Origin: Desulfomarina profundi
GTDB taxonomy: Bacteria > Desulfobacterota > Desulfobulbia > Desulfobulbales > Desulfocapsaceae
Length of the DNA: 64,000 nt
Direction of reading: 5' to 3'
NCBI RefSeq assembly: GCF_019703855.1
Contig: NZ_AP024086.1
Span: 1,446,501 to 1,510,500 of the forward strand
The position numbers were made by a program, and so were the translations under genes. Within the stretch, counting starts at the first letter, position 1. Each line of letters opens with the position of its first letter. The notes under the pieces were generated by a model that was not told where the DNA came from, searched no databases, and worked only from the letters and a program-made list of their open reading frames with translations. Positions 1 through 64,000 of the stretch are shown one piece after another.

Positions 1-641
1 GAAAATGCCCTGATCATCAGATCATACCGCTTTTGTCGATGAAAACGACCAACGGCAATAATGAGTTGTTTTTCCGGAGATCTCAGGCAGGATGGCGGCA
101 AGTTGGATTCTTCTTCCAGGGTCTGGAAGTCAACCGGATTATAAATCACAGTTGTTTTTCCTTTTGACCCTGGGTGTACATCGGCAAGCCCCTGTAACAG
201 GCCTTTGGAATTCACAAGAAACCTGTCCACTGATTGATATGCATACCTGTCCCAGTACATATTGACCCGGTTTCTCCACCAGCTTCTTCCGCCTTTGGCT
301 GGATGATTGCCGATTCTCGCGATCCAGTATGGTGGTTGAACCATTTTTCTGAGTGCGGCTCCAGTCAGCCGATTCACCAGAGCAATATTGCTGATTATTA
401 CATCGGGATTGTTCTGTTCTATAACCCTGTGCAGATAGCTTATTTTCTGGAGGTAATTTTTTTTCTTTCCGGCAGGTAATATTGATACGGGGATTTTTTC
501 CGGTAACGGGTAGTCAATCCTGTTTTCAAGCAGGCAGAGGGAGGTATTTATTTTTGAATGATCTATAAAAGAAAGAAGGTTACTGACAAAACGTTCTGCA
601 CCGCCTACCCCGAGTCTTCCACTGATGATTAACAGACGCAT
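1..641 (-). CDS. GT4-family glycosyltransferase, partial (3' end outside window)
   Basis: The reverse strand is open from an ATG at 641 to the window edge, giving 213 codons of a protein that continues beyond base 1. The N-terminus carries the GT-B/GT4 donor-fold start with the motif GRLGVGGAERFV (about residues 8-19). A later AVGRFHRQKRYDLMIRAF stretch is typical of the start of the second Rossmann domain of glycosyltransferase family 4. GT4 enzymes move a sugar from a nucleotide-sugar to a growing glycan on the cytoplasmic face of the membrane. It begins 6 bp after the stop of the upstream GT4 gene and belongs to the same leftward operon. The donor and acceptor sugars cannot be read from sequence. 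Confidence 0.88.
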   Translation of the reverse strand, partial: MRLLIISGRLGVGGAERFVSNLLSFIDHSKINTSLCLLENRIDYPLPEKIPVSILPAGKKKNYLQKISYLHRVIEQNNPDVIISNIALVNRLTGAALRKMVQPPYWIARIGNHPAKGGRSWWRNRVNMYWDRYAYQSVDRFLVNSKGLLQGLADVHPGSKGKTTVIYNPVDFQTLEEESNLPPSCLRSPEKQLIIAVGRFHRQKRYDLMIRAF

Positions 642-647
642 TGTCTC

Positions 648-1816
648 TCAGTCCTCCTGGAGCAATTGCCTGTAAAGCAGCACATATTCACTGGCTATCG
701 TATTAAAATCATGGTTATTTATAATATATTGCCGCGCAGCTCCGGAAAGACGCTTCCTTAATTCTTCTGAACGTAATACGCGGTTGAGGGCCTTTGCGAA
801 CGCCCTTTCAGTTTTTTCATTAACCAGCAACCCTGATGTCTCATCAACTATCAAGTCCCTGACACCATTTGTGTTAAAGGCAACCGGAGCCAGTTGAGCA
901 GACATTGCTTCCAGCAGGGTATTCGGGCATCCTTCGCTGTCATCCTCCGCCGGGAAAGCACATATATCTGCAATTCCTGTAAACTGAGCTGTATCTGATG
1001 CTTCGCCGGCAAAAATTACCCTGGATAATTTCAGGGATTCTGCAACTGTCATGATTTCTCTGGTAGTACCGGGGAGCTGATAGTTGCCTCCACCTAGAAG
1101 AATTAGCCAGCTCTTCGGAAAATCTTTTTCAATAAAACTCCAGGCGTGGAGAAGAGTGACGTGTCCTTTTCCCGGTTTGAAAAGACTCGCATAAATAACA
1201 AGCAGCGCATTTTCGGGAAGATTATGCTTTTTTCTCCATTCACAGCGCTTTTCCTGAGAGTAGGGACGAAATCTTGAAGCATCAACCCCATTGGATATTC
1301 GGGCTGTTTTTTCAAGCGGGTATTGAATGCTGAAGAGCTCACTGTCTATTGCTTTGGATAGACTGATAATTACATCTGATTTACGCAAAAAATTCAGAGC
1401 GGGTGAGCCAAACAGTTTTTTCTTTAATTCAGGAATACGGCCAGCACTGCTTATTCTCGCCACATTCTTTTTTCGCAGAAGTCGTGCAAATATCGAGCCA
1501 AGTGTACCAAGGGCAGCCGCACCGTTGGTATGGATAATGTCATATTCACGCCTTTTTTGAAATAATACCACGAAAAGCTGGGTAATATAGGAGATTGTGG
1601 ACAGTAAAGATCTGCCTGGTAAACCAACTCTCTTGACCGGGATGCCGTCAACTCTGTTTTCACGGGGGAGTTCTTTTTTCCACCTTCTTGTGAGAATAAA
1701 AATCTGACAATGTTGAAGTGTCAGGTGCTGAACCATCTGTCGCAACTGATTCTCCGTTCCTCCCAGAGAGGGGCATAACGATCAATGATCATGACTATCC
1801 GAGGATTTTCAGCCAT
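648..1816 (-). pseudogene. GT4-family glycosyltransferase, frameshifted near N-terminus
   Basis: From 1745 down to 648 there is an uninterrupted 365-codon frame for a GT4 glycosyltransferase. It has the family signature EGCPNTLLEAMSA near the C-terminus and a donor-binding KPGKGHVTLL region. The expected N-terminus is in another frame: an ATG at 1816 (overlapping the stop of the upstream gene) reads MAENPRIVMIIDRYAP, and the 365-codon frame resumes with SLGGTENQLRQMVQHL, the usual GT4 glycine-rich start. Restoring one base in the 4-G run at 1770-1773 joins both parts into about 389 residues. This is either a sequencing undercall or a true or phase-variable frameshift. It sits between the six-hairpin protein and another GT4 gene in a leftward glycan operon. 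Confidence 0.8.
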
Positions 1817-3038
1817 TGTCTGTTTTTCCTGTGGTTGCAAGGAATTCGGAGATTGCACGAGCCATCCACGCGTTACACCATCGCAGTAGAGTGAATTTTT
1901 TTGTATAGATTTTATTCTTCTGATACCAGAAGTTCCCGGTTTTGTGATTGTACAGATTTTTCAGGGTCCAGGTCAATATCTGTTCTGCTTTTTTCAAAGA
2001 GGAGCTGTTAAAACGCGAGGCTATGGAAAAGGTAATAATTCCCTGGGCGGCGCCATGGATATCATATGGGGTTACTCTGTTATTCATCCATTTTGGTGCA
2101 CCGTTTTCACAGAATAGATTGTTTTCATAAAATTCCAGACCATTGAGGTACTGTTCCCTGAAATTATCTGTCCCTGTAGTCATCATGTAATCGGCAATAC
2201 AGTCAAGTATAATCCCGCTGTGGTAATTGTCATGGGTAATATGGGAATCCCCTGGAGGATCAGTATAGTACCAGGCATGGTATGGTGTCTGCCGGTTAAT
2301 GACCCAATTCATACACCGTGCAGCATCCGCAAGCAGATCTTCATCGTTCAGGGTAGTTCCGGTCAGGGCAAATAGTTTGCCGCACAGGGCGCTGACGTCC
2401 ATGACCGCCCATGTTACTTTTTTGTCAGGAACATAACTGAAGCAGAGTTCTGTATCCGTATCAGCGATCCTGTTTGGTGACTGCCGGAGGAAAACACATA
2501 TTCGTTTACAGATATCCAGATATTCCTCTTTCCCGAGGAGTTCCCATGCCCGGAAAAAAGCATACCCTATCCAGCATGTGACAACCCTGTTCGGAAAGTT
2601 TGCCGGAGCGAAGAAACCGACATCCTGCCATGGATACTGGTAGCCCCAGGAGATACCGGGAAAGGATGTATTGCCACGCTCTATTAACCATGAAAGCAGA
2701 TTTTCCGCTTCCTGTCTGTATTCATCTTTCTGCGATTTTGCATACAGGTTCAGATTCGCATGACTGAAGAGGCCAATTCCCTTGGGATTGATGCTCCTGG
2801 GGACACCGAAGAGGGGCCTGAGGTTGACTGGAGCACGCATGAGACTCTGGATGGCGAGAAGCCTGGGAATACGACTGCCTCCAAGAAGCCGGGAAAGAAA
2901 AGGACTAAGCAGTCCATCGTGTTTGTTGTATCCTCGATATTGATCAGTTTTTGCATTCAGTAAAAGAGTCTGCAGAATTTGATTATTTTTTCTTCTGTTC
3001 ATGTTCAGATCGTACAATTGTTTTCTGTTCACTGGCAA
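1809..3038 (-). CDS. six-hairpin (alpha/alpha-barrel) glycosidase-like protein
   Basis: 409 residues. The sequence has a repeating pattern of helical hairpins with aromatic-rich stretches (SWGYQYPWQDVGFF, CWIGYAFFRAWELLG, HAWYYTDPPGDSHITHDNYHSG, HGAAQGIITFSIASRF), as in the six-hairpin glycosidase superfamily of polysaccharide hydrolases, lyases and epimerases. Homologues are common in O-antigen and exopolysaccharide clusters and are often misnamed delta-aminolevulinic acid dehydratase. I see no signal peptide, so a cytoplasmic role in glycan assembly is likelier than degradation. The start is uncertain: TTG at 3038 gives the longest form, and ATG at 3002 is the alternative; neither has a strong ribosome site. 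The 3' end overlaps the next gene by 8 bp. The specific reaction is unknown. Confidence 0.72.
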   Translation of the reverse strand: MPVNRKQLYDLNMNRRKNNQILQTLLLNAKTDQYRGYNKHDGLLSPFLSRLLGGSRIPRLLAIQSLMRAPVNLRPLFGVPRSINPKGIGLFSHANLNLYAKSQKDEYRQEAENLLSWLIERGNTSFPGISWGYQYPWQDVGFFAPANFPNRVVTCWIGYAFFRAWELLGKEEYLDICKRICVFLRQSPNRIADTDTELCFSYVPDKKVTWAVMDVSALCGKLFALTGTTLNDEDLLADAARCMNWVINRQTPYHAWYYTDPPGDSHITHDNYHSGIILDCIADYMMTTGTDNFREQYLNGLEFYENNLFCENGAPKWMNNRVTPYDIHGAAQGIITFSIASRFNSSSLKKAEQILTWTLKNLYNHKTGNFWYQKNKIYTKKFTLLRWCNAWMARAISEFLATTGKTDNG

Positions 3039-3083
3039 ACTCAGTCTGGTTCAGCTGAATTCATTTTTCTGATATTTATCGAT

Positions 3084-5039
3084 TCAGGTGATATCTGTTT
3101 TTGGCGGCTGATATGAACTATGGATAAAGATATCCTCCCATATATGATAGCCAAGGATTTTCCATAAAAGGAAAAAATGCCACCTGAGGTTCCGGTGAGG
3201 AGTAGCTGTCATGATTGTATTGATATAATCAAAGTTGAATACTCCACTGTCTTCAACCCGCTCTCTTGTCAGATACTTTCGGGCAAGTGGGACAAGATCT
3301 TTTTGTGCCTGGAGGACAGGATTAAAGGTAAATCCCTGTTTCTTTTTTGCAAGAATGTGCTCCGGTATCGTTTCCGCAAGAAGGTTTTTGAGAAAAAGTT
3401 TTCGCCTGTTTCTTTTGATTTTCCATGCAACGGGAAGGGAAAAGGCAAATTCAACGATATGTTTGTCAAGAAACGGTACTCTTGACTCAAGGCTTGCTGC
3501 CATTGACATGCGATCTTCATTGGCCAGAAAATCATCAACCATTTTGTTTTGAAACTCAAAACGCATAAAACTGTCGGCAAGGGATTCCTGTTGAGGGAAG
3601 GAAGTTTCAAAATGTTTATGGACTGGTCTGATGTTGTTATCAAAGAAACCTTTGCGGTAAACAGATCCAAGCAGTTTGCTGTCGTGATCCCAGCCATTCC
3701 GGAGCAAAATATAGAGCTTAAGGGGATTGTCAATCTGCCTCAAAAGAGAACTGCCTCTCCGGTGGAGGTCATACTTCAGGTTCTCGTTTAAGCTGCAGAG
3801 TGATTGCAAGACTGTTCCCGATGCCCTGAGGGCGTATGAAAAAGGTTTCTTGCGGAACTGGTCAAGAATTGCTCCAATTGCGTAAATATCATATCCGCCA
3901 AAAAGTTCATCCCCCCCCAGACCACTGAGAACGACCTTTTGATGTTTTACAGCTTCTTTTGCAAGAATAAAGCCCTGCAGGCAGTTAACCTTTGGCTCTT
4001 CCATGTGGTAAACTGCCTCTTTGAACTGATCCAGGGGATTGACATCAAGAGTGATATCCACATGGGTTGTCTTGAAATAATCAGCAATAAGCCTGGCGTC
4101 ATCATTCTCATCCGTTGGTTCCCCAAATCCCAGGCAGAATGTGTTTATACCTTTTTTCCCGAATTGGCTTGCAAATGCTGTAACAGTTGAAGAGTCAATT
4201 CCTCCAGAGAGATAGACCCCGACGGGAACATCGGCGATCATCTGACTGTTGATACTGTCCTGGAAGAGGGTGGTTGCCCGGTCAATGGCATCATTAAAGG
4301 TGAGGGTAGTTGCTGCATTGGGCAACTGGTAATGACGGTAAATTCCACCCTGATATTGCCCACAGCACAGGGAACGGAGTTTTTTGTGTGTTGCAGGAAT
4401 GGAAACATCCCCGGTTTTTTTATGGAGTTCAATATAGCATCCGGGAGGAAGCTTGAAAACATCCTTAAAAAGTGTCAGGGGAGCTGGGGGAAAGCGGATA
4501 TTAAAAAAAGTGTGCCAGGCGTCCATGTCTGGTCTGGCCTGCCATCCGGGAATTGCAAAAAATGATTTTATTTCCGATGAAAAATAGAGGCAATTGTCAT
4601 GAATTGTATAAACTAATGGTTTAATACCAAAATGGTCACGTCCGATAATAATAGTTTCATTTTTTTCATCAAAGAGACAGAAGGAGAACATGCCGTTCAG
4701 CCTGTCGAACATCCTGAGGCCGTACTCATCATAAAGAGGAAGAAGGATTTCCGTATCGGTACGGGTGGAGAACGGGTACCCCATGCTGCTGTAATGAGAT
4801 CTCGTTTCCAGGTAATTGTAAAGTTCTCCATTGAGGACCACCCAGTTTTTATTGAGAGGATCCTGTATCGGTTGCTTTCCGCCTTCTATATCAATAATAC
4901 TGAGGCGTACATTGCCGATAATGCTGTCTGAAAACTGTTGCAAACCTGAACAGTCGGGACCACGATGGACAATGTTCTGTAACATTCCTGCCAGCTGTTT
5001 CCTGCTGTTATTTCCTATGATTCCAGCAATACCACACAT
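3084..5039 (-). CDS. asnB: asparagine synthase-type glutamine amidotransferase
   Basis: 651 residues. It begins MCGIAGIIGNN, so Cys2 is available as the class II glutamine-amidohydrolase nucleophile, followed by NIVHRGPD and RLSIID motifs. The ATP-pyrophosphatase domain has the PP-loop VYLSGGIDSS and the downstream LSGLGGDELFGGY and EDRMSMAASLESRVPFLD motifs. This is the full AsnB architecture: glutamine is hydrolysed and the ammonia is passed to an adenylated carboxylate. In glycan clusters such proteins often amidate a uronic acid or other sugar carboxylate instead of aspartate; the location between glycosyltransferase genes favours that here, but this is inference. The start is 1 bp after the stop of the DUF354 gene, with no clear Shine-Dalgarno, suggesting translational coupling. 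Confidence 0.9.
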   Translation of the reverse strand: MCGIAGIIGNNSRKQLAGMLQNIVHRGPDCSGLQQFSDSIIGNVRLSIIDIEGGKQPIQDPLNKNWVVLNGELYNYLETRSHYSSMGYPFSTRTDTEILLPLYDEYGLRMFDRLNGMFSFCLFDEKNETIIIGRDHFGIKPLVYTIHDNCLYFSSEIKSFFAIPGWQARPDMDAWHTFFNIRFPPAPLTLFKDVFKLPPGCYIELHKKTGDVSIPATHKKLRSLCCGQYQGGIYRHYQLPNAATTLTFNDAIDRATTLFQDSINSQMIADVPVGVYLSGGIDSSTVTAFASQFGKKGINTFCLGFGEPTDENDDARLIADYFKTTHVDITLDVNPLDQFKEAVYHMEEPKVNCLQGFILAKEAVKHQKVVLSGLGGDELFGGYDIYAIGAILDQFRKKPFSYALRASGTVLQSLCSLNENLKYDLHRRGSSLLRQIDNPLKLYILLRNGWDHDSKLLGSVYRKGFFDNNIRPVHKHFETSFPQQESLADSFMRFEFQNKMVDDFLANEDRMSMAASLESRVPFLDKHIVEFAFSLPVAWKIKRNRRKLFLKNLLAETIPEHILAKKKQGFTFNPVLQAQKDLVPLARKYLTRERVEDSGVFNFDYINTIMTATPHRNLRWHFFLLWKILGYHIWEDIFIHSSYQPPKTDIT

Positions 5040-5040
5040 A

Positions 5041-6087
5041 TCAGGAGGTTATTTTTTCAGAGATTTCATCAAGAATAAATGAACTGACATCAATGCGATC
5101 CTGTAATAAACGCTGATGGGCTTTTTTCCTGTCTTCCACGGACGACGGATCGGAAAGTTCCTCCTGGATCAGTGAGTGGACTTTTTTGAGCTGGGAGCAT
5201 GAAAAATTCCCAACAAGATTGTATAGTTTTTCCTGCTCCAGAGTGTATCCACGCTTGGTATCAGAAATGAATATAGCCTTAGTCCCAAGAACGGCAGCTT
5301 CTGAGGCCATGGTGGCACTTTCTCCAACGACAAGACGGGAGCAGGCCAGAATATGGTGTATGTCTTCAATTGCCGCATTCAGTCGTCTTGCCGACAGGTT
5401 TTCTGGCAGGGGGGATTCGGAAGAAATATAAACATCTGCAAATTGTTCAAGATGGTCTACCAGCTCCACCTTCTGCTCGATTGAGAGACCTTTTTCACCA
5501 GCATCATGTGAGGCCTGCCAGCTGACAAAGCGGACAATTACATAGGGAGCATCAGGATCTATGCCATATTTTTCAACAATCTTTTTGTCAATCTGAAAAC
5601 GATTCGGGTGGAGATAAGCCAGCTCATGATATCCCGGGTACCGGGTTTCATTACTCCGCTGTTTGCTCAGATAACATTGGGGGGTATAGATCCGGGTTGC
5701 CAGAGGATAGGCAAAACAGTTGGTCATCCAGGCATTTTCTGTATCGTAGAAAATCCACCTGGGGATCCGCAGAAGAAAACCGGCCAGAGCAATTGATGGC
5801 CCCATGATACCCATCAGCAGATCAGGTTTTTCCCTGCGACATATCACCATTAACCGAAAGGTGCGAACAATCATTTCCCAAAAAAGCATTATTCCATTAC
5901 GTTGTCTGCTTATAAGATGATAATCCAGATCATATGCCTCAAGCAGATCAATGCTGATTTCCTTTTCGCGGGCAGTGATAATCACCTTGTGACCCAGGTT
6001 TTTCAGTTCCATGATCACATTGCGGAAAAAGTGCACATGGGCCGGATGGAGAATATCGATAAGAAAAACTTTTTTATTGTAACTCAT
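5041..6087 (-). CDS. DUF354 family protein (UDP-GlcNAc 2-epimerase/GT-B-like fold)
   Basis: 348 residues. The N-terminus VFLIDILHPAHVHFFRNVI is the hallmark of the DUF354 family, whose fold resembles UDP-GlcNAc 2-epimerase and GT-B glycosyltransferases. Later blocks fit (MGIMGPSIALAGFLLRIP, FYDTENAWMTN, and GESATMASEAAVLGTKAIF, a nucleotide-binding-like Glu/Ser segment). Members occur in archaeal and bacterial surface-polysaccharide clusters; no reaction is established to my knowledge. It is the first gene of the leftward operon and faces the dehydratase gene across a 247-bp divergent intergenic region, where I see only a short CTGTT/AACAG hairpin (6191-6204) and no convincing promoter. Confidence 0.8.
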   Translation of the reverse strand: MSYNKKVFLIDILHPAHVHFFRNVIMELKNLGHKVIITAREKEISIDLLEAYDLDYHLISRQRNGIMLFWEMIVRTFRLMVICRREKPDLLMGIMGPSIALAGFLLRIPRWIFYDTENAWMTNCFAYPLATRIYTPQCYLSKQRSNETRYPGYHELAYLHPNRFQIDKKIVEKYGIDPDAPYVIVRFVSWQASHDAGEKGLSIEQKVELVDHLEQFADVYISSESPLPENLSARRLNAAIEDIHHILACSRLVVGESATMASEAAVLGTKAIFISDTKRGYTLEQEKLYNLVGNFSCSQLKKVHSLIQEELSDPSSVEDRKKAHQRLLQDRIDVSSFILDEISEKITS

Positions 6088-6334
6088 AGGTCAGAGAAAA
6101 TAATAACTGATTAATATCAAACAAAAATGACCATCTTGGAAATGGGTTGTCGCAAGATGCCGGATGTTTGAGTTTTCTTACCACGCTTTACTGTTTGATA
6201 ACAGCTTTTTGTTTGTTTTCGGGTAGTTTTTGTGGTAGAAAATTTTACTTTGTCGAGCTGATATATTTCGGTCCTGAAACCTTGCAGAATCAAGGAAATT
6301 TTTGAAGAAAAAAGTTGGTCAGAGGGAAAAAGTC

Positions 6335-7318
6335 ATGGGAAAAAGAGTTCTCGTCACCGGGGCAGATGGTTTTATCGGCTCACACTTAACTGAAATGCTG
6401 GCACAGAAGGGATATCGGGTGAAGGCCCTGGCTCAGTATAATTCCTTTAATGACTGGGGTTGGCTGGAAGAAAGTGAGTTTCTGGAAAAAATAGAGGTAG
6501 TGACCGGAGATGTACGGGATCCTTTCTTCTGCAAGGAGATAACAAAAGATATTGATTGTATTTATCATCTTGCAGCTCTTATTGCCATTCCTTACTCATA
6601 TATTGCTCCGGCAAGTTATGTCGATACAAATATTACCGGCACATTGAATATATGTCAGGCCGCCCTGGAAAATAATGTACCCCGTGTTATTCATACTTCA
6701 ACAAGTGAGGTATATGGAACGGCCCAATATGTACCCATTGACGAAGAACACCCTCTACAGGCCCAATCTCCATACAGTGCCACGAAAATTGCGGCGGATG
6801 CTATGGCAATCAGTTTTTATAATGCATTCAATCTTCCCGTGATTATTGTCAGGCCATTTAATACCTATGGTCCCAGGCAGTCTGTCAGAGCTGTAATCCC
6901 TACAATCATTACCCAGATCGCTGCGGGAAAGAAAATTATCAGGCTGGGAGATCTTTCCCCCACCAGAGATTTCAATTATGTGGAGGATACCTGCAGAGGA
7001 TTCATGGCTCTTGCGGAATGTGATTCCGCTGTGGGACAGGTGATCAATATCGGGTCCAATTTTGAGATATCCATTGCTGATACGTTAAACCTTATCAAGG
7101 AACTGATGGACAGTGATGTCATTTTTCAAACTGAAAAAGAGAGAGTGCGACCTGAAAAATCAGAAGTTTTCAGACTCTGGTGTGATAACAGTAAAATAAG
7201 GGAGTTGACCGGATTCCAACCAGAAGTGTCGATCCGGGAAGGACTGCAGCGCACTATAACCTGGCTCTCCCGACCAGAAAATCTGAAAAAATTTAAAACT
7301 GATATATATAATGTTTAA
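6335..7318 (+). CDS. legB: NAD-dependent nucleotide-sugar 4,6-dehydratase (LegB-like)
   Basis: The protein starts MGKRVLVTGADGFIGSHL, with the GxxGxxG NAD-binding motif of extended SDR enzymes. It has the STSEVYG active-site block (as in GDP-mannose 4,6-dehydratases) and the catalytic YSATK tyrosine/lysine pair. Such enzymes oxidise C4 and remove water across C5-C6 to give a 4-keto-6-deoxy sugar; in the Campylobacter legionaminate route LegB acts on GDP-GlcNAc. The aminotransferase directly downstream, overlapping by 8 bp, matches LegC, and the PtmE-like guanylyltransferase further on fits a GDP-linked substrate. An in-frame TTG at 6302 could extend the protein, but AGAGGG about 10 bp before the ATG at 6335 favours this start. 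Confidence 0.87.
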   Translation: MGKRVLVTGADGFIGSHLTEMLAQKGYRVKALAQYNSFNDWGWLEESEFLEKIEVVTGDVRDPFFCKEITKDIDCIYHLAALIAIPYSYIAPASYVDTNITGTLNICQAALENNVPRVIHTSTSEVYGTAQYVPIDEEHPLQAQSPYSATKIAADAMAISFYNAFNLPVIIVRPFNTYGPRQSVRAVIPTIITQIAAGKKIIRLGDLSPTRDFNYVEDTCRGFMALAECDSAVGQVINIGSNFEISIADTLNLIKELMDSDVIFQTEKERVRPEKSEVFRLWCDNSKIRELTGFQPEVSIREGLQRTITWLSRPENLKKFKTDIYNV

Positions 7319-8462
7319 GAGTTTCGTTGATTGTGTTCGAGATATTTATCGATGTGATGCTTTTATTCCTCTCCATGAACCGAGGTTTACCGGCAGAGAA
7401 AAAGAGTATGTCATGGAGACAATCAATTCCACTTTTGTCTCAAGTGTTGGAAGCTTTGTGGAGAAGTTTGAACGGCTGGTTGCAGATTATACCGGTTGCA
7501 GGTACGCTGTAGCCACGGTGAATGGCACAGCCGCGTTGCATATGTCTCTTCTGCTGGCGGATGTCGGTCAGAATGATGAGGTGATTACCCAGTCGCTGAC
7601 CTTTGCTGCCACCTGTGCTGCCATACGATATTGCGGTGCGAATCCTGTCTTTGTAGATGTGGACAGGACCTCTCTGGGACTGTCACCGGAAAGTCTTCTT
7701 GAATTTCTACATGAAAACACAGAGAAGGACCGGAGGGGGTTGTGTCGCAACAGACAAAGCGGCAAAATAATAAGGGCATGTGTACCTATGCATACTTTTG
7801 GTCATCCTGCCCGGCTAACTGAAATTGCTGAAATCTGCAGTGAGTATAATCTGGTTTTGATTGAAGATGCGGCTGAATCACTTGGCAGTATGTATAAGAA
7901 TAGACATACTGGCAGATTCGGGAAAATGTCTGTTTTCAGCTTTAATGGGAATAAAATTATTACTACCGGTGGTGGTGGAATGATTGTTACAGATGATGAA
8001 TCCCTGGCTGTCAGGGCAAAGCATCTGACAACCACTGCCAAAAAAAAACACCCGTGGCTCTATGAACATGATGAAGTGGGGTTTAACTATCGCATGCCCA
8101 ATCTAAATGCTGCCCTTGGTTGTGCCCAGATGGAACAATTGAAAAATTTTGTCATCAGAAAGAGGGAACTTGCCTCTGAATACACAACATGGGCTGGGCA
8201 GCAACGTGTTGAACTGGTTACTGAACCTGTTGATGCTTACTCTAATTACTGGCTCAATGCGCTATTGCTTAAGGACAGAAACGAGAGGGATTCGTTTCTT
8301 GAATTTACTAACGGTAATGGAGTAATGACCCGGCCGGTATGGAAGCCGCTTCATACTCTTCCCATGTATAAGCGTGATTTTTCCAGAAACCTGCAGAATA
8401 CTAACTGGCTTGCAGAGAGATTGGTCAATATTCCCAGCAGTGTGGTCCTTAATGACGAATAA
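7311..8462 (+). CDS. legC: DegT/DnrJ/EryC1 aminotransferase (LegC-like)
   Basis: 383 residues of a fold-type I, PLP-dependent sugar aminotransferase. Diagnostic blocks are TVNGTAALHMSLL, DAAESLGS and SFNGNKIITTGGGG, where Lys215 is the expected PLP-binding lysine. The N-terminal IPLHEPRFTGREKEYV is characteristic of the LegC-type branch. It should transfer an amino group to the 4-keto sugar made by the upstream dehydratase, giving the 4-amino-4,6-dideoxy intermediate of legionaminate synthesis. The ATG overlaps the end of legB, and the stop overlaps the start of the 2-epimerase gene, so the three are translationally coupled. Family assignment is firm; the exact substrate is inferred from context. 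Confidence 0.88.
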   Translation: MFKSFVDCVRDIYRCDAFIPLHEPRFTGREKEYVMETINSTFVSSVGSFVEKFERLVADYTGCRYAVATVNGTAALHMSLLLADVGQNDEVITQSLTFAATCAAIRYCGANPVFVDVDRTSLGLSPESLLEFLHENTEKDRRGLCRNRQSGKIIRACVPMHTFGHPARLTEIAEICSEYNLVLIEDAAESLGSMYKNRHTGRFGKMSVFSFNGNKIITTGGGGMIVTDDESLAVRAKHLTTTAKKKHPWLYEHDEVGFNYRMPNLNAALGCAQMEQLKNFVIRKRELASEYTTWAGQQRVELVTEPVDAYSNYWLNALLLKDRNERDSFLEFTNGNGVMTRPVWKPLHTLPMYKRDFSRNLQNTNWLAERLVNIPSSVVLNDE

Positions 8463-9624
8463 AAGAAAAATATGTGTGATGACGGGGACGCGTGCGGAAT
8501 ATGGCCTGTTGGTTCCCCTGCTGAAAAAGATTCAGAACTCAGAAAAACTGAAGCTTCAGCTCATTGTTACCGGTACTCACCTTTCTCCTGAGTTTGGCTT
8601 GACCTATAAGGAAATTCCTGTTGATGGCTTTGGGATTGACAGGAAAATTGAAATGCTGCTCTCTTCAGATTCTCCTGTTGGAATCGGCAAGTCCATGGGG
8701 GTTGCACAAATTGGTTTTGCTGACGCGTTTGAGGATCTTAAGCCGGACATGCTGGTAGTTCTCGGAGACAGGTTTGAAATTCTGTCTGCCGTGTCAACGG
8801 CTCTCATTTTCAGAATCCCTGTGGCTCACATCCACGGTGGAGAATTGACGGAGGGTGCGGTTGATGATGCGATCCGGCATGCGGTGAGTAAGATGTCACA
8901 TCTGCATTTTACAGCAACTGATTCTTACAGAAACAGGGTTATTCAACTGGGAGAACAACCTGACACTGTATATCGGGTAGGTGCCCTTGGTCTGGAAAAT
9001 ATAAACAATATTGATTTACTCGAAAGAGAGGAATTTGAAAAAAGCATAGATTTTAAACTTGGGGAAAAAAATCTTCTTGTCACTTTTCATCCGGAAACTC
9101 TCGGGGAAAATTCGGTCGGTAAACAGTTTGGAGAACTGCTTGATGCACTGGACTCTCTAGACGACACAAAAATTATTTTCACCAAGCCCAATGCTGATAC
9201 GGATGGTAGAATCATCATTCAAATGATCGATGAGTATGTAAAAAAGAACCGGGAAAACACCAGGGCTTTTTCTTCTCTCGGACAGGTTCGATTTCTTTCA
9301 GCTCTGCAGTTTATGGATGGTGTCGTTGGGAATTCTTCAAGTGGTATCATTGAAGTGCCGAGTTTTGGCATAGGTACTGTAAATATTGGTGACCGGCAGA
9401 AAGGCCGACTGTTTGCCGAAAGTGTCATTTCGTGCAGACCGGAGAGAAAGGATATTGAGAAAGCACTTGAGCAGCTGTACAAAAAAGAGTTCAGGGAATC
9501 GTTAAATACCATTACCAATCCCTATATGGGAAAAGACGTTTCCCGAAAGATTGTGACGGTTATTGAAGAGTATAATTGGGAAAAATCCTTGAAAAAAAGT
9601 TTTTATGATATCGAATTTTCATAG
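8452..9624 (+). CDS. legG: hydrolysing nucleotide-sugar 2-epimerase (LegG/NeuC-like)
   Basis: 390 residues of the UDP-GlcNAc 2-epimerase superfamily, hydrolysing type. The N-terminus ICVMTGTRAEYGLL is the NeuC/LegG start; VVLGDRFEILSA, AHIHGGELTEGAVDD, TFHPET and GNSSSGIIEVP carry the conserved Asp, Glu, His and nucleotide-binding residues. The enzyme inverts C2 and releases the nucleotide, giving a free 6-deoxy-mannose-configured diacetamido sugar for condensation with PEP. The chosen ATG at 8452 overlaps the legC stop by 11 bp and starts immediately before the conserved region; a longer in-frame reading from 8374 would lie wholly inside legC. Confidence 0.88.
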   Translation: MTNKRKICVMTGTRAEYGLLVPLLKKIQNSEKLKLQLIVTGTHLSPEFGLTYKEIPVDGFGIDRKIEMLLSSDSPVGIGKSMGVAQIGFADAFEDLKPDMLVVLGDRFEILSAVSTALIFRIPVAHIHGGELTEGAVDDAIRHAVSKMSHLHFTATDSYRNRVIQLGEQPDTVYRVGALGLENINNIDLLEREEFEKSIDFKLGEKNLLVTFHPETLGENSVGKQFGELLDALDSLDDTKIIFTKPNADTDGRIIIQMIDEYVKKNRENTRAFSSLGQVRFLSALQFMDGVVGNSSSGIIEVPSFGIGTVNIGDRQKGRLFAESVISCRPERKDIEKALEQLYKKEFRESLNTITNPYMGKDVSRKIVTVIEEYNWEKSLKKSFYDIEFS

Positions 9625-9740
9625 AAAAAGTATAGCTGTATTCAATGATTCAGTCTTTTATGTCTTTGAGGTGCAACAGAGAAATGAAAATCTCAATTGC
9701 AGCAAAACGATCTTTGGTGTCGTGATTTCCAGATAATTCC

Positions 9741-10814
9741 ATGAAGACTTTTATTATTGCAGAAGCCGGTGTTAATCATAACGGCAGCAGAAAACTGGCA
9801 ATGAAACTTGTTGATATTGCCGTCGACGCTCAGGCCGATGCCATAAAATTCCAGACTTTCCGTGCGCAAGGGGTAGTGACGAGAAAGGCCGCCAGGGCCG
9901 ACTATCAGGAAAAGAATTGTGATGAAAGGGAAAGCCAGTTCGAGATGTTGAAGAAACTGGAACTCAGTTACGACCTCCACTTTGAACTGGCAGCGTACTG
10001 TAAAAAGAAAAAAATTATATTTTTATCCACTGCTTTTGACAGACCCAGTCTGGATTTTCTCGTCAATGAAATTAATTTGCCGGTTTTAAAAATCCCTTCC
10101 GGAGAAATAACAAATGGTCCTTTTCTGCTGGAACATGCACGTACCGGTAAAAAGTTGATCCTGTCCACCGGCATGTCCACCCTGGAGGAAGTAAAAAAAG
10201 CATTAGAAATATTAGCTTTCGGATTAATAAATGACCCTGACATACCCCCTTCCTACGATGCCTTTAAAACAGCTTTTCAGTCGCAAAACGGTCAGGAATT
10301 ACTTAAGAAAAAAGTCACACTGCTTCACTGTACAACTGAGTATCCGGCTGAAGAGGATGAAATTAATCTTCTTGCGATGAAAACACTTGTTAAGACTTTC
10401 GGTCTTCCAGCCGGATATTCAGACCACAGTCGTGGGATTTTTATCCCGTCGCTGGCAGTTGCCCTGGGAGCTGCAGTTATTGAAAAGCACTTTACGCTGG
10501 ACAAGAACCTTTCCGGTCCAGACCACAGGGCCTCTCTGAATCCTTCGGAATTAAAGGACATGGTAAAAAAAATAAGGCTTGCAGAACTGGTTCTTGGAAA
10601 TGGAGAAAAAATCCCGGGCAAGCGGGAGAAAAAAAACCTGTCTGTTGTCCGCCGGAGTCTGGTTGCTGCCAGAGATATTACCGCCGGGGAGTGTTTCAGT
10701 GTCGATAATCTGACGGCCAGAAGGCCTGGAACAGGAATGAGTCCTATGGAATATTGGAAGATCCTGGGAACTCGATCGCCGAGGTCTTATTTTGAGGATG
10801 AGGTGATTCTTTGA
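9741..10814 (+). CDS. legI: nonulosonic acid synthase, NeuB family (LegI-like)
   Basis: 357 residues. The first domain is the NeuB TIM barrel: IIAEAGVNHNG, DAIKFQTFRAQG, SGEITNGPFLL, STGMSTLEEV, LHCTTEYP, YSDHSRGI and EKHFTLDKNLSGPDH. The C-terminal part is an SAF/antifreeze-like domain (RRSLVAARDITAGE, RRPGTGMSP). The enzyme condenses PEP with the epimerase product to form a nine-carbon nonulosonic acid, here most likely N,N'-diacetyllegionaminic acid given its neighbours. A 116-bp gap separates it from legG, the largest gap inside this part of the run, so a local promoter is possible though not evident. The next gene starts at a TTG overlapping its stop. Confidence 0.9.
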   Translation: MKTFIIAEAGVNHNGSRKLAMKLVDIAVDAQADAIKFQTFRAQGVVTRKAARADYQEKNCDERESQFEMLKKLELSYDLHFELAAYCKKKKIIFLSTAFDRPSLDFLVNEINLPVLKIPSGEITNGPFLLEHARTGKKLILSTGMSTLEEVKKALEILAFGLINDPDIPPSYDAFKTAFQSQNGQELLKKKVTLLHCTTEYPAEEDEINLLAMKTLVKTFGLPAGYSDHSRGIFIPSLAVALGAAVIEKHFTLDKNLSGPDHRASLNPSELKDMVKKIRLAELVLGNGEKIPGKREKKNLSVVRRSLVAARDITAGECFSVDNLTARRPGTGMSPMEYWKILGTRSPRSYFEDEVIL

Positions 10815-11455
10815 GTAAAGAGAGAGATAAACCTGTTGTCCTGCTTGGTTCTGGCGGCCATGCCAGGGTGTTGATTGATGCTCTCAGGGCTGACAATCGT
10901 CTTATTTACGGGGTGTTGACACCGGAATACAAGGCAGGAAGTGTTTTTCGGGGAATAACTGTACTTGGAGATGATGAAACCTGCGAAGAATTAAATCCGG
11001 AAGAAGTTGACCTGGTTAACGGCATTGGTTCTCTTCCCGGTATGAATCTGAGATGGCAATTGACGGAGAAATTCACAAGAAAAGGGTTTCGTTTTGCAAG
11101 TGTTATTCACCCCCGGGCTGTTTTAGCCGGGGATGTTAAATTGCATGTGGGAACACAGGTCATGGCTGGATGTATTGTACAGACCGGAGTCGAAATAGGA
11201 AGGGATTCAATCATCAATACCGGTACTGTTGTTGATCATGACTGCAGGATTGGTAACTGTTGTCATGTCGCGCCCGGTTGCACCTTGAGTGGAGGGGTTC
11301 AACTTGGGAAGGAGGTTCATCTCGGCACAGGAAGTACTGTTATCCAGAATATATCCATTGGGAATGGTGTCGTAGTGGGAGCAGGAAGTGTAATTTTCAA
11401 AAATATCCCATCTGGCGTCAAGGTGATCCAGTCAAAGGTAATCAAGAAGAACTGA
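10811..11455 (+). CDS. NeuD/PglD-type sugar acyltransferase (LegH candidate)
   Basis: 214 residues. The N-terminal Rossmann-like part begins VVLLGSGGHARVLIDALRA, typical of NeuD/PglD proteins. The C-terminal part is a left-handed beta-helix of hexapeptide repeats (INTGTVVDHDCRIGN, HVAPGCTLSGGVQLGKEV, NGVVVGAGSVIF); His in DHDC is the expected catalytic base. Members use acetyl-CoA to acetylate a sugar amine or hydroxyl. In the legionaminate pathway an acetyltransferase (LegH) must acetylate the 4-amine after LegC, and this gene lies at the right place for that, although NeuD-type O-acetylation of the finished sugar is an alternative. The start is TTG at 10811, overlapping the legI stop. Confidence 0.82.
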   Translation: MSKERDKPVVLLGSGGHARVLIDALRADNRLIYGVLTPEYKAGSVFRGITVLGDDETCEELNPEEVDLVNGIGSLPGMNLRWQLTEKFTRKGFRFASVIHPRAVLAGDVKLHVGTQVMAGCIVQTGVEIGRDSIINTGTVVDHDCRIGNCCHVAPGCTLSGGVQLGKEVHLGTGSTVIQNISIGNGVVVGAGSVIFKNIPSGVKVIQSKVIKKN

Positions 11456-11462
11456 TAATATA

Positions 11463-12521
11463 ATGAGTGATTGGAAAAAAACCTGTCTTGGTCCGAACGC
11501 TCCCCTGGTAGAAGCCATTCAGGTTCTCAGCCAGGGTGCCATGCGAATTGTTCTTGTGGTCGATCAGAAAAACAGATTGCTTGGGACCGTTACTGACGGA
11601 GATATTCGTCGTGCCCTTATACGTCACTGTGCCATGGATACGCCTGTTGCTCAATTCATGAGCAGAAACCCAACTGTGGCCTCTGTAAAGGATGATCGCA
11701 ATCATATCCTTTTGTTAATGCAGCGAAGGGATATACTGCAGATTCCCCTCGTCGACAGCGAGAATGTTGTTGTTGGCCTTGAAACATTTCAGGGACTGAA
11801 CAAAAGGCCATTTTATGAAAATCCAGTTTTTCTCATGGCAGGAGGGTTTGGAAAAAGACTGAGACCTCTTACGCTGGATACGCCAAAACCGCTGCTGAAA
11901 GTCGGCAAAAAACCTATTCTTGAAAATATACTGGAACAATTTATTGAGTGTGGGTTTCATAATTTTTTTATCTCCACCCATTATAAAGCGAAAATGCTTA
12001 AAGACTATTTTGGTGATGGTGAAAAGTGGAATGTTTCAATACGTTATGTTTACGAAGAAGAGCCATGCGGCACTGCAGGTGCTCTCGGATTGCTGCCGGA
12101 AGATTTGCCACAGCTTCCGGTTATCGTAATGAATGGTGATTTACTGACCAAGGTAAACTTTGAACATTTGCTGGAGTTTCATAATGAATCCGAAGGAATC
12201 GCAACCATGTGTGTCAGGGAATACGATTTCCAGGTACCTTACGGTGTTGTCAAGGCCAGGGACAATAAAATGATCGGGATTGAGGAAAAACCAATCCATA
12301 AATTTTTTGTAAATGCAGGAATCTATGTTCTCGATCTGGAAATTGTTCGGAGTGTAGAAGGGGGCAAATATCTTGATATGCCAGATCTACTGGAAACATG
12401 TGTGGATAGAGGAGACACGGTGACCATGTTCCCCATACATGAATTCTGGCTGGATATTGGTAATATGCCTGACTATAAAAGGGCGAACAGCGAAGACTTT
12501 ATTGTTCAGAATGGTTATTGA
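11463..12521 (+). CDS. ptmE: CBS-domain nucleotidyltransferase (PtmE-like GlcN-1-P guanylyltransferase)
   Basis: 352 residues. Residues about 1-120 form a pair of CBS domains (GTVTDGDIRRALI is typical). They are followed by a sugar-phosphate nucleotidyltransferase domain with FLMAGGFGKRLRPLT, then TPKPLLKVGKKPI and VMNGDLLTK. This fusion is the architecture of Campylobacter PtmE, which makes the GDP-linked glucosamine donor that feeds LegB. Its presence supports a GDP-based, not UDP-based, legionaminate route here. The CBS pair could sense a nucleotide, but no ligand is visible from sequence. The gene starts 7 bp after the acyltransferase stop and overlaps the oxidoreductase gene. Confidence 0.85.
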   Translation: MSDWKKTCLGPNAPLVEAIQVLSQGAMRIVLVVDQKNRLLGTVTDGDIRRALIRHCAMDTPVAQFMSRNPTVASVKDDRNHILLLMQRRDILQIPLVDSENVVVGLETFQGLNKRPFYENPVFLMAGGFGKRLRPLTLDTPKPLLKVGKKPILENILEQFIECGFHNFFISTHYKAKMLKDYFGDGEKWNVSIRYVYEEEPCGTAGALGLLPEDLPQLPVIVMNGDLLTKVNFEHLLEFHNESEGIATMCVREYDFQVPYGVVKARDNKMIGIEEKPIHKFFVNAGIYVLDLEIVRSVEGGKYLDMPDLLETCVDRGDTVTMFPIHEFWLDIGNMPDYKRANSEDFIVQNGY

Positions 12522-13560
12522 TTCGACAGAAAAACATTTTCTTGTTGTTGGTTTCGGCAGTATCGGCAGAAGACATGTCCGCAATTTGAAGACATTGTTC
12601 TCAGATTGCAGGGTTACAGTGTTGAGGCATGGAGATGGCTGCAGAGAATCAAAACGGTTATATCAGGAAGGCGCAAACAATTGTATTGACAGCCTGAATG
12701 ATGTATTGCAACTGGAATTGACTGCAGCAATTATTGCAAATCCTGCCTCCCTTCACCTTCAGACAGCTGAGATACTCGCAGAAAAAAACATCCCGATTTT
12801 TATTGAAAAACCGTTTTCCCATTCAACTGAAGGACTGTCGGACTTTATTAACCACTGTGCTGAAAAAAAGATCGTGTTGATGGTAGGCTATAACCTGCGC
12901 TTTACTCCATCACTGCAAAAATTCCGACAATTGCTTTCAGAAAAGATTATCGGTCGGATTCTCTCTGTCAGAAGTGAAGTGGGTCAGTATCTACCTTCCT
13001 GGAGACCTGCTCAGAAATACCAGGATACTGTTTCAGCACAAAAAGCACTAGGCGGAGGAGTACTGCTTGAGTTAAGTCATGAAATTGATTATTTAGTATG
13101 GCTTTTCGGATATGCAGATTCTGTCACGGCTGCCATAAGTCGACAGAGTGATCTTGAAATAGATGTTGAGGATACAGCCCATGTTCTTTTAAATTTTTCC
13201 TCACACAATAAAGAAAAAAAACTGCCGGCTGTATTAACCATGGATTTTGTCCGCCACGATACAACAAGGACCTGCACGGTAGTTGGAACTGAAGGAACAC
13301 TCCGCTGGGATGGTATAAACAGGTCTGTGGATATATTTGAAAGGGCAGCAGACAGCTGGAAAAATATCTATCATGATGAAAATGACAGTAACGCTTCGTA
13401 TCTTGAAGAATTGCGATATTTTGCAGATGGATTGGACACTGAGGACAGCACTGCACTTACAACCTCTGTTCTTGAAGCAAAACATGTAGTTGAAATTGTC
13501 GAAGCTGCAAAAAAATCTTCAGCGCTCAAAAGAATGGTGGAATTGCAAGTTGGAAAATAA
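12511..13560 (+). CDS. Gfo/Idh/MocA family oxidoreductase
   Basis: 349 residues from the ATG at 12511, which overlaps the ptmE stop by 11 bp. The N-terminal Rossmann motif FLVVGFGSIGRRHVRNL and the EKPF block (FIEKPFSHS) define the glucose-fructose/inositol dehydrogenase family; LLELSHEIDYLVWLFG is the usual C-terminal domain element. These NAD(P)-dependent enzymes oxidise or reduce a sugar hydroxyl. Related genes sit in Campylobacter and Legionella legionaminate clusters, but I do not know a proven step for this one; it may help make the glucosamine precursor or tailor the nonulosonate. A longer in-frame reading from 12439 lies inside ptmE and lacks a ribosome site. Confidence 0.82.
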   Translation: MVIDSTEKHFLVVGFGSIGRRHVRNLKTLFSDCRVTVLRHGDGCRESKRLYQEGANNCIDSLNDVLQLELTAAIIANPASLHLQTAEILAEKNIPIFIEKPFSHSTEGLSDFINHCAEKKIVLMVGYNLRFTPSLQKFRQLLSEKIIGRILSVRSEVGQYLPSWRPAQKYQDTVSAQKALGGGVLLELSHEIDYLVWLFGYADSVTAAISRQSDLEIDVEDTAHVLLNFSSHNKEKKLPAVLTMDFVRHDTTRTCTVVGTEGTLRWDGINRSVDIFERAADSWKNIYHDENDSNASYLEELRYFADGLDTEDSTALTTSVLEAKHVVEIVEAAKKSSALKRMVELQVGK

Positions 13561-14266
13561 ATTGAAAAAATATCCTGCCCTTATCTGTGCAAGAGGTGGC
13601 TCCAAAGGGGTTCCAGGAAAAAATATCCGGAAGCTGGCCGGTATTCCTCTTATAGGGCATGCGATTTTAAAAGCTATGGAAGTTGAGAATATTTCGGAAG
13701 TTTTTGTCTCCACTGACTCAGATGAAATAGCAGAGGTTGCAAGAAAATATGGTGCTATTGTTCCTTTCAGGCGGCCTGAGTACCTTGCGGAGGACGACAG
13801 TCCTGAATGGAAGGTGTGGCAGCATGCCGTGCGATATCTCCAGGATAACTATGGTAAGCCTTTTTTCGGTATGGTTGTGATTCCCGCAACGGCTCCCTTG
13901 AGAAGTGCTGAAGATATCAGGAGATGTGTCGAAACTTTTGAAGAAAATGATTGTGATTGTGTAATTACAGTGACTGAAGCACATCGCAGTCCATATTTCA
14001 ACATGGTCCTTACAACGGAAGATGGTTACAGCCACCTGGTGATAGAAAGGGAGGAACATGTATTTCGGCGACAGGATGTGCCGGTTGTTTACGATATGAC
14101 GACTGTTGCCTATGTTGTTCACCCTGAGTTCGTGTTATCCGCTGAAAATATTTTTTCAGGTAAAGTTAAACATGTTGTTATTCCAGTGGAACGGGCACTT
14201 GATATTGATACGGAACTCGATTTCAAGATCGCCGAGTTTCTCTTGAAATCAGTTGGGGAAAAGTGA
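13550..14266 (+). CDS. legF: CMP-nonulosonate cytidylyltransferase (LegF/NeuA-like)
   Basis: About 238 residues of the acylneuraminate cytidylyltransferase family. The N-terminal ALICARGGSKGVPGKNIRKL is the CTP-binding signature, followed by VFVSTDSDEIAEVARKYGA and DIDTELDFKIAEFLL near the end. The enzyme activates the nonulosonic acid with CTP for transfer. No ATG fits a sensible start: TTG at 13550 (overlapping the upstream stop, with GGTGG 9 bp before) or TTG at 13562 are the best candidates. The 3' end overlaps the ptmA-like gene by 4 bp. The close coupling to legI, legG and ptmE supports CMP-legionaminate over CMP-sialate. Confidence 0.87.
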   Translation: MENKLKKYPALICARGGSKGVPGKNIRKLAGIPLIGHAILKAMEVENISEVFVSTDSDEIAEVARKYGAIVPFRRPEYLAEDDSPEWKVWQHAVRYLQDNYGKPFFGMVVIPATAPLRSAEDIRRCVETFEENDCDCVITVTEAHRSPYFNMVLTTEDGYSHLVIEREEHVFRRQDVPVVYDMTTVAYVVHPEFVLSAENIFSGKVKHVVIPVERALDIDTELDFKIAEFLLKSVGEK

Positions 14267-15069
14267 AAATGCGCACGGTAAATGAACTGATGAACCTGGA
14301 AGGCAGGAAGGCATTAATTACCGGTGCAACCGGATGTATCGGCTCTGTTATTTCCGACACTCTTGGGGAACTTGGCTGTGAGCTTATTCTTGTTGACAGA
14401 CCGGGGTCTGATTTTGAAAAACTTAAAACCAGGTTGAAGAAAAGCTGGAACAGCACTGTATTTCAGAGAGAATGTGATCTTGAAAGCGAAAAACAGCCTG
14501 GTGATCTATTGGAATGGTTGAGAAACAGATTTGAAAAGATTGATATATTAATTAATAATGCCGCCTTTGTCGGTGAATCTTCGCTTGGTGGATGGGTCAC
14601 TGCTTTTGAAGAACAGAGTGTAAATACCTGGAGAAGAGCGCTGGAGGTCAACCTTACTGCGGTGTTCGAACTGGTTCAGGGGTGTTCGCCTCTCATGCAT
14701 ACAGGTCATGGGTCTGTTATAAATATATCATCGATATATGGTATGCTGGGACCTGATTTTACCCTGTATGACAATACTGCCATGGGAAACCCGGCAGCCT
14801 ATGCTGCGTCAAAAGGAGGTCTTCTCCAGTTGACCCGCTGGCTGTCAACGGCTTTGGCACCTGAAATCCGGGTAAATGCTATTTCACCCGGGGGTGTATT
14901 CAGAAATCAGCCAGAAGAGTTTGTGCGGCGGTATGAAAAAAGAACACCTCTGGCTCGTATGGCAACTGAAGAAGATTTCAAGGGAGCAATTGCCTATCTG
15001 GCCAGCGATCTTTCGTCCTACTGTACCGGACATAACCTCGTAGTCGATGGCGGTTGGGCAATCTGGTAG
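14263..15069 (+). CDS. ptmA: short-chain dehydrogenase (PtmA-like)
   Basis: 268 residues, classical SDR. The NAD(P)-binding TGATGCIGSVISD, the NNAAF motif and the catalytic YAASKGG tyrosine/lysine are present, and the C-terminal GHNLVVDGGWAIW is standard. Length, order and motifs match PtmA of the Campylobacter legionaminate cluster, a reductase of unresolved exact role thought to act in precursor or tailoring chemistry. The start may be GTG at 14263, overlapping the legF stop by 4 bp, or ATG at 14269. The following amidotransferase gene begins 19 bp downstream, so the whole segment appears to be one transcription unit. Confidence 0.82.
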   Translation: MKMRTVNELMNLEGRKALITGATGCIGSVISDTLGELGCELILVDRPGSDFEKLKTRLKKSWNSTVFQRECDLESEKQPGDLLEWLRNRFEKIDILINNAAFVGESSLGGWVTAFEEQSVNTWRRALEVNLTAVFELVQGCSPLMHTGHGSVINISSIYGMLGPDFTLYDNTAMGNPAAYAASKGGLLQLTRWLSTALAPEIRVNAISPGGVFRNQPEEFVRRYEKRTPLARMATEEDFKGAIAYLASDLSSYCTGHNLVVDGGWAIW

Positions 15070-15088
15070 AAACTAAAAGGATTAATAT

Positions 15089-16204
15089 ATGAGTAAAAAG
15101 GTTTTCTGGTGTAAAAACTGTTTGAACATGTCAACCCGCCCACGTATCGTTTTTGATGAGAGGGGGTGGTGTAATGCCTGTGTCTGGGCGGAACAGAAAA
15201 AGAAGATGGACTGGTCGGTGAGGGAAAAGGAACTTCTGCAGATTCTGGACCGTTACCGTGCGGATGATGGCAGTTTTGACTGCATGGTTCCGGTCAGCGG
15301 TGGAAAAGATGGTTCCTATGTTTCGTATATGCTGAAACATAAATACAATATGAATCCTCTTGCCATTACCATTACCCCTGCTCTTTCTCTGGAACTGGGT
15401 AACAGGAATCTGAAAAATTATATTGAAAGCGGCTATAATCATATCCAGATCAATCCGGATTTTGAAGCCATGCGCATTTTAAACAAAACCGGATTTATTG
15501 AAAAAGGATTTCCATATTACGGCTGGTTGATTGCTATTCAGGCAGCGCCCGTTCGTATGACTCTCAATATGGGTATTTCCCTTATTTTTTATGGTGAGGA
15601 CGGTGAAGTTGAATATGGCGGAACAACAACCACCCGCACCAATCCCATGTATGATCCACAGTATATGCGGGATATTTATCTGGAGGGTGGACATGAAAAG
15701 GTATTGAAAGCTTCTGGACTGAAAAAATCCCAATTGAATTTTTTCCAGTTTCCGACGGAAGAAGAGTTAAAGGATAAAGATTTGAATATTGCCCACTGGT
15801 CTTATTTTGAATCATGGGATCCCTACAGGAATTATCTGGTAGCAAAAGAACATTGTGGCCTTGAAGAGGCTGAGGAAACCAATTCAGGTACTTTCACTAA
15901 TTTTGCACAGAACGATCAGGCACTCTATGCACTCCATACCTACATGATGTATCTGAAATTCGGTTTTGGTCGTGGGACGCAGGATGCAGGTATCGAAATC
16001 AGAAGGGGGTCAATGACCAGGGAACAGGCTGTAAACCTGGTGCGACTGTACGATGGTCAATATCCTGAAGAATTTATCGAGCTTTATTTAGACTATTACC
16101 AGATGAGTCAAAAAGAATTTGATGATGTTCTGGATTTCTGGGTAAACAAGGAACTTTTCAGAAAAATTGACGGACGATGGGAACCTCTCTTCACTGTTGA
16201 GTGA
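15089..16204 (+). CDS. N-acetyl sugar amidotransferase 1 (WbpG/PseA family)
   Basis: 371 residues. The N-terminus has two CxxC pairs, Cys8/Cys11 and Cys28/Cys31, probably binding zinc, and a PP-loop VSGGKDGS (from about residue 69) that binds ATP. This is the family of P. aeruginosa WbpG and Campylobacter PseA, which turn an N-acetyl group on a sugar into an acetamidino (N-acetimidoyl) group. Ammonia comes from glutamine via HisH/HisF-like partners, and those two genes follow directly. The target is therefore likely an acetamido group of the legionaminate-type sugar made upstream. A second, clearly divergent member lies at 20606. Confidence 0.9.
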   Translation: MSKKVFWCKNCLNMSTRPRIVFDERGWCNACVWAEQKKKMDWSVREKELLQILDRYRADDGSFDCMVPVSGGKDGSYVSYMLKHKYNMNPLAITITPALSLELGNRNLKNYIESGYNHIQINPDFEAMRILNKTGFIEKGFPYYGWLIAIQAAPVRMTLNMGISLIFYGEDGEVEYGGTTTTRTNPMYDPQYMRDIYLEGGHEKVLKASGLKKSQLNFFQFPTEEELKDKDLNIAHWSYFESWDPYRNYLVAKEHCGLEEAEETNSGTFTNFAQNDQALYALHTYMMYLKFGFGRGTQDAGIEIRRGSMTREQAVNLVRLYDGQYPEEFIELYLDYYQMSQKEFDDVLDFWVNKELFRKIDGRWEPLFTVE

Positions 16205-16211
16205 TGGTGCT

Positions 16212-16841
16212 ATGGGAAAAGATGTAGCGGTCATTGATTATGGTGCCGGAAATGTCTGGTCTGTCTTGAATGCCTTTAAATACTTGGGGGCCACTCCCAG
16301 GCTTGTTGATGATCCTGAGCAGGTATTGACGGCTGATTTTCTTGTGTTGCCCGGGGTCGGCTCATTCAGACAGGGGATGAACCGGTTGAGAGAGTATGGG
16401 ATAGACAAGGCCCTCCAGGAAGCTGTCGGAGAAAAAGGAAAAAAAATTTTAGGTATTTGCCTGGGTATGCAGTTATTGGGAGGATATGGAACCGAAGATG
16501 GTTATACGGAAGGACTTGGACTCGTTTCTCATGGTGTGGAACCATTTGCAAAAGAAGAAGTTAACGGCAGGAAAATTCCACATGTAGGATTTAACTCTGT
16601 ACTTTTTAAAAAAACTGATGGTTTGTTCCGCGGCCTCGGTCCCCAAGCTGATTTTTATTTCGTCCATTCATACAGAATGCTTCCTGAAGGATCAGACCCG
16701 GTGTTTGCCCGGGGAATTTGTTCTTACGGTATTGATTTTCTGGCCGCATTTGAAAAAGATAATGTCTGTGGCACTCAGTTTCATCCTGAAAAAAGTCAGA
16801 CTAATGGGTTGATATTGCTGCAAAACTTTCTCAATTCCTGA
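16212..16841 (+). CDS. hisH: HisH-like glutamine amidotransferase subunit 1 (sugar amidination)
   Basis: 209 residues of class I glutamine amidotransferase. The nucleophile lies in GICLGMQLLGG (Cys83), and the catalytic His191/Glu193 in QFHPEKS, so glutaminase activity should be intact. The family makes ammonia for the HisF partner in histidine synthesis, but here it lies between a WbpG/PseA-type amidotransferase and an altered HisF. This is the arrangement that feeds ammonia to sugar amidination in P. aeruginosa O-antigen clusters. No other histidine gene is nearby. The ATG at 16212 is chosen because the conserved KDVAVIDYGAGN follows directly; a longer frame from 16167 runs into the upstream gene. 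Confidence 0.88.
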   Translation: MGKDVAVIDYGAGNVWSVLNAFKYLGATPRLVDDPEQVLTADFLVLPGVGSFRQGMNRLREYGIDKALQEAVGEKGKKILGICLGMQLLGGYGTEDGYTEGLGLVSHGVEPFAKEEVNGRKIPHVGFNSVLFKKTDGLFRGLGPQADFYFVHSYRMLPEGSDPVFARGICSYGIDFLAAFEKDNVCGTQFHPEKSQTNGLILLQNFLNS

Positions 16842-16884
16842 ATTGGTTTCTTCGACGGCAAATTCAATTTGATATTAGAAGAGA

Positions 16885-17688
16885 ATGTTAAAAAAACGAG
16901 TCATCTTTGCACTGCTGTACAACAATGGAAATTTTATGCTCAGTCGTAATTTCAGATTGCAGAAGGTTGGAGATCTGAATTGGCTGAGGAATAATTACAA
17001 TTTTTCACAAATTGCCTTTTCCATAGACGAGTTGATTATTCTGGATGTGACCAGGGGGAAGCGTGATTTTGATCGTTTTTGTGTGCATGTAAAGGCACTT
17101 ACGGAAAACTGCTTCATCCCGATTACAGCAGGCGGCGGTATCACTCAAGCTGATGACGCCGTAAAATTGCTCAGGTCAGGTGCAGATAAGGTAATAGTGA
17201 ACAGTATTGTTCAGGAAAATCCAGGTGTACTGTCAGATATTGCCCGGCAATTTGGACGACAGTGTATTGTTGTTTCAGTTGATGTAAAAATGATTGATAA
17301 TCAGGCAACAATATGGATAGAGAACGGTGAAAAAAAATCAGAGAATGTCCTTGAAAAGTGGTTTGAAATTACGAGTCGACTGCCCTTTGGAGAATTGTAT
17401 CTTAATTCGATGGACAGGGACGGTACGGGGCAGGGATTTCTTTTAAGTCTGTTGGATTATCTACCACAATCCTATGATGTACCGGTCATTATTGCCGGAG
17501 GAGCCGGAAACTATAAACACCTTGCCGAGGGGTTGGAAGATGAAAGAGTTGATGCTGTCGCAACAGCCCATCTCTTTAATTTTGTTGGCAACGGCCTTGA
17601 AGAAGCTCGCAGCAAACTCTTGGATGAAGGTTTTTTTCTTGCAAAATGGGAAAAGAGATTTGGTTTGCTGCAACAGGGGACTGACTGA
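16885..17688 (+). CDS. hisF: HisF-like cyclase-subunit homologue 1, lacking Asp11
   Basis: 267 residues of HisF-type TIM barrel: TAGGGITQADDAVKLLRSGADKV, IVVSVDVK, NSMDRDGTGQGF and VPVIIAGGAG. The first catalytic aspartate of histidine-pathway HisF (motif CLDVKDG, Asp11) is absent; the matching segment reads FALLYNNG, with Leu11. The second catalytic aspartate (Asp130 in T. maritima HisF) is present as Asp133. Loss of Asp11 argues against imidazole-glycerol-phosphate cyclisation. It fits a role as ammonia conduit between HisH and the sugar amidotransferase. It pairs with the HisH gene ending 43 bp upstream. Confidence 0.85.
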   Translation: MLKKRVIFALLYNNGNFMLSRNFRLQKVGDLNWLRNNYNFSQIAFSIDELIILDVTRGKRDFDRFCVHVKALTENCFIPITAGGGITQADDAVKLLRSGADKVIVNSIVQENPGVLSDIARQFGRQCIVVSVDVKMIDNQATIWIENGEKKSENVLEKWFEITSRLPFGELYLNSMDRDGTGQGFLLSLLDYLPQSYDVPVIIAGGAGNYKHLAEGLEDERVDAVATAHLFNFVGNGLEEARSKLLDEGFFLAKWEKRFGLLQQGTD

Positions 17689-17708
17689 TTTAAAAAGGTA
17701 GGGGGAAA

Positions 17709-18683
17709 ATGGCGATTGACGGGAAACAGCTACTTGGAGCCAGAAAACAATTAGTTGAAAAGGTTGTTTTTCTCGATGGGTTGAGCAGGGCGGGAAAATT
17801 TCTTCTCGGTAAAGTTGTTTCAAATTATAAGAAAGTTGATTTTTTTCAATATGCTGAGATTCTCGAACATATTCCGGTCATTGAACACCTTGGCCTTATA
17901 GAGCCCCGGGCTGCCCTCTCTTTGTTCCAGATACAGCTTGATCTTTTTTTTTATAACCGGGTAATTGGCAGAAACCTGAATCTGCGGCAATCTGACGGCT
18001 CTTGTGTTGCAAATGCAACGCAATTTGAAAGTATTGTTGCAAGGCAAAAGGAATCTGACGGTATTGAAGCAGTACAACGATTTCGGAGGCAGGAGTTGCT
18101 TCCTGCGTTTCTGGTGCATGAATGTCTGCCCCATGTCAAATTTTTTCTGCAGGCTTACCCGAAAATGCAAATGATCAATATTCAGCGTCATCCTGTGGAT
18201 ATTGCACATTCATGGTTTGTAAGAGGATGGGGCAGTAGATTCGGAAAGGATCCCCTTGCCTTTATTCCTGTCATTGAAATGGAAGGGAGACCGGTTCCAT
18301 GGTTTGCAGGTGAGTGGACCCGCCCATACCTGTCTATGAATGAAAAAGAGCGTGTAATCATGAGTATATGTACTCTGATGAATCTTGATCAGGAAGCATA
18401 TAATACTCTTGATGATAAAAACAAAGAACAGATACTCTTTGTCCCGTATGAAATATTTGTGGAACAGCCTTTGACAGTTGTTGAAAAAATTGGTGGCTTT
18501 CTTGAGGATGAGCCATTTGATAATATGAATGAAATTCTCAAGCGCGAGAAGGTTTTCAGAAAGCTGTCACTGTCACAGCGGCAGGAAAAGAAAAGTGAAT
18601 TGATCTCTTCGAATGTTTCTGAAGAAATTGTTTCAGATTTCAAGAGTATTATCAGTGAATACGAGAATCGTTGGCTCATTTAA
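17709..18683 (+). CDS. sulfotransferase-like protein
   Basis: 324 residues. A P-loop-like 5'-PAPS-binding segment FLDGLSRAGKFLLGK lies at residues 21-35. A 3'-phosphate-binding-like segment INIQRHPVDIAHSWF (Arg160) follows; the pair, with this spacing, is the signature of PAPS-dependent sulfotransferases. Later FVPYEIFVEQPLTVVEKI resembles the conserved Tyr-Glu block of that family. It would transfer sulfate from PAPS to a sugar hydroxyl. An APS kinase gene 1.4 kb downstream could supply PAPS. No signal peptide is visible, so action in the cytoplasm on the nucleotide-linked or lipid-linked glycan is likely. The identity of the acceptor is unknown. Confidence 0.72.
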   Translation: MAIDGKQLLGARKQLVEKVVFLDGLSRAGKFLLGKVVSNYKKVDFFQYAEILEHIPVIEHLGLIEPRAALSLFQIQLDLFFYNRVIGRNLNLRQSDGSCVANATQFESIVARQKESDGIEAVQRFRRQELLPAFLVHECLPHVKFFLQAYPKMQMINIQRHPVDIAHSWFVRGWGSRFGKDPLAFIPVIEMEGRPVPWFAGEWTRPYLSMNEKERVIMSICTLMNLDQEAYNTLDDKNKEQILFVPYEIFVEQPLTVVEKIGGFLEDEPFDNMNEILKREKVFRKLSLSQRQEKKSELISSNVSEEIVSDFKSIISEYENRWLI

Positions 18684-18772
18684 ATTACAGTTTGAGTAAA
18701 GGATGAGTTAATGGAATTTTCAATAGATGAAAAAAAACCAGTATACTTTACTGTTTTATCCGGATACTTGAT

Positions 18773-19795
18773 ATGAATACGAAACTCCTTGTTACCCTTG
18801 GTCCCAGTTCTCTGAAAAAAGATATAGTCTCTGCGATTGACAGACATGATATTTTTCTTTTTCGAATCAATCTTTCACATACACCTCTTGAAAAAGTTGA
18901 AGAAACAATTCATTTAATAAGGTCTTTCAGTGACACGCCTATCTGCCTGGACAGTGAAGGAGCCCAGGTGCGTAATCAGGTGATGAGAGAAGGATATGCA
19001 TTCTTTAAAGATGATACCCTCATAACAATACATCATAAGGAGGTAAAGGGAGATTCGGAAAACATTTCCTTTACCCCGGATTTTGTTTCACAGCAGCTCA
19101 TCCCGGGAGATGTGATTAATGTGGATTTTAATTCGGTGAAGTTGAAGGTGCTGGAAAATGGATCTGAAAAATGTGTTGCAAGGGTAATTTCCGGAGGCGA
19201 GGTCGGCAGCAATAAAGCTGCTGATATAGAAAGGGATATTGAACTCCCTTCGATTACTGAAAAAGATGAAAAGGCTATAAAAATTGGAAGAAGCCTCGGA
19301 ATAAAATATTTTGCACTATCATTTTCAAGTTCCAGGAAGGAGGTGGAAAAATTCAGATCACTGACAGGGGACGGGGCATACATTATTTCTAAAATTGAAA
19401 GCAAAAAAGGCGTTGCTCATATTGATGGTATTCTTGAGGCGAGTGATGCCATCCTTATCGACAGAGGTGATTTGTCCCGCCAGGTTCCCATCGAATTAGT
19501 CCCGTTTTTCCAGAGGCGACTGATCTCCACCGCAAAGTCAGCTGAAAAAGAGGTTTTTGTTGCCACGAATCTGCTAGAATCTATGATCATTTCCCAGCAA
19601 CCTACCCGGGCCGAAGTAAATGATATCGTGAGTACAATTGAAATGGGTGCAACCGGTCTTGTTCTAGCTGCTGAAACTGCTGTTGGGAAGTATCCGATCG
19701 GTAGTGTGAAAATGGTGAGAAAGCTGACAAAACAATTTAACAGGTGGACCAGTAATACGAGCCTTCAGGAATTGCTGCAATCCGGTAGTAATTAA
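18773..19795 (+). CDS. pyruvate kinase-like protein lacking the C-terminal regulatory domain
   Basis: 340 residues, against about 470 for ordinary pyruvate kinase. The A and B domains are recognisable: KLLVTLGPSS, FRINLSH, ISKIE (Lys207 and Glu209, the catalytic lysine and a metal ligand), SDAILIDRGDL (Asp225, metal ligand), VATNLLESMI, PTRAEVNDI and AAETAVGKYP. The protein ends after the barrel, and the allosteric C domain is missing. The conserved DTKGPEIR is altered to DSEGAQVR. It may still handle PEP, the co-substrate of the two NeuB-type synthases in the run, but whether it makes, uses or merely senses PEP cannot be told from sequence. It is followed by a MITE-like repeat. Confidence 0.8.
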   Translation: MNTKLLVTLGPSSLKKDIVSAIDRHDIFLFRINLSHTPLEKVEETIHLIRSFSDTPICLDSEGAQVRNQVMREGYAFFKDDTLITIHHKEVKGDSENISFTPDFVSQQLIPGDVINVDFNSVKLKVLENGSEKCVARVISGGEVGSNKAADIERDIELPSITEKDEKAIKIGRSLGIKYFALSFSSSRKEVEKFRSLTGDGAYIISKIESKKGVAHIDGILEASDAILIDRGDLSRQVPIELVPFFQRRLISTAKSAEKEVFVATNLLESMIISQQPTRAEVNDIVSTIEMGATGLVLAAETAVGKYPIGSVKMVRKLTKQFNRWTSNTSLQELLQSGSN

Positions 19796-19799
19796 TAAT

Positions 19800-19963
19800 T
19801 GATGGACTCGTAAAAACTCCGATCTACTGCGTTGTGGGGTGATCGTGTAATGCTCGACGTACTCTATGTACGCCTGCGCTTACACGACACCGCCACGCCT
19901 TGTATATCGAAGTTTTTCCAGAGTCCATCTGGGAACGTTGAATGACTTTTTACGAGATCATCA
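19800..19963 (+). repeat. MITE-like 164-bp repeat, copy A
   Basis: It starts TGATGGACTCGTAAAAA and ends with the imperfect inverse of that sequence, so it has terminal inverted repeats. Inside, TCGTGTAA and TTACACGA form a further nested stem around a GTAC-containing palindrome, making the whole unit foldable. It has no open frame. A near-identical copy in the opposite orientation lies at 41314-41477; by hand alignment only about 4 of 164 positions differ. It fills most of the 249-bp gap between the pyruvate-kinase-like gene and the APS kinase gene. Confidence 0.85.
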
Positions 19964-20044
19964 ATAATTGAGTTCCTTGAAAGGTCATGGAACTGAGGAT
20001 TTTTATTTGAATCAGGTTATCGTGCCGATGATAAGGCTTTATGA

Positions 20045-20587
20045 ATGAAAACGTCAACTGCGAAAATAATATGGCTGCTTGGTCCGACTTCAAGTGGAAA
20101 AACAACCCTGGCAACCCATTTTGTGGAAAAACTCCGCCGAAGAGGTATTCCTGTACTACATTACGACGGAGATGAGGTAAGGAATTTTTTCGGAAGTTCC
20201 CTGGGCTTTGATGCGGAGAGCAGATTGAGAGTAGTCAGGACCCTGGTTCACCTGGCTAATAAAGGGGTGGAAGCGGGTATTAATGTGGTTATTTCCGCAC
20301 TGACTGCAAACCAGGATGCTCGTGATTTTGTGCATGCTCATTTAAAATATAAACATATCGTTTATATTAAATGTCCTATTGAACTCTGTGCCAAAAGAGA
20401 TCCTAAGGGACTTTATAAAAAGGCTTTGTGTGGAGAGGTCAAAACACTGATTGGTGTTAATGGTGAATATCGTGAACCGGATTCTCCTGATTTTATATTG
20501 AATACAGGGGAAAATACCCTGGAAGAGTCACTGGATCTTCTTGAAGAATATTGGCAGGAGTGTGATTCAATGAATGTTGAGTTATGA
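20045..20587 (+). CDS. cysC: adenylylsulfate (APS) kinase-like protein
   Basis: 180 residues. The P-loop GPTSSGKTT lies at residues 13-21. It is followed by the APS kinase signatures DGDEVRNFF, LGFDAESRLRVVRTL, and KRDPKGLYKKALCGEVKTL with GEYREPDSPD. The enzyme phosphorylates adenylylsulfate at the 3' position to make PAPS, the donor for sulfotransferases. Assimilatory ATP sulfurylase and PAPS reductase genes are absent from the window, so this copy is probably dedicated to glycan sulfation together with the sulfotransferase-like gene at 17709. It is the first gene after MITE copy A. Confidence 0.85.
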   Translation: MKTSTAKIIWLLGPTSSGKTTLATHFVEKLRRRGIPVLHYDGDEVRNFFGSSLGFDAESRLRVVRTLVHLANKGVEAGINVVISALTANQDARDFVHAHLKYKHIVYIKCPIELCAKRDPKGLYKKALCGEVKTLIGVNGEYREPDSPDFILNTGENTLEESLDLLEEYWQECDSMNVEL

Positions 20588-20605
20588 TTCTGAAAACGGA
20601 AAAAA

Positions 20606-21817
20606 ATGAAAAAGCAAAAAGTATTATATGGTTTACCGGAAGAGGTAAAATTCTGCTCCCGTTGTGTTATTTCAAATCAGCGACCAAGTTCTGTTGTTGA
20701 GTTTAAAAATGATCCCAAGGCAGAAAAACCAACAATCATGTTTGATGACGAAGGGGTTTGCTCTGCATGCAGGTATGCTGAAATCAAAGAGAACATTGAT
20801 TGGGATCAAAGAGAAAAACAACTGATTGAACTCTGCGATAAACATAGAAAAAGCGATGGTCAGTATGACTGTATAGTTCCTGGTAGTGGAGGAAAGGACT
20901 CTGCGTTTACTGCTCATATTCTGAGATATAAATATGGAATGAACCCTCTGACTGTTACCTGGGCTCCCCATAAATACACACAGATCGGCTGGGATAATTT
21001 CCAGAACTGGATTCACTCCGGTCTTGACAATATGCTTTATACTCCCAATGGACGGGTGCATAGACTCCTGACCCGCCTGGCTTTTGAAGTTCTTGTCCAC
21101 CCGTTTCAGCCTTTCATTATTGGTCAACGCTTAATCGGTCCACGTTTTTCAGTTCTCTATGATATTCCGTTGGTTTTTTACGGAGAAAACCAGGCGGAAT
21201 ACGGAAACAATATCGAGGAAAACGAAAAACCGACCATGGATATGTCATTCTTCCACGAGTCCAGACTTGAAGTTATGGATCTGGTTCTTGGGGGAGTAAA
21301 AGTTCGGGATTTAATAGAAAAACATGGAATTGAACTCCGTGATCTTACACCATATCTGCCCCTTGATGGTGAGCGGTTGAAAAAAACCGGGACTGAAGTG
21401 CATTATCTTGGGTATTACCTGAGGTGGGATCCCCAGGAATGTTATTATTATGCTGCTGAAAATACTGGTTTTCAGGCCAACACTGAACGAACCGAGGGGT
21501 CATATTCAAAATACAGTTCAATAGATGACAAAATTGATCCATTACATTATTACACAACGTTGATCAAATTCGGTATCGGACGGGCTACATATGATGCTGC
21601 CCAGGAAATCCGCAATGGAAAAATCACCAGAGAGGAAGGAGTAGCTTTGGTGAAACGGTATGACACTGAATTTCCCGTGAAATTTTTTAAGGAAATTATC
21701 GATTACATGGGCATTTCCGAGGAGAAATTTTGGGATGTTATCGACAGTGCGAGGTCACCCCATCTTTGGCTGAAGGATAATGATGGAACATGGCAACTCA
21801 GGCACCAGGTAGAATAG
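20606..21817 (+). CDS. N-acetyl sugar amidotransferase 2 (WbpG/PseA family)
   Basis: 403 residues. It has the same layout as the protein at 15089: two cysteine pairs (FCSRCVIS near the start, and CSACRYAE about 35 residues later) and the ATP-binding PP-loop VPGSGGKDSA. Residues after the PP-loop (MNPLTVTWAPHKYTQIGWDNFQ) differ considerably from copy 1 (MNPLAITITPALSLELGNRNLK). This looks like an ancient paralogue with another sugar substrate, not a recent duplication. It should produce a second acetamidino modification, with the HisF and HisH homologues at 25688-27090 as its ammonia supply. It begins 18 bp after the APS kinase stop. Confidence 0.88.
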   Translation: MKKQKVLYGLPEEVKFCSRCVISNQRPSSVVEFKNDPKAEKPTIMFDDEGVCSACRYAEIKENIDWDQREKQLIELCDKHRKSDGQYDCIVPGSGGKDSAFTAHILRYKYGMNPLTVTWAPHKYTQIGWDNFQNWIHSGLDNMLYTPNGRVHRLLTRLAFEVLVHPFQPFIIGQRLIGPRFSVLYDIPLVFYGENQAEYGNNIEENEKPTMDMSFFHESRLEVMDLVLGGVKVRDLIEKHGIELRDLTPYLPLDGERLKKTGTEVHYLGYYLRWDPQECYYYAAENTGFQANTERTEGSYSKYSSIDDKIDPLHYYTTLIKFGIGRATYDAAQEIRNGKITREEGVALVKRYDTEFPVKFFKEIIDYMGISEEKFWDVIDSARSPHLWLKDNDGTWQLRHQVE

Positions 21818-21827
21818 GACAATCTCC

Positions 21828-22865
21828 ATGAATACTCCTGAAATCACTCTCGGCACCAGAAGAATAGGCAGGGCCTGTCCTCCTCTTGTTATTGCGGAAA
21901 TCGGCATCAACCACGAAGGTGAAATCGAAAAAGCATTTCAGATGATTGATGATGCTGTCCGAGTAGGTTGTGAGTGCGTTAAATTTCAGTGTCATGTTGT
22001 TGAAGACGAAATGATTCCCAACGATGTAATCCCGGGCAATGCCAATGAATCCATATGGGATATTATGAAACGCTGCGCACTCTCAGAAGATGAAGATAGT
22101 CGGCTGATGGATTACTGCGGAGAAAAAGGTATACTTTACCTCAGCACTCCTTTTTCAAGAGCGGCTGCTGATCGTTTGGAAAAACTTGGTGTCAGTGGGT
22201 ATAAAATCGGTTCAGGAGAATGCAATAACTATCCGCTCATAAAACATATCGCCGGGTTCGGCAAACCGGTTATTCTCTCAACTGGCATGAACGATCTTGA
22301 ATCCGTGGGAAAAGCGGTTGATATTTTGAGGGAAAAAAATATTCCATATGCCCTCCTTCATTGTACCAGCATGTATCCGACACCCTATGATAAAATCAGG
22401 TTGCAGGCCATGTCTCAGCTGGAAGATGTTTTTCCTGACAGTGTGGTTGGCTTGTCAGATCATTCCGTCAGTAATTATCCCTGTCTTGGTGCAGTCTCCC
22501 TTGGGGCCAGTATTCTGGAGAGGCATTTTGTCTCTGACAAAAGCTGGCCGGGGCCGGATGTTGAGATATCAATGGATCCGGAAGATTTACATCAGCTGAT
22601 TGAAGGGAGCAGGATAATTCACCAGTGCCTTGGAGGGCAAAAGGAAATCCTACCTGAAGAACAGCCGACAATAGATTTTGCCTATGCGTCTGTAGTGTCC
22701 CTGAACAGCATAGAAAAAGGGGATATTCTGACCAGGAAAAATATCTGGGTGAAAAGACCCGGTACCGGAGAGATCCTTGCTGTGGATTTTGAAAAGATTC
22801 TTGGTAGAGCGGCGACGGTAGATATTCCTGCAGGGGTACAGATCAAAAAGGAGTGGATCAGTTAA
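21828..22865 (+). CDS. neuB: nonulosonic acid synthase 2, NeuB family
   Basis: 345 residues. NeuB barrel motifs are IAEIGINHEGE, CVKFQCHVVEDE, STPFSRAAAD, KIGSGECNNYPL, STGMNDLESV, LHCTSMYP, LSDHSVSN and ERHFVSDKSWPGPD. The C-terminal SAF domain carries VKRPGTGEIL. It condenses PEP with an N-acyl-mannosamine-type sugar. It is markedly different from the synthase at 9741, for example in the segment after the first motif, and therefore probably makes a distinct nonulosonic acid. Its neighbours (2-epimerase, CMP-transferase) complete a NeuB-NeuC-NeuA set, but no second 4,6-dehydratase or aminotransferase is present. The product could thus be sialic-acid-like, or it could share the LegB/LegC intermediates. 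Confidence 0.9.
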   Translation: MNTPEITLGTRRIGRACPPLVIAEIGINHEGEIEKAFQMIDDAVRVGCECVKFQCHVVEDEMIPNDVIPGNANESIWDIMKRCALSEDEDSRLMDYCGEKGILYLSTPFSRAAADRLEKLGVSGYKIGSGECNNYPLIKHIAGFGKPVILSTGMNDLESVGKAVDILREKNIPYALLHCTSMYPTPYDKIRLQAMSQLEDVFPDSVVGLSDHSVSNYPCLGAVSLGASILERHFVSDKSWPGPDVEISMDPEDLHQLIEGSRIIHQCLGGQKEILPEEQPTIDFAYASVVSLNSIEKGDILTRKNIWVKRPGTGEILAVDFEKILGRAATVDIPAGVQIKKEWIS

Positions 22866-24007
22866 TGAAGAAAATAGTCTTCATTACAGGGACCAGGGCT
22901 GACTTCGGTAAACTCAAATCACTGATTCACGTTGTAGCCGACAGTGATGATTTTGAGTATTCTATTTTTGCCACCGGCATGCATATGCTCTACAGGTACG
23001 GCATGACAGTGGAAGAAATCCATAAGGCCGGATTTACCAATATCTTTACCTATATGAATCAGGTGCATGGAGAGCCCATGGAAATGGTACTGGCTAATAC
23101 CATAACCGGGTTATCACGATACCTCCATGAGTATCGGCCGGATATGCTCATTGTCCATGGTGACAGGGTTGAGGCCATGGCCGGTGCAATAAGCGGTGCA
23201 TTAAGAAATATTCTTGTGGGTCATGTCGAAGGAGGAGAATTGTCCGGAACCATCGATGATCTCATACGTCATTCTGTGACAAAACTTGCTCATATTCACT
23301 TTGTGGCTAACAGGGAAGCAGAAAATAGATTACTGCAACTGGGAGAGCAACCGGAAACAATACATATAATAGGCTCACCTGATATTGATGTCATGTTATC
23401 GAACGATCTGCCTGATATTCAGGAGGTCAGGGAGTATTATGATATTCCATATAAATCTTATGTTCTGGTTCTCTATCATCCTGTTACCACAGAACTGGAC
23501 AGTCTTGCTGAAAATGTTCGGGAACTGGTGGATTCCATCATAGAGTATGACATGAACTACGTGGTAATCTACCCCAATAATGACTCAGGTTCGGAACATA
23601 TATTCAATGAATATGAAAGGCTTGGTGCCAGGGAAAATATTCGTATTTTTCCATCATTGCGTTTTGAATATTTTCTGACCCTGTTGAAAAACGCCCGTTT
23701 TATCCTTGGCAATTCCAGTGCCGGTATCCATGAAGCACCTGTTTTTGGTATTCCATCTGTCAATATTGGCTCAAGACAGAAGGATCGGTTTTCCTACTGT
23801 TCAATCATAAATGTTGGAAACACCAGGGCGGAGATCCTGGATGGTATGGAACGAGCTGAAAAAAACGGGGTTTTCGAACCTTCAAGTTTTTTCGGCATCG
23901 GTAAAAGTGCTGAGAAGTTTCTCGATGTTATTCAAAAGGGCTCACTCTGGAAGACGCCAAAGCAGAAGAATTTTCAAAACATCTCTTTTTCCAGTCCGGA
24001 ATCGTGA
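22865..24007 (+). CDS. neuC: hydrolysing nucleotide-sugar 2-epimerase 2 (NeuC-like)
   Basis: 380 residues. KKIVFITGTRADFGKL, IVHGDRVEAMAG, GHVEGGELSGTIDD, HIHFVANREAENRL, LYHPVTTE and GNSSAGIHEAP are the NeuC-type motifs. It hydrolyses a UDP- or GDP-HexNAc with inversion at C2, giving the acceptor for the synthase upstream. The ATG at 22865 overlaps the neuB2 stop by one base and has AAGGAG about 11 bp before it; a GTG 12 bp further upstream is a possible but less likely start. The C-terminal about 25 residues (WKTPKQKNFQNISFSSPES) look like a flexible tail. Confidence 0.88.
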   Translation: MKKIVFITGTRADFGKLKSLIHVVADSDDFEYSIFATGMHMLYRYGMTVEEIHKAGFTNIFTYMNQVHGEPMEMVLANTITGLSRYLHEYRPDMLIVHGDRVEAMAGAISGALRNILVGHVEGGELSGTIDDLIRHSVTKLAHIHFVANREAENRLLQLGEQPETIHIIGSPDIDVMLSNDLPDIQEVREYYDIPYKSYVLVLYHPVTTELDSLAENVRELVDSIIEYDMNYVVIYPNNDSGSEHIFNEYERLGARENIRIFPSLRFEYFLTLLKNARFILGNSSAGIHEAPVFGIPSVNIGSRQKDRFSYCSIINVGNTRAEILDGMERAEKNGVFEPSSFFGIGKSAEKFLDVIQKGSLWKTPKQKNFQNISFSSPES

Positions 24008-24684
24008 TGAAACAGGTTACGGCGATAATTACGGCCAGGGGTGGTTCAAAGGGGATTCCAAGGAAAAACATCCGCTTGGTCAATGGGAAACCACTTATTG
24101 CGTATACTATTGAGGCTGCCCTGAACTGTCCTCTTGTTGACAGATGTTATGTGACAACCGAAGACAGGGAGATCATGGAAGTCAGTCAGAAATGGGGGGC
24201 GGATATCATTGAACGACCGTACCATCTTGCAGAAGATAACTCTCTCAGCAGTGATGTTGTGGTTCATGCCCTGCAGGAACTGGCAGTTGAAAAACTTCCT
24301 GAATACTTTGTTCTGCTGCAACCTACTTCTCCCCTGCGAACTGCAGCACATCTTGAAAAATGTCTGCGGGGTTATTTGGAAGCTGGTGTTTCATGCGGGG
24401 TCAGTGTGACTCCGGCAGAGCATCATCCCTGGAAGATGCTTATCCGTGACGGGGAGAATATACGACCACTGAAGGATATACAGAGCTTGGAAATGCCAAG
24501 GCAACAGCTTCCCGAGGCATTGCGAATAAATGGAGCTATTTATGTGATGCCTTCAAAGCTTTTCCTCGAAAACCAGACATTTTTTATAGAGCCGGCATAT
24601 TTCTATACAATGGATGCACAATCAAGTATTGATATTGATACAGAAACAGATCTGAAAATTTTTGAACATCTACTTGCATCCTGA
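24004..24684 (+). CDS. neuA: CMP-nonulosonate cytidylyltransferase 2 (NeuA-like)
   Basis: 226 residues. ITARGGSKGIPRKNIRLV is the CTP-binding signature, LLQPTSPLRTAAHLE is the conserved PTSPLR block, and DIDTETDLKIFEHLL closes the domain. It activates the product of the second synthase as the CMP-sugar. The PTSPLR block here is canonical, whereas the upstream LegF-like enzyme has PATAPLRSAEDI, another sign that the two sets serve different sugars. The start is GTG at 24004 or ATG at 24007, overlapping the 2-epimerase stop. The methyltransferase gene follows 17 bp later. Confidence 0.9.
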   Translation: MMKQVTAIITARGGSKGIPRKNIRLVNGKPLIAYTIEAALNCPLVDRCYVTTEDREIMEVSQKWGADIIERPYHLAEDNSLSSDVVVHALQELAVEKLPEYFVLLQPTSPLRTAAHLEKCLRGYLEAGVSCGVSVTPAEHHPWKMLIRDGENIRPLKDIQSLEMPRQQLPEALRINGAIYVMPSKLFLENQTFFIEPAYFYTMDAQSSIDIDTETDLKIFEHLLAS

Positions 24685-24701
24685 AAAAGGAGTTAACTGA
24701 A

Positions 24702-25688
24702 ATGGGGGATCAATCCGAAAAAGAGGCGTTACAGCTAGAAGCAATGGCCTTTGACAGACAGATTGATGAGCGATTGGCTGCTGGCCACTTGCCTGACCTG
24801 AGAAGAGCTGAGGAGTGCACCTGGTTTTACAATAACAGCTGGCGTCACCCCCATTATATTCAACTGGATTTTGGGGAACAGATTGAATTGATCAGTTCTG
24901 CAATAAAAAAGCATAACACTGATGAGAATAAAAGACCGAAAATTCTGGAAGTTGGCTGCGGGCCAGGGCACATGACACTGGAACTTGCCAGAAACGGTTT
25001 TAATACAACCGGTATTGATCTTTCTCTGAAATGTATTGAAGTTGCAAAAAAAACTGCAGATGAAGATCCCTGGAAAAAAACAAGGGCCGCACTGAAATAT
25101 ATTCAGGCAGATTTCCTGGAAAATGAGACTTTTCCTGTAAATACTTTTGATGTTGTAATTTTTATCGGGGCATTACACCATTTTCCGGAACAACAGAGGG
25201 TTTTATCACAGGTTTCAAAGGTTCTCAGGGAAGATGGTATTATTCTCGTTCATGAGCCCACGAGAGACAGGATGACCGAGGGAAATGCAGCGTTCATACA
25301 TCTTGTCAAATTATTGTTGTGTCAGAATGGAGGTTTCTTTAAAGAGTATGAAATCCCGGAATCTTTAAAAGCCTACAGGGAACAGATCGGGGAAATTTAT
25401 GCCGATATGAAATATGAAGATATTTCGGGTGAGAAAAAACAGTCTATCAATGACAATGAAGCCGGTTTTATTGAAATGAGGGAGGGACTCTGCCATTTTT
25501 TCAAGGAATTGCACTTTGAGGAGAGATATGCATTCTTCCATGAAATAATAGGGGGACTGCGCTTTGATCAGAAGAAAAACAACATGCTGGCCTCATATCT
25601 ACGCATGGCAGATGGTGAACTGTGTCGCCTGGGAGTCCTGCAACCGACAGAGTTTTTTTATGTGGGTCGGAAAATAGGTGATAAATAA
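24702..25688 (+). CDS. class I SAM-dependent methyltransferase
   Basis: 328 residues. The SAM-binding motif I KILEVGCGPGHMTLEL, then TTGIDLSLKCIEVAKK, FDVVIFIGALHHF and the post-motif block VLREDGIILVHEP define a Rossmann-fold methyltransferase. An extra N-terminal segment of about 70 residues and a C-terminal helical region of about 110 residues give it a size larger than the minimal fold. It lies between the CMP-transferase and HisF homologue of the second nonulosonate set, which suggests methylation of the sugar or of its acetamidino group; that is inference. GGAG 10 bp before the ATG is a good ribosome site. Confidence 0.82.
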   Translation: MGDQSEKEALQLEAMAFDRQIDERLAAGHLPDLRRAEECTWFYNNSWRHPHYIQLDFGEQIELISSAIKKHNTDENKRPKILEVGCGPGHMTLELARNGFNTTGIDLSLKCIEVAKKTADEDPWKKTRAALKYIQADFLENETFPVNTFDVVIFIGALHHFPEQQRVLSQVSKVLREDGIILVHEPTRDRMTEGNAAFIHLVKLLLCQNGGFFKEYEIPESLKAYREQIGEIYADMKYEDISGEKKQSINDNEAGFIEMREGLCHFFKELHFEERYAFFHEIIGGLRFDQKKNNMLASYLRMADGELCRLGVLQPTEFFYVGRKIGDK

Positions 25689-26449
25689 TGGCTGGGATTC
25701 GGTTAATTGCACGATTGGATGTGAAAGGGGCAAACCTTATCAAGGGAATTCACCTGGAAGGGTTGAGAGTCATTGGTGATCCCAGGGAATATGCCCGAAA
25801 ATACTACGAGCAGGGTGCCGATGAAATTATTTATATGGATTGTGTTGCCAGTTTATATGGACGAAATAATTTAACGGAAATTGTTCGACATGCAGCTGAG
25901 GATATTTTTATTCCCATGACAGTGGGAGGTGGAGTACGCTCAGTGAGTGATGTTGAAATGCTTTTACGTGTTGGTGCAGACAAGGTGGCAGTGAACACCG
26001 CAGCTGTAGCCCGCCCTGAACTGATATCAGAAATAGCCACCAGATTTGGTTCGCAGTGCATGGTTTTATCCATTGAGGCCAAAAACAAGGAAAAGGGTCG
26101 GTGGGAAGCTTATACTGACAATGGTCGTGAAAAAACCGGAATAGACGTGATTGAGTGGGCAAAACGGGCTGCCGATCTTGGCGCAGGTGAGATACTGCTG
26201 ACATCAATTGACCGGGAAGGAACCAGAAAAGGATACCAGGTTGATCTTGTGAAAGCCGTGTCCACAGCAGTTACTATTCCTGTAATCGCAAGCGGAGGAA
26301 TGGGGGGAGTTGACCATCTGCAGCAAGTTACAGAAGAAGGGAAAGCAGACGCTGTTGCCATGGCAGATATAATTCATTACAACCGTATGACCATTGGTGA
26401 AATCAGAAAGGAATCCCTTGCTGGAGGGGTCAAGGTAAGCAGAAGATGA
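25688..26449 (+). CDS. hisF: HisF-like cyclase-subunit homologue 2, Asp130 replaced by Glu
   Basis: 253 residues, HisF TIM barrel: RLDVKGANLIKG (Asp11 present), MTVGGGVRSVSDVEMLLRVGADKV, LTSIDREGTRKGY and VIASGGMGG. The second catalytic aspartate of the histidine enzyme is changed: the motif AIDAK reads SIEAK, with Glu130. This is the mirror image of HisF homologue 1, which has lost Asp11 but kept the second. The protein probably channels ammonia from the overlapping HisH gene to amidotransferase 2 and does not form imidazole-glycerol phosphate. The start overlaps the methyltransferase stop by one base. Confidence 0.87.
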   Translation: MAGIRLIARLDVKGANLIKGIHLEGLRVIGDPREYARKYYEQGADEIIYMDCVASLYGRNNLTEIVRHAAEDIFIPMTVGGGVRSVSDVEMLLRVGADKVAVNTAAVARPELISEIATRFGSQCMVLSIEAKNKEKGRWEAYTDNGREKTGIDVIEWAKRAADLGAGEILLTSIDREGTRKGYQVDLVKAVSTAVTIPVIASGGMGGVDHLQQVTEEGKADAVAMADIIHYNRMTIGEIRKESLAGGVKVSRR

Positions 26450-27090
26450 GCAGACTGGTTACAATCATTGATTATGGCATGGGTAACCTGTTGAGTGTTG
26501 CCAACGCTTTTGAAAAATGTGGCGCCGAGGTGAGAGTGTCTGATCGCTATGAACATGTCGCCAGGGCAGATCTTCTCGTTTTGCCCGGGGTTGGGGCGTT
26601 TGCAAAGGCCATGGATGAACTGAAGAAAAATAATCTGGATGAGGCAATCAGAGAGTTCAGCCGAACCGGCAATCCTTTTCTTGGAATATGCCTGGGAATG
26701 CAGATGATGTTAAGCCAGAGCAGAGAGTTTGGAACACATGACGGACTGGGACTTATTGATGGTAGTGTTGAACCGATAGAAAAGACCACTTCAGACGGGT
26801 TACCCCATAAAATTCCCCATATTGGCTGGACAGGCATAAGGCCGCCCGGTTCAAGGGATGATTGGTCTGGAACAATTTTGCAGAAAACCGCAGTTGACAC
26901 GCCCTTTTATTTTGTCCATTCGTTTACCGCAGTCCCTCGATTTCAAAAGCACAGGCTGGCAGATGCAAACTACAACGGCAGGCTGATCTCAGCAGCAATT
27001 CATTCCGGATCAATGTTCGGCTGCCAGTTTCATCCCGAAAAAAGCGGCAGGGCAGGGTTGGAGATAATCCGCTGCTTTCTGGGAATGTAA
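26446..27090 (+). CDS. hisH: HisH-like glutamine amidotransferase subunit 2 (sugar amidination)
   Basis: 214 residues. Class I glutaminase with Cys82 in GICLGMQMM and the His/Glu pair in QFHPEKSG near the C-terminus; the oxyanion-strand region is LPGVGAFAKAM. It overlaps HisF homologue 2 by 4 bp and reads as its glutaminase partner. The order is HisF then HisH, the reverse of the first triad (HisH then HisF), so the two triads were not produced by a simple recent segmental duplication. The gene marks the end of the second nonulosonate biosynthetic block; the next gene starts 35 bp on. Confidence 0.88.
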   Translation: MSRLVTIIDYGMGNLLSVANAFEKCGAEVRVSDRYEHVARADLLVLPGVGAFAKAMDELKKNNLDEAIREFSRTGNPFLGICLGMQMMLSQSREFGTHDGLGLIDGSVEPIEKTTSDGLPHKIPHIGWTGIRPPGSRDDWSGTILQKTAVDTPFYFVHSFTAVPRFQKHRLADANYNGRLISAAIHSGSMFGCQFHPEKSGRAGLEIIRCFLGM

Positions 27091-27125
27091 TTTCAATTCA
27101 TAGTTGTTTGTCGGGGCGATGATCG

Positions 27126-28019
27126 TTGCTATCCTATATTAGAAAATCAGAGAATGGTTACCTCCAGGGGGCGGTTTTCCTCGCTAATTTATTAGTCAGA
27201 CCATTTCTGTATAACTCTGCCCGGAAGAAAAACCAGTTCACTGGAGATGTATATTCCAAGCTCCTGTCTTTTAAACAGTCTGATACACTTTTTATTCTTG
27301 GCAGTGGTGAATCCATTAATGACCTTGATGATCATCAATTTGACGTAATACAACAATGTGATTCCATAGGTTTTAATTTCTGGCTTCTTCATGAGTTTGT
27401 GCCGACATTCTATGTCGCTGAATTTCTTCCGAAGAGCACACGATCGGATTTGCTTTGGAAAAACCTTGCGGCAAGAACGAATGATTATCATAACGTGCCG
27501 ATTGTTTTCAAATACAGTGCTGCTTTCCTGGAACAGAGACTCAACATCCCGAAAAATATCGGGAACTGGTATGTTCTACCTCATCTTTCAATACCTGGCA
27601 ATGGGACCGGGTCGTTTGGGAGATGGCTGAAGTTTCTTGATATGTCAGGAATACTGACAGGCAGAATCGTTGGGGATATTACTCTTTTTCGCCAGGCATC
27701 TCTGAGTTGGATTCTTGTTTTTGCGCTTCGGTTACAGTATAAAAAAATCGTGTTTTGCGGTGTGGATCTGAATTCACCCAATTACTTCTATGATATGCGG
27801 GAGGCTGACACTTTCTCGAGCTCTCTTTTTATTCCTCCCCGCGAATTTTTTTCAGAAGTACATCCAACCAATAACTCCTCTAATTGTAATGGTCACATGC
27901 CAATTTCAAATGTGATAGATGTTTTTGCAGAAAAGATATGTTCAAAACATCACATTGATTTATTTACAGCATCCGAGAAATCAGCTCTGTATCCCGGATT
28001 ACCATTGTATTTGTGGTAA
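27126..28019 (+). CDS. GT42-like sialyltransferase candidate
   Basis: 297 residues, probably from TTG at 27126. Residues 54-63 (TLFILGSGES) followed by INDLDDHQFDVI resemble the nucleotide-binding start of GT42 (CstI/CstII-type) sialyltransferases, which read like GNGPSLKEIDYSRLP. The later KKIVFCGVDLNSPNYFYD matches the IYLSGIDFY block. HPTNNSSNCNGHMPISNVIDVF aligns with the catalytic-His region before the last helices. The protein therefore probably transfers a nonulosonic acid from its CMP form. The same superfamily also contains DUF115-type proteins that act on flagellin or other acceptors, so the call is on fold and context. Base composition is noticeably AT-richer than upstream genes. 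Confidence 0.55.
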   Translation: MLSYIRKSENGYLQGAVFLANLLVRPFLYNSARKKNQFTGDVYSKLLSFKQSDTLFILGSGESINDLDDHQFDVIQQCDSIGFNFWLLHEFVPTFYVAEFLPKSTRSDLLWKNLAARTNDYHNVPIVFKYSAAFLEQRLNIPKNIGNWYVLPHLSIPGNGTGSFGRWLKFLDMSGILTGRIVGDITLFRQASLSWILVFALRLQYKKIVFCGVDLNSPNYFYDMREADTFSSSLFIPPREFFSEVHPTNNSSNCNGHMPISNVIDVFAEKICSKHHIDLFTASEKSALYPGLPLYLW

Positions 28020-28049
28020 TTATCCGTGTAACTCCTTTTTAAATTATTC

Positions 28050-28895
28050 ATGCTATTAAAATCAGATAGGAAAACAAGGGAACATAGAAATAGAAAAAGA
28101 AGACGGGAAATTGAAAAAATTGTCACACAAATAAAACAGTTTCGTGATAATTCCGATAGTTCCGAACCTCACAATATGATTCTCGAATTCGGTTGTGGTA
28201 ACGGATTTCAAATACCGTATTTACAGGAATTGGGACAAGTTTTTTCGACTGATATTTATACCAGTGATGAAATAAGGAGATTGCCCAATCACACGTTTTG
28301 CGTCAGTGATATAAAAAACCTTCCTTATCGCGACGGATCATTTGATATTATTTTTTCAAATCATGTAATAGAACATCTCCCTGATCATGAATCTGCTTTC
28401 AGAGAGTTAAAAAGAATTGCTGCAGGGGATTGCCTCTTTGTTTTTTCTCTTCCGACAAATATCTGGCTCCTGTTATCACTTCCATCGAAATATCTCGGTA
28501 AAATTTCCGCCTTTCTTCAGATAGTTTATAAAAGAAAAGTGAAAGACGGTATCCAGCAGTCATTGGTGAATGATGATAACGCCGAAAGGCTTGAACGGGA
28601 AAGTATGTTAGGTAATTTACCTTCGGAAAAAGACGAAGCAATTACTTTTAAAAAAGCATTTCTACCGCGTGGACATGGTATCTACAAACAATTTGGTCGA
28701 TGTTACAGGTCATTCAGGATAAAAGCCTGGTCAGATTTTTTTAGAAATTTTGGCTTTGAAATTCTTGAAACCACACCTCTTTTACTTTATGGGCCTTCAG
28801 AAAGACCGGTTATACCTACAACAGCAATATTTGAGAGAACGGGAATATGTTCCAGTGTTCTTTTCGTTCTTCAATTGAAAAAAGAAGAAAAGTAA
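28050..28895 (+). CDS. class I SAM-dependent methyltransferase
   Basis: 281 residues. The motifs ILEFGCGNGFQIPYLQE, VFSTDIYTSDE, FCVSDIKNLPYRDGSFDIIFSNHVIEHL and the following LKRIAAGDCLFVFSLP are typical of the Methyltransf_11 group. The N-terminal 45 residues are strongly basic (KSDRKTREHRNRKRRREIEK), which may bring it to a membrane or an acidic glycan. It lies between the sialyltransferase-like gene and the flippase and could methylate a glycan, as known for O-antigen chain-capping or sugar-tailoring enzymes; the target is not deducible. Together with the gene at 24702 it makes two methyltransferases in the run. Confidence 0.8.
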   Translation: MLLKSDRKTREHRNRKRRREIEKIVTQIKQFRDNSDSSEPHNMILEFGCGNGFQIPYLQELGQVFSTDIYTSDEIRRLPNHTFCVSDIKNLPYRDGSFDIIFSNHVIEHLPDHESAFRELKRIAAGDCLFVFSLPTNIWLLLSLPSKYLGKISAFLQIVYKRKVKDGIQQSLVNDDNAERLERESMLGNLPSEKDEAITFKKAFLPRGHGIYKQFGRCYRSFRIKAWSDFFRNFGFEILETTPLLLYGPSERPVIPTTAIFERTGICSSVLFVLQLKKEEK

Positions 28896-28911
28896 AATCC
28901 ATATATCCAGT

Positions 28912-30774
28912 ATGAAGAGAAAAGAAAAATATGATAATAACAGGTCCATTTTCTTTTTAATCTGTAGTCTTTTTGACAGACGGGAAAGAAGAGAGATGTA
29001 CTTTATTTTCATTGCGTTGATTATAAGGGGTGTTTTTGAAATTGTTGGTGTTGCTTCCATAATGCCTTTTATGGCTGTTGTATCAAACAGTGATGTTATC
29101 CAAACTAACCAGTTTCTCAAGTGGGCCTATACATTTTTTAGCTTTGAGACCTCAAGACATTTTCTGCTGGCCCTCGGACTGTTTGCATTTCTGGCTCTGG
29201 TTTTTAATAATCTACTTGCAGCTTTGACAGACTGGTTTCTTATTAAATTCATTCATATGCGCGGACATGTTCTGGCGCAGAGATTATTGGCCGGTTATCT
29301 GAAAAAGCCGTATTCATGGTTCCTGTCAAGGAACACTGCAGATATGGGCGCCAATATTTTGAATGAAGTGGCAAATTATATGAAAGGGGTACTCAGACCT
29401 TTTATTGAAATGCTTGCCAGATCAATTGTATCACTCTTTATTATGGGACTTCTAATAAAAGTAGATCCTTTTCTGGCCCTTGTAGTTTCCCTGACCCTGG
29501 GCGGCGCCTACGGTGTTATTTTTTATTTTGTCAGAAAACGCCTGACACGTGCTGGTAAGGACAGGGTTTATGACAGCCGTCGACAATTCAAATATATCAA
29601 TGAATCTTTGACAGGAATAAAAGATATCAAAGTTCTGGGCAGGGAAAAATATTTTTTTGATTCCTTCTCAAAACATTCCTACCGGGCTAATTATAATCAG
29701 GCCATCTATCAGATTGTTTCTCAATTGCCTCGCTATGCTCTGGAAATGGTAGCATTTGGCGGCATTCTTCTCATTGTCCTTTATTTTATCGCTCTACGCC
29801 AGAATACGGATAATATTATTCCATTGATTGCTCTATATGCCTTCGCCGGCTACAGACTCATGCCGGCCCTCCAGGGAGTCTTCGGCGGCTTGACCTCCTT
29901 GAAATTCAATATACCTGTTTTGCACAGAATACTGGATGCACTCGAGAACGATGTACAAAATGAAAATATCATGGATGAATGGCAGGGAGGAGAAGGGCCC
30001 ATTTTAAACCTGTCTGATACAATTGAAATGAATGATATTGAGTATACTTATCCGGAAGGAGAGAGAAAGGTCTTGGATGGTCTTGACCTGACGATTTCCG
30101 CGAATACTACCGTGGGGCTGGTCGGTACAACCGGTGCCGGAAAAACAACTCTGGTTGATATTCTTCTTGGTCTTTTTCAGCCGGATAAAGGTTCTCTTAC
30201 CATTGACGGTATACCGTTGAAAGAGGAAAACTGCAGACATTGGAGGAATAATGTAGGTTATGTACCGCAGAATATTTTTCTGTGTGATGATACCGTTATA
30301 AATAATATTGCTCTTGGGGTAACACCCGAAAACATAGATTTTTCATCCGTTGAGAAAGCTGCCTGCCTTGCCGATATACATGATTTTATAATGCAAGAAT
30401 TGCCTGAAGGATATAATACGGTGATCGGAGAACGGGGAGTAAGGCTTTCAGGGGGGCAGAGGCAGCGTCTGGGTATCGCCAGGGCAATGTATCATGATCC
30501 GGATGTGATAATTATGGACGAGGCAACCAGTTCTCTGGATGGTGTGACTGAAGACAACATAATAAAGGCGATCCATACACTTTCAAAAAAGAAAACAATC
30601 ATTATGATTGCCCATCGCCTTAAAACACTTCACGAGTGTGATATCATTCATTTCCTGAACGAGGGTAAACTGTATGCCTCGGGATCATATGAAGAGCTGT
30701 TTTCCACGTGCACTCTCTTCAGAGAACTGGCCGAAGCGGGAGGAAGCACCGGCGGGAAAGAAAACCAGTTATGA
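28912..30774 (+). CDS. ABC transporter, fused permease/ATPase (PglK/MsbA-like flippase)
   Basis: 620 residues. The first about 340 residues are hydrophobic with six predicted membrane segments (starting MYFIFIALIIRGVFEIVGV). The ATPase part has Walker A GTTGAGKTT, Q-loop YVPQNIF, signature LSGGQRQRLG, Walker B VIIMDEATSSLD and the H-loop IMIAHRL. This is a homodimeric half-transporter of the lipid or lipid-linked-oligosaccharide exporter class; PglK is the closest named type by feel. It probably flips the completed lipid-linked glycan across the inner membrane. The stop overlaps the start of the next gene (ATGA). Confidence 0.87.
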   Translation: MKRKEKYDNNRSIFFLICSLFDRRERREMYFIFIALIIRGVFEIVGVASIMPFMAVVSNSDVIQTNQFLKWAYTFFSFETSRHFLLALGLFAFLALVFNNLLAALTDWFLIKFIHMRGHVLAQRLLAGYLKKPYSWFLSRNTADMGANILNEVANYMKGVLRPFIEMLARSIVSLFIMGLLIKVDPFLALVVSLTLGGAYGVIFYFVRKRLTRAGKDRVYDSRRQFKYINESLTGIKDIKVLGREKYFFDSFSKHSYRANYNQAIYQIVSQLPRYALEMVAFGGILLIVLYFIALRQNTDNIIPLIALYAFAGYRLMPALQGVFGGLTSLKFNIPVLHRILDALENDVQNENIMDEWQGGEGPILNLSDTIEMNDIEYTYPEGERKVLDGLDLTISANTTVGLVGTTGAGKTTLVDILLGLFQPDKGSLTIDGIPLKEENCRHWRNNVGYVPQNIFLCDDTVINNIALGVTPENIDFSSVEKAACLADIHDFIMQELPEGYNTVIGERGVRLSGGQRQRLGIARAMYHDPDVIIMDEATSSLDGVTEDNIIKAIHTLSKKKTIIMIAHRLKTLHECDIIHFLNEGKLYASGSYEELFSTCTLFRELAEAGGSTGGKENQL

Positions 30775-31865
30775 ACTATTTTGTAATACGTCTGCCGCTT
30801 ACCTATATCAACGCTGTTGAGGCACGTCATTTTTTCAGGATTTCATCTGAAGACAGTATTCTGATTATTCTGTATCAGAACGAGCAGAGTGTGGATATAC
30901 GTCAGATCAAAAAAATTCTTGTTGAAGGTGAATGGAAGAAAATATACTGGCTTCCTTATAATGTCGATGCCTGTCTGGCTGACTCTGAAAAGGGTCTTGA
31001 AACAAATCTCTTCTTGAAGTTCTGGTCCCGACAAAAAGCAATTCGATCATTTATCAAAGATTATAAAGACACTCTGAAAAAACAGGAGAAAGCCGATAGA
31101 ATTTTTATCGGTGATGCCACAATTGCATCCATGCGACATATAGTCAACAGTCTGGAGCCATCAGAGACCGTAGTTATAGATGAAGGGTCAAAGGTATATT
31201 TTAATTATACTCGATATATCGATGGGATGGATGAAAACATTAAAAACAGGATCAATAAGATTTACCTGAAAAATTGCATAGCAGAAAAAGTGTTCGGGTA
31301 TCGGATGAGGGAACTTGAGGAGATCTCCTTTTTTTCCGCATGGGATCTGAAGCCTCACCGAAAAGTGCAGGTGTATAAAAACAATTTTACATACCTTGGC
31401 AGACGATTGAGGGATTTACAAAGAACCGAGGAAGTATACTTTCTTGGAGCTCCTCTTGTTGATCATAAACGGTTTGATACTGATGTTTATTACAATTATC
31501 TCTTAAGAATAAAAAACTATTTTTCAGACAGGCCTGTATTGTATATCCCGCATCGTGATGAAACTGAACCGCATCTTAACCGGGTAAGGCAGGAAACAGG
31601 TTTCGAAATTGCTCGCTTTGATTTACCCATAGAATATAAGATATGCGTAGATGGTCCGGTACCCCACATCCTTGCAGGATTTCTGTCTTCGGCATTGCAG
31701 ACGTGTGATAAAATTTTTAATGGTTATGTGGAAGTTATATCGTTTTATATTGAAAACTACCATTTTCAATGGCAGAGACATGAATACGAGGAACAGTATA
31801 ATTATTTGAAATCACGTCAAACAGCAAGTTTCAAGGTTATTTCACCCCCTGAATTCACAGCATGA
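30771..31865 (+). CDS. GT52-like (GT-B) sialyltransferase candidate
   Basis: 364 residues from the ATG at 30771 (overlapping the flippase stop). The sequence VIDEGSKVYFNY contains the Asp/Glu-rich D-E-G motif (137-139). LYIPHRDE (258-264) supplies the His-containing second motif, and RFDLPIEYKICVDG with HILAGFLSSAL (about 299-309) matches the C-terminal block of GT52 lipooligosaccharide sialyltransferases. These motifs are shared by bacterial GT-B sialyltransferases (GT38, 52, 80). It likely attaches one of the CMP-nonulosonates to an acceptor sugar. A second candidate of a different fold (GT42-like) is at 27126, so two linkages or two sugars are plausible. Confidence 0.65.
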   Translation: MNYFVIRLPLTYINAVEARHFFRISSEDSILIILYQNEQSVDIRQIKKILVEGEWKKIYWLPYNVDACLADSEKGLETNLFLKFWSRQKAIRSFIKDYKDTLKKQEKADRIFIGDATIASMRHIVNSLEPSETVVIDEGSKVYFNYTRYIDGMDENIKNRINKIYLKNCIAEKVFGYRMRELEEISFFSAWDLKPHRKVQVYKNNFTYLGRRLRDLQRTEEVYFLGAPLVDHKRFDTDVYYNYLLRIKNYFSDRPVLYIPHRDETEPHLNRVRQETGFEIARFDLPIEYKICVDGPVPHILAGFLSSALQTCDKIFNGYVEVISFYIENYHFQWQRHEYEEQYNYLKSRQTASFKVISPPEFTA

Positions 31866-34747
31866 CAGCATATTCAATGAAAATCATTTTAAGAAAGACA
31901 ATCTTTTCCGGACATACTGGTTACAAAAAGAATATTTTATTCACCATTTTAATATTCATCTTCTTATTTCAAAAGGTATCATTGGCTGAAACAGGTGACA
32001 TGACCTGTTTTCAGGAAAAATGGCCATACGAACTCAGTGATATATCACCTGATCCTGAACTGATACGTGGGCACCTTGAAAATGGAATGCGATATATTAT
32101 CAAGGAAAACCACGAACCCGAAAAGCGTGTGGCACTTTATCTTGACGTGCAGGCCGGTTCCCTGAATGAGAAGGAAAACCAGAGGGGCATTGCCCATTTC
32201 CTTGAACATATGATGTTCAATGGTTCATTACATTTCCCCCCCGGATCGCTGGTCAGTTATTTCCAGGAAATTGGTATGAACTATGGCGGGGACGCCAACG
32301 CACATACTGGTTACAGTGAGACAGTGTATAATCTTGTGCTTCCTGACGGAAGGATACAGGATCTTGAAAAAGGACTCCTTGTTCTTGCAGACTATGCCCG
32401 GGGCGCGCTCCTGCCGGAAAATGAAATAAACAGAGAGCGAGGCGTTATTTTGGCTGAAAAGAGGGCCAGGGACTCTGCCCTTTATAGAACTCATATTGCC
32501 AGTACATCATTTGCCTTTCGAGGCACAAGAATTCCTGAGCGAACAATAATTGGCAAAGAAGAGATACTTAAAACTGCAGGCAGATCGGTTTTGAAATCAT
32601 ATTACGACTCATGGTACAGACCTGAAAACATGGTTCTTGTTGTCGTCGGGGACATCGATCCTGGGAAGGCGCGGCAGAGCATAGAAAAACTCTTTTCTTC
32701 TTTGCGTGCTGCAGGGAAAAAACCTGTCTGCCCTGATTTCGGTCATCTGCAGCACAGGGGAGATGAATTTTTTTATTATTATGAGCCTGAACTGGCCAAA
32801 ACAAATGTTTCCATTGAATCCTTATGGGATAAAACTCCCCGCAATGATTCAATTGCTCTTGAAACCCAGGAAATAAAACGCTTCATAGCTGCCATGATAA
32901 TACGATACCGTCTGCAGAAAATCCTGGAAAAACCAGATGCACCCTATACAGGAGCAGGATTTTACTATGGCGATCTTGAGGGCCGAATCGGCTATGGTTC
33001 AATATCAGCTCAGACCGATGGATCACATTGGCGGGAAACTCTGGCGTTACTCAACAAAACTCTCAGACAGGCGCTTCAGTTCGGATTTTATGAACATGAG
33101 CTTGAAAGAGCCAGAAAAGAGATACTTGCCGGTTTTGATGCGGCAGTCTTGCAGGAAAAGAACGAAGATTCCAGGTTTATTGCCCGTAAAATCATCCGCC
33201 ATATCAACAGCAACCGGGTCCTCCAGTCAGCAGAGCAGGAGAGAGATCTCTTTGGCCCGATAGTGAAAGATTTTTCACTGAGTGATATTTATCAGGAGTT
33301 TAAAAAAATATGGGATCATGACAGCAGGCTGATTTCAGTAACCGGTGATGTCAAGCTTGAAAAAGGAAAAAAGGAAATCAAAGCAGTCTATCAGGATTGC
33401 CTGAAGCAGCCAATAACTATCTTTAAAGATAACAAAAAAGGTGAATTCCCTTATTTGGAAACACCGGAATCAACCACTCCCTTCAAACAGGTTTTCAATT
33501 CCCCTGAGCTGGGTGTTGAAGTTATTCGATTTGAGAATGGTACAGTTCTTAATTTGAAAAAAACCGATTTTCGGAAAAATGAAATTCAGGTGACAGTCAG
33601 TTTCGGGACAGGAGAGCTGGATGAGCCGCAGCCTGGCATGTCAATGATTGCTGAGGACGTGATCAATGAATCCGGAACAGGTAAATTCAGTAAATCTGAA
33701 CTGAATGAAATACTTGCCGGAAGCACCGTGGAGCTCGGTTTCAGTATTCAGGAGTCCTCTTTTCTCTGGCAGGGCAGTTCCCTGACTAAGGACTTTGATG
33801 TTCTTCTCGAATCAATTTACAGTCATGTATTTGATATAACAGCAAGAAAAACAGTCTTCGAATCGGTTATGATCGATGTCGAGCAAATGTATAAAAAACT
33901 GGAGCAGGATGTTGACGGAGCGGTCCCCCTGAAGATACTTCCATTTCTGGCGAATGGAAATCCTCATTTTGGTTTGCCTCCTCGGGAATCAGTTCTCAAA
34001 ATTGATTTCCCAGAACTTTCAGCATGGGTTAATACCCTTATTCCTGAAAATGATCTTGAAATTTCCATAGTTGGTGATTTTGACAGAAAAGAAGTCATTA
34101 AGGGGATTCGGAAATATTTTTCCGGATTGAAGCTTTTTCCCCACAATACTCCAGAGGTTGAGAGAATTTCTTTCCCGAAAGGGAAAAAAAAGGAGATCAA
34201 GGTTCAGACTTCCATCGGGAAATCAGTTATTCTTGTTGCCTGGTTGACTGAAGATTTCTGGGAGATTAGCAGGACCAGAAAATTTCACCTTCTTGCTTCC
34301 GTTATTGAAGATCGGCTGCGAAAGGTATTGCGGGAAAAAATGGGTGCTACTTATTCGCCGGAGGCGTTCAGCACTAACAGCAGAACATACAGGGATTATG
34401 GTTTTCTTGCAGTCCATGTGACTGTAGAGCCTGGCAGAGAAGAAATGATCGAAAAGGAAATTTTCAGAATTGCAAAAGAGCTTCGGGATAATGGTGTGAC
34501 AGATGAAGAGCTTGAAAGAGCAAGAAAGCCCCTGCTGACCTCAATAAGGGACAGTCTTGAAAATAACAGCTATTGGCTTTATTCGGTTCTACTACGATCT
34601 TCGATCCATCGGGAACAGCTGGACTGGCCTCTGACCATTGAAAATGAGTATGCAAACATTAAAAAAGAGGAACTTGATATACTGGTAAAAAAATATCTGA
34701 CAGAAGGAAGGGCTGCTGTGGGAGTAGCCAGACCGGTAGAGAAGTAG
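31862..34747 (+). CDS. M16 (insulinase/pitrilysin) family zinc protease, secreted
   Basis: 961 residues. A hydrophobic segment at about residues 23-42 (ILFTILIFIFLFQKV, ending SLAETGD) looks like a signal peptide. The inverted zinc motif HFLEHMMFNG (HxxEH at 112-116) is followed by the expected later Glu within ERGVILAEKRARDS. C-terminal repeats GVTDEELERARKPLLTS fit the second inactive M16 half. The protein is probably periplasmic and degrades peptides or processes exported proteins. Its ATG overlaps the sialyltransferase-like stop by 4 bp, so it is co-translated with a glycan gene, an unusual partner. It is the last gene before a PilZ gene with its own ribosome site. Confidence 0.87.
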   Translation: MTAYSMKIILRKTIFSGHTGYKKNILFTILIFIFLFQKVSLAETGDMTCFQEKWPYELSDISPDPELIRGHLENGMRYIIKENHEPEKRVALYLDVQAGSLNEKENQRGIAHFLEHMMFNGSLHFPPGSLVSYFQEIGMNYGGDANAHTGYSETVYNLVLPDGRIQDLEKGLLVLADYARGALLPENEINRERGVILAEKRARDSALYRTHIASTSFAFRGTRIPERTIIGKEEILKTAGRSVLKSYYDSWYRPENMVLVVVGDIDPGKARQSIEKLFSSLRAAGKKPVCPDFGHLQHRGDEFFYYYEPELAKTNVSIESLWDKTPRNDSIALETQEIKRFIAAMIIRYRLQKILEKPDAPYTGAGFYYGDLEGRIGYGSISAQTDGSHWRETLALLNKTLRQALQFGFYEHELERARKEILAGFDAAVLQEKNEDSRFIARKIIRHINSNRVLQSAEQERDLFGPIVKDFSLSDIYQEFKKIWDHDSRLISVTGDVKLEKGKKEIKAVYQDCLKQPITIFKDNKKGEFPYLETPESTTPFKQVFNSPELGVEVIRFENGTVLNLKKTDFRKNEIQVTVSFGTGELDEPQPGMSMIAEDVINESGTGKFSKSELNEILAGSTVELGFSIQESSFLWQGSSLTKDFDVLLESIYSHVFDITARKTVFESVMIDVEQMYKKLEQDVDGAVPLKILPFLANGNPHFGLPPRESVLKIDFPELSAWVNTLIPENDLEISIVGDFDRKEVIKGIRKYFSGLKLFPHNTPEVERISFPKGKKKEIKVQTSIGKSVILVAWLTEDFWEISRTRKFHLLASVIEDRLRKVLREKMGATYSPEAFSTNSRTYRDYGFLAVHVTVEPGREEMIEKEIFRIAKELRDNGVTDEELERARKPLLTSIRDSLENNSYWLYSVLLRSSIHREQLDWPLTIENEYANIKKEELDILVKKYLTEGRAAVGVARPVEK

Positions 34748-34871
34748 TCTGTTGAACAAAATCAAACTGGAGCACCTTATTTTATTTGATTTTTCTGGAA
34801 ATGTGTGCATAATTAAGAGAGTGAGTTACAAGTTTTTTCCAGCCCATAACTGCTTGACCCGGAGGAAAACC

Positions 34872-35276
34872 ATGGACAGAATGGAAACGGTCCTGAAAAA
34901 ACACTCTTTTGCCGGATTTCTTGGGAAAGTGAAACGAAGAAATACCAGGACACGTGTACAGGGATTCGTTGGGGATATTGCTGTAGGTTCATCAGTAATT
35001 TGTGGAGATGTGGCTGACATCTCATGCAGTGGTATTAAAATGACGGCGTTGCCGGAAAATTTTTCTGCAGTAAAACACATCTATACAACTGTTGTCTCCG
35101 GTGATGGTAAGCATTATAAATTACTTGTTAAACCATGCTGGAAAAAAAGAAATGCAGATGGTGATGTTGAAATCGGGTTTAAAATTATGGATGCACCATT
35201 GGAGTGGGTCGATCTTACCCTGAATATAAGTTCCGGTGTTGACGATTCAAGGGAGGAGTTAGGCTTTCACGCGTAG
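34872..35276 (+). CDS. PilZ-domain protein
   Basis: 134 residues from the ATG at 34872, chosen because GGAGG lies 7 bp before it; an in-frame reading upstream is possible but unsupported. The sequence KRRNTRTRVQG supplies the RxxxR motif, and DISCSGIKM, about 25-30 residues later, the D/NxSxxG motif of PilZ, which together bind cyclic di-GMP. The C-terminal VEIGFKIMDAPLEWVDL is the last strand and helix. It may regulate glycan export or motility in response to c-di-GMP; no partner is evident. A strong terminator follows. Confidence 0.8.
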   Translation: MDRMETVLKKHSFAGFLGKVKRRNTRTRVQGFVGDIAVGSSVICGDVADISCSGIKMTALPENFSAVKHIYTTVVSGDGKHYKLLVKPCWKKRNADGDVEIGFKIMDAPLEWVDLTLNISSGVDDSREELGFHA

Positions 35277-35313
35277 CTGATACTGGAAATAGGGTTTTAT
35301 TTTTAATCAGTTT

Positions 35314-35352
35314 GAAGGGCGCAGAATTATTTAATTCTACGCCCTTTTTCTT
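35314..35352 (+). terminator. rho-independent terminator after the PilZ gene
   Basis: AAGGGCGCAGAATTA and TAATTCTACGCCCTT form an almost perfect stem with a tiny loop, followed by TTTTTC. It lies between the PilZ stop (35276) and the convergent sppA stop (35444) and may serve both strands because of the A-rich 5' side. Confidence 0.85.
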
Positions 35353-35354
35353 TG

Positions 35355-35455
35355 GGAATCCTGCCTCGGCAGGTATTTCTGCCGCAGACGGGTTTTTCAT
35401 TACTCTGTTGCGCCCAGAGGCCATAAATAGTTGCCCCCCTGGTCTACAGTGCCAG
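35355..35455. repeat. dispersed hairpin repeat R3, copy 1
   Basis: Sequence beginning AATCCTGCCTCGGCAGG and continuing TTCTGCCGCAGACGGG, then TTTTTCATTACTCTGTTG and CCATAAATAGT. Closely related stretches occur at 63322-63426 and 47751-47822, and a shortened version at 45861-45897. The arms AATCC/GGGTTTT and CCTGCC/GGCAGG fold into hairpins. It overlaps the 3' end of sppA. Confidence 0.6.
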
Positions 35456-37303
35456 GGTATAGAGGGAATAAGCATATAATCCCTTTGGATCTCTCACCTT
35501 CAGCAGATCTTTCATTCCATTTGATACATTATTTTCCAGGAAATATATAAATGGTTGAACTATTTTGAGCTTTTCGGTTAAAAATGTGCCTTCAATCCCA
35601 TCTGTTAAATATCGGATAAATTGCTCCCGAACAGAAATTGGCTTTTGAAGGAATTGCCTGTGATAGTCTTTCAGTTTTGCCATACCAGCTGCAGCTTTGA
35701 CTGCATCATCCAAACTGCCGAGCCTGTCCACAAGGCCAAGTTTGACCGCTGTCGTACCATCGTATACCCTTCCTTGGGCAATTGACTGAACATGAGACTT
35801 CTCAAGTTTTCGACCAGTGGATACAATATTGATAAATTGTTCATATCCCCTGGAAATTGTCTGATGAATTGCCGATTTCAGCGGTTCGGAGAGGGGACGG
35901 GCCAGGTTAAGACCTGATGCAAGGGGTGTGGTTCCTATTCCATCACTGTGGATACCATAGGTTGAAAGTGTTTTTTCAAATGTCGGTATTGCACCGAAAA
36001 TACCTATAGATCCGGTTATTGTTGCCGGTGATGCCCAGATTTCATCGGCATCTGCAGCTATCCAGTAGCCCCCTGAAGCGGCAACGGCTCCCATGGACAC
36101 AACCAGAGGTTTGCCGGTTTTTTTAAATTCAAGAAGCTCCTGTCGTATAATTTCCGAGGCAAACGCTGAACCACCACCTGAATTAATACGAAGGACAAGA
36201 GCCTTTATGGAAGCATCTTTTTTGGCCTTGTGAATCATTTCACTCAAGGAATCTCCACCAATAATCCCTGCTGGTTGTTTTCCCGGTACAATGTTTCCCT
36301 CTGCGACCAACACCGCAATTTTTCCTTGACTGTAAGCCGATTTCAACCTGTTTCGCAGCAGTTTCAGGTAATTTCCGGAAGAGATATGGTTGTTTTTCAG
36401 GGAGTCCTGACTTCTTCCTGTTACTTTTGTGAGATAGGCAGAACTCTGTTCACGGGTGAGCAATTTATCGACCAGGCCAAGCTTGAGAGCCAGTTTTGCA
36501 CTGTCACCTCCCGTTGATTTAAGTTGTGCTGCCAGGTCGGATGTATATTTCCTGATAGCTGACGGTTTCAGGGGGCGCAGCTTTTTTATATCGTCAGTAT
36601 AGAGATTCCAGAGCGCCGTCAACCATTCCCTGGTCTGTTTCCTGTCTTCCGGTGACATGCTGTCCCGGGTCATTGGTTCAAGGGCGGATTTAAAGGTCCC
36701 TACTTTGAAAATATTGTAGTTAACCATCAATGTATCCAGAGCCTGTTTGAAATAGAGGTGATAAACACCAAAACCGTGGAGAAAAACCGTTCCCATCGGA
36801 TTAAGAATAACAGTGTCAGCGTATGCGGCCAGGTAGTACTGAATCTGTGTATAATTATCCTGGGCAGCTATTATTCTTTTCCCTGCAGCTCTGAATTGTT
36901 TCAGTGCTCTGCCGATTTCACGCAGTTGGTTCAGTCCTGCACGGTTAAGGTGCCTGAGATCAAGACGCAAAACAGTAATGTCTTTGTCCGCAGTGGCCCC
37001 ATCAATTATATCAAGTATATCCTGAAGGAGTGTTTCTGCCTCGAACTCAGAAGCAGGATCGGTTGGCAGATACATTTTTTCAATGGCGGAGGTGAATCTT
37101 TTTTCCTCTACAACATTACCGGAGATTGTCAGATCAAGGGTTGTATTGGGAGAAAGATGAATACCTTTTCGGGGCATCAGAGAAAAAACAACCAGAATGA
37201 TCACCAGGATAAAAAGGAGATTAAAGACAAGATTACGTAAGGTTGTGAATACCTTGCCTGTATATTTAAAAATGGTCAGAATCGATAGAATGAGATCTTT
37301 CAT
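35444..37303 (-). CDS. sppA: signal peptide peptidase SppA, 67K type
   Basis: 619 residues. An N-terminal membrane segment (LVFNLLFILVIILVVFSL) anchors the protein. The N-terminal S49 domain ends near the YLTKVTG region, and the C-terminal S49 domain carries the catalytic serine in VAASGGYWIAADADEI with LRINSGGGSAFASEII and GSIGIFGAIPTFE. The duplicated arrangement is the long E. coli SppA form. It degrades cleaved signal peptides in the inner membrane and may handle other membrane peptides. It is convergent with the PilZ gene across a terminator. Confidence 0.92.
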   Translation of the reverse strand: MKDLILSILTIFKYTGKVFTTLRNLVFNLLFILVIILVVFSLMPRKGIHLSPNTTLDLTISGNVVEEKRFTSAIEKMYLPTDPASEFEAETLLQDILDIIDGATADKDITVLRLDLRHLNRAGLNQLREIGRALKQFRAAGKRIIAAQDNYTQIQYYLAAYADTVILNPMGTVFLHGFGVYHLYFKQALDTLMVNYNIFKVGTFKSALEPMTRDSMSPEDRKQTREWLTALWNLYTDDIKKLRPLKPSAIRKYTSDLAAQLKSTGGDSAKLALKLGLVDKLLTREQSSAYLTKVTGRSQDSLKNNHISSGNYLKLLRNRLKSAYSQGKIAVLVAEGNIVPGKQPAGIIGGDSLSEMIHKAKKDASIKALVLRINSGGGSAFASEIIRQELLEFKKTGKPLVVSMGAVAASGGYWIAADADEIWASPATITGSIGIFGAIPTFEKTLSTYGIHSDGIGTTPLASGLNLARPLSEPLKSAIHQTISRGYEQFINIVSTGRKLEKSHVQSIAQGRVYDGTTAVKLGLVDRLGSLDDAVKAAAGMAKLKDYHRQFLQKPISVREQFIRYLTDGIEGTFLTEKLKIVQPFIYFLENNVSNGMKDLLKVRDPKGLYAYSLYTLAL

Positions 37304-37432
37304 TAATGAAAATACCCGGTAAAGAAAGTGGTCCTGGATAAAACCGTCACGGATTCATACCAACTATAACCGCATCGAATTCTTATTCAACCTAAATCCT
37401 GTACTTAGGTTCAACCTCAATCTGGGCAGCCG

Positions 37433-38512
37433 TCAGGGAAATGGTAACAGAAGTTGATGTGGCCTGTTACCCTTATTCAGGGTGAGATTTGAAATGGATA
37501 TACCCAGTAATCGAACGTCACGCGTTCCAGCTTCCGTCATTCGCAGTAGCTCCGGAAGACAGTGAAGGATATCACTTTTGCTGAAAATTGGGTTTTTAAG
37601 CGTTCGTGAACGGGTGATTGTTGTAAAATCAGAATATCGTATTTTCAAGGTAACCGTGTATCCTCCTGTCTGTAATTTCAACAGGGATCGTTCTATTTTT
37701 TCTGCTATTGCAGAGAGAATATCCAGCACCCTCTCAATTTCTCTGATATCCTGGCGGAGGGTGGTTTCACTGCCCACCGATTTCCTGATCCTGTTCGGCT
37801 GAACAGGTCGATTGTCGATTCCACGCACAATATCACTGAGAAAGGAGCCGGTCTTGCCAAAATGGATTATCAATTTTTCCCTGTCCCACGAACGCAGATC
37901 AGAACCATTTTTAATACCGAGATCAGTCATTTTTTTCTCAGTTACCTTTCCAACTCCAAAAAATTTCCCGATGGGAAGGGAAGAAAGGAAATCCATGGCA
38001 TGTTCCGGTGGAATTGTCGTGATTCCATTGGGCTTATGAACATCGGAGGCCACTTTTGCCAGAAATTTATTGTAGGATACTCCTGCTGATGCTGTCAGGC
38101 CTGTTTCACGAAAAATCTGTCTGCGTATTTGTTCGGCCACCAGGGTAGCCGACGGATTATTGGTGTTATTTACGGTTACATCAAGAAATGCCTCATCGAG
38201 AGAAAGGGGTTCAACCAGATCTGTGTATTGCCTGAATATCTTCATGATTTTCAGAGAAACTTCCTTGTACCTGTGTATACGTGGACGAACGAAGACAGCC
38301 TGGGAACAGAGTCTGGCAGCCATTGAGCATGGCATGGCAGAATGGATACCAAAAACACGTGCTTCATAGGAACAGGCGGCCACAACACCCCGGCTTTTGG
38401 GGCGTCCACCGACAATAAGAGGTTTGCCCCTGTACCGGGGGTTATCTTTTTGCTCCACAGAGGCATAAAATGCATCCATATCTATATGAATTATTTTTCT
38501 TTTGGTATACAT
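37433..38512 (-). CDS. dinB: DNA polymerase IV
   Basis: 359 residues. Y-family motifs are HIDMDAFYASVEQ, SYEARVFGIHSAMP, SLDEAFLDVT (the catalytic Asp-Glu pair) and ASGVSYNKFLAKVASDVHKPNG. The protein ends in HQLLLPFP, a good match to the beta-clamp-binding pentapeptide. It is an error-prone translesion polymerase usually induced by DNA damage; I see no clear LexA box in the 195 bp upstream. The gene is alone on its strand between sppA and the Crp/Fnr gene. Confidence 0.93.
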   Translation of the reverse strand: MYTKRKIIHIDMDAFYASVEQKDNPRYRGKPLIVGGRPKSRGVVAACSYEARVFGIHSAMPCSMAARLCSQAVFVRPRIHRYKEVSLKIMKIFRQYTDLVEPLSLDEAFLDVTVNNTNNPSATLVAEQIRRQIFRETGLTASAGVSYNKFLAKVASDVHKPNGITTIPPEHAMDFLSSLPIGKFFGVGKVTEKKMTDLGIKNGSDLRSWDREKLIIHFGKTGSFLSDIVRGIDNRPVQPNRIRKSVGSETTLRQDIREIERVLDILSAIAEKIERSLLKLQTGGYTVTLKIRYSDFTTITRSRTLKNPIFSKSDILHCLPELLRMTEAGTRDVRLLGISISNLTLNKGNRPHQLLLPFP

Positions 38513-38707
38513 TCAAGTAGAGTGGGCTGTAAATACATGATACCTCAATCCTGCAATTGGCAGTTTCGGAGTCTACGTCACCTGTTGGAGAATGGAAGTG
38601 CAGGATTCAGGTGGTAAATTATCGCAGATCTTTCAGCTTTTCATGGTCTTTTCTATCAGAACAGGGAAGCGATTACGAATTCAGATTTTTTATAACATAG
38701 CAGATTC

Positions 38708-39370
38708 ATGGATAAAAAAAAGATAATTAGTATGAGCCTTCTTTTTGAAGGGTTACCGGAAAATCATATCGAGGAACTGGCTGGCATTGCAATAGAAAAT
38801 GTTTACGGAAAAGGTGAGACGATTTTCTTCGAAGGGGATGAGGGGAACGGATTCTACATGGTGGGTGAGGGAAAGGTAAAGATATTCAAGATGTCACCTG
38901 CTGGTAAGGAACATATTCTTCATATTTTTGGCCCCGGCGAACCGTTTGGCGAAGTTCCGGTTTTTCACGGCTTGCCTTTTCCTGCGACTGCAGAACCGTT
39001 GGTGAAGACAAGGACACTGTTTTTCCCCAGAGACAGGTTCACCAGATTGGTGGAAGCAAATCCGGCAATTGTTCTCAAGATGCTTGCAGTTCTGTCCATG
39101 CGTTTGCGCCGTTTTGCCACCCAGATTGAAAATCTTTCTTTGAAGGAAGTTCCCGCACGTCTTGCCGGGTACCTGATTTATCTCCGGGATGAACAGGGTG
39201 GCTCAGATGAGGTAAGGCTGGAAATTTCCAAAGGACAGCTTGCCAGTCTGCTTGGAACCATTCCTGAAACGCTCTCCAGAATTTTTGCGAAGATGAGTGA
39301 AGAGGGATTGATCCGGGTGAAAGGGAAGGTTATCAGCCTGCTGGATCCGGAGGCACTCGCGGAGAAGTAG
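38708..39370 (+). CDS. Crp/Fnr-family transcriptional regulator
   Basis: 220 residues. The N-terminal cyclic-nucleotide-binding fold has FFEGDEGNGFYMVGEGKVKI and HIFGPGEPFGEVPVFHGLPFPATAEPL. The C-terminal winged helix has the recognition helix region GTIPETLSRIFAKMSEEGLI. No Fnr-type cysteine cluster and no clear cAMP-specific residues are visible, so the effector is unknown. It might sense redox, NO or an organic ligand. It is monocistronic; copy a of the R2 repeat follows its stop. Confidence 0.88.
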   Translation: MDKKKIISMSLLFEGLPENHIEELAGIAIENVYGKGETIFFEGDEGNGFYMVGEGKVKIFKMSPAGKEHILHIFGPGEPFGEVPVFHGLPFPATAEPLVKTRTLFFPRDRFTRLVEANPAIVLKMLAVLSMRLRRFATQIENLSLKEVPARLAGYLIYLRDEQGGSDEVRLEISKGQLASLLGTIPETLSRIFAKMSEEGLIRVKGKVISLLDPEALAEK

Positions 39371-39380
39371 ATAGTGCTTA

Positions 39381-39420
39381 CTCATAAATGGCTTTTTTGC
39401 CCGATTTATGCGTCGCTGAG
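39381..39420. repeat. dispersed repeat R2, copy a
   Basis: CTCATAAATGGCTTTTTTGC followed by CCGATTTATGCGTCGCTGAG. Two near matches occur at 54244-54283 and 56192-56231. It lies just after the Crp/Fnr stop, between two genes that converge. Confidence 0.65.
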
Positions 39421-39477
39421 AATAAAACCTGATGATCAGGCATTCGGGTATAAGACAGCAGGACGTCACGGAAGAGC

Positions 39478-40203
39478 TTATTGCCCGAACACATAACGAC
39501 AGTTTTTTACCAGGACAGTGGGAGGAATATGTGTTTTTTCGAAAATGTCATAACCCTCCTTAAGGTTGTGCCAGAATGAATCCCATTTTCCCCGGTGGAG
39601 CAGCATGTTTTTTTTTGTCATTCTAAAAGGAAATATATGAACTGCAAATGATCCCTGGCAGCCGGAAAGGGCTGCATTGGCAATGGTGTAAATCTCTTCC
39701 ATGCGGTAGTTGGCCATGGCAAAACAACCAATGGAATTGCATTTTCCATGTACCATGAGGGCAGAACCTGTTCTTTTGTGGCAACGATCGAACTGATTCG
39801 GGAATCCCAGATTGAAGGAAAGATGATGTTTTGACCAGGGATTCATCTGTTCAACTCCCACCCTGTAAAAACCTTCAGGTGCCTGGCGATCTCCTTCTTT
39901 CAGTTTTGGTCCAATATCTCCTGACATGTCACAAACAAGAAAACTCTTGTACAAAACATATGTTCGTTCTTTTTTTACCCAGAGTTCCAACTCTGGTGGT
40001 TCTTTGAAAATTCTGATAAAAATTGGAGAACCTGGAATAAGGTTCTTTTTTTTCATTTTGCTTCTTATATCAGGCAGATTATGTTGTAATATTTTTTCGG
40101 CGTGGGGATTCAATGGGGTAAGACAATTTACAGCCTGTGCAGGTATGGATGACAACATGAAAACAGCAATGGCTGTCATTAACCAGATTGCAGATCTGAA
40201 CAT
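39478..40203 (-). CDS. L,D-transpeptidase (YkuD/YafK-like)
   Basis: 241 residues from the ATG at 40203. That start gives a clean signal peptide (MFRSAIWLMTAIAVFMLSS, then IPAQA); in-frame upstream starts at TTG 40326 and others have no better ribosome site. The catalytic block VHGKCNSIGCFAM matches the HGxxxSxGC motif of the YkuD fold. It would act in the periplasm, cross-linking peptidoglycan or attaching proteins to it, or trimming such links as YafK-type proteins do. The gene is divergent from the GT2 glycosyltransferase at 40350. Confidence 0.82.
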   Translation of the reverse strand: MFRSAIWLMTAIAVFMLSSIPAQAVNCLTPLNPHAEKILQHNLPDIRSKMKKKNLIPGSPIFIRIFKEPPELELWVKKERTYVLYKSFLVCDMSGDIGPKLKEGDRQAPEGFYRVGVEQMNPWSKHHLSFNLGFPNQFDRCHKRTGSALMVHGKCNSIGCFAMANYRMEEIYTIANAALSGCQGSFAVHIFPFRMTKKNMLLHRGKWDSFWHNLKEGYDIFEKTHIPPTVLVKNCRYVFGQ

Positions 40204-40349
40204 GATGGACCGATTTGGAATTCCATATAAAATCTTGACTTGCCGGTGATATTTCATTAGTACCATAAAAATTTTTAAAAGATTTATTTCTGTTCTTTTT
40301 GGATATCCGGTAATTTCGGGAGTCAAGTGTTAAAAAAGAGAGGTTAAGG

Positions 40350-41282
40350 GTGCATAAAAAGCGTTCAGAACCGTTGGTTTCAGTCATAATTCCAGCATAT
40401 AATCACGAAAAGTTTATCGAAGCAGCCGTTGAGAGCGTACTTAATCAGACAATGGATGATTTGGAACTGGTCGTGATTGATGATGGATCAACCGATAATA
40501 CCGGTCATATTGTTCGTGGCTACAGTGATTCCAGGCTCAGCTATTATTACCAGGAAAACCAGGACGCCTACAATACCATCAATCGTGGCCTGGGCCTGGC
40601 AAAAGGAACATTTATAGCCATCCTCAACTCAGATGATGTATATACAGAAAATCGGCTGGAAAGGCTCGTTGAATATGCAAAAGAAAATCAGTCGCAGGTC
40701 GTTTTCACTGATGTAATTCCCATTTCTGACGAGGGTGTTGAATTTGCTGATCCCGCCTTCGGGTGGAATATCTGGCATAAAAAAAACCGAAAATTTTACT
40801 TTAAATGTGGAGATATTTATACAGCCTTTCTGAAAGGGAATTTCATGGTGACCACTTCAAATCTTTTCATGACCGTTGAAGCGGTAAAGAAGACCGGTAA
40901 TTTCTGCTCCTTACGTTATCTTCATGATTATGATTATATTTTCAGGCTGATGCTTTCATGCCCCGGGAAGGTCCATTATCTTGCTGATGAAAAACTTCTC
41001 TATTATCGAATTCATTCTGGAAATACTCTTGGAGAGGCTGCCGTTATCGGAAGAGAGCAGGATCAGGAACTTATTTCCAGATACATGCTGGAAAAAGTTC
41101 CTGATGATTTGAAGAAAATTGTTCGTTCAGGCAGTGAAAGACTGGTAGAACTGGAAAAAGAGCTCTGTGACGTTCGTACTTTACTCACAGATACAGAGCA
41201 CCCTGGAGTACAATCAGCCACTGGACAATTGCTGAAAAGTATTGCCCGTTGTGTCAGAAAAAGAGTGTTTCACCACTCCTGA
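40350..41282 (+). CDS. GT2-family glycosyltransferase
   Basis: 310 residues from GTG at 40350 (AGAGG about 13 bp before). VSVIIPAYNHEKFIEAAVESVLNQT and ELVVIDDGSTDNTGHI are the GT-A/GT2 nucleotide-binding motifs, and AILNSDDVYTENRL holds the metal-binding DD (DxD-type). KFYFK...GNFMVTTSNLFM and the HDYDYIFRL segment complete the catalytic domain. The protein transfers a single sugar to a glycan, lipid or protein acceptor. It is followed by a T-rich stretch and MITE copy B, then by the HAD-type glycan protein, so it may work with that protein. Confidence 0.88.
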   Translation: MHKKRSEPLVSVIIPAYNHEKFIEAAVESVLNQTMDDLELVVIDDGSTDNTGHIVRGYSDSRLSYYYQENQDAYNTINRGLGLAKGTFIAILNSDDVYTENRLERLVEYAKENQSQVVFTDVIPISDEGVEFADPAFGWNIWHKKNRKFYFKCGDIYTAFLKGNFMVTTSNLFMTVEAVKKTGNFCSLRYLHDYDYIFRLMLSCPGKVHYLADEKLLYYRIHSGNTLGEAAVIGREQDQELISRYMLEKVPDDLKKIVRSGSERLVELEKELCDVRTLLTDTEHPGVQSATGQLLKSIARCVRKRVFHHS

Positions 41283-41313
41283 AACTTTTTTTATTTTTTT
41301 ATTTTTTTATTTT

Positions 41314-41477
41314 TGATGGACTCGTAAAAAGTCGTTCAACGTTCTCAGATGGACTCTGGAAAAACTTCGATATACAAGGCGTGGCGGTGTCGTGTAAGCG
41401 CAGGCGTACATAGAGTACGTCGAGCATTACACGATCACCCCACAACGCAGTAGATCGGAGTTTTTACGAGTCCATCA
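41314..41477 (-). repeat. MITE-like 164-bp repeat, copy B (inverted relative to copy A)
   Basis: The reverse complement matches copy A at 19800-19963 at all but about four positions by hand alignment. Its terminal inverted repeats, TGATGGACTCGTAAAAA at both ends, are perfect here, whereas copy A has a degraded right end. It has no open frame. It sits between the GT2 gene and the HAD-type gene after a run of T-rich sequence (41285-41315). Confidence 0.85.
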
Positions 41478-41500
41478 TTTTTTAAATCAATGTCCACTTC

Positions 41501-43558
41501 ATGAAATTGCAGACATTCTATTCTTTAAAAACTCTTGTTAAAGAGGGCAGACGCAGGGCGGAGAAGAAAGATGTTATCACTTTTGATCTGTTCGACACCC
41601 TTCTTGTTCGCAGAATACATGATCCTGACCTGGTGAAACTGCCGGTTGCAAGATTCATTGCAACGCTTGCTCAATCACATGGGGTGGAAATCGGCTGGCA
41701 GCAGGTTCAGGCTGTTCGGGACCGGGTTGAACAGGAGCAGCGCGATGAGACGGGTACTCGTTTTGACGATCACGAGGCATGTTATCCCGTTTTTATGGAA
41801 AAAACCCTTCGGGAAATATTTTTGGAAAAATACTGGGATGGGCTGTTGCAGGAAGTTACCGGGTATGAGCTGAAAATGGAGAATTCCATGCTGGTTCCCA
41901 GAAAGGAGCTGGTCCAATGGCTTGATGAACTGAAGAAAAAAGAAAAACGGTTGTTCATTATTTCAGATATGTATTTGCCGGCATCCCATCTCAAGGTGCT
42001 GGTGGCTTACGCAGGACTTGATGGTTTGGTTGATGATGTTATCTCTTCCGCGGATACTTTCCTGGCCAAAGCTTCAGGCAGAGGTTTTGAGTTTGTTCAG
42101 AAAAAGTATTCTCTTGAGAAGGAAAAATGGCTCCATATCGGTGACAACGGTTTTTCCGATGGTCTTCGCGCCGAAGAATTTGGGATTGAGGCTTTTATTA
42201 TCAAAGATCCCGGGGAAAGCATGCGAAAATCCATTGTCAAGCGTTACGTGAACTACAGCGATGGTCGTCCTTTCTGGCGTGGCAGAGCTCTACAGCAGCT
42301 GATGGCTCCTCTTGAAGGTGAAAACAGTCCCAGACCCGACCTCTATATTGAAGGATATAATTTTATAGGTCCCCTTATCGGTTCTTTTATCCAGGAATTA
42401 ATTAGAAAATGTCGTGAGAACAATATAACAAAAGTTTTTTTCCTGTCCAGGGAAGGACATACCTTTAAAAAATACTGGGAAGGGGCAGTACCTTTTCTCT
42501 GCCCGGATAATTCTCAGCCGGAGATAGAATACCTTTATGTCAGCAGAATAGCCCTTGCTGGAGCCTGCTGTGCCCACCAGGGATTGACCAAAACCAATGT
42601 GGATATAGCCTTTCTCCCGGCCGGAAACCGGGATTTTCATGACGTATGCCGTATCTTCAGCCTTGATGTTGAGCCGTTTCAGACGATTTTGCAGGAACAT
42701 GGTCTTGAAACCGAAACCTGCCTCAGTCATGTACATGATGGTTACGATCCGGAGAATCGTAAAAAACTTAATACAATGCTGGGGAACGTCACATTTCAGG
42801 AAGAGGTGAAAAGACAGACCCAGCCTTCAGGGAGAGCTCTTGAGATGTATCTTGAGGATATCGGGTATTTTGAGCACGATAATGTGGCCATTGTCGATAT
42901 TGGCTGGCTGGGTACTATCCCAAGATTTTTCAACGAGGCAATAGCCCATCGAAAAGACAGACCCTGCTGTTTCTCATATCTCTTTGGAGCAACCAGGGGG
43001 ATTCCCTATCCTCAGGATGATAAAAACCGTCTTGAAGGCGTCATGTACGACAGGGATCGTTTTGATCTTGCCGCCAGCACTCTATTTTATGCACGGGATC
43101 TTTTTGAAGAGGCCTGCAGGGCTCCGCATCCTACCCTGAACGGCTACAGGTTGAAAGAAGATGGCGGTTATGAACTGGAGTTCAGGAAAACTGACGACGC
43201 CATAGGAAGAGCGGAACTGGAACAGGATCAGTATTTTGCTCCCCTGCAACAGGGTATTATCGATTCAGCCAACAGGTTTGGCGCAGCCTCCGCTCTTCTG
43301 GGTTACGACCTCCAGGATTTTAAACCGTGGCTTAACTACCTGTTTGTGTCAAAACTTGCCTTCCCGAAATCGAGGGAAATTATAAATATCAGACACCGGA
43401 ATCACCTGGATGACTTCCATGGCAGCAAAAAGCCCAGAAAAGATTTTGGACAGGGAATACGTTCCCTCTGGGAGTATTCCTACCTGCAGCTCAGGCTGAA
43501 TCCTTTGCTTCGATTACAGTTGTTTTTCAGGCATTTACGGGAGCGTATTAACGAATGA
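41501..43558 (+). CDS. HAD-superfamily glycan-cluster protein (two-domain, COG5610-like)
   Basis: 685 residues. The N-terminal about 240 residues are a HAD phosphatase-like domain: VITFDLFDTLLVRR (motif I, Asp29 and Asp32), IISDMYLPASHL (motif II) and HIGDNGFSDGLRAEEFG (motif IV). The C-terminal 430 residues (VFFLSREGHTFKKY, VAIVDIGWLGTIPRFF, YLFGATRG) are shared with large uncharacterised proteins of polysaccharide clusters. The domain combination suggests a sugar-phosphate or lipid-phosphate handling step, but no reaction is known to me. The start ATG follows MITE copy B by 23 bp, and the stop overlaps a small downstream gene. Confidence 0.78.
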   Translation: MKLQTFYSLKTLVKEGRRRAEKKDVITFDLFDTLLVRRIHDPDLVKLPVARFIATLAQSHGVEIGWQQVQAVRDRVEQEQRDETGTRFDDHEACYPVFMEKTLREIFLEKYWDGLLQEVTGYELKMENSMLVPRKELVQWLDELKKKEKRLFIISDMYLPASHLKVLVAYAGLDGLVDDVISSADTFLAKASGRGFEFVQKKYSLEKEKWLHIGDNGFSDGLRAEEFGIEAFIIKDPGESMRKSIVKRYVNYSDGRPFWRGRALQQLMAPLEGENSPRPDLYIEGYNFIGPLIGSFIQELIRKCRENNITKVFFLSREGHTFKKYWEGAVPFLCPDNSQPEIEYLYVSRIALAGACCAHQGLTKTNVDIAFLPAGNRDFHDVCRIFSLDVEPFQTILQEHGLETETCLSHVHDGYDPENRKKLNTMLGNVTFQEEVKRQTQPSGRALEMYLEDIGYFEHDNVAIVDIGWLGTIPRFFNEAIAHRKDRPCCFSYLFGATRGIPYPQDDKNRLEGVMYDRDRFDLAASTLFYARDLFEEACRAPHPTLNGYRLKEDGGYELEFRKTDDAIGRAELEQDQYFAPLQQGIIDSANRFGAASALLGYDLQDFKPWLNYLFVSKLAFPKSREIINIRHRNHLDDFHGSKKPRKDFGQGIRSLWEYSYLQLRLNPLLRLQLFFRHLRERINE

Positions 43559-43791
43559 AAACTGTATTCACAAAACGATACGACCTGCGGGGCAATGAAC
43601 TTGCACGTCTTGGCAAAACAGCTCTTCTTTCAAAATGGATTCCTTTGGGTAATTTTCGGGGTGGTCCCGGGGCACGGTGTCTGTTAACCCTTGCAGTGTT
43701 GCACTATTGCGGCGGAATTCTTTACTGGTTCCTGGGGAAATATGGGGACAGGCTGGGACTGCTGAGAAAAATAAAAAACAGGTTTATGTAA
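43555..43791 (+). CDS. hypothetical small protein
   Basis: 78 residues. It starts at an ATG overlapping the HAD-gene stop by 4 bp (ATGA), which argues that it is real and co-translated. A basic N-terminal half is followed by one short hydrophobic stretch (CLLTLAVLHYCGGILYWFL) that could be a membrane segment. I do not recognise a family. It might be a membrane partner of the HAD protein or a gene remnant. The DUF342 gene converges from the other side, with 3 bp between the stops. Confidence 0.5.
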   Translation: MKTVFTKRYDLRGNELARLGKTALLSKWIPLGNFRGGPGARCLLTLAVLHYCGGILYWFLGKYGDRLGLLRKIKNRFM

Positions 43792-43794
43792 TTT

Positions 43795-45522
43795 TCAACG
43801 CAAAGGTTTGGCAATAATTCTTCTTCGGTTTGGATGAAGTTTGAACTGTCTGGCGGAAACAGTTTTATCCAGTTTCAGAGAACGATTACCGATTCGAATC
43901 TCAGTTCCTGCATAGACCGTCCCCACGACATCGATTCTTATTTTGTCAATATTTATTGCCCCGCGATCATCGTAATCACTGCCGGAAAGTTTCGGGTCAT
44001 TTTCGTTTTCACCCGCCTTCGAGTATATTCCAGTGCCGGGAATCATATTGACTCTGAGAAGCAGGGCCTTTGTTTCAGCAAGTTTCTGTTCCATTTTCCG
44101 CACTTTTTTTGAGGTGGAACTTCCCCTGTAGCGCTGCAGCCATTGAATTATTGCATCCTGTTGTTCAACAACACTTGCTTTGAGTTCTTCGTAGTGGAGC
44201 AGACGTTCAGCAACAACACCTGCCCCTATCAAGGCTGATTTACTGTTTTCGGCTCCAATATTGCCGACTGTGATATTTCCGGCGGCAATGAGACTTCCAC
44301 TGATCACAGCACTTCCCGGTTTGCACCTGATATGAGAACCTGAATGAACAGTACTGTAATATGATTGTTTACGAATAACACATAATCCGCCACACTTTAT
44401 TTTTCCCTGTTCAATAAAATTAATATCGCAGTCACCCAGGGCTTCGATACTTGTTTTTTTCCCGGTGATACCACCTTTGATCACTATATTCCCCAGGCCC
44501 TTTATCGAGGTTGACATGACATTGCCGGTTATCTCCAGATCCCCGTCGGTAGTTACCTTGAAACCGGGTTGAACAGAGCCCCTGATAATTACGCAGTTTC
44601 TCGAATCAATATTCCCGGTTTCATAGTCGATATCGCTGTTGACAACCTGTTTTGAGCAGACTTTTATAACATTGTCATTTACTATTGAAAGAACACCGTC
44701 CTTTATGGCTGTGACCTGCAATGTCTCCTTTGAAAACTTTGCATCATTGAGGGTTTTAATTTTCAGATCTTTTCCTTCAGGAGCCGGTGTCTCTTCACCA
44801 AACACATTTACACCGGGAGTTCCCTGAACAGGAGGAATTTTTGTGGCAATGCACTCACCCTTATTGATTCCGACCATGATTCTTCGATCCCTGAAATCGA
44901 TTCTGCCGTCATCGAGAAGCGTTCCGGCTATTGGGCCGATTTCAAGTTCAAATCGAAGAAAAGCATCCATACTTTTTCCGACAGGACGACCTCTGGCTAT
45001 GACAAATTTGGAAAACTCCTGATCACCTTTTTGGATACATTCTTCAGCTTTCTTCAATGCTTTTTCGTCAAGGCCAAAAATGATTGATGAATCTTCAAGC
45101 AGTTTGTAAAGATTTATATTTTTGAGAGATCTGCAGTCAGGCAAGGGAGGATGAACGTTGAGTGTAACTTTCATTTTATCGGGCGAAATAATAAAAAGCG
45201 GCTCAACTGAGAGAATAATCTGGTGATTATCTTTGTTTCCTGAGTTGTCAATTATCCTCGGATAACCGGGGACCAGTGACAGAACAGATTCTCCGTCTTC
45301 AGAAAAACATGTGTTTTCACCACATTGTATTACGGCTTTTTCGTAGCCCTTCGGCTCCAGTCTTTTAAAATTGGGAAAATCAGCCAGAATATGATTTGCC
45401 TCAACAAGCTCAGAAACAGCCACTTTGTTTTCTATATCATCTCCTATCTGGACTTTTCCGGTAGCAAAATGGAATGCAGGTTCCAGTATCTTTTTCTGTT
45501 GAGGAGATTTTTTCTCAGTCAT
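43795..45522 (-). CDS. DUF342/FapA-family protein
   Basis: 575 residues. A central and C-terminal right-handed beta-helix of short repeats (SNVINSDIDYETGN-like, VIIRGSVQPGFKVTTDGDLEI, GNVMSTSIKGLGNIVIKGG, GSHIRCKPGSAVISG) is the mark of the DUF342/FapA family. The end holds a coiled-coil (LHYEELKASVVEQQDAII) and a terminal strand domain. FapA-type proteins are polymer-forming and have been linked to flagellar assembly and morphology. The neighbours give no hint: a convergent glycan gene and a structured intergenic zone. Confidence 0.83.
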   Translation of the reverse strand: MTEKKSPQQKKILEPAFHFATGKVQIGDDIENKVAVSELVEANHILADFPNFKRLEPKGYEKAVIQCGENTCFSEDGESVLSLVPGYPRIIDNSGNKDNHQIILSVEPLFIISPDKMKVTLNVHPPLPDCRSLKNINLYKLLEDSSIIFGLDEKALKKAEECIQKGDQEFSKFVIARGRPVGKSMDAFLRFELEIGPIAGTLLDDGRIDFRDRRIMVGINKGECIATKIPPVQGTPGVNVFGEETPAPEGKDLKIKTLNDAKFSKETLQVTAIKDGVLSIVNDNVIKVCSKQVVNSDIDYETGNIDSRNCVIIRGSVQPGFKVTTDGDLEITGNVMSTSIKGLGNIVIKGGITGKKTSIEALGDCDINFIEQGKIKCGGLCVIRKQSYYSTVHSGSHIRCKPGSAVISGSLIAAGNITVGNIGAENSKSALIGAGVVAERLLHYEELKASVVEQQDAIIQWLQRYRGSSTSKKVRKMEQKLAETKALLLRVNMIPGTGIYSKAGENENDPKLSGSDYDDRGAINIDKIRIDVVGTVYAGTEIRIGNRSLKLDKTVSARQFKLHPNRRRIIAKPLR

Positions 45523-45688
45523 CTGATAACACCCGAAAATTAATTAATTGCTAAATCCAGCAATTGGCAAGTTTTTGTTGATACTTCAATTTAAACAGAA
45601 GAATGAGTAATTTATCAAGGAGATATAGAATTCAGTCGATAATACATTGTGACAATAGATACCTTTTAGCCAGAAAGTCAAAACTTCC

Positions 45689-45717
45689 TTGAAAACAGTA
45701 TACTAATATGGTATACA
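45689..45717 (+). promoter_or_regulatory. sigma70-type promoter with overlapping inverted repeat
   Basis: TTGAAA (45689-45694) and TATACA (45712-45717) are separated by 17 bp. GTATAC occurs at 45698-45703 and again at 45711-45716, an inverted pair across the spacer that could be an operator. A start site about 7 bp downstream falls exactly at the first base of a 10-bp stem. Confidence 0.55.
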
Positions 45718-45723
45718 ATTTGC

Positions 45724-45892
45724 CCAGGAAACAAATATCACATTCTTAACTCACTGTGTTTCCTGGATCCGTGACGGTTCAGCGATTAATCTCTGATCGC
45801 CGGCAGTTTTTACTGCGGTCAAAGTTTTTTGCAGGTAAGCCTTCGGGCCTGCTCTATCAGTTTATCTGGAAATCCTGCTAACCCGGATTTCT
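45724..45892 (+). ncRNA. candidate structured RNA, unknown family
   Basis: No protein frame. Four hairpins in a row: CCAGGAAACA (45724-45733) pairs with TGTTTCCTGG (45757-45766); CCGGCAGT pairs with ACTGCGG (45800-45818) and is followed by TTTTTT; GCAGG pairs with CCTGC (45831-45852); GAAATCC pairs with GGATTTC (45869-45891). A promoter-like sequence ends 7 bp before the first stem. The last hairpin is a shortened version of the R3 repeat, so part of this may be repeat-derived. It does not resemble any riboswitch class I know. Confidence 0.35.
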
Positions 45893-45989
45893 CATGAACA
45901 TTGTGTCAATTTTGAGAATAACTGTAGAACACAAACAATGAGACAATTATCAGTGACCCGGAAAAATTTACACAATGTTCACCCAAGGT

Positions 45990-46103
45990 CAGTCCAGGCG
46001 ACGTCATCTTCTACAGTATTTCTGCAATAAATATAGATCACTATAATTCATTGCAAGGTAAGCGAAGACTCCGAGAACTTTGAACCTGACGCCGCCTGAA
46101 CTG
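45990..46103 (+). ncRNA. candidate IS110 bridge RNA region
   Basis: CAGTCCAGGCGACGTCA (45990-46006) is complementary to TGACGCCGCCTGAACTG (46087-46103) at 15 of 17 positions, the two exceptions being wobble or near matches. Inside, TGCAAT/ATTGCA (46022-46055) and TATAG/CTATA form a second nested hairpin. The remaining unpaired segments could be target- and donor-binding loops. IS110-group elements encode their bridge RNA in exactly this place, upstream of the transposase. Not verified against any covariance model. Confidence 0.45.
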
Positions 46104-46120
46104 ATGAGGTAAAATGAGAA

Positions 46121-46202
46121 GGCTGGTTCTCCCGAGCTATGTTATAGAACATGCTCAACTATAAAACGCAGTCATGATGCTGCAAAAAAAGGAGAACCAG
46201 CC
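46121..46202 (+). promoter_or_regulatory. hairpin enclosing the transposase ribosome-binding site
   Basis: GGCTGGTTCTCC (46121-46132) and GGAGAACCAGCC (46191-46202) are perfect complements. The right arm contains the GGAG Shine-Dalgarno and ends at the transposase ATG (46203). An inner stem GAGC.ATGTT/AACAT.GCTC (46134-46156) lies in the loop. When folded, the stem would hide the ribosome site, which suggests low or regulated transposase translation. Confidence 0.6.
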
Positions 46203-47258
46203 ATGAACAGTATAACAATTGGAATGGATTTAGGCGATAAAACAAATTTTGTTTGTATTGTGGGTGACAGAGGTACCATCCTGCTGAGTAAATCTATAGA
46301 CAACAATGTAGAATCCATAAGAAAATTTTTTAGGAAATATAAAAGAACTACGGTCGCTATTGAAGCGGGAACTCATTCCCCATGGATGAGTAGACTCCTG
46401 AGCTCCATGGGCTGTAATGTTTTAGTGGGGAACCCAAGAAAACTACGTGCAATATGGGAGAGTGATTGTAAGACAGATCAGCGAGATGCTGAAATGCTTG
46501 CAAGGATAGCACGATTCGATCCCAATTTGCTTTATCCGATACAACATAAAGGTGAACAGGTACAAGCGGATCTTGCACTATTGCACTCAAGAGATTTATT
46601 GGTGAGAACCCGCTCTAGTCAGATTAATCATGTTCGTGGCATTGTAAAATCCTTTGGTGAGCGGTTACCAAGTTGTAGCACAGAATGTTTTCATAAAAAG
46701 GCTATATCCCATATTCCTCAACAGTTGCAGCTTGGCCTTGGACCTGTACTGATACTCATTGCACAGCTTAACGAACAAATTAAAGCTTTGGATAAAGAAA
46801 TCGAGAGTATCAGCAGCGAGCGGTATCCTGAGACAGAGTTGCTCAGGCGAGTGAAAGGAGTCGGTCCATTAACAGCTCTGGCATTTGTATTGACGGTTGA
46901 AGATCCTGGTAGATTTGGAAAAAGCAGACAGATTGGCCCATATCTCGGGCTGACACCTCGTCGCGATCAATCTGGAGAGACAGATAAACAGCTTCGAATA
47001 ACCAAAGCTGGCAGTCCGTTTTTACGAAAGCTATTGATAAATTCGGCGCAATATATTCTTGGCCCATTTGGAGAGGACTGTAACCTGCAACGTTTTGGTT
47101 TACGTCTGGCATCTAGAGGCGGGAAAAATGCAAGACGTAAAGCTGTAGTGGCAGTGGGAAGGAAATTAGCAATACTCCTACATCGTCTGTGGAAATATGG
47201 AGAAATATATGACCCGGTTTACAAACGTAACGTTTTATCAAGAAGAAAGGCAGCATGA
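46203..47258 (+). CDS. IS110-family transposase (DEDD recombinase)
   Basis: 351 residues. The N-terminal RuvC-like DEDD domain has GMDLGDKTNFVCIV (first Asp), AIEAGTHSPWMSRLL (Glu) and KTDQRDAEMLARI (Asp pair). The C-terminal transposase_20 domain has RVKGVGPLTALAFVL, GLTPRRDQSGETDKQLRITKAG and the serine-containing GSPFLRKLLINSA. This is the two-domain layout of bridge-RNA-guided IS110 recombinases. All catalytic residues that I can recognise are present, so the element could be active. No second copy is in the window. Confidence 0.92.
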   Translation: MNSITIGMDLGDKTNFVCIVGDRGTILLSKSIDNNVESIRKFFRKYKRTTVAIEAGTHSPWMSRLLSSMGCNVLVGNPRKLRAIWESDCKTDQRDAEMLARIARFDPNLLYPIQHKGEQVQADLALLHSRDLLVRTRSSQINHVRGIVKSFGERLPSCSTECFHKKAISHIPQQLQLGLGPVLILIAQLNEQIKALDKEIESISSERYPETELLRRVKGVGPLTALAFVLTVEDPGRFGKSRQIGPYLGLTPRRDQSGETDKQLRITKAGSPFLRKLLINSAQYILGPFGEDCNLQRFGLRLASRGGKNARRKAVVAVGRKLAILLHRLWKYGEIYDPVYKRNVLSRRKAA

Positions 47259-47278
47259 GTTACATAGTCTCACTGCAC

Positions 47279-47386
47279 CTGTCAAGGACAATGTTCCCCA
47301 GGAACCGTAAGTACCCGGTAATACATACTGTGACACTTAAAATGAACTTGGTGAGTATATTTATAGAGGAACATTCTCCTTGACAG
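47279..47386. repeat. long inverted repeat downstream of the IS110 transposase
   Basis: CTGTCAAGGACAATGTTCC (47279-47297) and GGAACATTCTCCTTGACAG (47368-47386) are complementary at 18 of 19 positions across a 70-bp loop. The left arm contains the ACAATGTTC direct repeat proposed as an IS end. The structure may be the right end of the element or the palindromic target into which it inserted. Confidence 0.6.
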
Positions 47387-47417
47387 TTTTGTTCGTTATG
47401 TACAACCGGTAACTGTG

Positions 47418-47444
47418 AAAAGGGAAAAATGATTTTCCCTTTTT
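47418..47444 (+). terminator. probable terminator downstream of the IS110 element
   Basis: AAAGGGAAAA and TTTTCCCTTT form an A/T-rich stem around ATGA, ending in a T run. It lies 160 bp after the transposase stop. Confidence 0.55.
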
Positions 47445-47750
47445 ATCAGCAACGTAAAATGAGTGGAGACTTTCAAGTCATTTTGAAAATAAAGCCCTGA
47501 ATAAAGAACGTCCCGTCCGGAAGACTGCGTGAATTTCTCTGGTCTGTCATATGCCAATGACAATTTTTAAGACCGATGATGAGGTGGCAGCTCCAGGACG
47601 GACCCTACAATGCACCGAACTTTTTGGCAGAGGTTCATAAATGAGTGCGAATGGAAGCATGACGTTTCAGGGATTATTTAAAAAATGGTTCGCCACGTCG
47701 AACTTATATCTTGACAAGCCTTCTCATGGAAGAAATGCGGGCTAAAGAAG

Positions 47751-47822
47751 ATGATTCTGCCGCAGTCTGGATTTTCATTCGTTTTGTTGAGGTTGAGCCA
47801 TTTGGTTCGACCATGCCGGTTT
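47751..47822. repeat. dispersed hairpin repeat R3, copy 2
   Basis: ATTCTGCCGCAGTCTGGATT, then TTCATTCGTTTTGTTG and GAGCCATTTGGTTCGACC, then ATGCCGGTT. The first half matches copy 1 (35355) and the second half matches copy 3 (63322), where GAGCCATTGGGTCC is followed by ATCATGCCGGTT. It lies in the leader of the liv operon. Confidence 0.55.
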
Positions 47823-47995
47823 ATATATGTGCATGATGTCCCTTTCAGTGTATATTGCACTGAAAATCGATTACTCTATCTCCCGACCAACAGTGGTTGG
47901 TATGGTTTGCTATAGAATTTCGGCTTCGCAGGTGAAGAGAAAGAGTTCTCTTCTCTCTTCAATCACTTAACATACACTCATTATCGGAGGAAAAA

Positions 47996-49120
47996 ATGTT
48001 GAAATCCAAAGTACTGGCATTATCATTGATGGCCACTTTTCTTGTGTCAGGGCCGGTTTTTGCCGAAGAAACGCTGAAAGTCGGTGTGCAGGCACCCATT
48101 ACCGGGAAATATGCCAACGAAGGACAGGGCATTGATCAGTCCGTCAGGTTACTTGCTGAGCAGATCAATGAAAAAGGCGGCGTGATGGGCAGGAAAATTG
48201 AAGTTATTTCCTGTGATGACGAAGGTACTGCAATGAAGGCGGCCATCTGCGCCAAAGACCTCGTCAACAAGGGCGTTTCAATGGTCATAGGTTCCTATAC
48301 CTCAACTTGCGCAGAGGCAGCACAAGCCACTTATTTCAGGGCAGGTGTACTGCAGACTTCAGATGGAACGAGTGATACCCTGACTCAGCATGGTTACTGG
48401 ACTTTTTTCAGAAATTCCTTCCCCAACAGTGCGGAAGCAACTTTTGCGGCCGACTATATGGTTAAGGTGAAGAACTATAAGAGAATAGCAATTCTTTCTG
48501 ACTTTTCCAGTTATGCTGACGGCCTGGCCACAGCCGTACAGGATTCAATTAAAAAACTGGGTGGAAACATTGTTGCCCGTGAGAAAGTTAAATCTGGTTC
48601 TCAGAATTTCACTCCGGTTCTGACCCAGCTTAAAGGCAAGAAGCCCGACGTAATTTTCTTCAGCGGTTACTATTCAGATGGTGGTCTTATCCGTTCCCAG
48701 CAGGTTGCTCTTGGGATCAAGGCTGATTTCATCGGTGGTGACGCCAATGATAATGTTGACTTTGTTAAACTTGCCGGAAATGCTGCTCAGGGAGCATACA
48801 TTATTAATGTTCCTACTCCGGAACTGCTTCCTTATGACCTGGCTAAAGACTTTTTGAAAGCTTACAAAGCCAAGTATAACATGATGCCGCCTTCTATCTG
48901 GACCATTCTTAATGTTGACGGCATGAGAGCATTCATTCATGCAATGGAAACCGTAAAAAGCTTTGATACAAAAAAAGCAGCTGATTACCTGCATACCCTC
49001 AAGGACTACCCCGGAATTACCGGTCCAATATCTTTTGCCGCAGATGGAAACAGGGTCGGCAGTGGATATATGACTTATGAGATCCAGAAAGACGGCAGTT
49101 ACAAAATAGTTCATAAATAG
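47996..49120 (+). CDS. livK: branched-chain amino acid ABC transporter, substrate-binding protein
   Basis: 374 residues. A signal peptide (KVLALSLMATFLVSGPVFA, cleavage after residue 23) is followed by LKVGVQAPITGKYANEGQGID, the usual N-terminus of the leucine/isoleucine/valine-binding family (PBP type 1). GGVMGRKIEVISCDDEGT and VIGSYTSTCAEAAQATY are typical of the first lobe. The periplasmic protein delivers a branched-chain amino acid, or another amide or aromatic acid, to LivHM. GGAGG precedes the ATG. It is the first gene of a five-gene livKHMGF-type operon, with a 77-bp gap before livH. Confidence 0.92.
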   Translation: MLKSKVLALSLMATFLVSGPVFAEETLKVGVQAPITGKYANEGQGIDQSVRLLAEQINEKGGVMGRKIEVISCDDEGTAMKAAICAKDLVNKGVSMVIGSYTSTCAEAAQATYFRAGVLQTSDGTSDTLTQHGYWTFFRNSFPNSAEATFAADYMVKVKNYKRIAILSDFSSYADGLATAVQDSIKKLGGNIVAREKVKSGSQNFTPVLTQLKGKKPDVIFFSGYYSDGGLIRSQQVALGIKADFIGGDANDNVDFVKLAGNAAQGAYIINVPTPELLPYDLAKDFLKAYKAKYNMMPPSIWTILNVDGMRAFIHAMETVKSFDTKKAADYLHTLKDYPGITGPISFAADGNRVGSGYMTYEIQKDGSYKIVHK

Positions 49121-49197
49121 TAGAATCCTGCCCTGGGAGGGTGAAAAACACAAATTTTTTTTTCACTCTCCCTTTCTTTTGCCATTGAAATAATCTC

Positions 49198-50094
49198 ATG
49201 GATATTTTCTTACAACAGCTGGTCAATGGACTCACTATAGGCTCCATGTTTGCCTTGATTGCACTGGGCTACACCATGGTTTATGGTGTCATGAAGCTGA
49301 TCAATTTTGCCCATGGCGATCTTGTGGCCGGTTCGGCTTTTGTTGCATTGTTTATTTTTTCAAAACTGCTGGGTGGGCAGGTTTCAGTACTGTCTGTAAC
49401 CGGCGTTTTTGTTCTAACAATCGTTTGCATCTCAATACTCGGTTTCACCCTGGAGCGATTTGCCTATCGTCCCCTGCGTTCCGCACCTCGACTTTCTGCA
49501 GTTGTATCCGCACTGGGTGCAAGTATGGTTATCCAGAACGGTATCATGCTTCTCTGGGGGCCTCAAATGCATATATTTCCGGAATTGATACCACAGATTA
49601 TCTGGGAAGTAGGCGGGGTGGTGGTCAGCCTCATGCAGATAATTATTATGGTTCTTTCCATGATTCTTATGATTGCGCTCTATTTTTTCGTGGAAAAAAC
49701 CAAAATCGGAACAGCTATCAGGGCAAGTGCCATTGATCAGGACGCTGCCAGATTGATGGGTATAAATGTTAACAATATTATTGTTACGATTTTTATTATA
49801 GGTTCTTCACTCGGAGCAGTAGGTGGTATTTTCATAGGTCTCTACTATCGTGGCATCACCTTTAATATGGGTTGGCAGTACGGCCTGTACGCTTTTGTTG
49901 CTGCCATCATGGGTGGAATCGGCAATATTCCGGGAGCCATGCTCGGTGGGATGCTTCTCGGACTGTTTAACGCATTTATAGCCGGGTACATTTCCAGTAC
50001 CTGGGCCGATGCCTTTACCTTTATTTTATTAATTGTAATTCTGATTGTCAGACCAACTGGAATTTTAGGCGAGAGGGTGGCGGAAAAGGTATGA
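49198..50094 (+). CDS. livH: branched-chain amino acid ABC transporter permease LivH
   Basis: 298 residues, a polytopic membrane protein with about eight hydrophobic segments. The N-terminus LQQLVNGLTIGSMFALIALGYTMVYGVMKLINFAHGDL is the LivH hallmark (read in two parts), and AIDQDAARLMGINVNNII is the cytoplasmic EAA-like loop that contacts the ATPases. It forms the membrane channel with LivM. The stop overlaps the livM ATG by 4 bp. Confidence 0.93.
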   Translation: MDIFLQQLVNGLTIGSMFALIALGYTMVYGVMKLINFAHGDLVAGSAFVALFIFSKLLGGQVSVLSVTGVFVLTIVCISILGFTLERFAYRPLRSAPRLSAVVSALGASMVIQNGIMLLWGPQMHIFPELIPQIIWEVGGVVVSLMQIIIMVLSMILMIALYFFVEKTKIGTAIRASAIDQDAARLMGINVNNIIVTIFIIGSSLGAVGGIFIGLYYRGITFNMGWQYGLYAFVAAIMGGIGNIPGAMLGGMLLGLFNAFIAGYISSTWADAFTFILLIVILIVRPTGILGERVAEKV

Positions 50095-51041
50095 TAAAAA
50101 AAATACAACAAACGGGATATCCTCTGTTCTTCATCGTAATGGCACTGCTGCCGACTTTTCTGGATTCCAGGTGGCTGGCTGTGGCAACGACTTTTGTTAT
50201 ATTTACCATCGTAGCCCTGAGCCAGGACATTGTTCTCGGAAAAGCCGGGATGTTCAACATGGGACAGGCACTGTTCTTCGGGATGGGTGCGTATACAACG
50301 GCTATTCTCAATTCAAAATTCGGTATTCCGGTTCTTGCAACACTCCCTCTGGCAATACTGATACCTGCTCTTTTCGGCATTATTCTGGCGGGTCCGATCA
50401 TTCATCTGCGCGGAGATTACCTTCTTGTGGTCACGATCGGCTTTAATATTGTTTTTGTTCAAACCCTGCAGAATAATCTCGGTGGTGTAACCGGCGGACC
50501 AAATGGAATCTTCGGTCTTGATATGATGACTGTCCCCGGACTGACATCATTTGCTGAATTCATGCCATATTATTTTGCCCTCTTTGTTCTGGTCCTGACT
50601 CTTCTGGTCATGCATAATCTTGAAACAAGCAAACCGGGAAGAGCACTGCACTATCTGCGGGAAGATGACCTTGCTGCCTCAAGTATTGGTATTAATACAA
50701 GGGTATATAAAATTTATTCGTTCGCAATGGGTGCAGGAATTGCCGGAATGGCCGGAACTGTTTACGCCAATCAATATTCTGCGGTCAGCCCTGAGGCTTT
50801 TGATTTTATACAATCAGTCCTTTTCTTCACCATTGTGATAGTCGGAGGCTCATCAGTTCCCGGTATTCTTCTTGGGGTTTTTGTGATGTTTGTTCTGCCG
50901 GAAATATTCAGGGAATTTTCCACCTGGCGGTATTTCATTTTTGGTTTTGCGATGATCTTCACAATGATTCTCAGACCTCGTGGGATCTGGCCGGCAAAAT
51001 TCGGCAGAATTCCAAAAGAATTTTTAACAAAAGGGAAATAG
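50091..51041 (+). CDS. livM: branched-chain amino acid ABC transporter permease LivM
   Basis: 316 residues, polytopic. GKAGMFNMGQALFFGMGAYTTAIL and HLRGDYLLVVTIGF are typical LivM segments. YLREDDLAASSIGINTRVYKIYSF is the EAA-like loop, and VIVGGSSVPGILLGVFV belongs to the C-terminal helices. It is the second channel subunit. LivG follows after a single base; the operon is tightly packed. Confidence 0.93.
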   Translation: MIKKIQQTGYPLFFIVMALLPTFLDSRWLAVATTFVIFTIVALSQDIVLGKAGMFNMGQALFFGMGAYTTAILNSKFGIPVLATLPLAILIPALFGIILAGPIIHLRGDYLLVVTIGFNIVFVQTLQNNLGGVTGGPNGIFGLDMMTVPGLTSFAEFMPYYFALFVLVLTLLVMHNLETSKPGRALHYLREDDLAASSIGINTRVYKIYSFAMGAGIAGMAGTVYANQYSAVSPEAFDFIQSVLFFTIVIVGGSSVPGILLGVFVMFVLPEIFREFSTWRYFIFGFAMIFTMILRPRGIWPAKFGRIPKEFLTKGK

Positions 51042-51042
51042 T

Positions 51043-51816
51043 ATGGCCGGCAGAGAACTGATATTGACAAATGTGACAAAGAGATTCGGCGGGCTGGTCG
51101 CCGTGGACAATCTGAGTTTCCATGTTAGGGAAGGACAGATTTATGGCATAATTGGTCCCAATGGTGCCGGTAAAACCACGGTTTTTAACTGTATCACCGG
51201 GATTCATCCCTGCGAAGAGGGCTCAATAAAATGGTGCGGAGAGGAAATAAAGGATCTTTCACCTCACCAGGTCGTACAGAGAGGTATTGTCAGGACTTTT
51301 CAGACGATCCGACTTTTCGGACAGATGAGTGTTGCTGAAAATGTCATGAGTGGACGACATATAAAGAGCAGTCAAAAATTGTGGCATGGGATAATCCATA
51401 CCCCGACTTCAAAAAAAGACGAAAGAGAAAACTGGGGAAAGGTTTTTGAGATACTCGATTTTTTTGATCTGACTGAGTTTGCATCAAGTACCGTAGGCTC
51501 CCTGCCATACGGCATCCAGAGAAGAGTTGAAATGGCCAGAGCCATGGCGGTCAATCCTTTTCTGCTCATACTTGATGAACCGGCGGCAGGGCTCAATGAC
51601 AATGAGACTCAGGCTCTGATTCAAACTATATACAGAATCAGGGAGCAGGGGGTTACTATTCTGCTCATTGAACATGATATGGACCTTGTTATGGAAGTGA
51701 CCGAATATCTAACCGTTATAAATTTTGGTGGCAAAATTGCAGAAGGTACACCTGGAGAAATTCAGGATAATCCTGCAGTAATAGAGGCGTACCTGGGGAG
51801 TGATGATGACGAGTAA
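51043..51816 (+). CDS. livG: branched-chain amino acid ABC transporter ATP-binding protein LivG
   Basis: 257 residues. Walker A GPNGAGKTT, the LivG-type RGIVRTFQTIRLFGQMSVAENVM, signature region VGSLPYGIQRRVEMARA and Walker B LLILDEPAAGLND, then the H-loop IEHDMDLVM. One of two ATPases energising LivHM. The signature reads LPYGIQRRVE, as usual for LivG. The gene ends overlapping livF. Confidence 0.93.
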   Translation: MAGRELILTNVTKRFGGLVAVDNLSFHVREGQIYGIIGPNGAGKTTVFNCITGIHPCEEGSIKWCGEEIKDLSPHQVVQRGIVRTFQTIRLFGQMSVAENVMSGRHIKSSQKLWHGIIHTPTSKKDERENWGKVFEILDFFDLTEFASSTVGSLPYGIQRRVEMARAMAVNPFLLILDEPAAGLNDNETQALIQTIYRIREQGVTILLIEHDMDLVMEVTEYLTVINFGGKIAEGTPGEIQDNPAVIEAYLGSDDDE

Positions 51817-52534
51817 AAATGACCGCCTTTTCAGCATTTCCGATCTGGAAGTTTCCTATGGCAGTATTGCTGCAATAAAAGGGATTTCTCTCGACGTAAA
51901 TCGTGGAGAAATTGTTACCATTCTTGGTGCGAACGGTGCAGGCAAGACAACTACCATGCGTACGATCAGTCAACTGATAAAGGCAAAGAGCGGATCCATT
52001 CGATTCAAGGAACATGAACTGACAAAACTGCCTGCCCATAAGGTTGTCAGTCTCGGGATAAGCCATTCTCCGGAAGGGAGAAAAGTGTTCGGCATTCTTT
52101 CGGTCGAAGAAAACCTTATGTTGGGAGCATATACAAGAAAAAAAGTTGACAGGGAGGTCCTCTCCTGGGTTTATGATCTTTTCCCCCGTCTTGAAGAGAG
52201 AAGAAGCCAGCTTGCGGGTACACTTTCAGGTGGTGAACAGCAGATGCTTGCCATAGGCAGGGCTTTGATGTGTAAACCTGAAATGCTGCTGCTTGATGAA
52301 CCGAGCCTTGGAATTGCTCCTATTCTGGTCAAAGCAATTTTTGCCCAGATTAAAAAAATTGCCCAGAGCGGTGTAACTGTTCTGCTTGTTGAGCAAAATG
52401 CTAAGGCGGCTCTGAAGCTGGCAGACAGAGGTTATGTTCTTGAAGTTGGTAAGATTGTTTTTTCGGGTTCCTCCGGAGAACTGCTGCAATCAAAACGGAT
52501 TCAGGAAGCCTATCTTGGGAAGCAGAAAAAATAA
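51800..52534 (+). CDS. livF: branched-chain amino acid ABC transporter ATP-binding protein LivF
   Basis: 244 residues at most. Walker A GANGAGKTT, LivF-type GISHSPEGRKVFGILSVEENLMLGAY, signature TLSGGEQQMLAIGRALM and Walker B MLLLDEPSLGIAP. The second ATPase of the system. The start may be GTG at 51800 or one of the two ATGs that follow (51803, 51806); all overlap the livG stop. The operon ends here and no strong terminator is seen before the EamA gene. Confidence 0.93.
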   Translation: MMMTSKNDRLFSISDLEVSYGSIAAIKGISLDVNRGEIVTILGANGAGKTTTMRTISQLIKAKSGSIRFKEHELTKLPAHKVVSLGISHSPEGRKVFGILSVEENLMLGAYTRKKVDREVLSWVYDLFPRLEERRSQLAGTLSGGEQQMLAIGRALMCKPEMLLLDEPSLGIAPILVKAIFAQIKKIAQSGVTVLLVEQNAKAALKLADRGYVLEVGKIVFSGSSGELLQSKRIQEAYLGKQKK

Positions 52535-52661
52535 TGTAACTGACACTCACTTTTCAACTGACTGTGATTACCAGCACAATTTTCTGTTCAGACAACACGG
52601 TAAGAACCGACAACATCATTGTCGAGCACTTGCAGATTGAGATGTTCGTTAAAACCTGCAG

Positions 52662-53567
52662 ATGAAAAAGCAGACAAAAGCATACCTCTATGGTTTTGCA
52701 GCTGTCAGTTTCTGGTCTACAATTGCCAGCGCCGGCAAGTTGTCTCTGCGTTACCTCACGCCCGTTGAGCTGTTGTTTTTCAGTTCGCTCGTTTCCTGTG
52801 TTGTCCTTTTTACCATACTCATTTTTCAAAAAAAACTCCCGGAACTGAAGAAAACCAGTCTGAAAGAACTGGGAGTTTCCCTCCTGTTCGGACTGCTGAA
52901 TCCGTTTCTTTATTACCTGGTACTTTTCAAGGCGTATGATCTTCTGCCGGCTCAGCAGGCACAGGCAATAAACTATACCTGGGCAATCACCCTGTCGTTG
53001 CTGTCAATCCCAATTCTCGGGCATAAGGTGAGGGGGATCCAATGGGTATGTATCGGCTTCAGTTATTTTGGAGTTCTGGTCATCGCGACCGGAGGAAATG
53101 TTATTTCCCTTCAGTTTGAAAATCCTTCCGGGGTTGGGTTGGCTCTGCTTTCCACGGTTATCTGGTCTCTCTACTGGATTTATAATACCAGGGACACACG
53201 GGACCCGCTGGTTGGGCTTTTTCTGAATTTTGCAACAGTCATGCCTCTTATTGTTTTGTATACATTATGGATTGGCAAAGGACCACTGTTGCGGATTACA
53301 CCGGGATTGGCTGGAGCGGCGTATATTGGTGTTTTTGAAATGGGCATCACCTTTGTTCTCTGGCTCTACGCTCTCAAGAAGACTGAAAGCAGTGCAAAGG
53401 TGGCAAATCTCATATTTATCTCACCTTTTCTTTCACTGTTCTTTATTCATTTCCTGGTTGGAGAAAAAATCCTCGGTTCGACCCTGGTTGGCCTGGCTTT
53501 TGTCATCTGTGGTCTTTCCCTTCAGGCATTTGCGGAATCAAAGAAAAAGCATCGAGCGGGCAGGTAA
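52662..53567 (+). CDS. EamA/DMT-superfamily transporter
   Basis: 301 residues with ten predicted membrane segments arranged as two EamA repeats: KAYLYGFAAVSFWSTIASAGKLSLRYL in the first, GLALLSTVIWSLYWIYNT in the second, and a final ILGSTLVGLAFVICGLSLQAF. Drug/metabolite exporters of this kind move amino acids or other small metabolites out of the cell. Location after the liv operon fits an amino-acid exporter, but it may be chance. ATG at 52662 has no strong ribosome site. Confidence 0.85.
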   Translation: MKKQTKAYLYGFAAVSFWSTIASAGKLSLRYLTPVELLFFSSLVSCVVLFTILIFQKKLPELKKTSLKELGVSLLFGLLNPFLYYLVLFKAYDLLPAQQAQAINYTWAITLSLLSIPILGHKVRGIQWVCIGFSYFGVLVIATGGNVISLQFENPSGVGLALLSTVIWSLYWIYNTRDTRDPLVGLFLNFATVMPLIVLYTLWIGKGPLLRITPGLAGAAYIGVFEMGITFVLWLYALKKTESSAKVANLIFISPFLSLFFIHFLVGEKILGSTLVGLAFVICGLSLQAFAESKKKHRAGR

Positions 53568-53609
53568 AAGATCATAAATAGTTTTTTATAATCTTTTTTC
53601 AATAATGTT

Positions 53610-54170
53610 TCAGGGTGATCTCAATGGAGGAAACTGTCCGAGTACTGATTCTACCATCGCATTCACTTCTGCTGTAATGGTTTCCGGAGATGAACTGGAG
53701 AACACATCTCCTGTACCGACACCTTGCCAGACAAGATCGTGTGTATTGCCGTAAAAAATGGAAATCACCAGTTTCCCAATACTGTACTGTCTTATACCTG
53801 ATCCGCTGTGCAGCGATATACCGCCATGACGACCAAACCAGCCGTATCCGTATCCAAAGGAAGGATAAAAGGGATCAGTCTCCAGACGTTGAATTGTTGA
53901 ATATGAGTAGGAAACCAGGAGATCAGGATGTTCTTTCAGTGAAAAACCACGAGAAAACATGGAATTCTCAATTGCGTTTCTGAAACGTTTGTCCAGGAGT
54001 TGATTTTCTGATTCCCTGTCGGAAGCTTCATGTTTTTCTGAATCCCAGTTAAAGGAGGATGTGAATTTAAAGTGAAAAGAAGTATCATAATCCTGAGTCA
54101 CTCTGGTTGTCGCACATCCGGAGAGAAACAGGATTGAAAACAGTAGAAACGTCAGGGTATGGGGCTTCAT
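53610..54170 (-). CDS. DUF4136-like lipoprotein
   Basis: 186 residues from the ATG at 54170, chosen because GAGG lies about 6 bp before it and the lipoprotein signal follows directly. The signal HTLTFLLFSILFLSGCATT contains the LSGC lipobox. The mature part (DYDTSFHFKFTSSFNW, DLLVSYSYSTIQR, DLVWQGVGTGDV, AEVNAMVESVLGQFPP) matches the DUF4136 pattern. It is an outer- or inner-membrane-anchored periplasmic protein of unknown function. It is convergent with the EamA gene (42 bp between stops). Confidence 0.8.
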   Translation of the reverse strand: MKPHTLTFLLFSILFLSGCATTRVTQDYDTSFHFKFTSSFNWDSEKHEASDRESENQLLDKRFRNAIENSMFSRGFSLKEHPDLLVSYSYSTIQRLETDPFYPSFGYGYGWFGRHGGISLHSGSGIRQYSIGKLVISIFYGNTHDLVWQGVGTGDVFSSSSPETITAEVNAMVESVLGQFPPLRSP

Positions 54171-54243
54171 ATTTACCTCACCGGTTTGTATTTTACACAC
54201 TCACCATAAAATTGCTCACGGTGTCAGGATACTCTATAGTGGT

Positions 54244-54283
54244 TGCCCATAAATGGCCTTTTTACCCGATTGTTGCGTCGTCC
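54244..54283. repeat. dispersed repeat R2, copy b
   Basis: TGCCCATAAATGGCCTTTTT followed by ACCCGATTGTTGCGTCGTCC. It matches copies a and c (39381 and 56192). It lies in the gap between the DUF4136 gene and lepA. Confidence 0.65.
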
Positions 54284-54291
54284 CTGGCAAC

Positions 54292-56084
54292 TTACTGATC
54301 AGATTTCAAAACGGCTAAAAAAGCGTTTTGTGGAATATCCACATTACCAACTGTTTTCATCCTTTTTTTTCCGGCTTTCTGCTTTTCAAGCAGTTTCCGT
54401 TTTCTTGTGATATCCCCCCGTAGCATTTGGCAGTAACATCCTTTCGCATGGCGGAAACATTCGTCCTGGCAATGATTGTCCCACCGATTGCAGCTTGAAT
54501 GGCAATTTTAAACATCTGGCGGGGGATTTCCTTTTTAAGAACTTCACAGGCCACAAGACCTCTGGCTCTTGCATTGTTACGATGGACAAGCTGGGAGAGG
54601 GCATCAACAACCTCCCCGTTGACGAGTATGTCGAGTTTAACCAGATCACTTTTGCGGTGATCGAGCATTTCATAGTCAAAAGAACCGTATCCCTGTGTCA
54701 CAGATTTCAATCGGTCATAAAAGTCATAAATAACTTCTGAAAGGGGCAGCTCGCACTGAAATTCAATTCGACCCGGCATGGGGTAGTGAAAACTTGTATT
54801 TTCTCCTCGCCTGTCCATGCAGAGGGTCATGACAACACCCATATATTTTTCAGGGATAAGAATAGTGGCTTTAATAAATGGTTCCTCGATTTTATCAATA
54901 TGTGCAGGGTCTGGAAAGTGGGCCGGGTTATCAACAATTTTCCGTGAACCGTCCGAAAGGTGAAAAATATACTGGACGGATGGGACAGTAAGGATGAGAG
55001 AAATGTCAAATTCCCGCTCAAGTCTTTCCTGAATGACTTCCAGGTGCAACAGACCAAGAAAACCACACCTGAAACCAAAGCCGAGCGCAGCTGAGGAGTC
55101 TTTTTCAAAAGTCAGAGCTGCATCGTTCAGTTTCAGTTTTTCCAGGGCCGCAGCAAGATCCTCATAATCATCCGTTGAAATTGGGTAAATTGACGAAAAA
55201 ACTACCTGCTGAACTTCACGGAAGCCTGGGAGAGGCTCGGGACAGGGGTTGCTCTTCAGGGTGATCGTGTCTCCCGGCCGCGTATCTTCAACAGTTTTAA
55301 TACCGGCAAGAATGTATCCGACCTGTCCGGCAGTAAGTTTTTTCTGTGGTTCCTTTTCAAATTTGAAGAGCCCGGTTTCCTCAACCTTATATTCTTTACC
55401 ATTGGACATAAATCTGATGATATCACCAGGTCTTACTGTACCATTTATAATCCGGACGGAGATTATCGTTCCCCTGAACGGATCATAGGTGGCATCAAAA
55501 ATCAGGGCCTGAAGAGGTGCGTCAGGGTCTCCTTCCGGTGGCGGAAGATTTTTCACAATGGCTTCAAGAATATCTTTGACTCCGGTACCTACTTTGGCAG
55601 AGCAGAACTGTACCAGGTCACTGTCCAGGCCGAGGTCCTCATCTATCTGGAGGGCAACGGTTTCCGGATCAGCTGAGGGAAGATCTATTTTATTGATTAC
55701 GGGAATAATTTCGAGATCATTTTCCATTGCCAGATACAGATTTGCCAACGTCTGAGCCTCGACTCCCTGGGCGGCATCTATAAGGAGTAGCGCACCTTCA
55801 CAGGATGTCAGCGCTCGTGAAACTTCATAGCTGAAATCAACATGGCCCGGGGTGTCCACCAGGTTCAGAAAATACTGTTTACCATCATCTGCGGTGTAGG
55901 GCAGACAAATGGTCTGGCTCTTGATGGTGATACCTCTCTCCCTTTCGATGTCCATGTTGTCAAGGAGCTGGTCTTTGAATTCCCTTGCTGAGACCATATT
56001 GCAGAGTTGAATCATACGGTCCGCCAGGGTGGACTTTCCATGATCAATATGGGCGATAATACTGAAGTTGCGAATATTATTCAT
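54292..56084 (-). CDS. lepA: elongation factor 4 (LepA), with a frameshift near the C-terminus
   Basis: Reading from 56084, the G-domain has [22 protein letters not shown] and [10 protein letters not shown]; the later domains and the C-terminal [19 protein letters not shown] region are LepA-typical. The uninterrupted frame stops at 54357 with a tail ([18 protein letters not shown]) unlike LepA. In the next frame the normal ending follows at once: [20 protein letters not shown], then [17 protein letters not shown], with a stop at 54292. Adding one base to the 6-C run (+ strand 54414-54419) restores a full-length protein of about 598 residues. The gene product is a ribosomal back-translocation GTPase; given its conservation, sequencing error is more likely than real damage. 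Confidence 0.88.
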
Positions 56085-56191
56085 TGTTACAGGATATCAG
56101 GATAGGAAGAAATAGTTAACTCTTGAAGAGAGATTGGAAAATAAAACAATTTGAGTGAAAAAATAAAATGGTTGGATACTGAGCCTGTGTC

Positions 56192-56231
56192 TGCCCATAA
56201 ATGGCCTTTTTGCCCGATTTCTGCGTCGCTA
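56192..56231. repeat. dispersed repeat R2, copy c
   Basis: TGCCCATAAATGGCCTTTTT followed by GCCCGATTTCTGCGTCGCTA. It matches copies a and b; the similarity to copy a may continue downstream in degraded form. It lies in the 419-bp region between lepA and rpoH, which otherwise holds only the rpoH promoter region. Confidence 0.65.
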
Positions 56232-56428
56232 CGAAAAATAAAAATGCTCACATATGCCTGATAGGCTGCGCTTCTTATTTTCCTATGCTCCTTGAACTTG
56301 AACAAAAAATCTCATTTCTGGACAGACACTAGCATAAAATATGAATTTATAAAATAGATTTTCCACATTTACTCTCCTGTGGTACCATGGAAATGAAGGG
56401 TGGTAAATCAAATTGAAGTATATAATTA

Positions 56429-56456
56429 TTGCACTTTAATTCGAGTAGAGTAAAAT
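56429..56456 (+). promoter_or_regulatory. probable rpoH promoter
   Basis: TTGCAC (56429-56434) and TAAAAT (56451-56456) are 16 bp apart, about 50 bp before the rpoH ATG. The match to the sigma70 consensus is moderate. Confidence 0.4.
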
Positions 56457-56503
56457 CCAAATCTTTTCTATATTTTCTGGACAATTTTTCCGGAGAGAGA
56501 TGC

Positions 56504-57481
56504 ATGAGTAAAGTTACAAAAACTGATCAAGCCCAAAAAAGCGCAGAAAAAGGGTATGAAAACCCCCTGGTTGCCGTATCGGATGAAGAAAATCTACCGG
56601 CACTCAGCAATCCGGCTCTGCACAGGTATTTGCAGGAGATCAGTCAATATGAGTTACTGACCAGAGAAGAAACCGATGAGCTTGCCATACGATTCAGGGA
56701 GGAGGGAGACCAGGATGCAGCTTACCGTCTTGTGTCCTCAAATCTTCGGCTGGTGGTCAAAGTTGCCATGGATTTCCAGAAATATTGGATGCAGAATTTC
56801 ATGGATCTAATCCAGGAAGGAAATGTCGGGCTCGTCCAGGCTACAAAAAAATTTGATCCCTACCGGGGTGTAAAATTTTCCTACTATGCTGCATACTGGA
56901 TCAGGGCCTACGTTCTCAAGTTTATCATGGACAACTGGAGGCTGGTGAAGATCGGCACGACCCAGGCACAGCGGAAACTGTTTTTCAGCCTGAATAAGGA
57001 AAGAAAACTGCTTGAAGCACAGGGGTTTCAGGCGGAACCCAAGTTGCTCGCTGAAAGGTTAAATGTTAAGGAAAAGGAAGTCATAGAAATGGGTCAGCGA
57101 ATGGACAACTGGGATGTCTCCCTGGAAAGTCCGGTTCGTTCCGACTCTGACGATGAACAGAAAAACTTTCTCCCCAGCAACGGTCCGGGAATTGAATCAA
57201 CTGTTGCAGGTAAAGAGATTAAGGTGAAACTTGCAGAACTTCTCGATATCTTAAAAGATAGATTGAATGACAAGGAGAGGATGATTCTGGAAAAAAGGTT
57301 GTTGACGGATGAACCGTTGACCTTGCAGAATATTGCAGACAAATTTGCCATATCCCGGGAAAGAGTACGACAGATTGAAGTCAACCTGCTTAAAAAGATG
57401 AAAAAATATCTTGAGGCGGAAATGCCTGATATCGTAGATTATTTTGATGGTGAGAAAATTGTTATCCACTCCGATCGTTAA
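56504..57481 (+). CDS. rpoH: RNA polymerase sigma-32 factor (RpoH)
   Basis: 325 residues from the ATG at 56504, with GGAGAGAG about 8 bp before it; an in-frame extension from 56429 would include the promoter region. Region 1.2/2: LHRYLQEISQYELLTREE, FMDLIQEGNVGLVQATKKFD, FSYYAAYWIRAYVLKFI. The RpoH box is represented by QAQRKLFFSLNKERK. Region 4: TLQNIADKFAISRERVRQIE. It directs heat-shock-type transcription. The C-terminal extension (AEMPDIVDYFDGEKIVI) is short. Confidence 0.92.
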   Translation: MSKVTKTDQAQKSAEKGYENPLVAVSDEENLPALSNPALHRYLQEISQYELLTREETDELAIRFREEGDQDAAYRLVSSNLRLVVKVAMDFQKYWMQNFMDLIQEGNVGLVQATKKFDPYRGVKFSYYAAYWIRAYVLKFIMDNWRLVKIGTTQAQRKLFFSLNKERKLLEAQGFQAEPKLLAERLNVKEKEVIEMGQRMDNWDVSLESPVRSDSDDEQKNFLPSNGPGIESTVAGKEIKVKLAELLDILKDRLNDKERMILEKRLLTDEPLTLQNIADKFAISRERVRQIEVNLLKKMKKYLEAEMPDIVDYFDGEKIVIHSDR

Positions 57482-57615
57482 ACATCCCTTCATTCTTTCC
57501 TTCTCGAACTGATCTTTATAGAGCAACAGTCGCGTAAATTCAGAAACAGGCGGCTGTCTTCCTGAAAGTTATGGATACTGTTGCCAAAAACATAACATAA
57601 AACAAATATATTATT

Positions 57616-58796
57616 ATGAAAGTACCTCTGCTAGACCTTCATGCTCAGCTGGAATATCTCGAAGATGATCTGATTGAAGCTGTTACCCGGGTTGTCAGGT
57701 CAACCCGATATATCCAGGGACCTGAAGTCACCGGACTTGAAGAAGAAATTGCCCGATACTGCGGTACTGAGTTTGGTGTTGCCGTCTCCAGCGGAACTGA
57801 TGCTCTGCTTATTTCCCTTATGAGTATCGGGATAGGGCAGGGAGACCTGGTTTTAACGACGCCTTATTCATTTTTCGCAACAATGGGTGTTATTCTGCGA
57901 GTGGGAGCTGTACCGGTTTTTGCAGACATTGACCCTGTTTCATACAATATCGATCCTGAAAACGTAGCTGAAATCCTGGAAAAAGATAAGGGACAGCAAA
58001 TTAAGGCGATCATTCCTGTGCACCTGTATGGCCAGTGTGCAGATATGGACAGTCTCATGGAAATTGCAGGGCAATATAATATCCCTGTCATTGAAGATGC
58101 AGCCCAGGCAATTGGAGCCGAATATCCTTCAGGAAAAGGAGATTCAATTCAATACGGACGAGCCGGGTCTTTTGGATTGTGCGGTTGTTTTTCATTTTTT
58201 CCCAGTAAGAATCTTGGCGGCATTGGTGATGGGGAATGGTCGTTACCAATGACAGAGAATTTGCGGAAAAACTGGTCCTCATGCGAAACCATGGAGCATG
58301 GCCAAAATACTATCACAGTATGGTCGGCGGAAATTTCAGAATGGACCCCATACAATCTGCTGCCCTACGGGTAAAGCTGCCATATCTTGACAGGTGGCAC
58401 CGGGAAAGGGGAGCTAATGCCGAGGCCTATAATCGACTTTTCGCAGATACAAAACTTGTAGAGGAAAGAATCATCCAGTTGCCTGTGTCCGTGTATGATC
58501 GCATGGAAAAGGACAACGGGGAAACCAGGAATCATCATATATATAATCAATATATTCTACGTGTAAAAGAAAGAGACCGACTGCGTGACTGGCTTGTTGA
58601 AAACGATATCGGCTGCGAAATTTATTATCCGGTCCCCCTGCACAGACAGGAGTGTCTCGAGAAAGAGGTTTCATCAATTTCCTGTCCTGAGGCTGAAAAA
58701 GCAGCGGAAGAAACTATTGCCTTGCCGATTTATCCTGAATTGACAAGAAAGATGCAGGAGTATATCGTCCAGACAATTGTCAATTTTTATTCATAA
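57616..58796 (+). pseudogene. DegT/DnrJ/EryC1 aminotransferase, interrupted by a frameshift
   Basis: The first part (57616-58234) reads VPLLDLHAQLEYLEDDL, SSGTDALLISLMSIGI, EDAAQAIGAEY, GCFSFFPSKNLGGIGDG. The frame then runs into unrelated sequence, while the next frame continues MVVTNDREFAEKLVLMRNHG and goes on to 58796. One base added in the 4-G run at 58231-58234 joins them into about 393 residues; Lys in PSKNLGG is the PLP lysine. The enzyme would aminate a keto-sugar of a surface-glycan precursor. It stands alone between rpoH and the TPR/barrel gene. Sequencing undercall is the simplest explanation. Confidence 0.8.
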
Positions 58797-59257
58797 TCCT
58801 GAACCAGTGACTCTTCAATGGCGAAGCGGGTTTATACCATATCTAAATATATGCAATTGCCAATCCCGCAGGGCAAGAGAATAAAGAAAAAAAGTGCAGG
58901 ACTTAGATCCCAGATGTATGCATCGCTTCTCTGCTTCCTGATGTTCGATTACGGGGTACCATATTCAAATGGAATCTGGTATTCTTCCTGTAACCACCTG
59001 TTTGAGGTATCTTGAATTCGTGACGGTTTTGTGATCATGTTTTAATTAATGTATTGAAAATACTAGCAAAGTATTTTACATGGTTGATTAAAAATTGCTT
59101 GCTGGCCGGCTGGGCATCAGTGCACTCACGGATTCAACGGTAAATTGATCAGTTTCGTGAGAAAACTGACGTGTTCAGCGTAAGAAGAGAAGGGGGCGAC
59201 AGTACCCCTTGTTCTTACCCTGTTTCCCGCATCTCCTGAAGAGCTATAGTTTCCTGA
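58797..59257. other. 461-bp intergenic region before the TPR/barrel gene
   Basis: No convincing gene; a 65-codon frame at 58818 has neither a ribosome site nor recognisable content. It contains AAAATACT/AGTATTTT (about 59057-59078) and a larger hairpin at 59180-59218. Confidence 0.5.
59180..59218 (+). promoter_or_regulatory. leader hairpin upstream of the TPR/barrel gene
   Basis: GTAAGAAGAGAAGGGG and CCCCTTGTTCTTAC form a stem of about 13 pairs with a small bulge around GCGACAGTA. It lies 40 bp before the proposed start and lacks a T run, so it looks like a leader structure and not a simple terminator. Confidence 0.45.
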
Positions 59258-62200
59258 ATGAAAGCGGATTTCACTCAATCGGACCTGGCCGGATATTCTC
59301 TTGGAATGGTTTCTTTTGTAAAGATTTTCATATCTGTAATCTTTGTGCTCATTCTGATTTTTTCCCCGTCCCAGTCATGTGTCGCTGCTGAAATAGCACC
59401 AGCCCGTACTATTACAGTCGTTGCGGTAAGTCCGGATGTTCCTGAATGGAAGAAAATATGGGACAGTGCCAGAAAAAAAGTCAAAGCGGGTGATTATAAC
59501 TCTGCTGTTTTATTGTATGAAAAATTACATATACTTAAGCCCAATATTGAAGAGGCAAACTGGGAATATTTTAAAGTCCTGATGAACAAGGGGCAGATCG
59601 TTGAAGCAACCAAAATAATCAATTCTCTTCTGGAGAAGAATCCCTCTAAAATTGAATATCTTCTCGGATCTGGAAATATTCTTCTTTTTGAAAAAAAATA
59701 CAATTCCGCTCTAAAACAATTTGGGAGGGTTTATGAATTTGACCCGGCCGGCGGCTCTTCTGTTAATGCTTTGAAAGGAATGATTGCAAGCCTTGAGGGT
59801 ACAAAAAAAAATAATGTCCTTTTACCTCTGCTTGAACAGCTCCATCTTCGGCAAAATACGGATAGTGATACGATCAAAAAGCTGGTTGAGACTGCAGGTG
59901 CCCTTGGGAAAAACGATAAAGTCCTGCACTATTTTTCACTGTTAAGGCAAAAAAAACAGTTAAAAGATATTGACAGTAAAATACTTTTTCTGGTCGCTGG
60001 AGTATTGGAAAAAAAAGATGAAAGAAAGGAGGCAAGTCAATTGTGGGAAGAGTATTTGAGACGAACCGTTGATTACCTTCCATTCCACGAAAAACTTGTC
60101 GCCTACTATCTCGACTCCGGGAAAAGAAAATCGGCACTGCCTCATCTGATACAACTGAGCCGGAGCAGTCAGGCGGATGATGTACTTTTAAAACAAATTG
60201 CTGAAATCTATCTGCATGCTGTCGGGCGTCCTGATAAAGCACTTGCCTATTTTGAAAAATACCTGGCAAAACACCCTGAAGACAGAAAAATAAAGAAAAA
60301 AATCAAAACTATCCAGACAATACTTGCCAATGATTTTCTCGCCATTGTGGAAAATGATGGTGCATGGCTGCTGTGGAAGGATCTGGCCCAAATTACCCCG
60401 AACCGTCTCGCTATTTACAGGGAAATGGCAACTCTTCTAGAAAAGAAAGGGAAGAAAGATGAGCTTTTTGAAGTATTGAAAATCATTCAGCACCACAATC
60501 CTGAGGACACAAAAACACTGTATAAGATAATTTTCATTTGTCGGGAGAAGAAAAATTATTCTCTTGCCCTGCAATATCTGCAGAAATTACCTGAGTCAAC
60601 CCAAAACACAAAAAAGTTTTTTCTTCTTAAAGGTGATCTGGAATATATGTCAGGGCGGGAAACATCTTCTCTTGACTCCTATGCAAATGGATTGAAAAAA
60701 GATGAAAAGGATTTGAGACTCAGGCAGACCTGTATACGTTTAGCAGGGCGGCTTGGACTTGTCGACAGGGTAAATTCCCTTTTTGCGGGTACTCCGAATT
60801 CCCCGGAAAATGTCAATTATTTTGAATTTATATTTAATTATCTAGAACAATTGGAATATAATTTTTTCTTTTCCTCCCTGGATACGTCTCTTGGTAAGTA
60901 TCTGAAACTGTTTGAAGATAATCCACAGCAAATCTTGAAACTGAGACTTTTACAGGAAAAAAGCCTGAGGGAAAGGGGGAATCAGGCAAAAGCAGAAGAA
61001 CTGCTCAGGTCAATTGTTGCAAAAGAAGGTGCTGTTCCCGAGGTGTTTTTCAACCTTGCAATTCATAATTCTGAAGCACGGGATATTTCCGCCGCAAGAG
61101 TCTGGAAAAATGCCTTTGTTCAGTTTTTCCCCACCGACCGAAAGATTGGAGAAAACAGAAAGTATGAAAGGAAGAAAAATTATCTGGAAGGGATGATCAG
61201 TCTGGCGGAAGGAGACGTGGAACAGGCAGTTTCAAGAATAGTGACTCTGGAAAATCTCAGGCTGAAAAAAAAGAAACGATTAACCCTGTCAGACCTGGAA
61301 TACAAACTCAAAAAGAAACTCTGCTGGTTGTTACTGGAAAATGGTAATATTGATGGAAGTGAAGAGCTGTTGAAAGAGTTTTCAAATATAAGGGAGTTTG
61401 ATCCGGAACGTGTGGTTTTGAGACATGCATTGGGGACTCTTTCTGGTAAAACAAAAGAAAATCCAGAAAATGATAGCCTGTATATCAACAAGCAACCAGT
61501 GTTGAGCAGATTCCTCCAGGTTGCGATGACTGCCCTGCATCACAATGAGTTTGATTTAGGCTCTCAGATTGTTAAAACAGTTTTAAAACAAGTTCCCGGG
61601 TCAATGCTGGGAAGGAATCTTCTTGCAGAATTCGCTTATTATTCTGGAGAGATGCAGCAACCTGTCACTATTTATAAAAAAATAGTAAAAAAATACCCAT
61701 CGGAAAAATATTTTATTAAAAAACTTGTCACGAGTGAAGGCAAACTTGAAAACTATCAGCAGGGGTTGTCCATTCTCACTCAAAACAATGCAAGGCTTCT
61801 TGAGGTATTAACAACTCCATCTTTTTCCCTTTCAAATGCTGATTTTGAAGAAGTACTTCTTTTTGCAAGAATGCAATGGGGGGTTGGAAATCGGGATGAA
61901 TCTCTCAAACTGTATGAGTTTCTTCTTAATCCACCGGTTGTTGATTTACTGGAGAAGAGATTTGAATTTGAAGAGATTTATTATCTTTATTTGACAAAAG
62001 AAAGATCTTTCTGGAACTCGTTGAAATTCCTTTTGCAGACAAAACCGGAAATAGTAGCCGAGCTGATGCAACCGTCGTTTCTCATCGATAATATGGGAAA
62101 CGAAACCGGGAAAATCATAGCGGAATATTACAGTCTCTATACCTGGCAGAAATTAATTGAAAACGAGTACCTTGCAAGAAAGGCCATAGTCAGAAGAGAT

Positions 62201-63307
62201 TATGAAACCGCTGAGCGCAATTATAAACGAATGCTGGCGGATGACGAAAACCTGGAAGTCCTCTACGACCTTGCCTCCATCTATGACCGGCGTGGACAAT
62301 ACAGGAAAGAAGCACAGGTTTTTGAGGCTATCAGAAGTTCGGGAACGACATCAGAGCGACTTGAAAGTTCCATTGAAAGTAATTCCCTGAAAATAAGCCC
62401 CCATTCTGGTTTAAGTGTTAATCTTGTCAACAGGAAAGGGAGAGACGGGTATGTTAATCTGGAGAAAAGAGGTGTTGGTATTTCATTGATGTTTACGCCG
62501 GACCTACAGAAAGATATAACATTTCAATTCTCCAGAAATATCTATGAAGAGGTAACTGGACCCGGTTCTTTTACCAGTTCATTCCTGGAATCAACCGGTA
62601 CTGTTGAATTGACAGGAAACACTGATTTTATATTTTCTGCTGCGGCAGAAAGGTTGAGTGATGATGCCGAAACAAAATTCTACTATTCTATAGGCCTTCA
62701 CTCTCAACTTGATGATTTTTTTACCGGTTTTGTCAAGGGATATAGAAAGAAAACTGACGATACGCTACTGGCAGTTAAGAACAGTATGTACAGTGAAGGG
62801 CTTGAGATTGGTCTTTCGGCAGAAACTCCGATAGGTTTGAACCTGGGAGCGGCATACAGGCATCGTTATTATAGCGATGGGAATTCTCAGAACAGGTTCC
62901 ATGGCTGGTCTTCATACAACCTTTATGGGGAATCCTTACTCTGGGCTTTACGGTATGATTACGAATTCCTGAAAAACAACAGTTGCAATGATTGCAGTGA
63001 TTCTGCAGGTGAGGGTGGAGTTGAGGAAAAAACTTACTGGAAACCTGACACATTTGACGAACATAGAATCACCTTGCATTTCAAGCATCTTGTTTCAGGG
63101 GATTACGGATCAAACAATCTTCTCAGTTACTATACCTTTGACAATAGTATTGGGTATGAAGACAATGAAAATGCAATATATATCGGGAAATTTGATATTT
63201 TCCTTGAAATGAGTCACCATTATTTATTAAAAGGCAATTTTGTTTTTCAAAAAAGTACTGATTTTGAAGAAAAAACTGTTCTGTTTTCTCTCTTTTATCG
63301 CTGGTAG
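59258..63307 (+). CDS. TPR-repeat protein with C-terminal outer-membrane beta-barrel (PelB/BcsC-like layout)
   Basis: 1349 residues. An N-terminal hydrophobic signal (FVKIFISVIFVLILIFSPS, then QSCVAA) is followed by about 1000 residues of helical tetratricopeptide-type repeats (AGDYNSAVLLYEKLHILKP, KKYNSALKQFGRVYEFDP, GRPDKALAYFEKYLAKHPED, RRDYETAERNYKRMLADDE). The last about 280 residues are amphipathic strands ending FSLFYRW, with a terminal aromatic residue as in outer-membrane barrels. PelB, BcsC and PgaA combine TPRs with a barrel to export exopolysaccharide, and this protein is probably of that type. The polysaccharide is unknown, as no synthase is adjacent. ATG at 59306 is an alternative start. 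Confidence 0.75.
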   Translation: MKADFTQSDLAGYSLGMVSFVKIFISVIFVLILIFSPSQSCVAAEIAPARTITVVAVSPDVPEWKKIWDSARKKVKAGDYNSAVLLYEKLHILKPNIEEANWEYFKVLMNKGQIVEATKIINSLLEKNPSKIEYLLGSGNILLFEKKYNSALKQFGRVYEFDPAGGSSVNALKGMIASLEGTKKNNVLLPLLEQLHLRQNTDSDTIKKLVETAGALGKNDKVLHYFSLLRQKKQLKDIDSKILFLVAGVLEKKDERKEASQLWEEYLRRTVDYLPFHEKLVAYYLDSGKRKSALPHLIQLSRSSQADDVLLKQIAEIYLHAVGRPDKALAYFEKYLAKHPEDRKIKKKIKTIQTILANDFLAIVENDGAWLLWKDLAQITPNRLAIYREMATLLEKKGKKDELFEVLKIIQHHNPEDTKTLYKIIFICREKKNYSLALQYLQKLPESTQNTKKFFLLKGDLEYMSGRETSSLDSYANGLKKDEKDLRLRQTCIRLAGRLGLVDRVNSLFAGTPNSPENVNYFEFIFNYLEQLEYNFFFSSLDTSLGKYLKLFEDNPQQILKLRLLQEKSLRERGNQAKAEELLRSIVAKEGAVPEVFFNLAIHNSEARDISAARVWKNAFVQFFPTDRKIGENRKYERKKNYLEGMISLAEGDVEQAVSRIVTLENLRLKKKKRLTLSDLEYKLKKKLCWLLLENGNIDGSEELLKEFSNIREFDPERVVLRHALGTLSGKTKENPENDSLYINKQPVLSRFLQVAMTALHHNEFDLGSQIVKTVLKQVPGSMLGRNLLAEFAYYSGEMQQPVTIYKKIVKKYPSEKYFIKKLVTSEGKLENYQQGLSILTQNNARLLEVLTTPSFSLSNADFEEVLLFARMQWGVGNRDESLKLYEFLLNPPVVDLLEKRFEFEEIYYLYLTKERSFWNSLKFLLQTKPEIVAELMQPSFLIDNMGNETGKIIAEYYSLYTWQKLIENEYLARKAIVRRDYETAERNYKRMLADDENLEVLYDLASIYDRRGQYRKEAQVFEAIRSSGTTSERLESSIESNSLKISPHSGLSVNLVNRKGRDGYVNLEKRGVGISLMFTPDLQKDITFQFSRNIYEEVTGPGSFTSSFLESTGTVELTGNTDFIFSAAAERLSDDAETKFYYSIGLHSQLDDFFTGFVKGYRKKTDDTLLAVKNSMYSEGLEIGLSAETPIGLNLGAAYRHRYYSDGNSQNRFHGWSSYNLYGESLLWALRYDYEFLKNNSCNDCSDSAGEGGVEEKTYWKPDTFDEHRITLHFKHLVSGDYGSNNLLSYYTFDNSIGYEDNENAIYIGKFDIFLEMSHHYLLKGNFVFQKSTDFEEKTVLFSLFYRW

Positions 63308-63321
63308 TTATTGGTTTATCT

Positions 63322-63426
63322 GAAAATCCTGCTTCAGTAGGTATTTTTGCCCCAGTCGGATTTTCATTACTTTGTTGTTCCCGAAGGGTATAAATGGTCG
63401 AGCCATTGGGTCCTATCATGCCGGTT
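63322..63426. repeat. dispersed hairpin repeat R3, copy 3
   Basis: GAAAATCCTGCTTCAGTAGG, then TTTTTGCCCCAGTCGGATTT and TCATTACTTTGTTG, ending GAGCCATTGGGTCC and ATGCCGG. GAAAATCC and GGATTTTC form a stem. It begins 15 bp after the stop of the TPR/barrel gene and resembles copy 1 near sppA. Confidence 0.6.
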
Positions 63427-63600
63427 CAAATTCTTTTGAGCTGGCAAAAATGGTTTTTTTTAAATACGTCTGATAATAAAGCAGACATATCTCCAGGCTC
63501 ATAAGGGTTGGATGAATTGCATGAGTAATCAGGTAAGTTATACCCTGTGAGCATAACAGGCTGATTCCTGTTAAATCAGTCATACTGGCAAAATGATTTC

Positions 63601-63641
63601 CCTGTACGGGTTCCCGGGAAAGGGTCCCTGCAGGTTTTTTT
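63601..63641 (+). terminator. leader terminator/attenuator in front of greA
   Basis: CCTGTACGGGTTCCC (63601-63615) pairs with GGGTCCCTGCAGG (about 63622-63634) in a GC-rich stem interrupted by small bulges, followed at once by seven T. The greA ribosome site GGAGG begins about 3 bp later. Transcription from upstream should mostly end here, so greA expression probably depends on readthrough. Confidence 0.7.
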
Positions 63642-63658
63642 ATGGAGGTTTAGGCAAA

Positions 63659-64000
63659 ATGATTCAGAGAATACCGATGTCGAAAACCGGCAACATCAAG
63701 TTGCGGGAAGAACTTACACATCTGGAAAGAGTAGAACGTGGTGAAGTGGTTAAAGCAATTGAAACAGCTCGGGAGCATGGAGATCTTAAGGAGAACGCTG
63801 AATATCATGCTGCAAAAGACAGACAGGGGCATATTGAAGGGAGGATAATTGAACTTAAGGATAAACTTGCAAGAGCTGAAGTTATAGATTGTTCCAGAGT
63901 CAGCACGGATCGTGTTATTTTTGGTACAATTGTGAAACTCCTCGATATGGATACAGAGGAAGAGGTAACATATCAGCTGCTGGGCCCTGAGGAGGCAAAC
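63659..64000 (+). CDS. greA: transcription elongation factor GreA, partial (continues beyond window)
   Basis: 114 codons from the ATG at 63659, with GGAGG about 10 bp before it, open to the window edge. After a short lead (MIQRIPMSKTGNIKL) the N-terminal coiled coil has LTHLERVERGEVVKAIETAR, then EHGDLKENAEYHAAKDRQ, the conserved tip motif, then HIEGRIIELKDKLARAEVID. The start of the FKBP-like domain (ITFGTI-like VIFGTIVKLLD) follows. GreA rescues backtracked RNA polymerase by stimulating cleavage of the transcript. Confidence 0.93.
   Translation, partial: MIQRIPMSKTGNIKLREELTHLERVERGEVVKAIETAREHGDLKENAEYHAAKDRQGHIEGRIIELKDKLARAEVIDCSRVSTDRVIFGTIVKLLDMDTEEEVTYQLLGPEEAN

Follow-up and report, generated by a model that had tools for sequence, protein, structure and literature searches.

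CysDN adds GTP hydrolysis to sulfate activation, and gene fusions around the ATP sulfurylase step were reportedly described by Bradley in 2009. The uphill activation of sulfate is said to be biased mainly via the consumption of pyrophosphate and APS, and fused PAPS synthases and pyrophosphatase triple fusions represent gene fusions at this step (PMC13213808). In rhizobia, the PAPS-making enzymes of the NodPQ/NodH system serve the sulfation of surface or signal glycans; a Mesorhizobium loti nodPQ mutant made no sulfated polysaccharides (PMC6192434). In vitro, in a man-made enzyme mix, a pyruvate kinase (PK)/PEP module recycles the ADP from APS kinase, and PAPS was practically missing without this module and significantly increased with it (PMC9885120).

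The gene set described in the present work lies in a window of 64 kb (the whole stretch of DNA analysed, C1:1446501-1510500). As in NodPQ/NodH, its PAPS-making enzyme would serve glycan sulfation; unlike NodPQ/NodH, the window lacks an ATP sulfurylase gene (PF01747), and a PK-like enzyme would take part instead. Its relatives share with the fused PAPS synthases a gene fusion at the uphill ATP sulfurylase step; in this case, the partner is a PK barrel (59 out of the best 80 of 124 relatives) and not an APS kinase or a pyrophosphatase. The short PK has the fold and the catalytic residues of PykF/PykA, from which it differs in the absence of a C-domain match, in a changed pocket and in its separate position in a quick tree. 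Lastly, in contrast to the in vitro mix, with which it would share the recycling of ADP, it is an apparently natural gene set with predicted activities.

The sequence-only reading recognised two genes between positions 17709 and 20587; both ORFs exist as placed, but a third gene (18773-19795) inside the span went unmentioned. The three genes, all on the + strand, code for a sulfotransferase of 324 aa (17709..18683; ORF, PF00685, AF2 model, and fold match), a short pyruvate-kinase-like protein of 340 aa (18773..19795; PF00224, AF2 model, Foldseek, and family alignment), and a probable APS kinase of a PK-linked subfamily of 180 aa (20045..20587; TIGR00455, PF01583, plasmid matches, and tree); sulfotransferase and APS kinase share one gene run. 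The sulfotransferase ORF starts 20 bp past a HisF-like gene located directly upstream (16885-17688, +, PF00977), which is preceded by a HisH-like gene (16167-16841, +, PF00117) and, on the other side of the latter, by a gene for a WbpG-like N-acetyl sugar amidotransferase (15089-16204, +; TIGR03573, 353.8 vs. 203.2). A first nonulosonate-type set (7311..15069, +; Pfam, with NCBIfam TIGR03569 and TIGR03568 over the cut-off) embeds genes for an aminotransferase, NeuC-like, NeuB-like, NeuD-like, and PtmE-like proteins, a Gfo/Idh oxidoreductase, a cytidylyltransferase, and an SDR; the NeuD-like gene (10811-11455) was named by sequence reading alone. A second set (20606..27090, +; NCBIfam, Pfam, and sequence reading) includes WbpG-like 2, NeuB-like 2, NeuC-like 2, a cytidylyltransferase, a methyltransferase (from Pfam), and HisF-like 2 and HisH-like 2 (both named by reading the sequence). 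In this set, TIGR03573 (378.9 vs. 203.2) and TIGR03568 (408.6 vs. 235.9) are over the NCBIfam cut-offs, and NeuB-like 2 (366.3 vs. 399.65) and the cytidylyltransferase (TIGR03584, 138.3 vs. 205.7) are below them.

The gap between the PK-like and the APS kinase genes contains a palindromic repeat element (19794..19969, no strand; inverted arms 19794-19819 and 19944-19969), with 40 scored copies (65 first-look candidates) in the genome at 98-100%; it is no part of the sulfation kit. The separation of the two genes by this element counts against the reading that we favour below. A promoter and terminator scan retrieved five promoter-like sites (6.5 expected) and one terminator-like site (2.4 expected), and Rfam gave zero matches within the window.

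The 17709 product scores over the cut-off of PF00685 (Sulfotransfer_1, 24.8 bits vs. 22) and just below that of PF13469 (Sulfotransfer_3, 24.1 vs. 27). Probing with its AF2 model (pLDDT 83.5, pTM 0.85) in Foldseek retrieved 3ap3 as the best match (E 8.1e-07), together with PAP-bound sulfotransferases; all of the 50 matches listed are sulfotransferases except one (3crm, E 1.2e-3). The structure prediction proposed by the sequence-only reading matched the sulfotransferase fold, with a VIA-align Z of 19.0 to tyrosylprotein sulfotransferase-1 (5wri_A; rmsd 3.3, 230 residues aligned). The PAPS-binding-like motifs pointed out by the same reading were also recovered, since in an alignment of 10 sulfotransferase sequences G24, G29, and R160 are invariant and K30 is conserved in at least 90%; we take G29, K30, and R160 to be positions of the PAPS loop and the 3'-phosphate motif. 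On the basis of the predicted fold, the 17709 product is a PAPS-dependent sulfotransferase.

With this protein as the query, no relatives were retrieved from the contig scan of genomes or from plasmids; the contig scan is insensitive, since three relatives (L031, L034, and L056) turned up there through the PK scan. From the search on 58 near-relative genomes, the only match was in the organism's own genome, and 395 genomes of the phylum yielded eight matches at E <=0.01, i.e., its own, four strong ones (from one family), and three weak ones. The proposed link with nonulosonates gains support: in four genomes of one family from the 395-genome homologue search (L136-L139), the sulfotransferase relatives fall within nonulosonate-type clusters, and L031, an Omnitrophota MAG, harbors a nonulosonate-type cluster with the same order WbpG-HisH-HisF-sulfotransferase-PK-APS kinase. 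However, the acceptor could be another sugar of the same glycan, as L034 has chiefly the WbpG/HisF pair and L056 has no clear nonulosonate set. Moreover, a NeuB-like gene was found, by the test used, in just 4 of the best 80 of 124 PK-like loci, and the kit is therefore not nonulosonate-specific. The nonulosonate is possibly the sulfate acceptor.

The claim that no other sulfate-assimilation genes lie nearby agrees with the searches of the window, which gave neither an ATP sulfurylase (PF01747) nor any PF01583 protein beyond the 20045 product, but two ATP sulfurylases are encoded elsewhere in the genome (C1:151294 and C1:1812995 only), and in one of these the protein is joined to a further APS kinase. 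In the same genome, an ordinary fusion of ATP sulfurylase with APS kinase belongs to a second cluster with a sulfotransferase, and aprA and dsrA are over the cut-off. As for the idea of a local PAPS supply for glycan sulfation, fold, family scores, and comparative genomics agree in giving good support to a local sulfation kit that includes an APS kinase; the pair of sulfotransferase and APS kinase is nevertheless an incomplete supply, because the ATP sulfurylase is encoded elsewhere, and the PK-like partner had been missed.

The reading that we favour, if only by somewhat more than an even chance, is that the sulfotransferase, the short PK, and the APS kinase represent a PK-coupled PAPS supply feeding a glycan sulfotransferase, which would act on the surface glycan of the surrounding nonulosonate cluster. 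In this sulfur-respiring bacterium, APS would come from an ATP sulfurylase whose gene lies outside the window, and the 20045 APS kinase would convert APS and ATP into PAPS. The 18773 short PK would use PEP to turn the ADP from this step into ATP; this regeneration would pull PAPS synthesis forward and spare the APS kinase its product. Finally, the 17709 sulfotransferase would transfer the sulfate from PAPS to a glycan sugar, possibly the nonulosonate. This reading draws on computed folds and families, on the conserved linkage and fusions, and on kept PK catalytic residues; what the enzymes do, the use of PEP to donate the phosphoryl group, the identity of the acceptor, and co-transcription are inferred.

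The 18773 product matches the PK barrel (PF00224, E 4.2e-60, 204 vs. 30 bits), and this profile alone covers its 340 aa, with no PK C-domain match (Pfam, E up to 1); it remains under the cut-off of the NCBIfam equivalog TIGR01064 (249.5 vs. 306.4). The sole further Pfam match, CDC48_2, is at chance level. Its AF2 model (pLDDT 90.5) matches E. coli PykF (4yng; Foldseek E 1.1e-35, TMq 0.83). Related loci were retrieved from GTDB genomes with the peptide patterns CLD[TS]EGAQ and A[TY]IISKIE, and the best 80 of 124 were analysed, several of them being near-copies or same-genus strains; together with L011, L012, and the window, they gave 83 aligned sequences. R31, N33, S35, H36, D60, R67, K207, E209, R231, G232, T265, and E301 are identical in all 83 and D233 is kept in 82, the invariance at 58-65 and 202-209 being partly by construction because the search patterns cover these stretches (230-302 lies outside them); we take the conserved residues to be phosphoryl-transfer and metal-binding positions. 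In a quick tree (SH-aLRT only), the family is placed apart from 13 canonical PKs.

The same alignment revealed that D230, S235, R236, N266, and A299 occur in 83/83 sequences, vs. A, G/A, V/I, Q/E, and S, respectively, in the 13 canonical PKs. D230, N266, and A299 presumably lie in the substrate pocket, and from the alignment we take N266 and A299 to be equivalent to Gln329 and Ser362 of PKM2. With these invariant changes, the substrate may be something other than PEP; the PK-like protein could then be a sulfation pathway enzyme with substrates other than PEP and pyruvate, whose remodelled pocket takes another phosphoryl donor or acceptor in a reaction driving or following sulfate activation. 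In agreement with this, a docking study lists PKM2 Gln329 and Ser362 among the ligand contacts (PMC9503632). We consider this alternative rather unlikely, since all the compared phosphoryl-transfer and metal residues are kept and the model matches PK over its full length. The near-complete retention of catalytic residues in the 83 sequences would be unexpected after loss of turnover and makes it more improbable still that the role of the PK-like domain is regulatory, as a subunit that would sense PEP or adenine nucleotides and, with no turnover of its own, gate ATP sulfurylase or APS kinase, even if a precedent is given by the Penicillium ATP sulfurylase, whose fused APS-kinase domain is devoid of kinase activity and is an allosteric regulator (PMC13213808).

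Two further roles for the PK-like protein were rejected. In 13 of the 15 genomes tested, it is not the only PK of the cell, a full-length PK also being present; in two Omnitrophota MAGs (G455 and G466), the PK-like protein is the only PK seen. Nor does it replace the APS kinase, as a PF01583 APS kinase is present in 21 of 22 selected genomes that carry the PK-like gene; the single exception, G459, is a MAG. The kit is patchy: at E 1e-65, the protein was found in the organism's own genome alone among 390 genomes of the phylum.

The neighbourhoods of the PK-like genes bear on whether this gene belongs to the kit at all. Of the best 80 of 124 loci, 59 encode a fusion of the PK-like domain with ATP sulfurylase (adjacent in one more) and one a fusion with APS kinase; a same-strand APS kinase gene no more than 300 bp away is found in 37; a sulfotransferase candidate is present in 37 (within 3 kb in 33); and at least one sulfation partner (ATP sulfurylase, APS kinase, or sulfotransferase) is found in 76. 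Chance neighbourhood was rejected on this basis, in that 0/13 canonical-PK control loci have such a partner, a comparison that covers fusions and immediate neighbours rather than 10 kb, the control flanks being only ~1.5 kb. No sulfation gene was detected in four of the 80, two of which are at contig ends (L017 and L026) and two have ~10 kb on either side (L028 and L029). Pfam confirmed the architectures PK+PUA_2+ATP-sulfurylase, PK+APS_kinase, and Sulfotransfer_3+PK+PUA_2+ATP-sulfurylase. The 37 loci hold 44 sulfotransferase candidates, of which 35 were sent to Pfam; nine further copies were left out (one each in L044, L049, L063, L065, and L073 and four in L057). For L063 and L065, the two overlapping frames took the place of the copies left out; with these and the window's own protein, the set comprised 38 candidates, one per locus, and 34 of them match PF13469. 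For the neighbour-family clustering, the near-copies L043, L065, and L091 were dropped, leaving 77 of the 80 loci. Judged by record titles, the PK domain-ATP sulfurylase fusion spans about nine phyla or candidate phyla, and some Sinorhizobium, Ensifer, and Mesorhizobium genomes have it. These fusions, the 76 loci with a partner, and the order sulfotransferase, PK, APS kinase kept in L031 make it very unlikely that the kit consists of sulfotransferase and APS kinase alone with the PK-like gene as a bystander, which is what the sulfotransferase relatives of L136-L139, without a PK-like or APS kinase match in the 20 kb examined, would suggest.

The 20045 product is over the cut-offs of TIGR00455 (apsK, 143.1 vs. 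138.7) and PF01583 (118.7 vs. 21.1, E 2.9e-34). It had been described as having all the APS kinase signatures; the P-loop (GPTSSGKT), DGDEVR (DGDxxR), and DPKGLYKKA (DPKG) are indeed present, but LTANQ replaces the ISPY/ISPF motif and the FTG of the lid is changed to LIG, these two motifs having been defined empirically from 11 APS kinases of its own and related genomes. Because of the two altered canonical motifs, we name it a probable APS kinase, as judged from its sequence. Its closest plasmid matches are 58% identical and adjoin PK-ATP sulfurylase fusions. That it phosphorylates another activated nucleotide, as an APS-kinase-like enzyme reportedly does in the Campylobacter phosphoramidate pathway, would fit the altered APS/lid-side motifs and a score under the cut-off of NCBIfam PRK05541 (121.9 vs. 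127), but is hardly credible given the TIGR00455 score and the kinase relatives directly behind PK-ATP sulfurylase fusions. In a quick APS kinase tree (SH-aLRT only; short pieces L021 and L067 excluded), the L068 kinase, 7.8 kb from its PK-like gene, clusters with the canonical kinases, and a long branch is formed by L039_17499, whose distance from the PK-like gene is 5.3 kb.

In one open library of papers, no account of the PK-ATP sulfurylase fusion was found, and a PK-barrel enzyme family with a changed pocket in sulfation loci is apparently undescribed. It is conceivable, though doubtful, that this widespread family drives sulfate activation through a PAPS synthase powered by PEP or another phosphoryl donor, with its own APS kinase subfamily, and not through pyrophosphate removal or CysN GTP hydrolysis. 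As for the products, the chemistry of granular sludge revealed both nonulosonates and sulfated glycoconjugates with few sulfotransferase matches (PMC10483923). Often found beside an APS kinase or a sulfotransferase, the PK domain-ATP sulfurylase fusion points to a further way of powering sulfate activation and to a possible marker for finding sulfated bacterial glycans. For glycans that are sulfated and contain nonulosonates, the kit of the window offers a defined set of genes that can be tested.

The 4.3 Mb genome is a single contig (C1), and the window lies inside it at C1:1446501-1510500. A HisF-like gene (+) ending at 17688 is followed, 20 bp downstream, by the sulfotransferase gene (17709-18683, +), which lies 89 bp before a gene for a short pyruvate-kinase-like (PK-like) protein (18773-19795, +); the APS kinase gene (20045-20587, +) begins 249 bp further on, and 18 bp separate it from the adjoining WbpG-like gene (starting at 20606, +). 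The 249-bp gap contains one copy (19794-19969) of a MITE- or REP-like palindromic element, which recurs in the window at 41403-41432 (-) and has 40 scored copies genome-wide at 98-100% identity (136 bp compared). This kit is flanked by two nonulosonate-type sets (7311-17688 and 20606-27090), each including NeuB-, NeuC-, and cytidylyltransferase-like genes and a WbpG/HisH/HisF trio (HisF and HisH of the second set were named from sequence reading). Since the two sets differ and each has its own trio, their gene content suggests that one cluster may make two activated nine-carbon sugars. The gene at 27126-28019 codes for a 297-aa protein carrying the motif LGSGESINDL around residue 58; no Pfam (best MptE-like, E 0.1) or NCBIfam family scored over cut-off. 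It is possibly a glycosyltransferase of the cluster, and a stretch 28% identical to it lies beside nonulosonate genes in L015, a locus from another genome.

The 17709 product scored marginally against profiles (PF00685, 24.8 vs. 22 bits; PF13469, 24.1 vs. 27, under cut-off), and the PDB sequence search retrieved one weak match only, a shikimate kinase (E 0.0029). Its predicted structure (pLDDT 83.5, pTM 0.85) had as Foldseek top match 3ap3, tyrosylprotein sulfotransferase-2 with PAP (E 8.1e-07), and was aligned by VIA-align to 5wri_A (Z 19.0, rmsd 3.3, 230 aligned); all 50 VIA-align rows listed are sulfotransferases or proteins with a sulfotransferase domain, including Teg12, which we take to be sulfotransferase-type. 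The sequence-only reading had called the protein sulfotransferase-like and proposed this structural comparison as a check; the match, resting on a predicted structure, settles the fold of the modelled protein as that of a sulfotransferase. Among ten aligned sequences, the glycines of the loop G-x-x-R-A-G-K (24-30) are kept and its lysine nearly so, while R160 is invariant (10/10).

The 18773 product matches the PK barrel profile alone (PF00224, E 4.2e-60), with no Pfam match to the PK C-domain, and falls below the NCBIfam equivalog cut-off (249.5 vs. 306.4); its model (pLDDT 90.5) matches E. coli PykF (E 1.1e-35). A separate PK (599-aa open frame) is present in the genome. Thirteen positions that we take to be catalytic in PK (R31, N33, S35, H36, D60, R67, K207, E209, R231, G232, D233, T265, and E301) are kept in 83/83 family members (D233 in 82/83), the invariance at 58-65 and 202-209 being partly due to the scan patterns. 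Because these positions are kept, the enzyme looks active; PEP is its presumed substrate. Compared with 13 canonical PKs, the family shows five exceptionless changes (A->D230, G/A->S235, V/I->R236, Q/E->N266, and S->A299), presumably around the substrate pocket.

The 20045 product scores above the APS kinase model cut-off. The earlier statement that it has all the APS kinase signatures holds for the P-loop, DGDEVR, and DPKGLYKKA, but not for ISPY/F, replaced by LTANQ, nor for the lid FTG, replaced by LIG. A quick tree separates 41 of the 42 APS kinases encoded in PK-like loci from 11 comparison enzymes (support 89, not starred); the exception belongs to L068, where 7.8 kb lie between the kinase and PK-like genes. 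The window enzyme belongs to a clade of 21 (support 100, starred). Because of this grouping, the PK-linked APS kinases appear to form a distinct subfamily.

The closest plasmid matches of the APS kinase (58% identity), from Sinorhizobium chiapasense and Ensifer adhaerens, are encoded directly behind a fusion protein (726 aa in the locus L011) that shares 47-48% identity with the window PK-like protein over its N-terminal half, the remainder being an ATP sulfurylase. When GTDB genomes were scanned with the PK alignment, 124 relatives emerged; the best 80 were retained, and their partners were called by local HMMs. Among these 80, ATP sulfurylase is fused to the PK-like protein in 59 and adjacent in one more; APS kinase is fused in one and, in 37, is encoded on the same strand no more than 300 bp away; a sulfotransferase candidate occurs in 37 loci (33 within 3 kb), and PF13469 is found at E 0.001 in 34 of 38 candidates, the window's included. 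At least one sulfation partner accompanies 76 of the 80, none being found in L017, L026 (contig ends), L028, and L029, versus 0/13 canonical-PK control loci from genomes with a PK-like gene (flanks of about 1.5 kb). Pfam confirmed the architectures PK+PUA_2+ATP-sulfurylase (L011, L031) and PK+APS_kinase (L087), and in a KSB1 MAG a 1069-aa open frame (L089:4106-7315) joins Sulfotransfer_3+PK+PUA_2+ATP-sulfurylase. The fusion is the sole PF01747 protein in 11 of 12 fusion-bearing genomes checked; three genomes whose PK-like gene is unfused (this one, G443, and G450) were also checked and encode a separate ATP sulfurylase. PF13469 scored over cut-off in 42/49 genomes examined vs. 2/14 controls, which were not taxonomy-matched.

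A quick tree of the PK-like proteins sets the family apart from the 13 canonical PKs (support 100, starred) and places the window protein in a clade made up of 18 unfused proteins (99, starred), 12 of which, the window's included, have an APS kinase gene within 300 bp. Going by record titles, about ten phyla are represented in the whole family, and the fused form covers some nine phyla or candidate phyla; in the window's own phylum, the PK-like protein was found at E 1e-65 in one of 390 genomes, this one, a rarity that makes horizontal spread likely. A cation/proton antiporter-like gene occurs no more than 1.2 kb away from the PK-like gene in 16/77 loci (L035, L037, L040, L041, L045, L050, L053, L055, L058, L061, L070, L071, L073, L074, L086, and L093; PF00999 in one representative scanned) and a TauE/SafE-type transporter nearby in 5/77; both are candidate sulfate transport or pH partners.

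Strong relatives of the sulfotransferase (E 1e-38 or better) occur in four other genomes, all of one family, among 395 of the phylum, three more giving weak matches. All four lie in nonulosonate-type clusters, with NeuA-, PtmE-, SDR-, and Gfo/Idh-like genes in 4/4, HisF/HisH/WbpG in 3/4, NeuC in 2/4, and NeuB in 1/4 (within the 20 kb examined). The Omnitrophota locus L031 has the order of the window, WbpG-HisH-HisF-sulfotransferase (37%)-PK-ATP sulfurylase-APS kinase; L034 has mainly WbpG and HisF, and L056 no clear nonulosonate set. Counting best blastp matches above 100 bits to window proteins, at least two kinds of nonulosonate-type genes occur in only 7 of the 80 PK-like loci, and NeuB in 4. 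Such low counts indicate, at the level of gene neighborhoods, that the kit is general and that the nonulosonate link rests on the sulfotransferase clade.

In this genome, aprA (955.8 vs. 641.75 bits) and dsrA (580.4 vs. 392.85), both above cut-off, mark a dissimilatory sulfur metabolism. ATP sulfurylases are encoded at C1:1812995 and C1:151294, the latter fused to APS kinase and located about 9 kb from the only PF13469 match of the genome. This second sulfation locus (L151, C1:136000-155900), with its Sulfotransfer_3 protein and the fusion, is of the exopolysaccharide type (Wzy_C, Polysacc_synt, and glycosyltransferase proteins). Both sulfotransferase loci found thus lie near PAPS genes, the ordinary fusion in one case and the PK-like/APS kinase kit in the other.

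Local PAPS supply is already known from NodPQ (PMC6192434), as are fusions that join ATP sulfurylase to APS kinase and to pyrophosphatase (PMC13213808). The PK-ATP sulfurylase fusion is a variant for which one open-access library, searched mostly as title and abstract listings, gave no published account, and the L011 protein had no NCBIfam model over cut-off. Starting from the folds, families, linkage, fusions, and residue conservation observed here, we infer the remaining steps: the genes would be co-transcribed and their products active, ATP sulfurylases encoded elsewhere in the genome would supply APS, PEP would be used by the PK-like enzyme, and a glycan would be the acceptor. In vitro, PAPS was practically absent when PK/PEP was left out and rose significantly when it was present (PMC9885120); by analogy, the natural kit seems to solve the problem in the same way.
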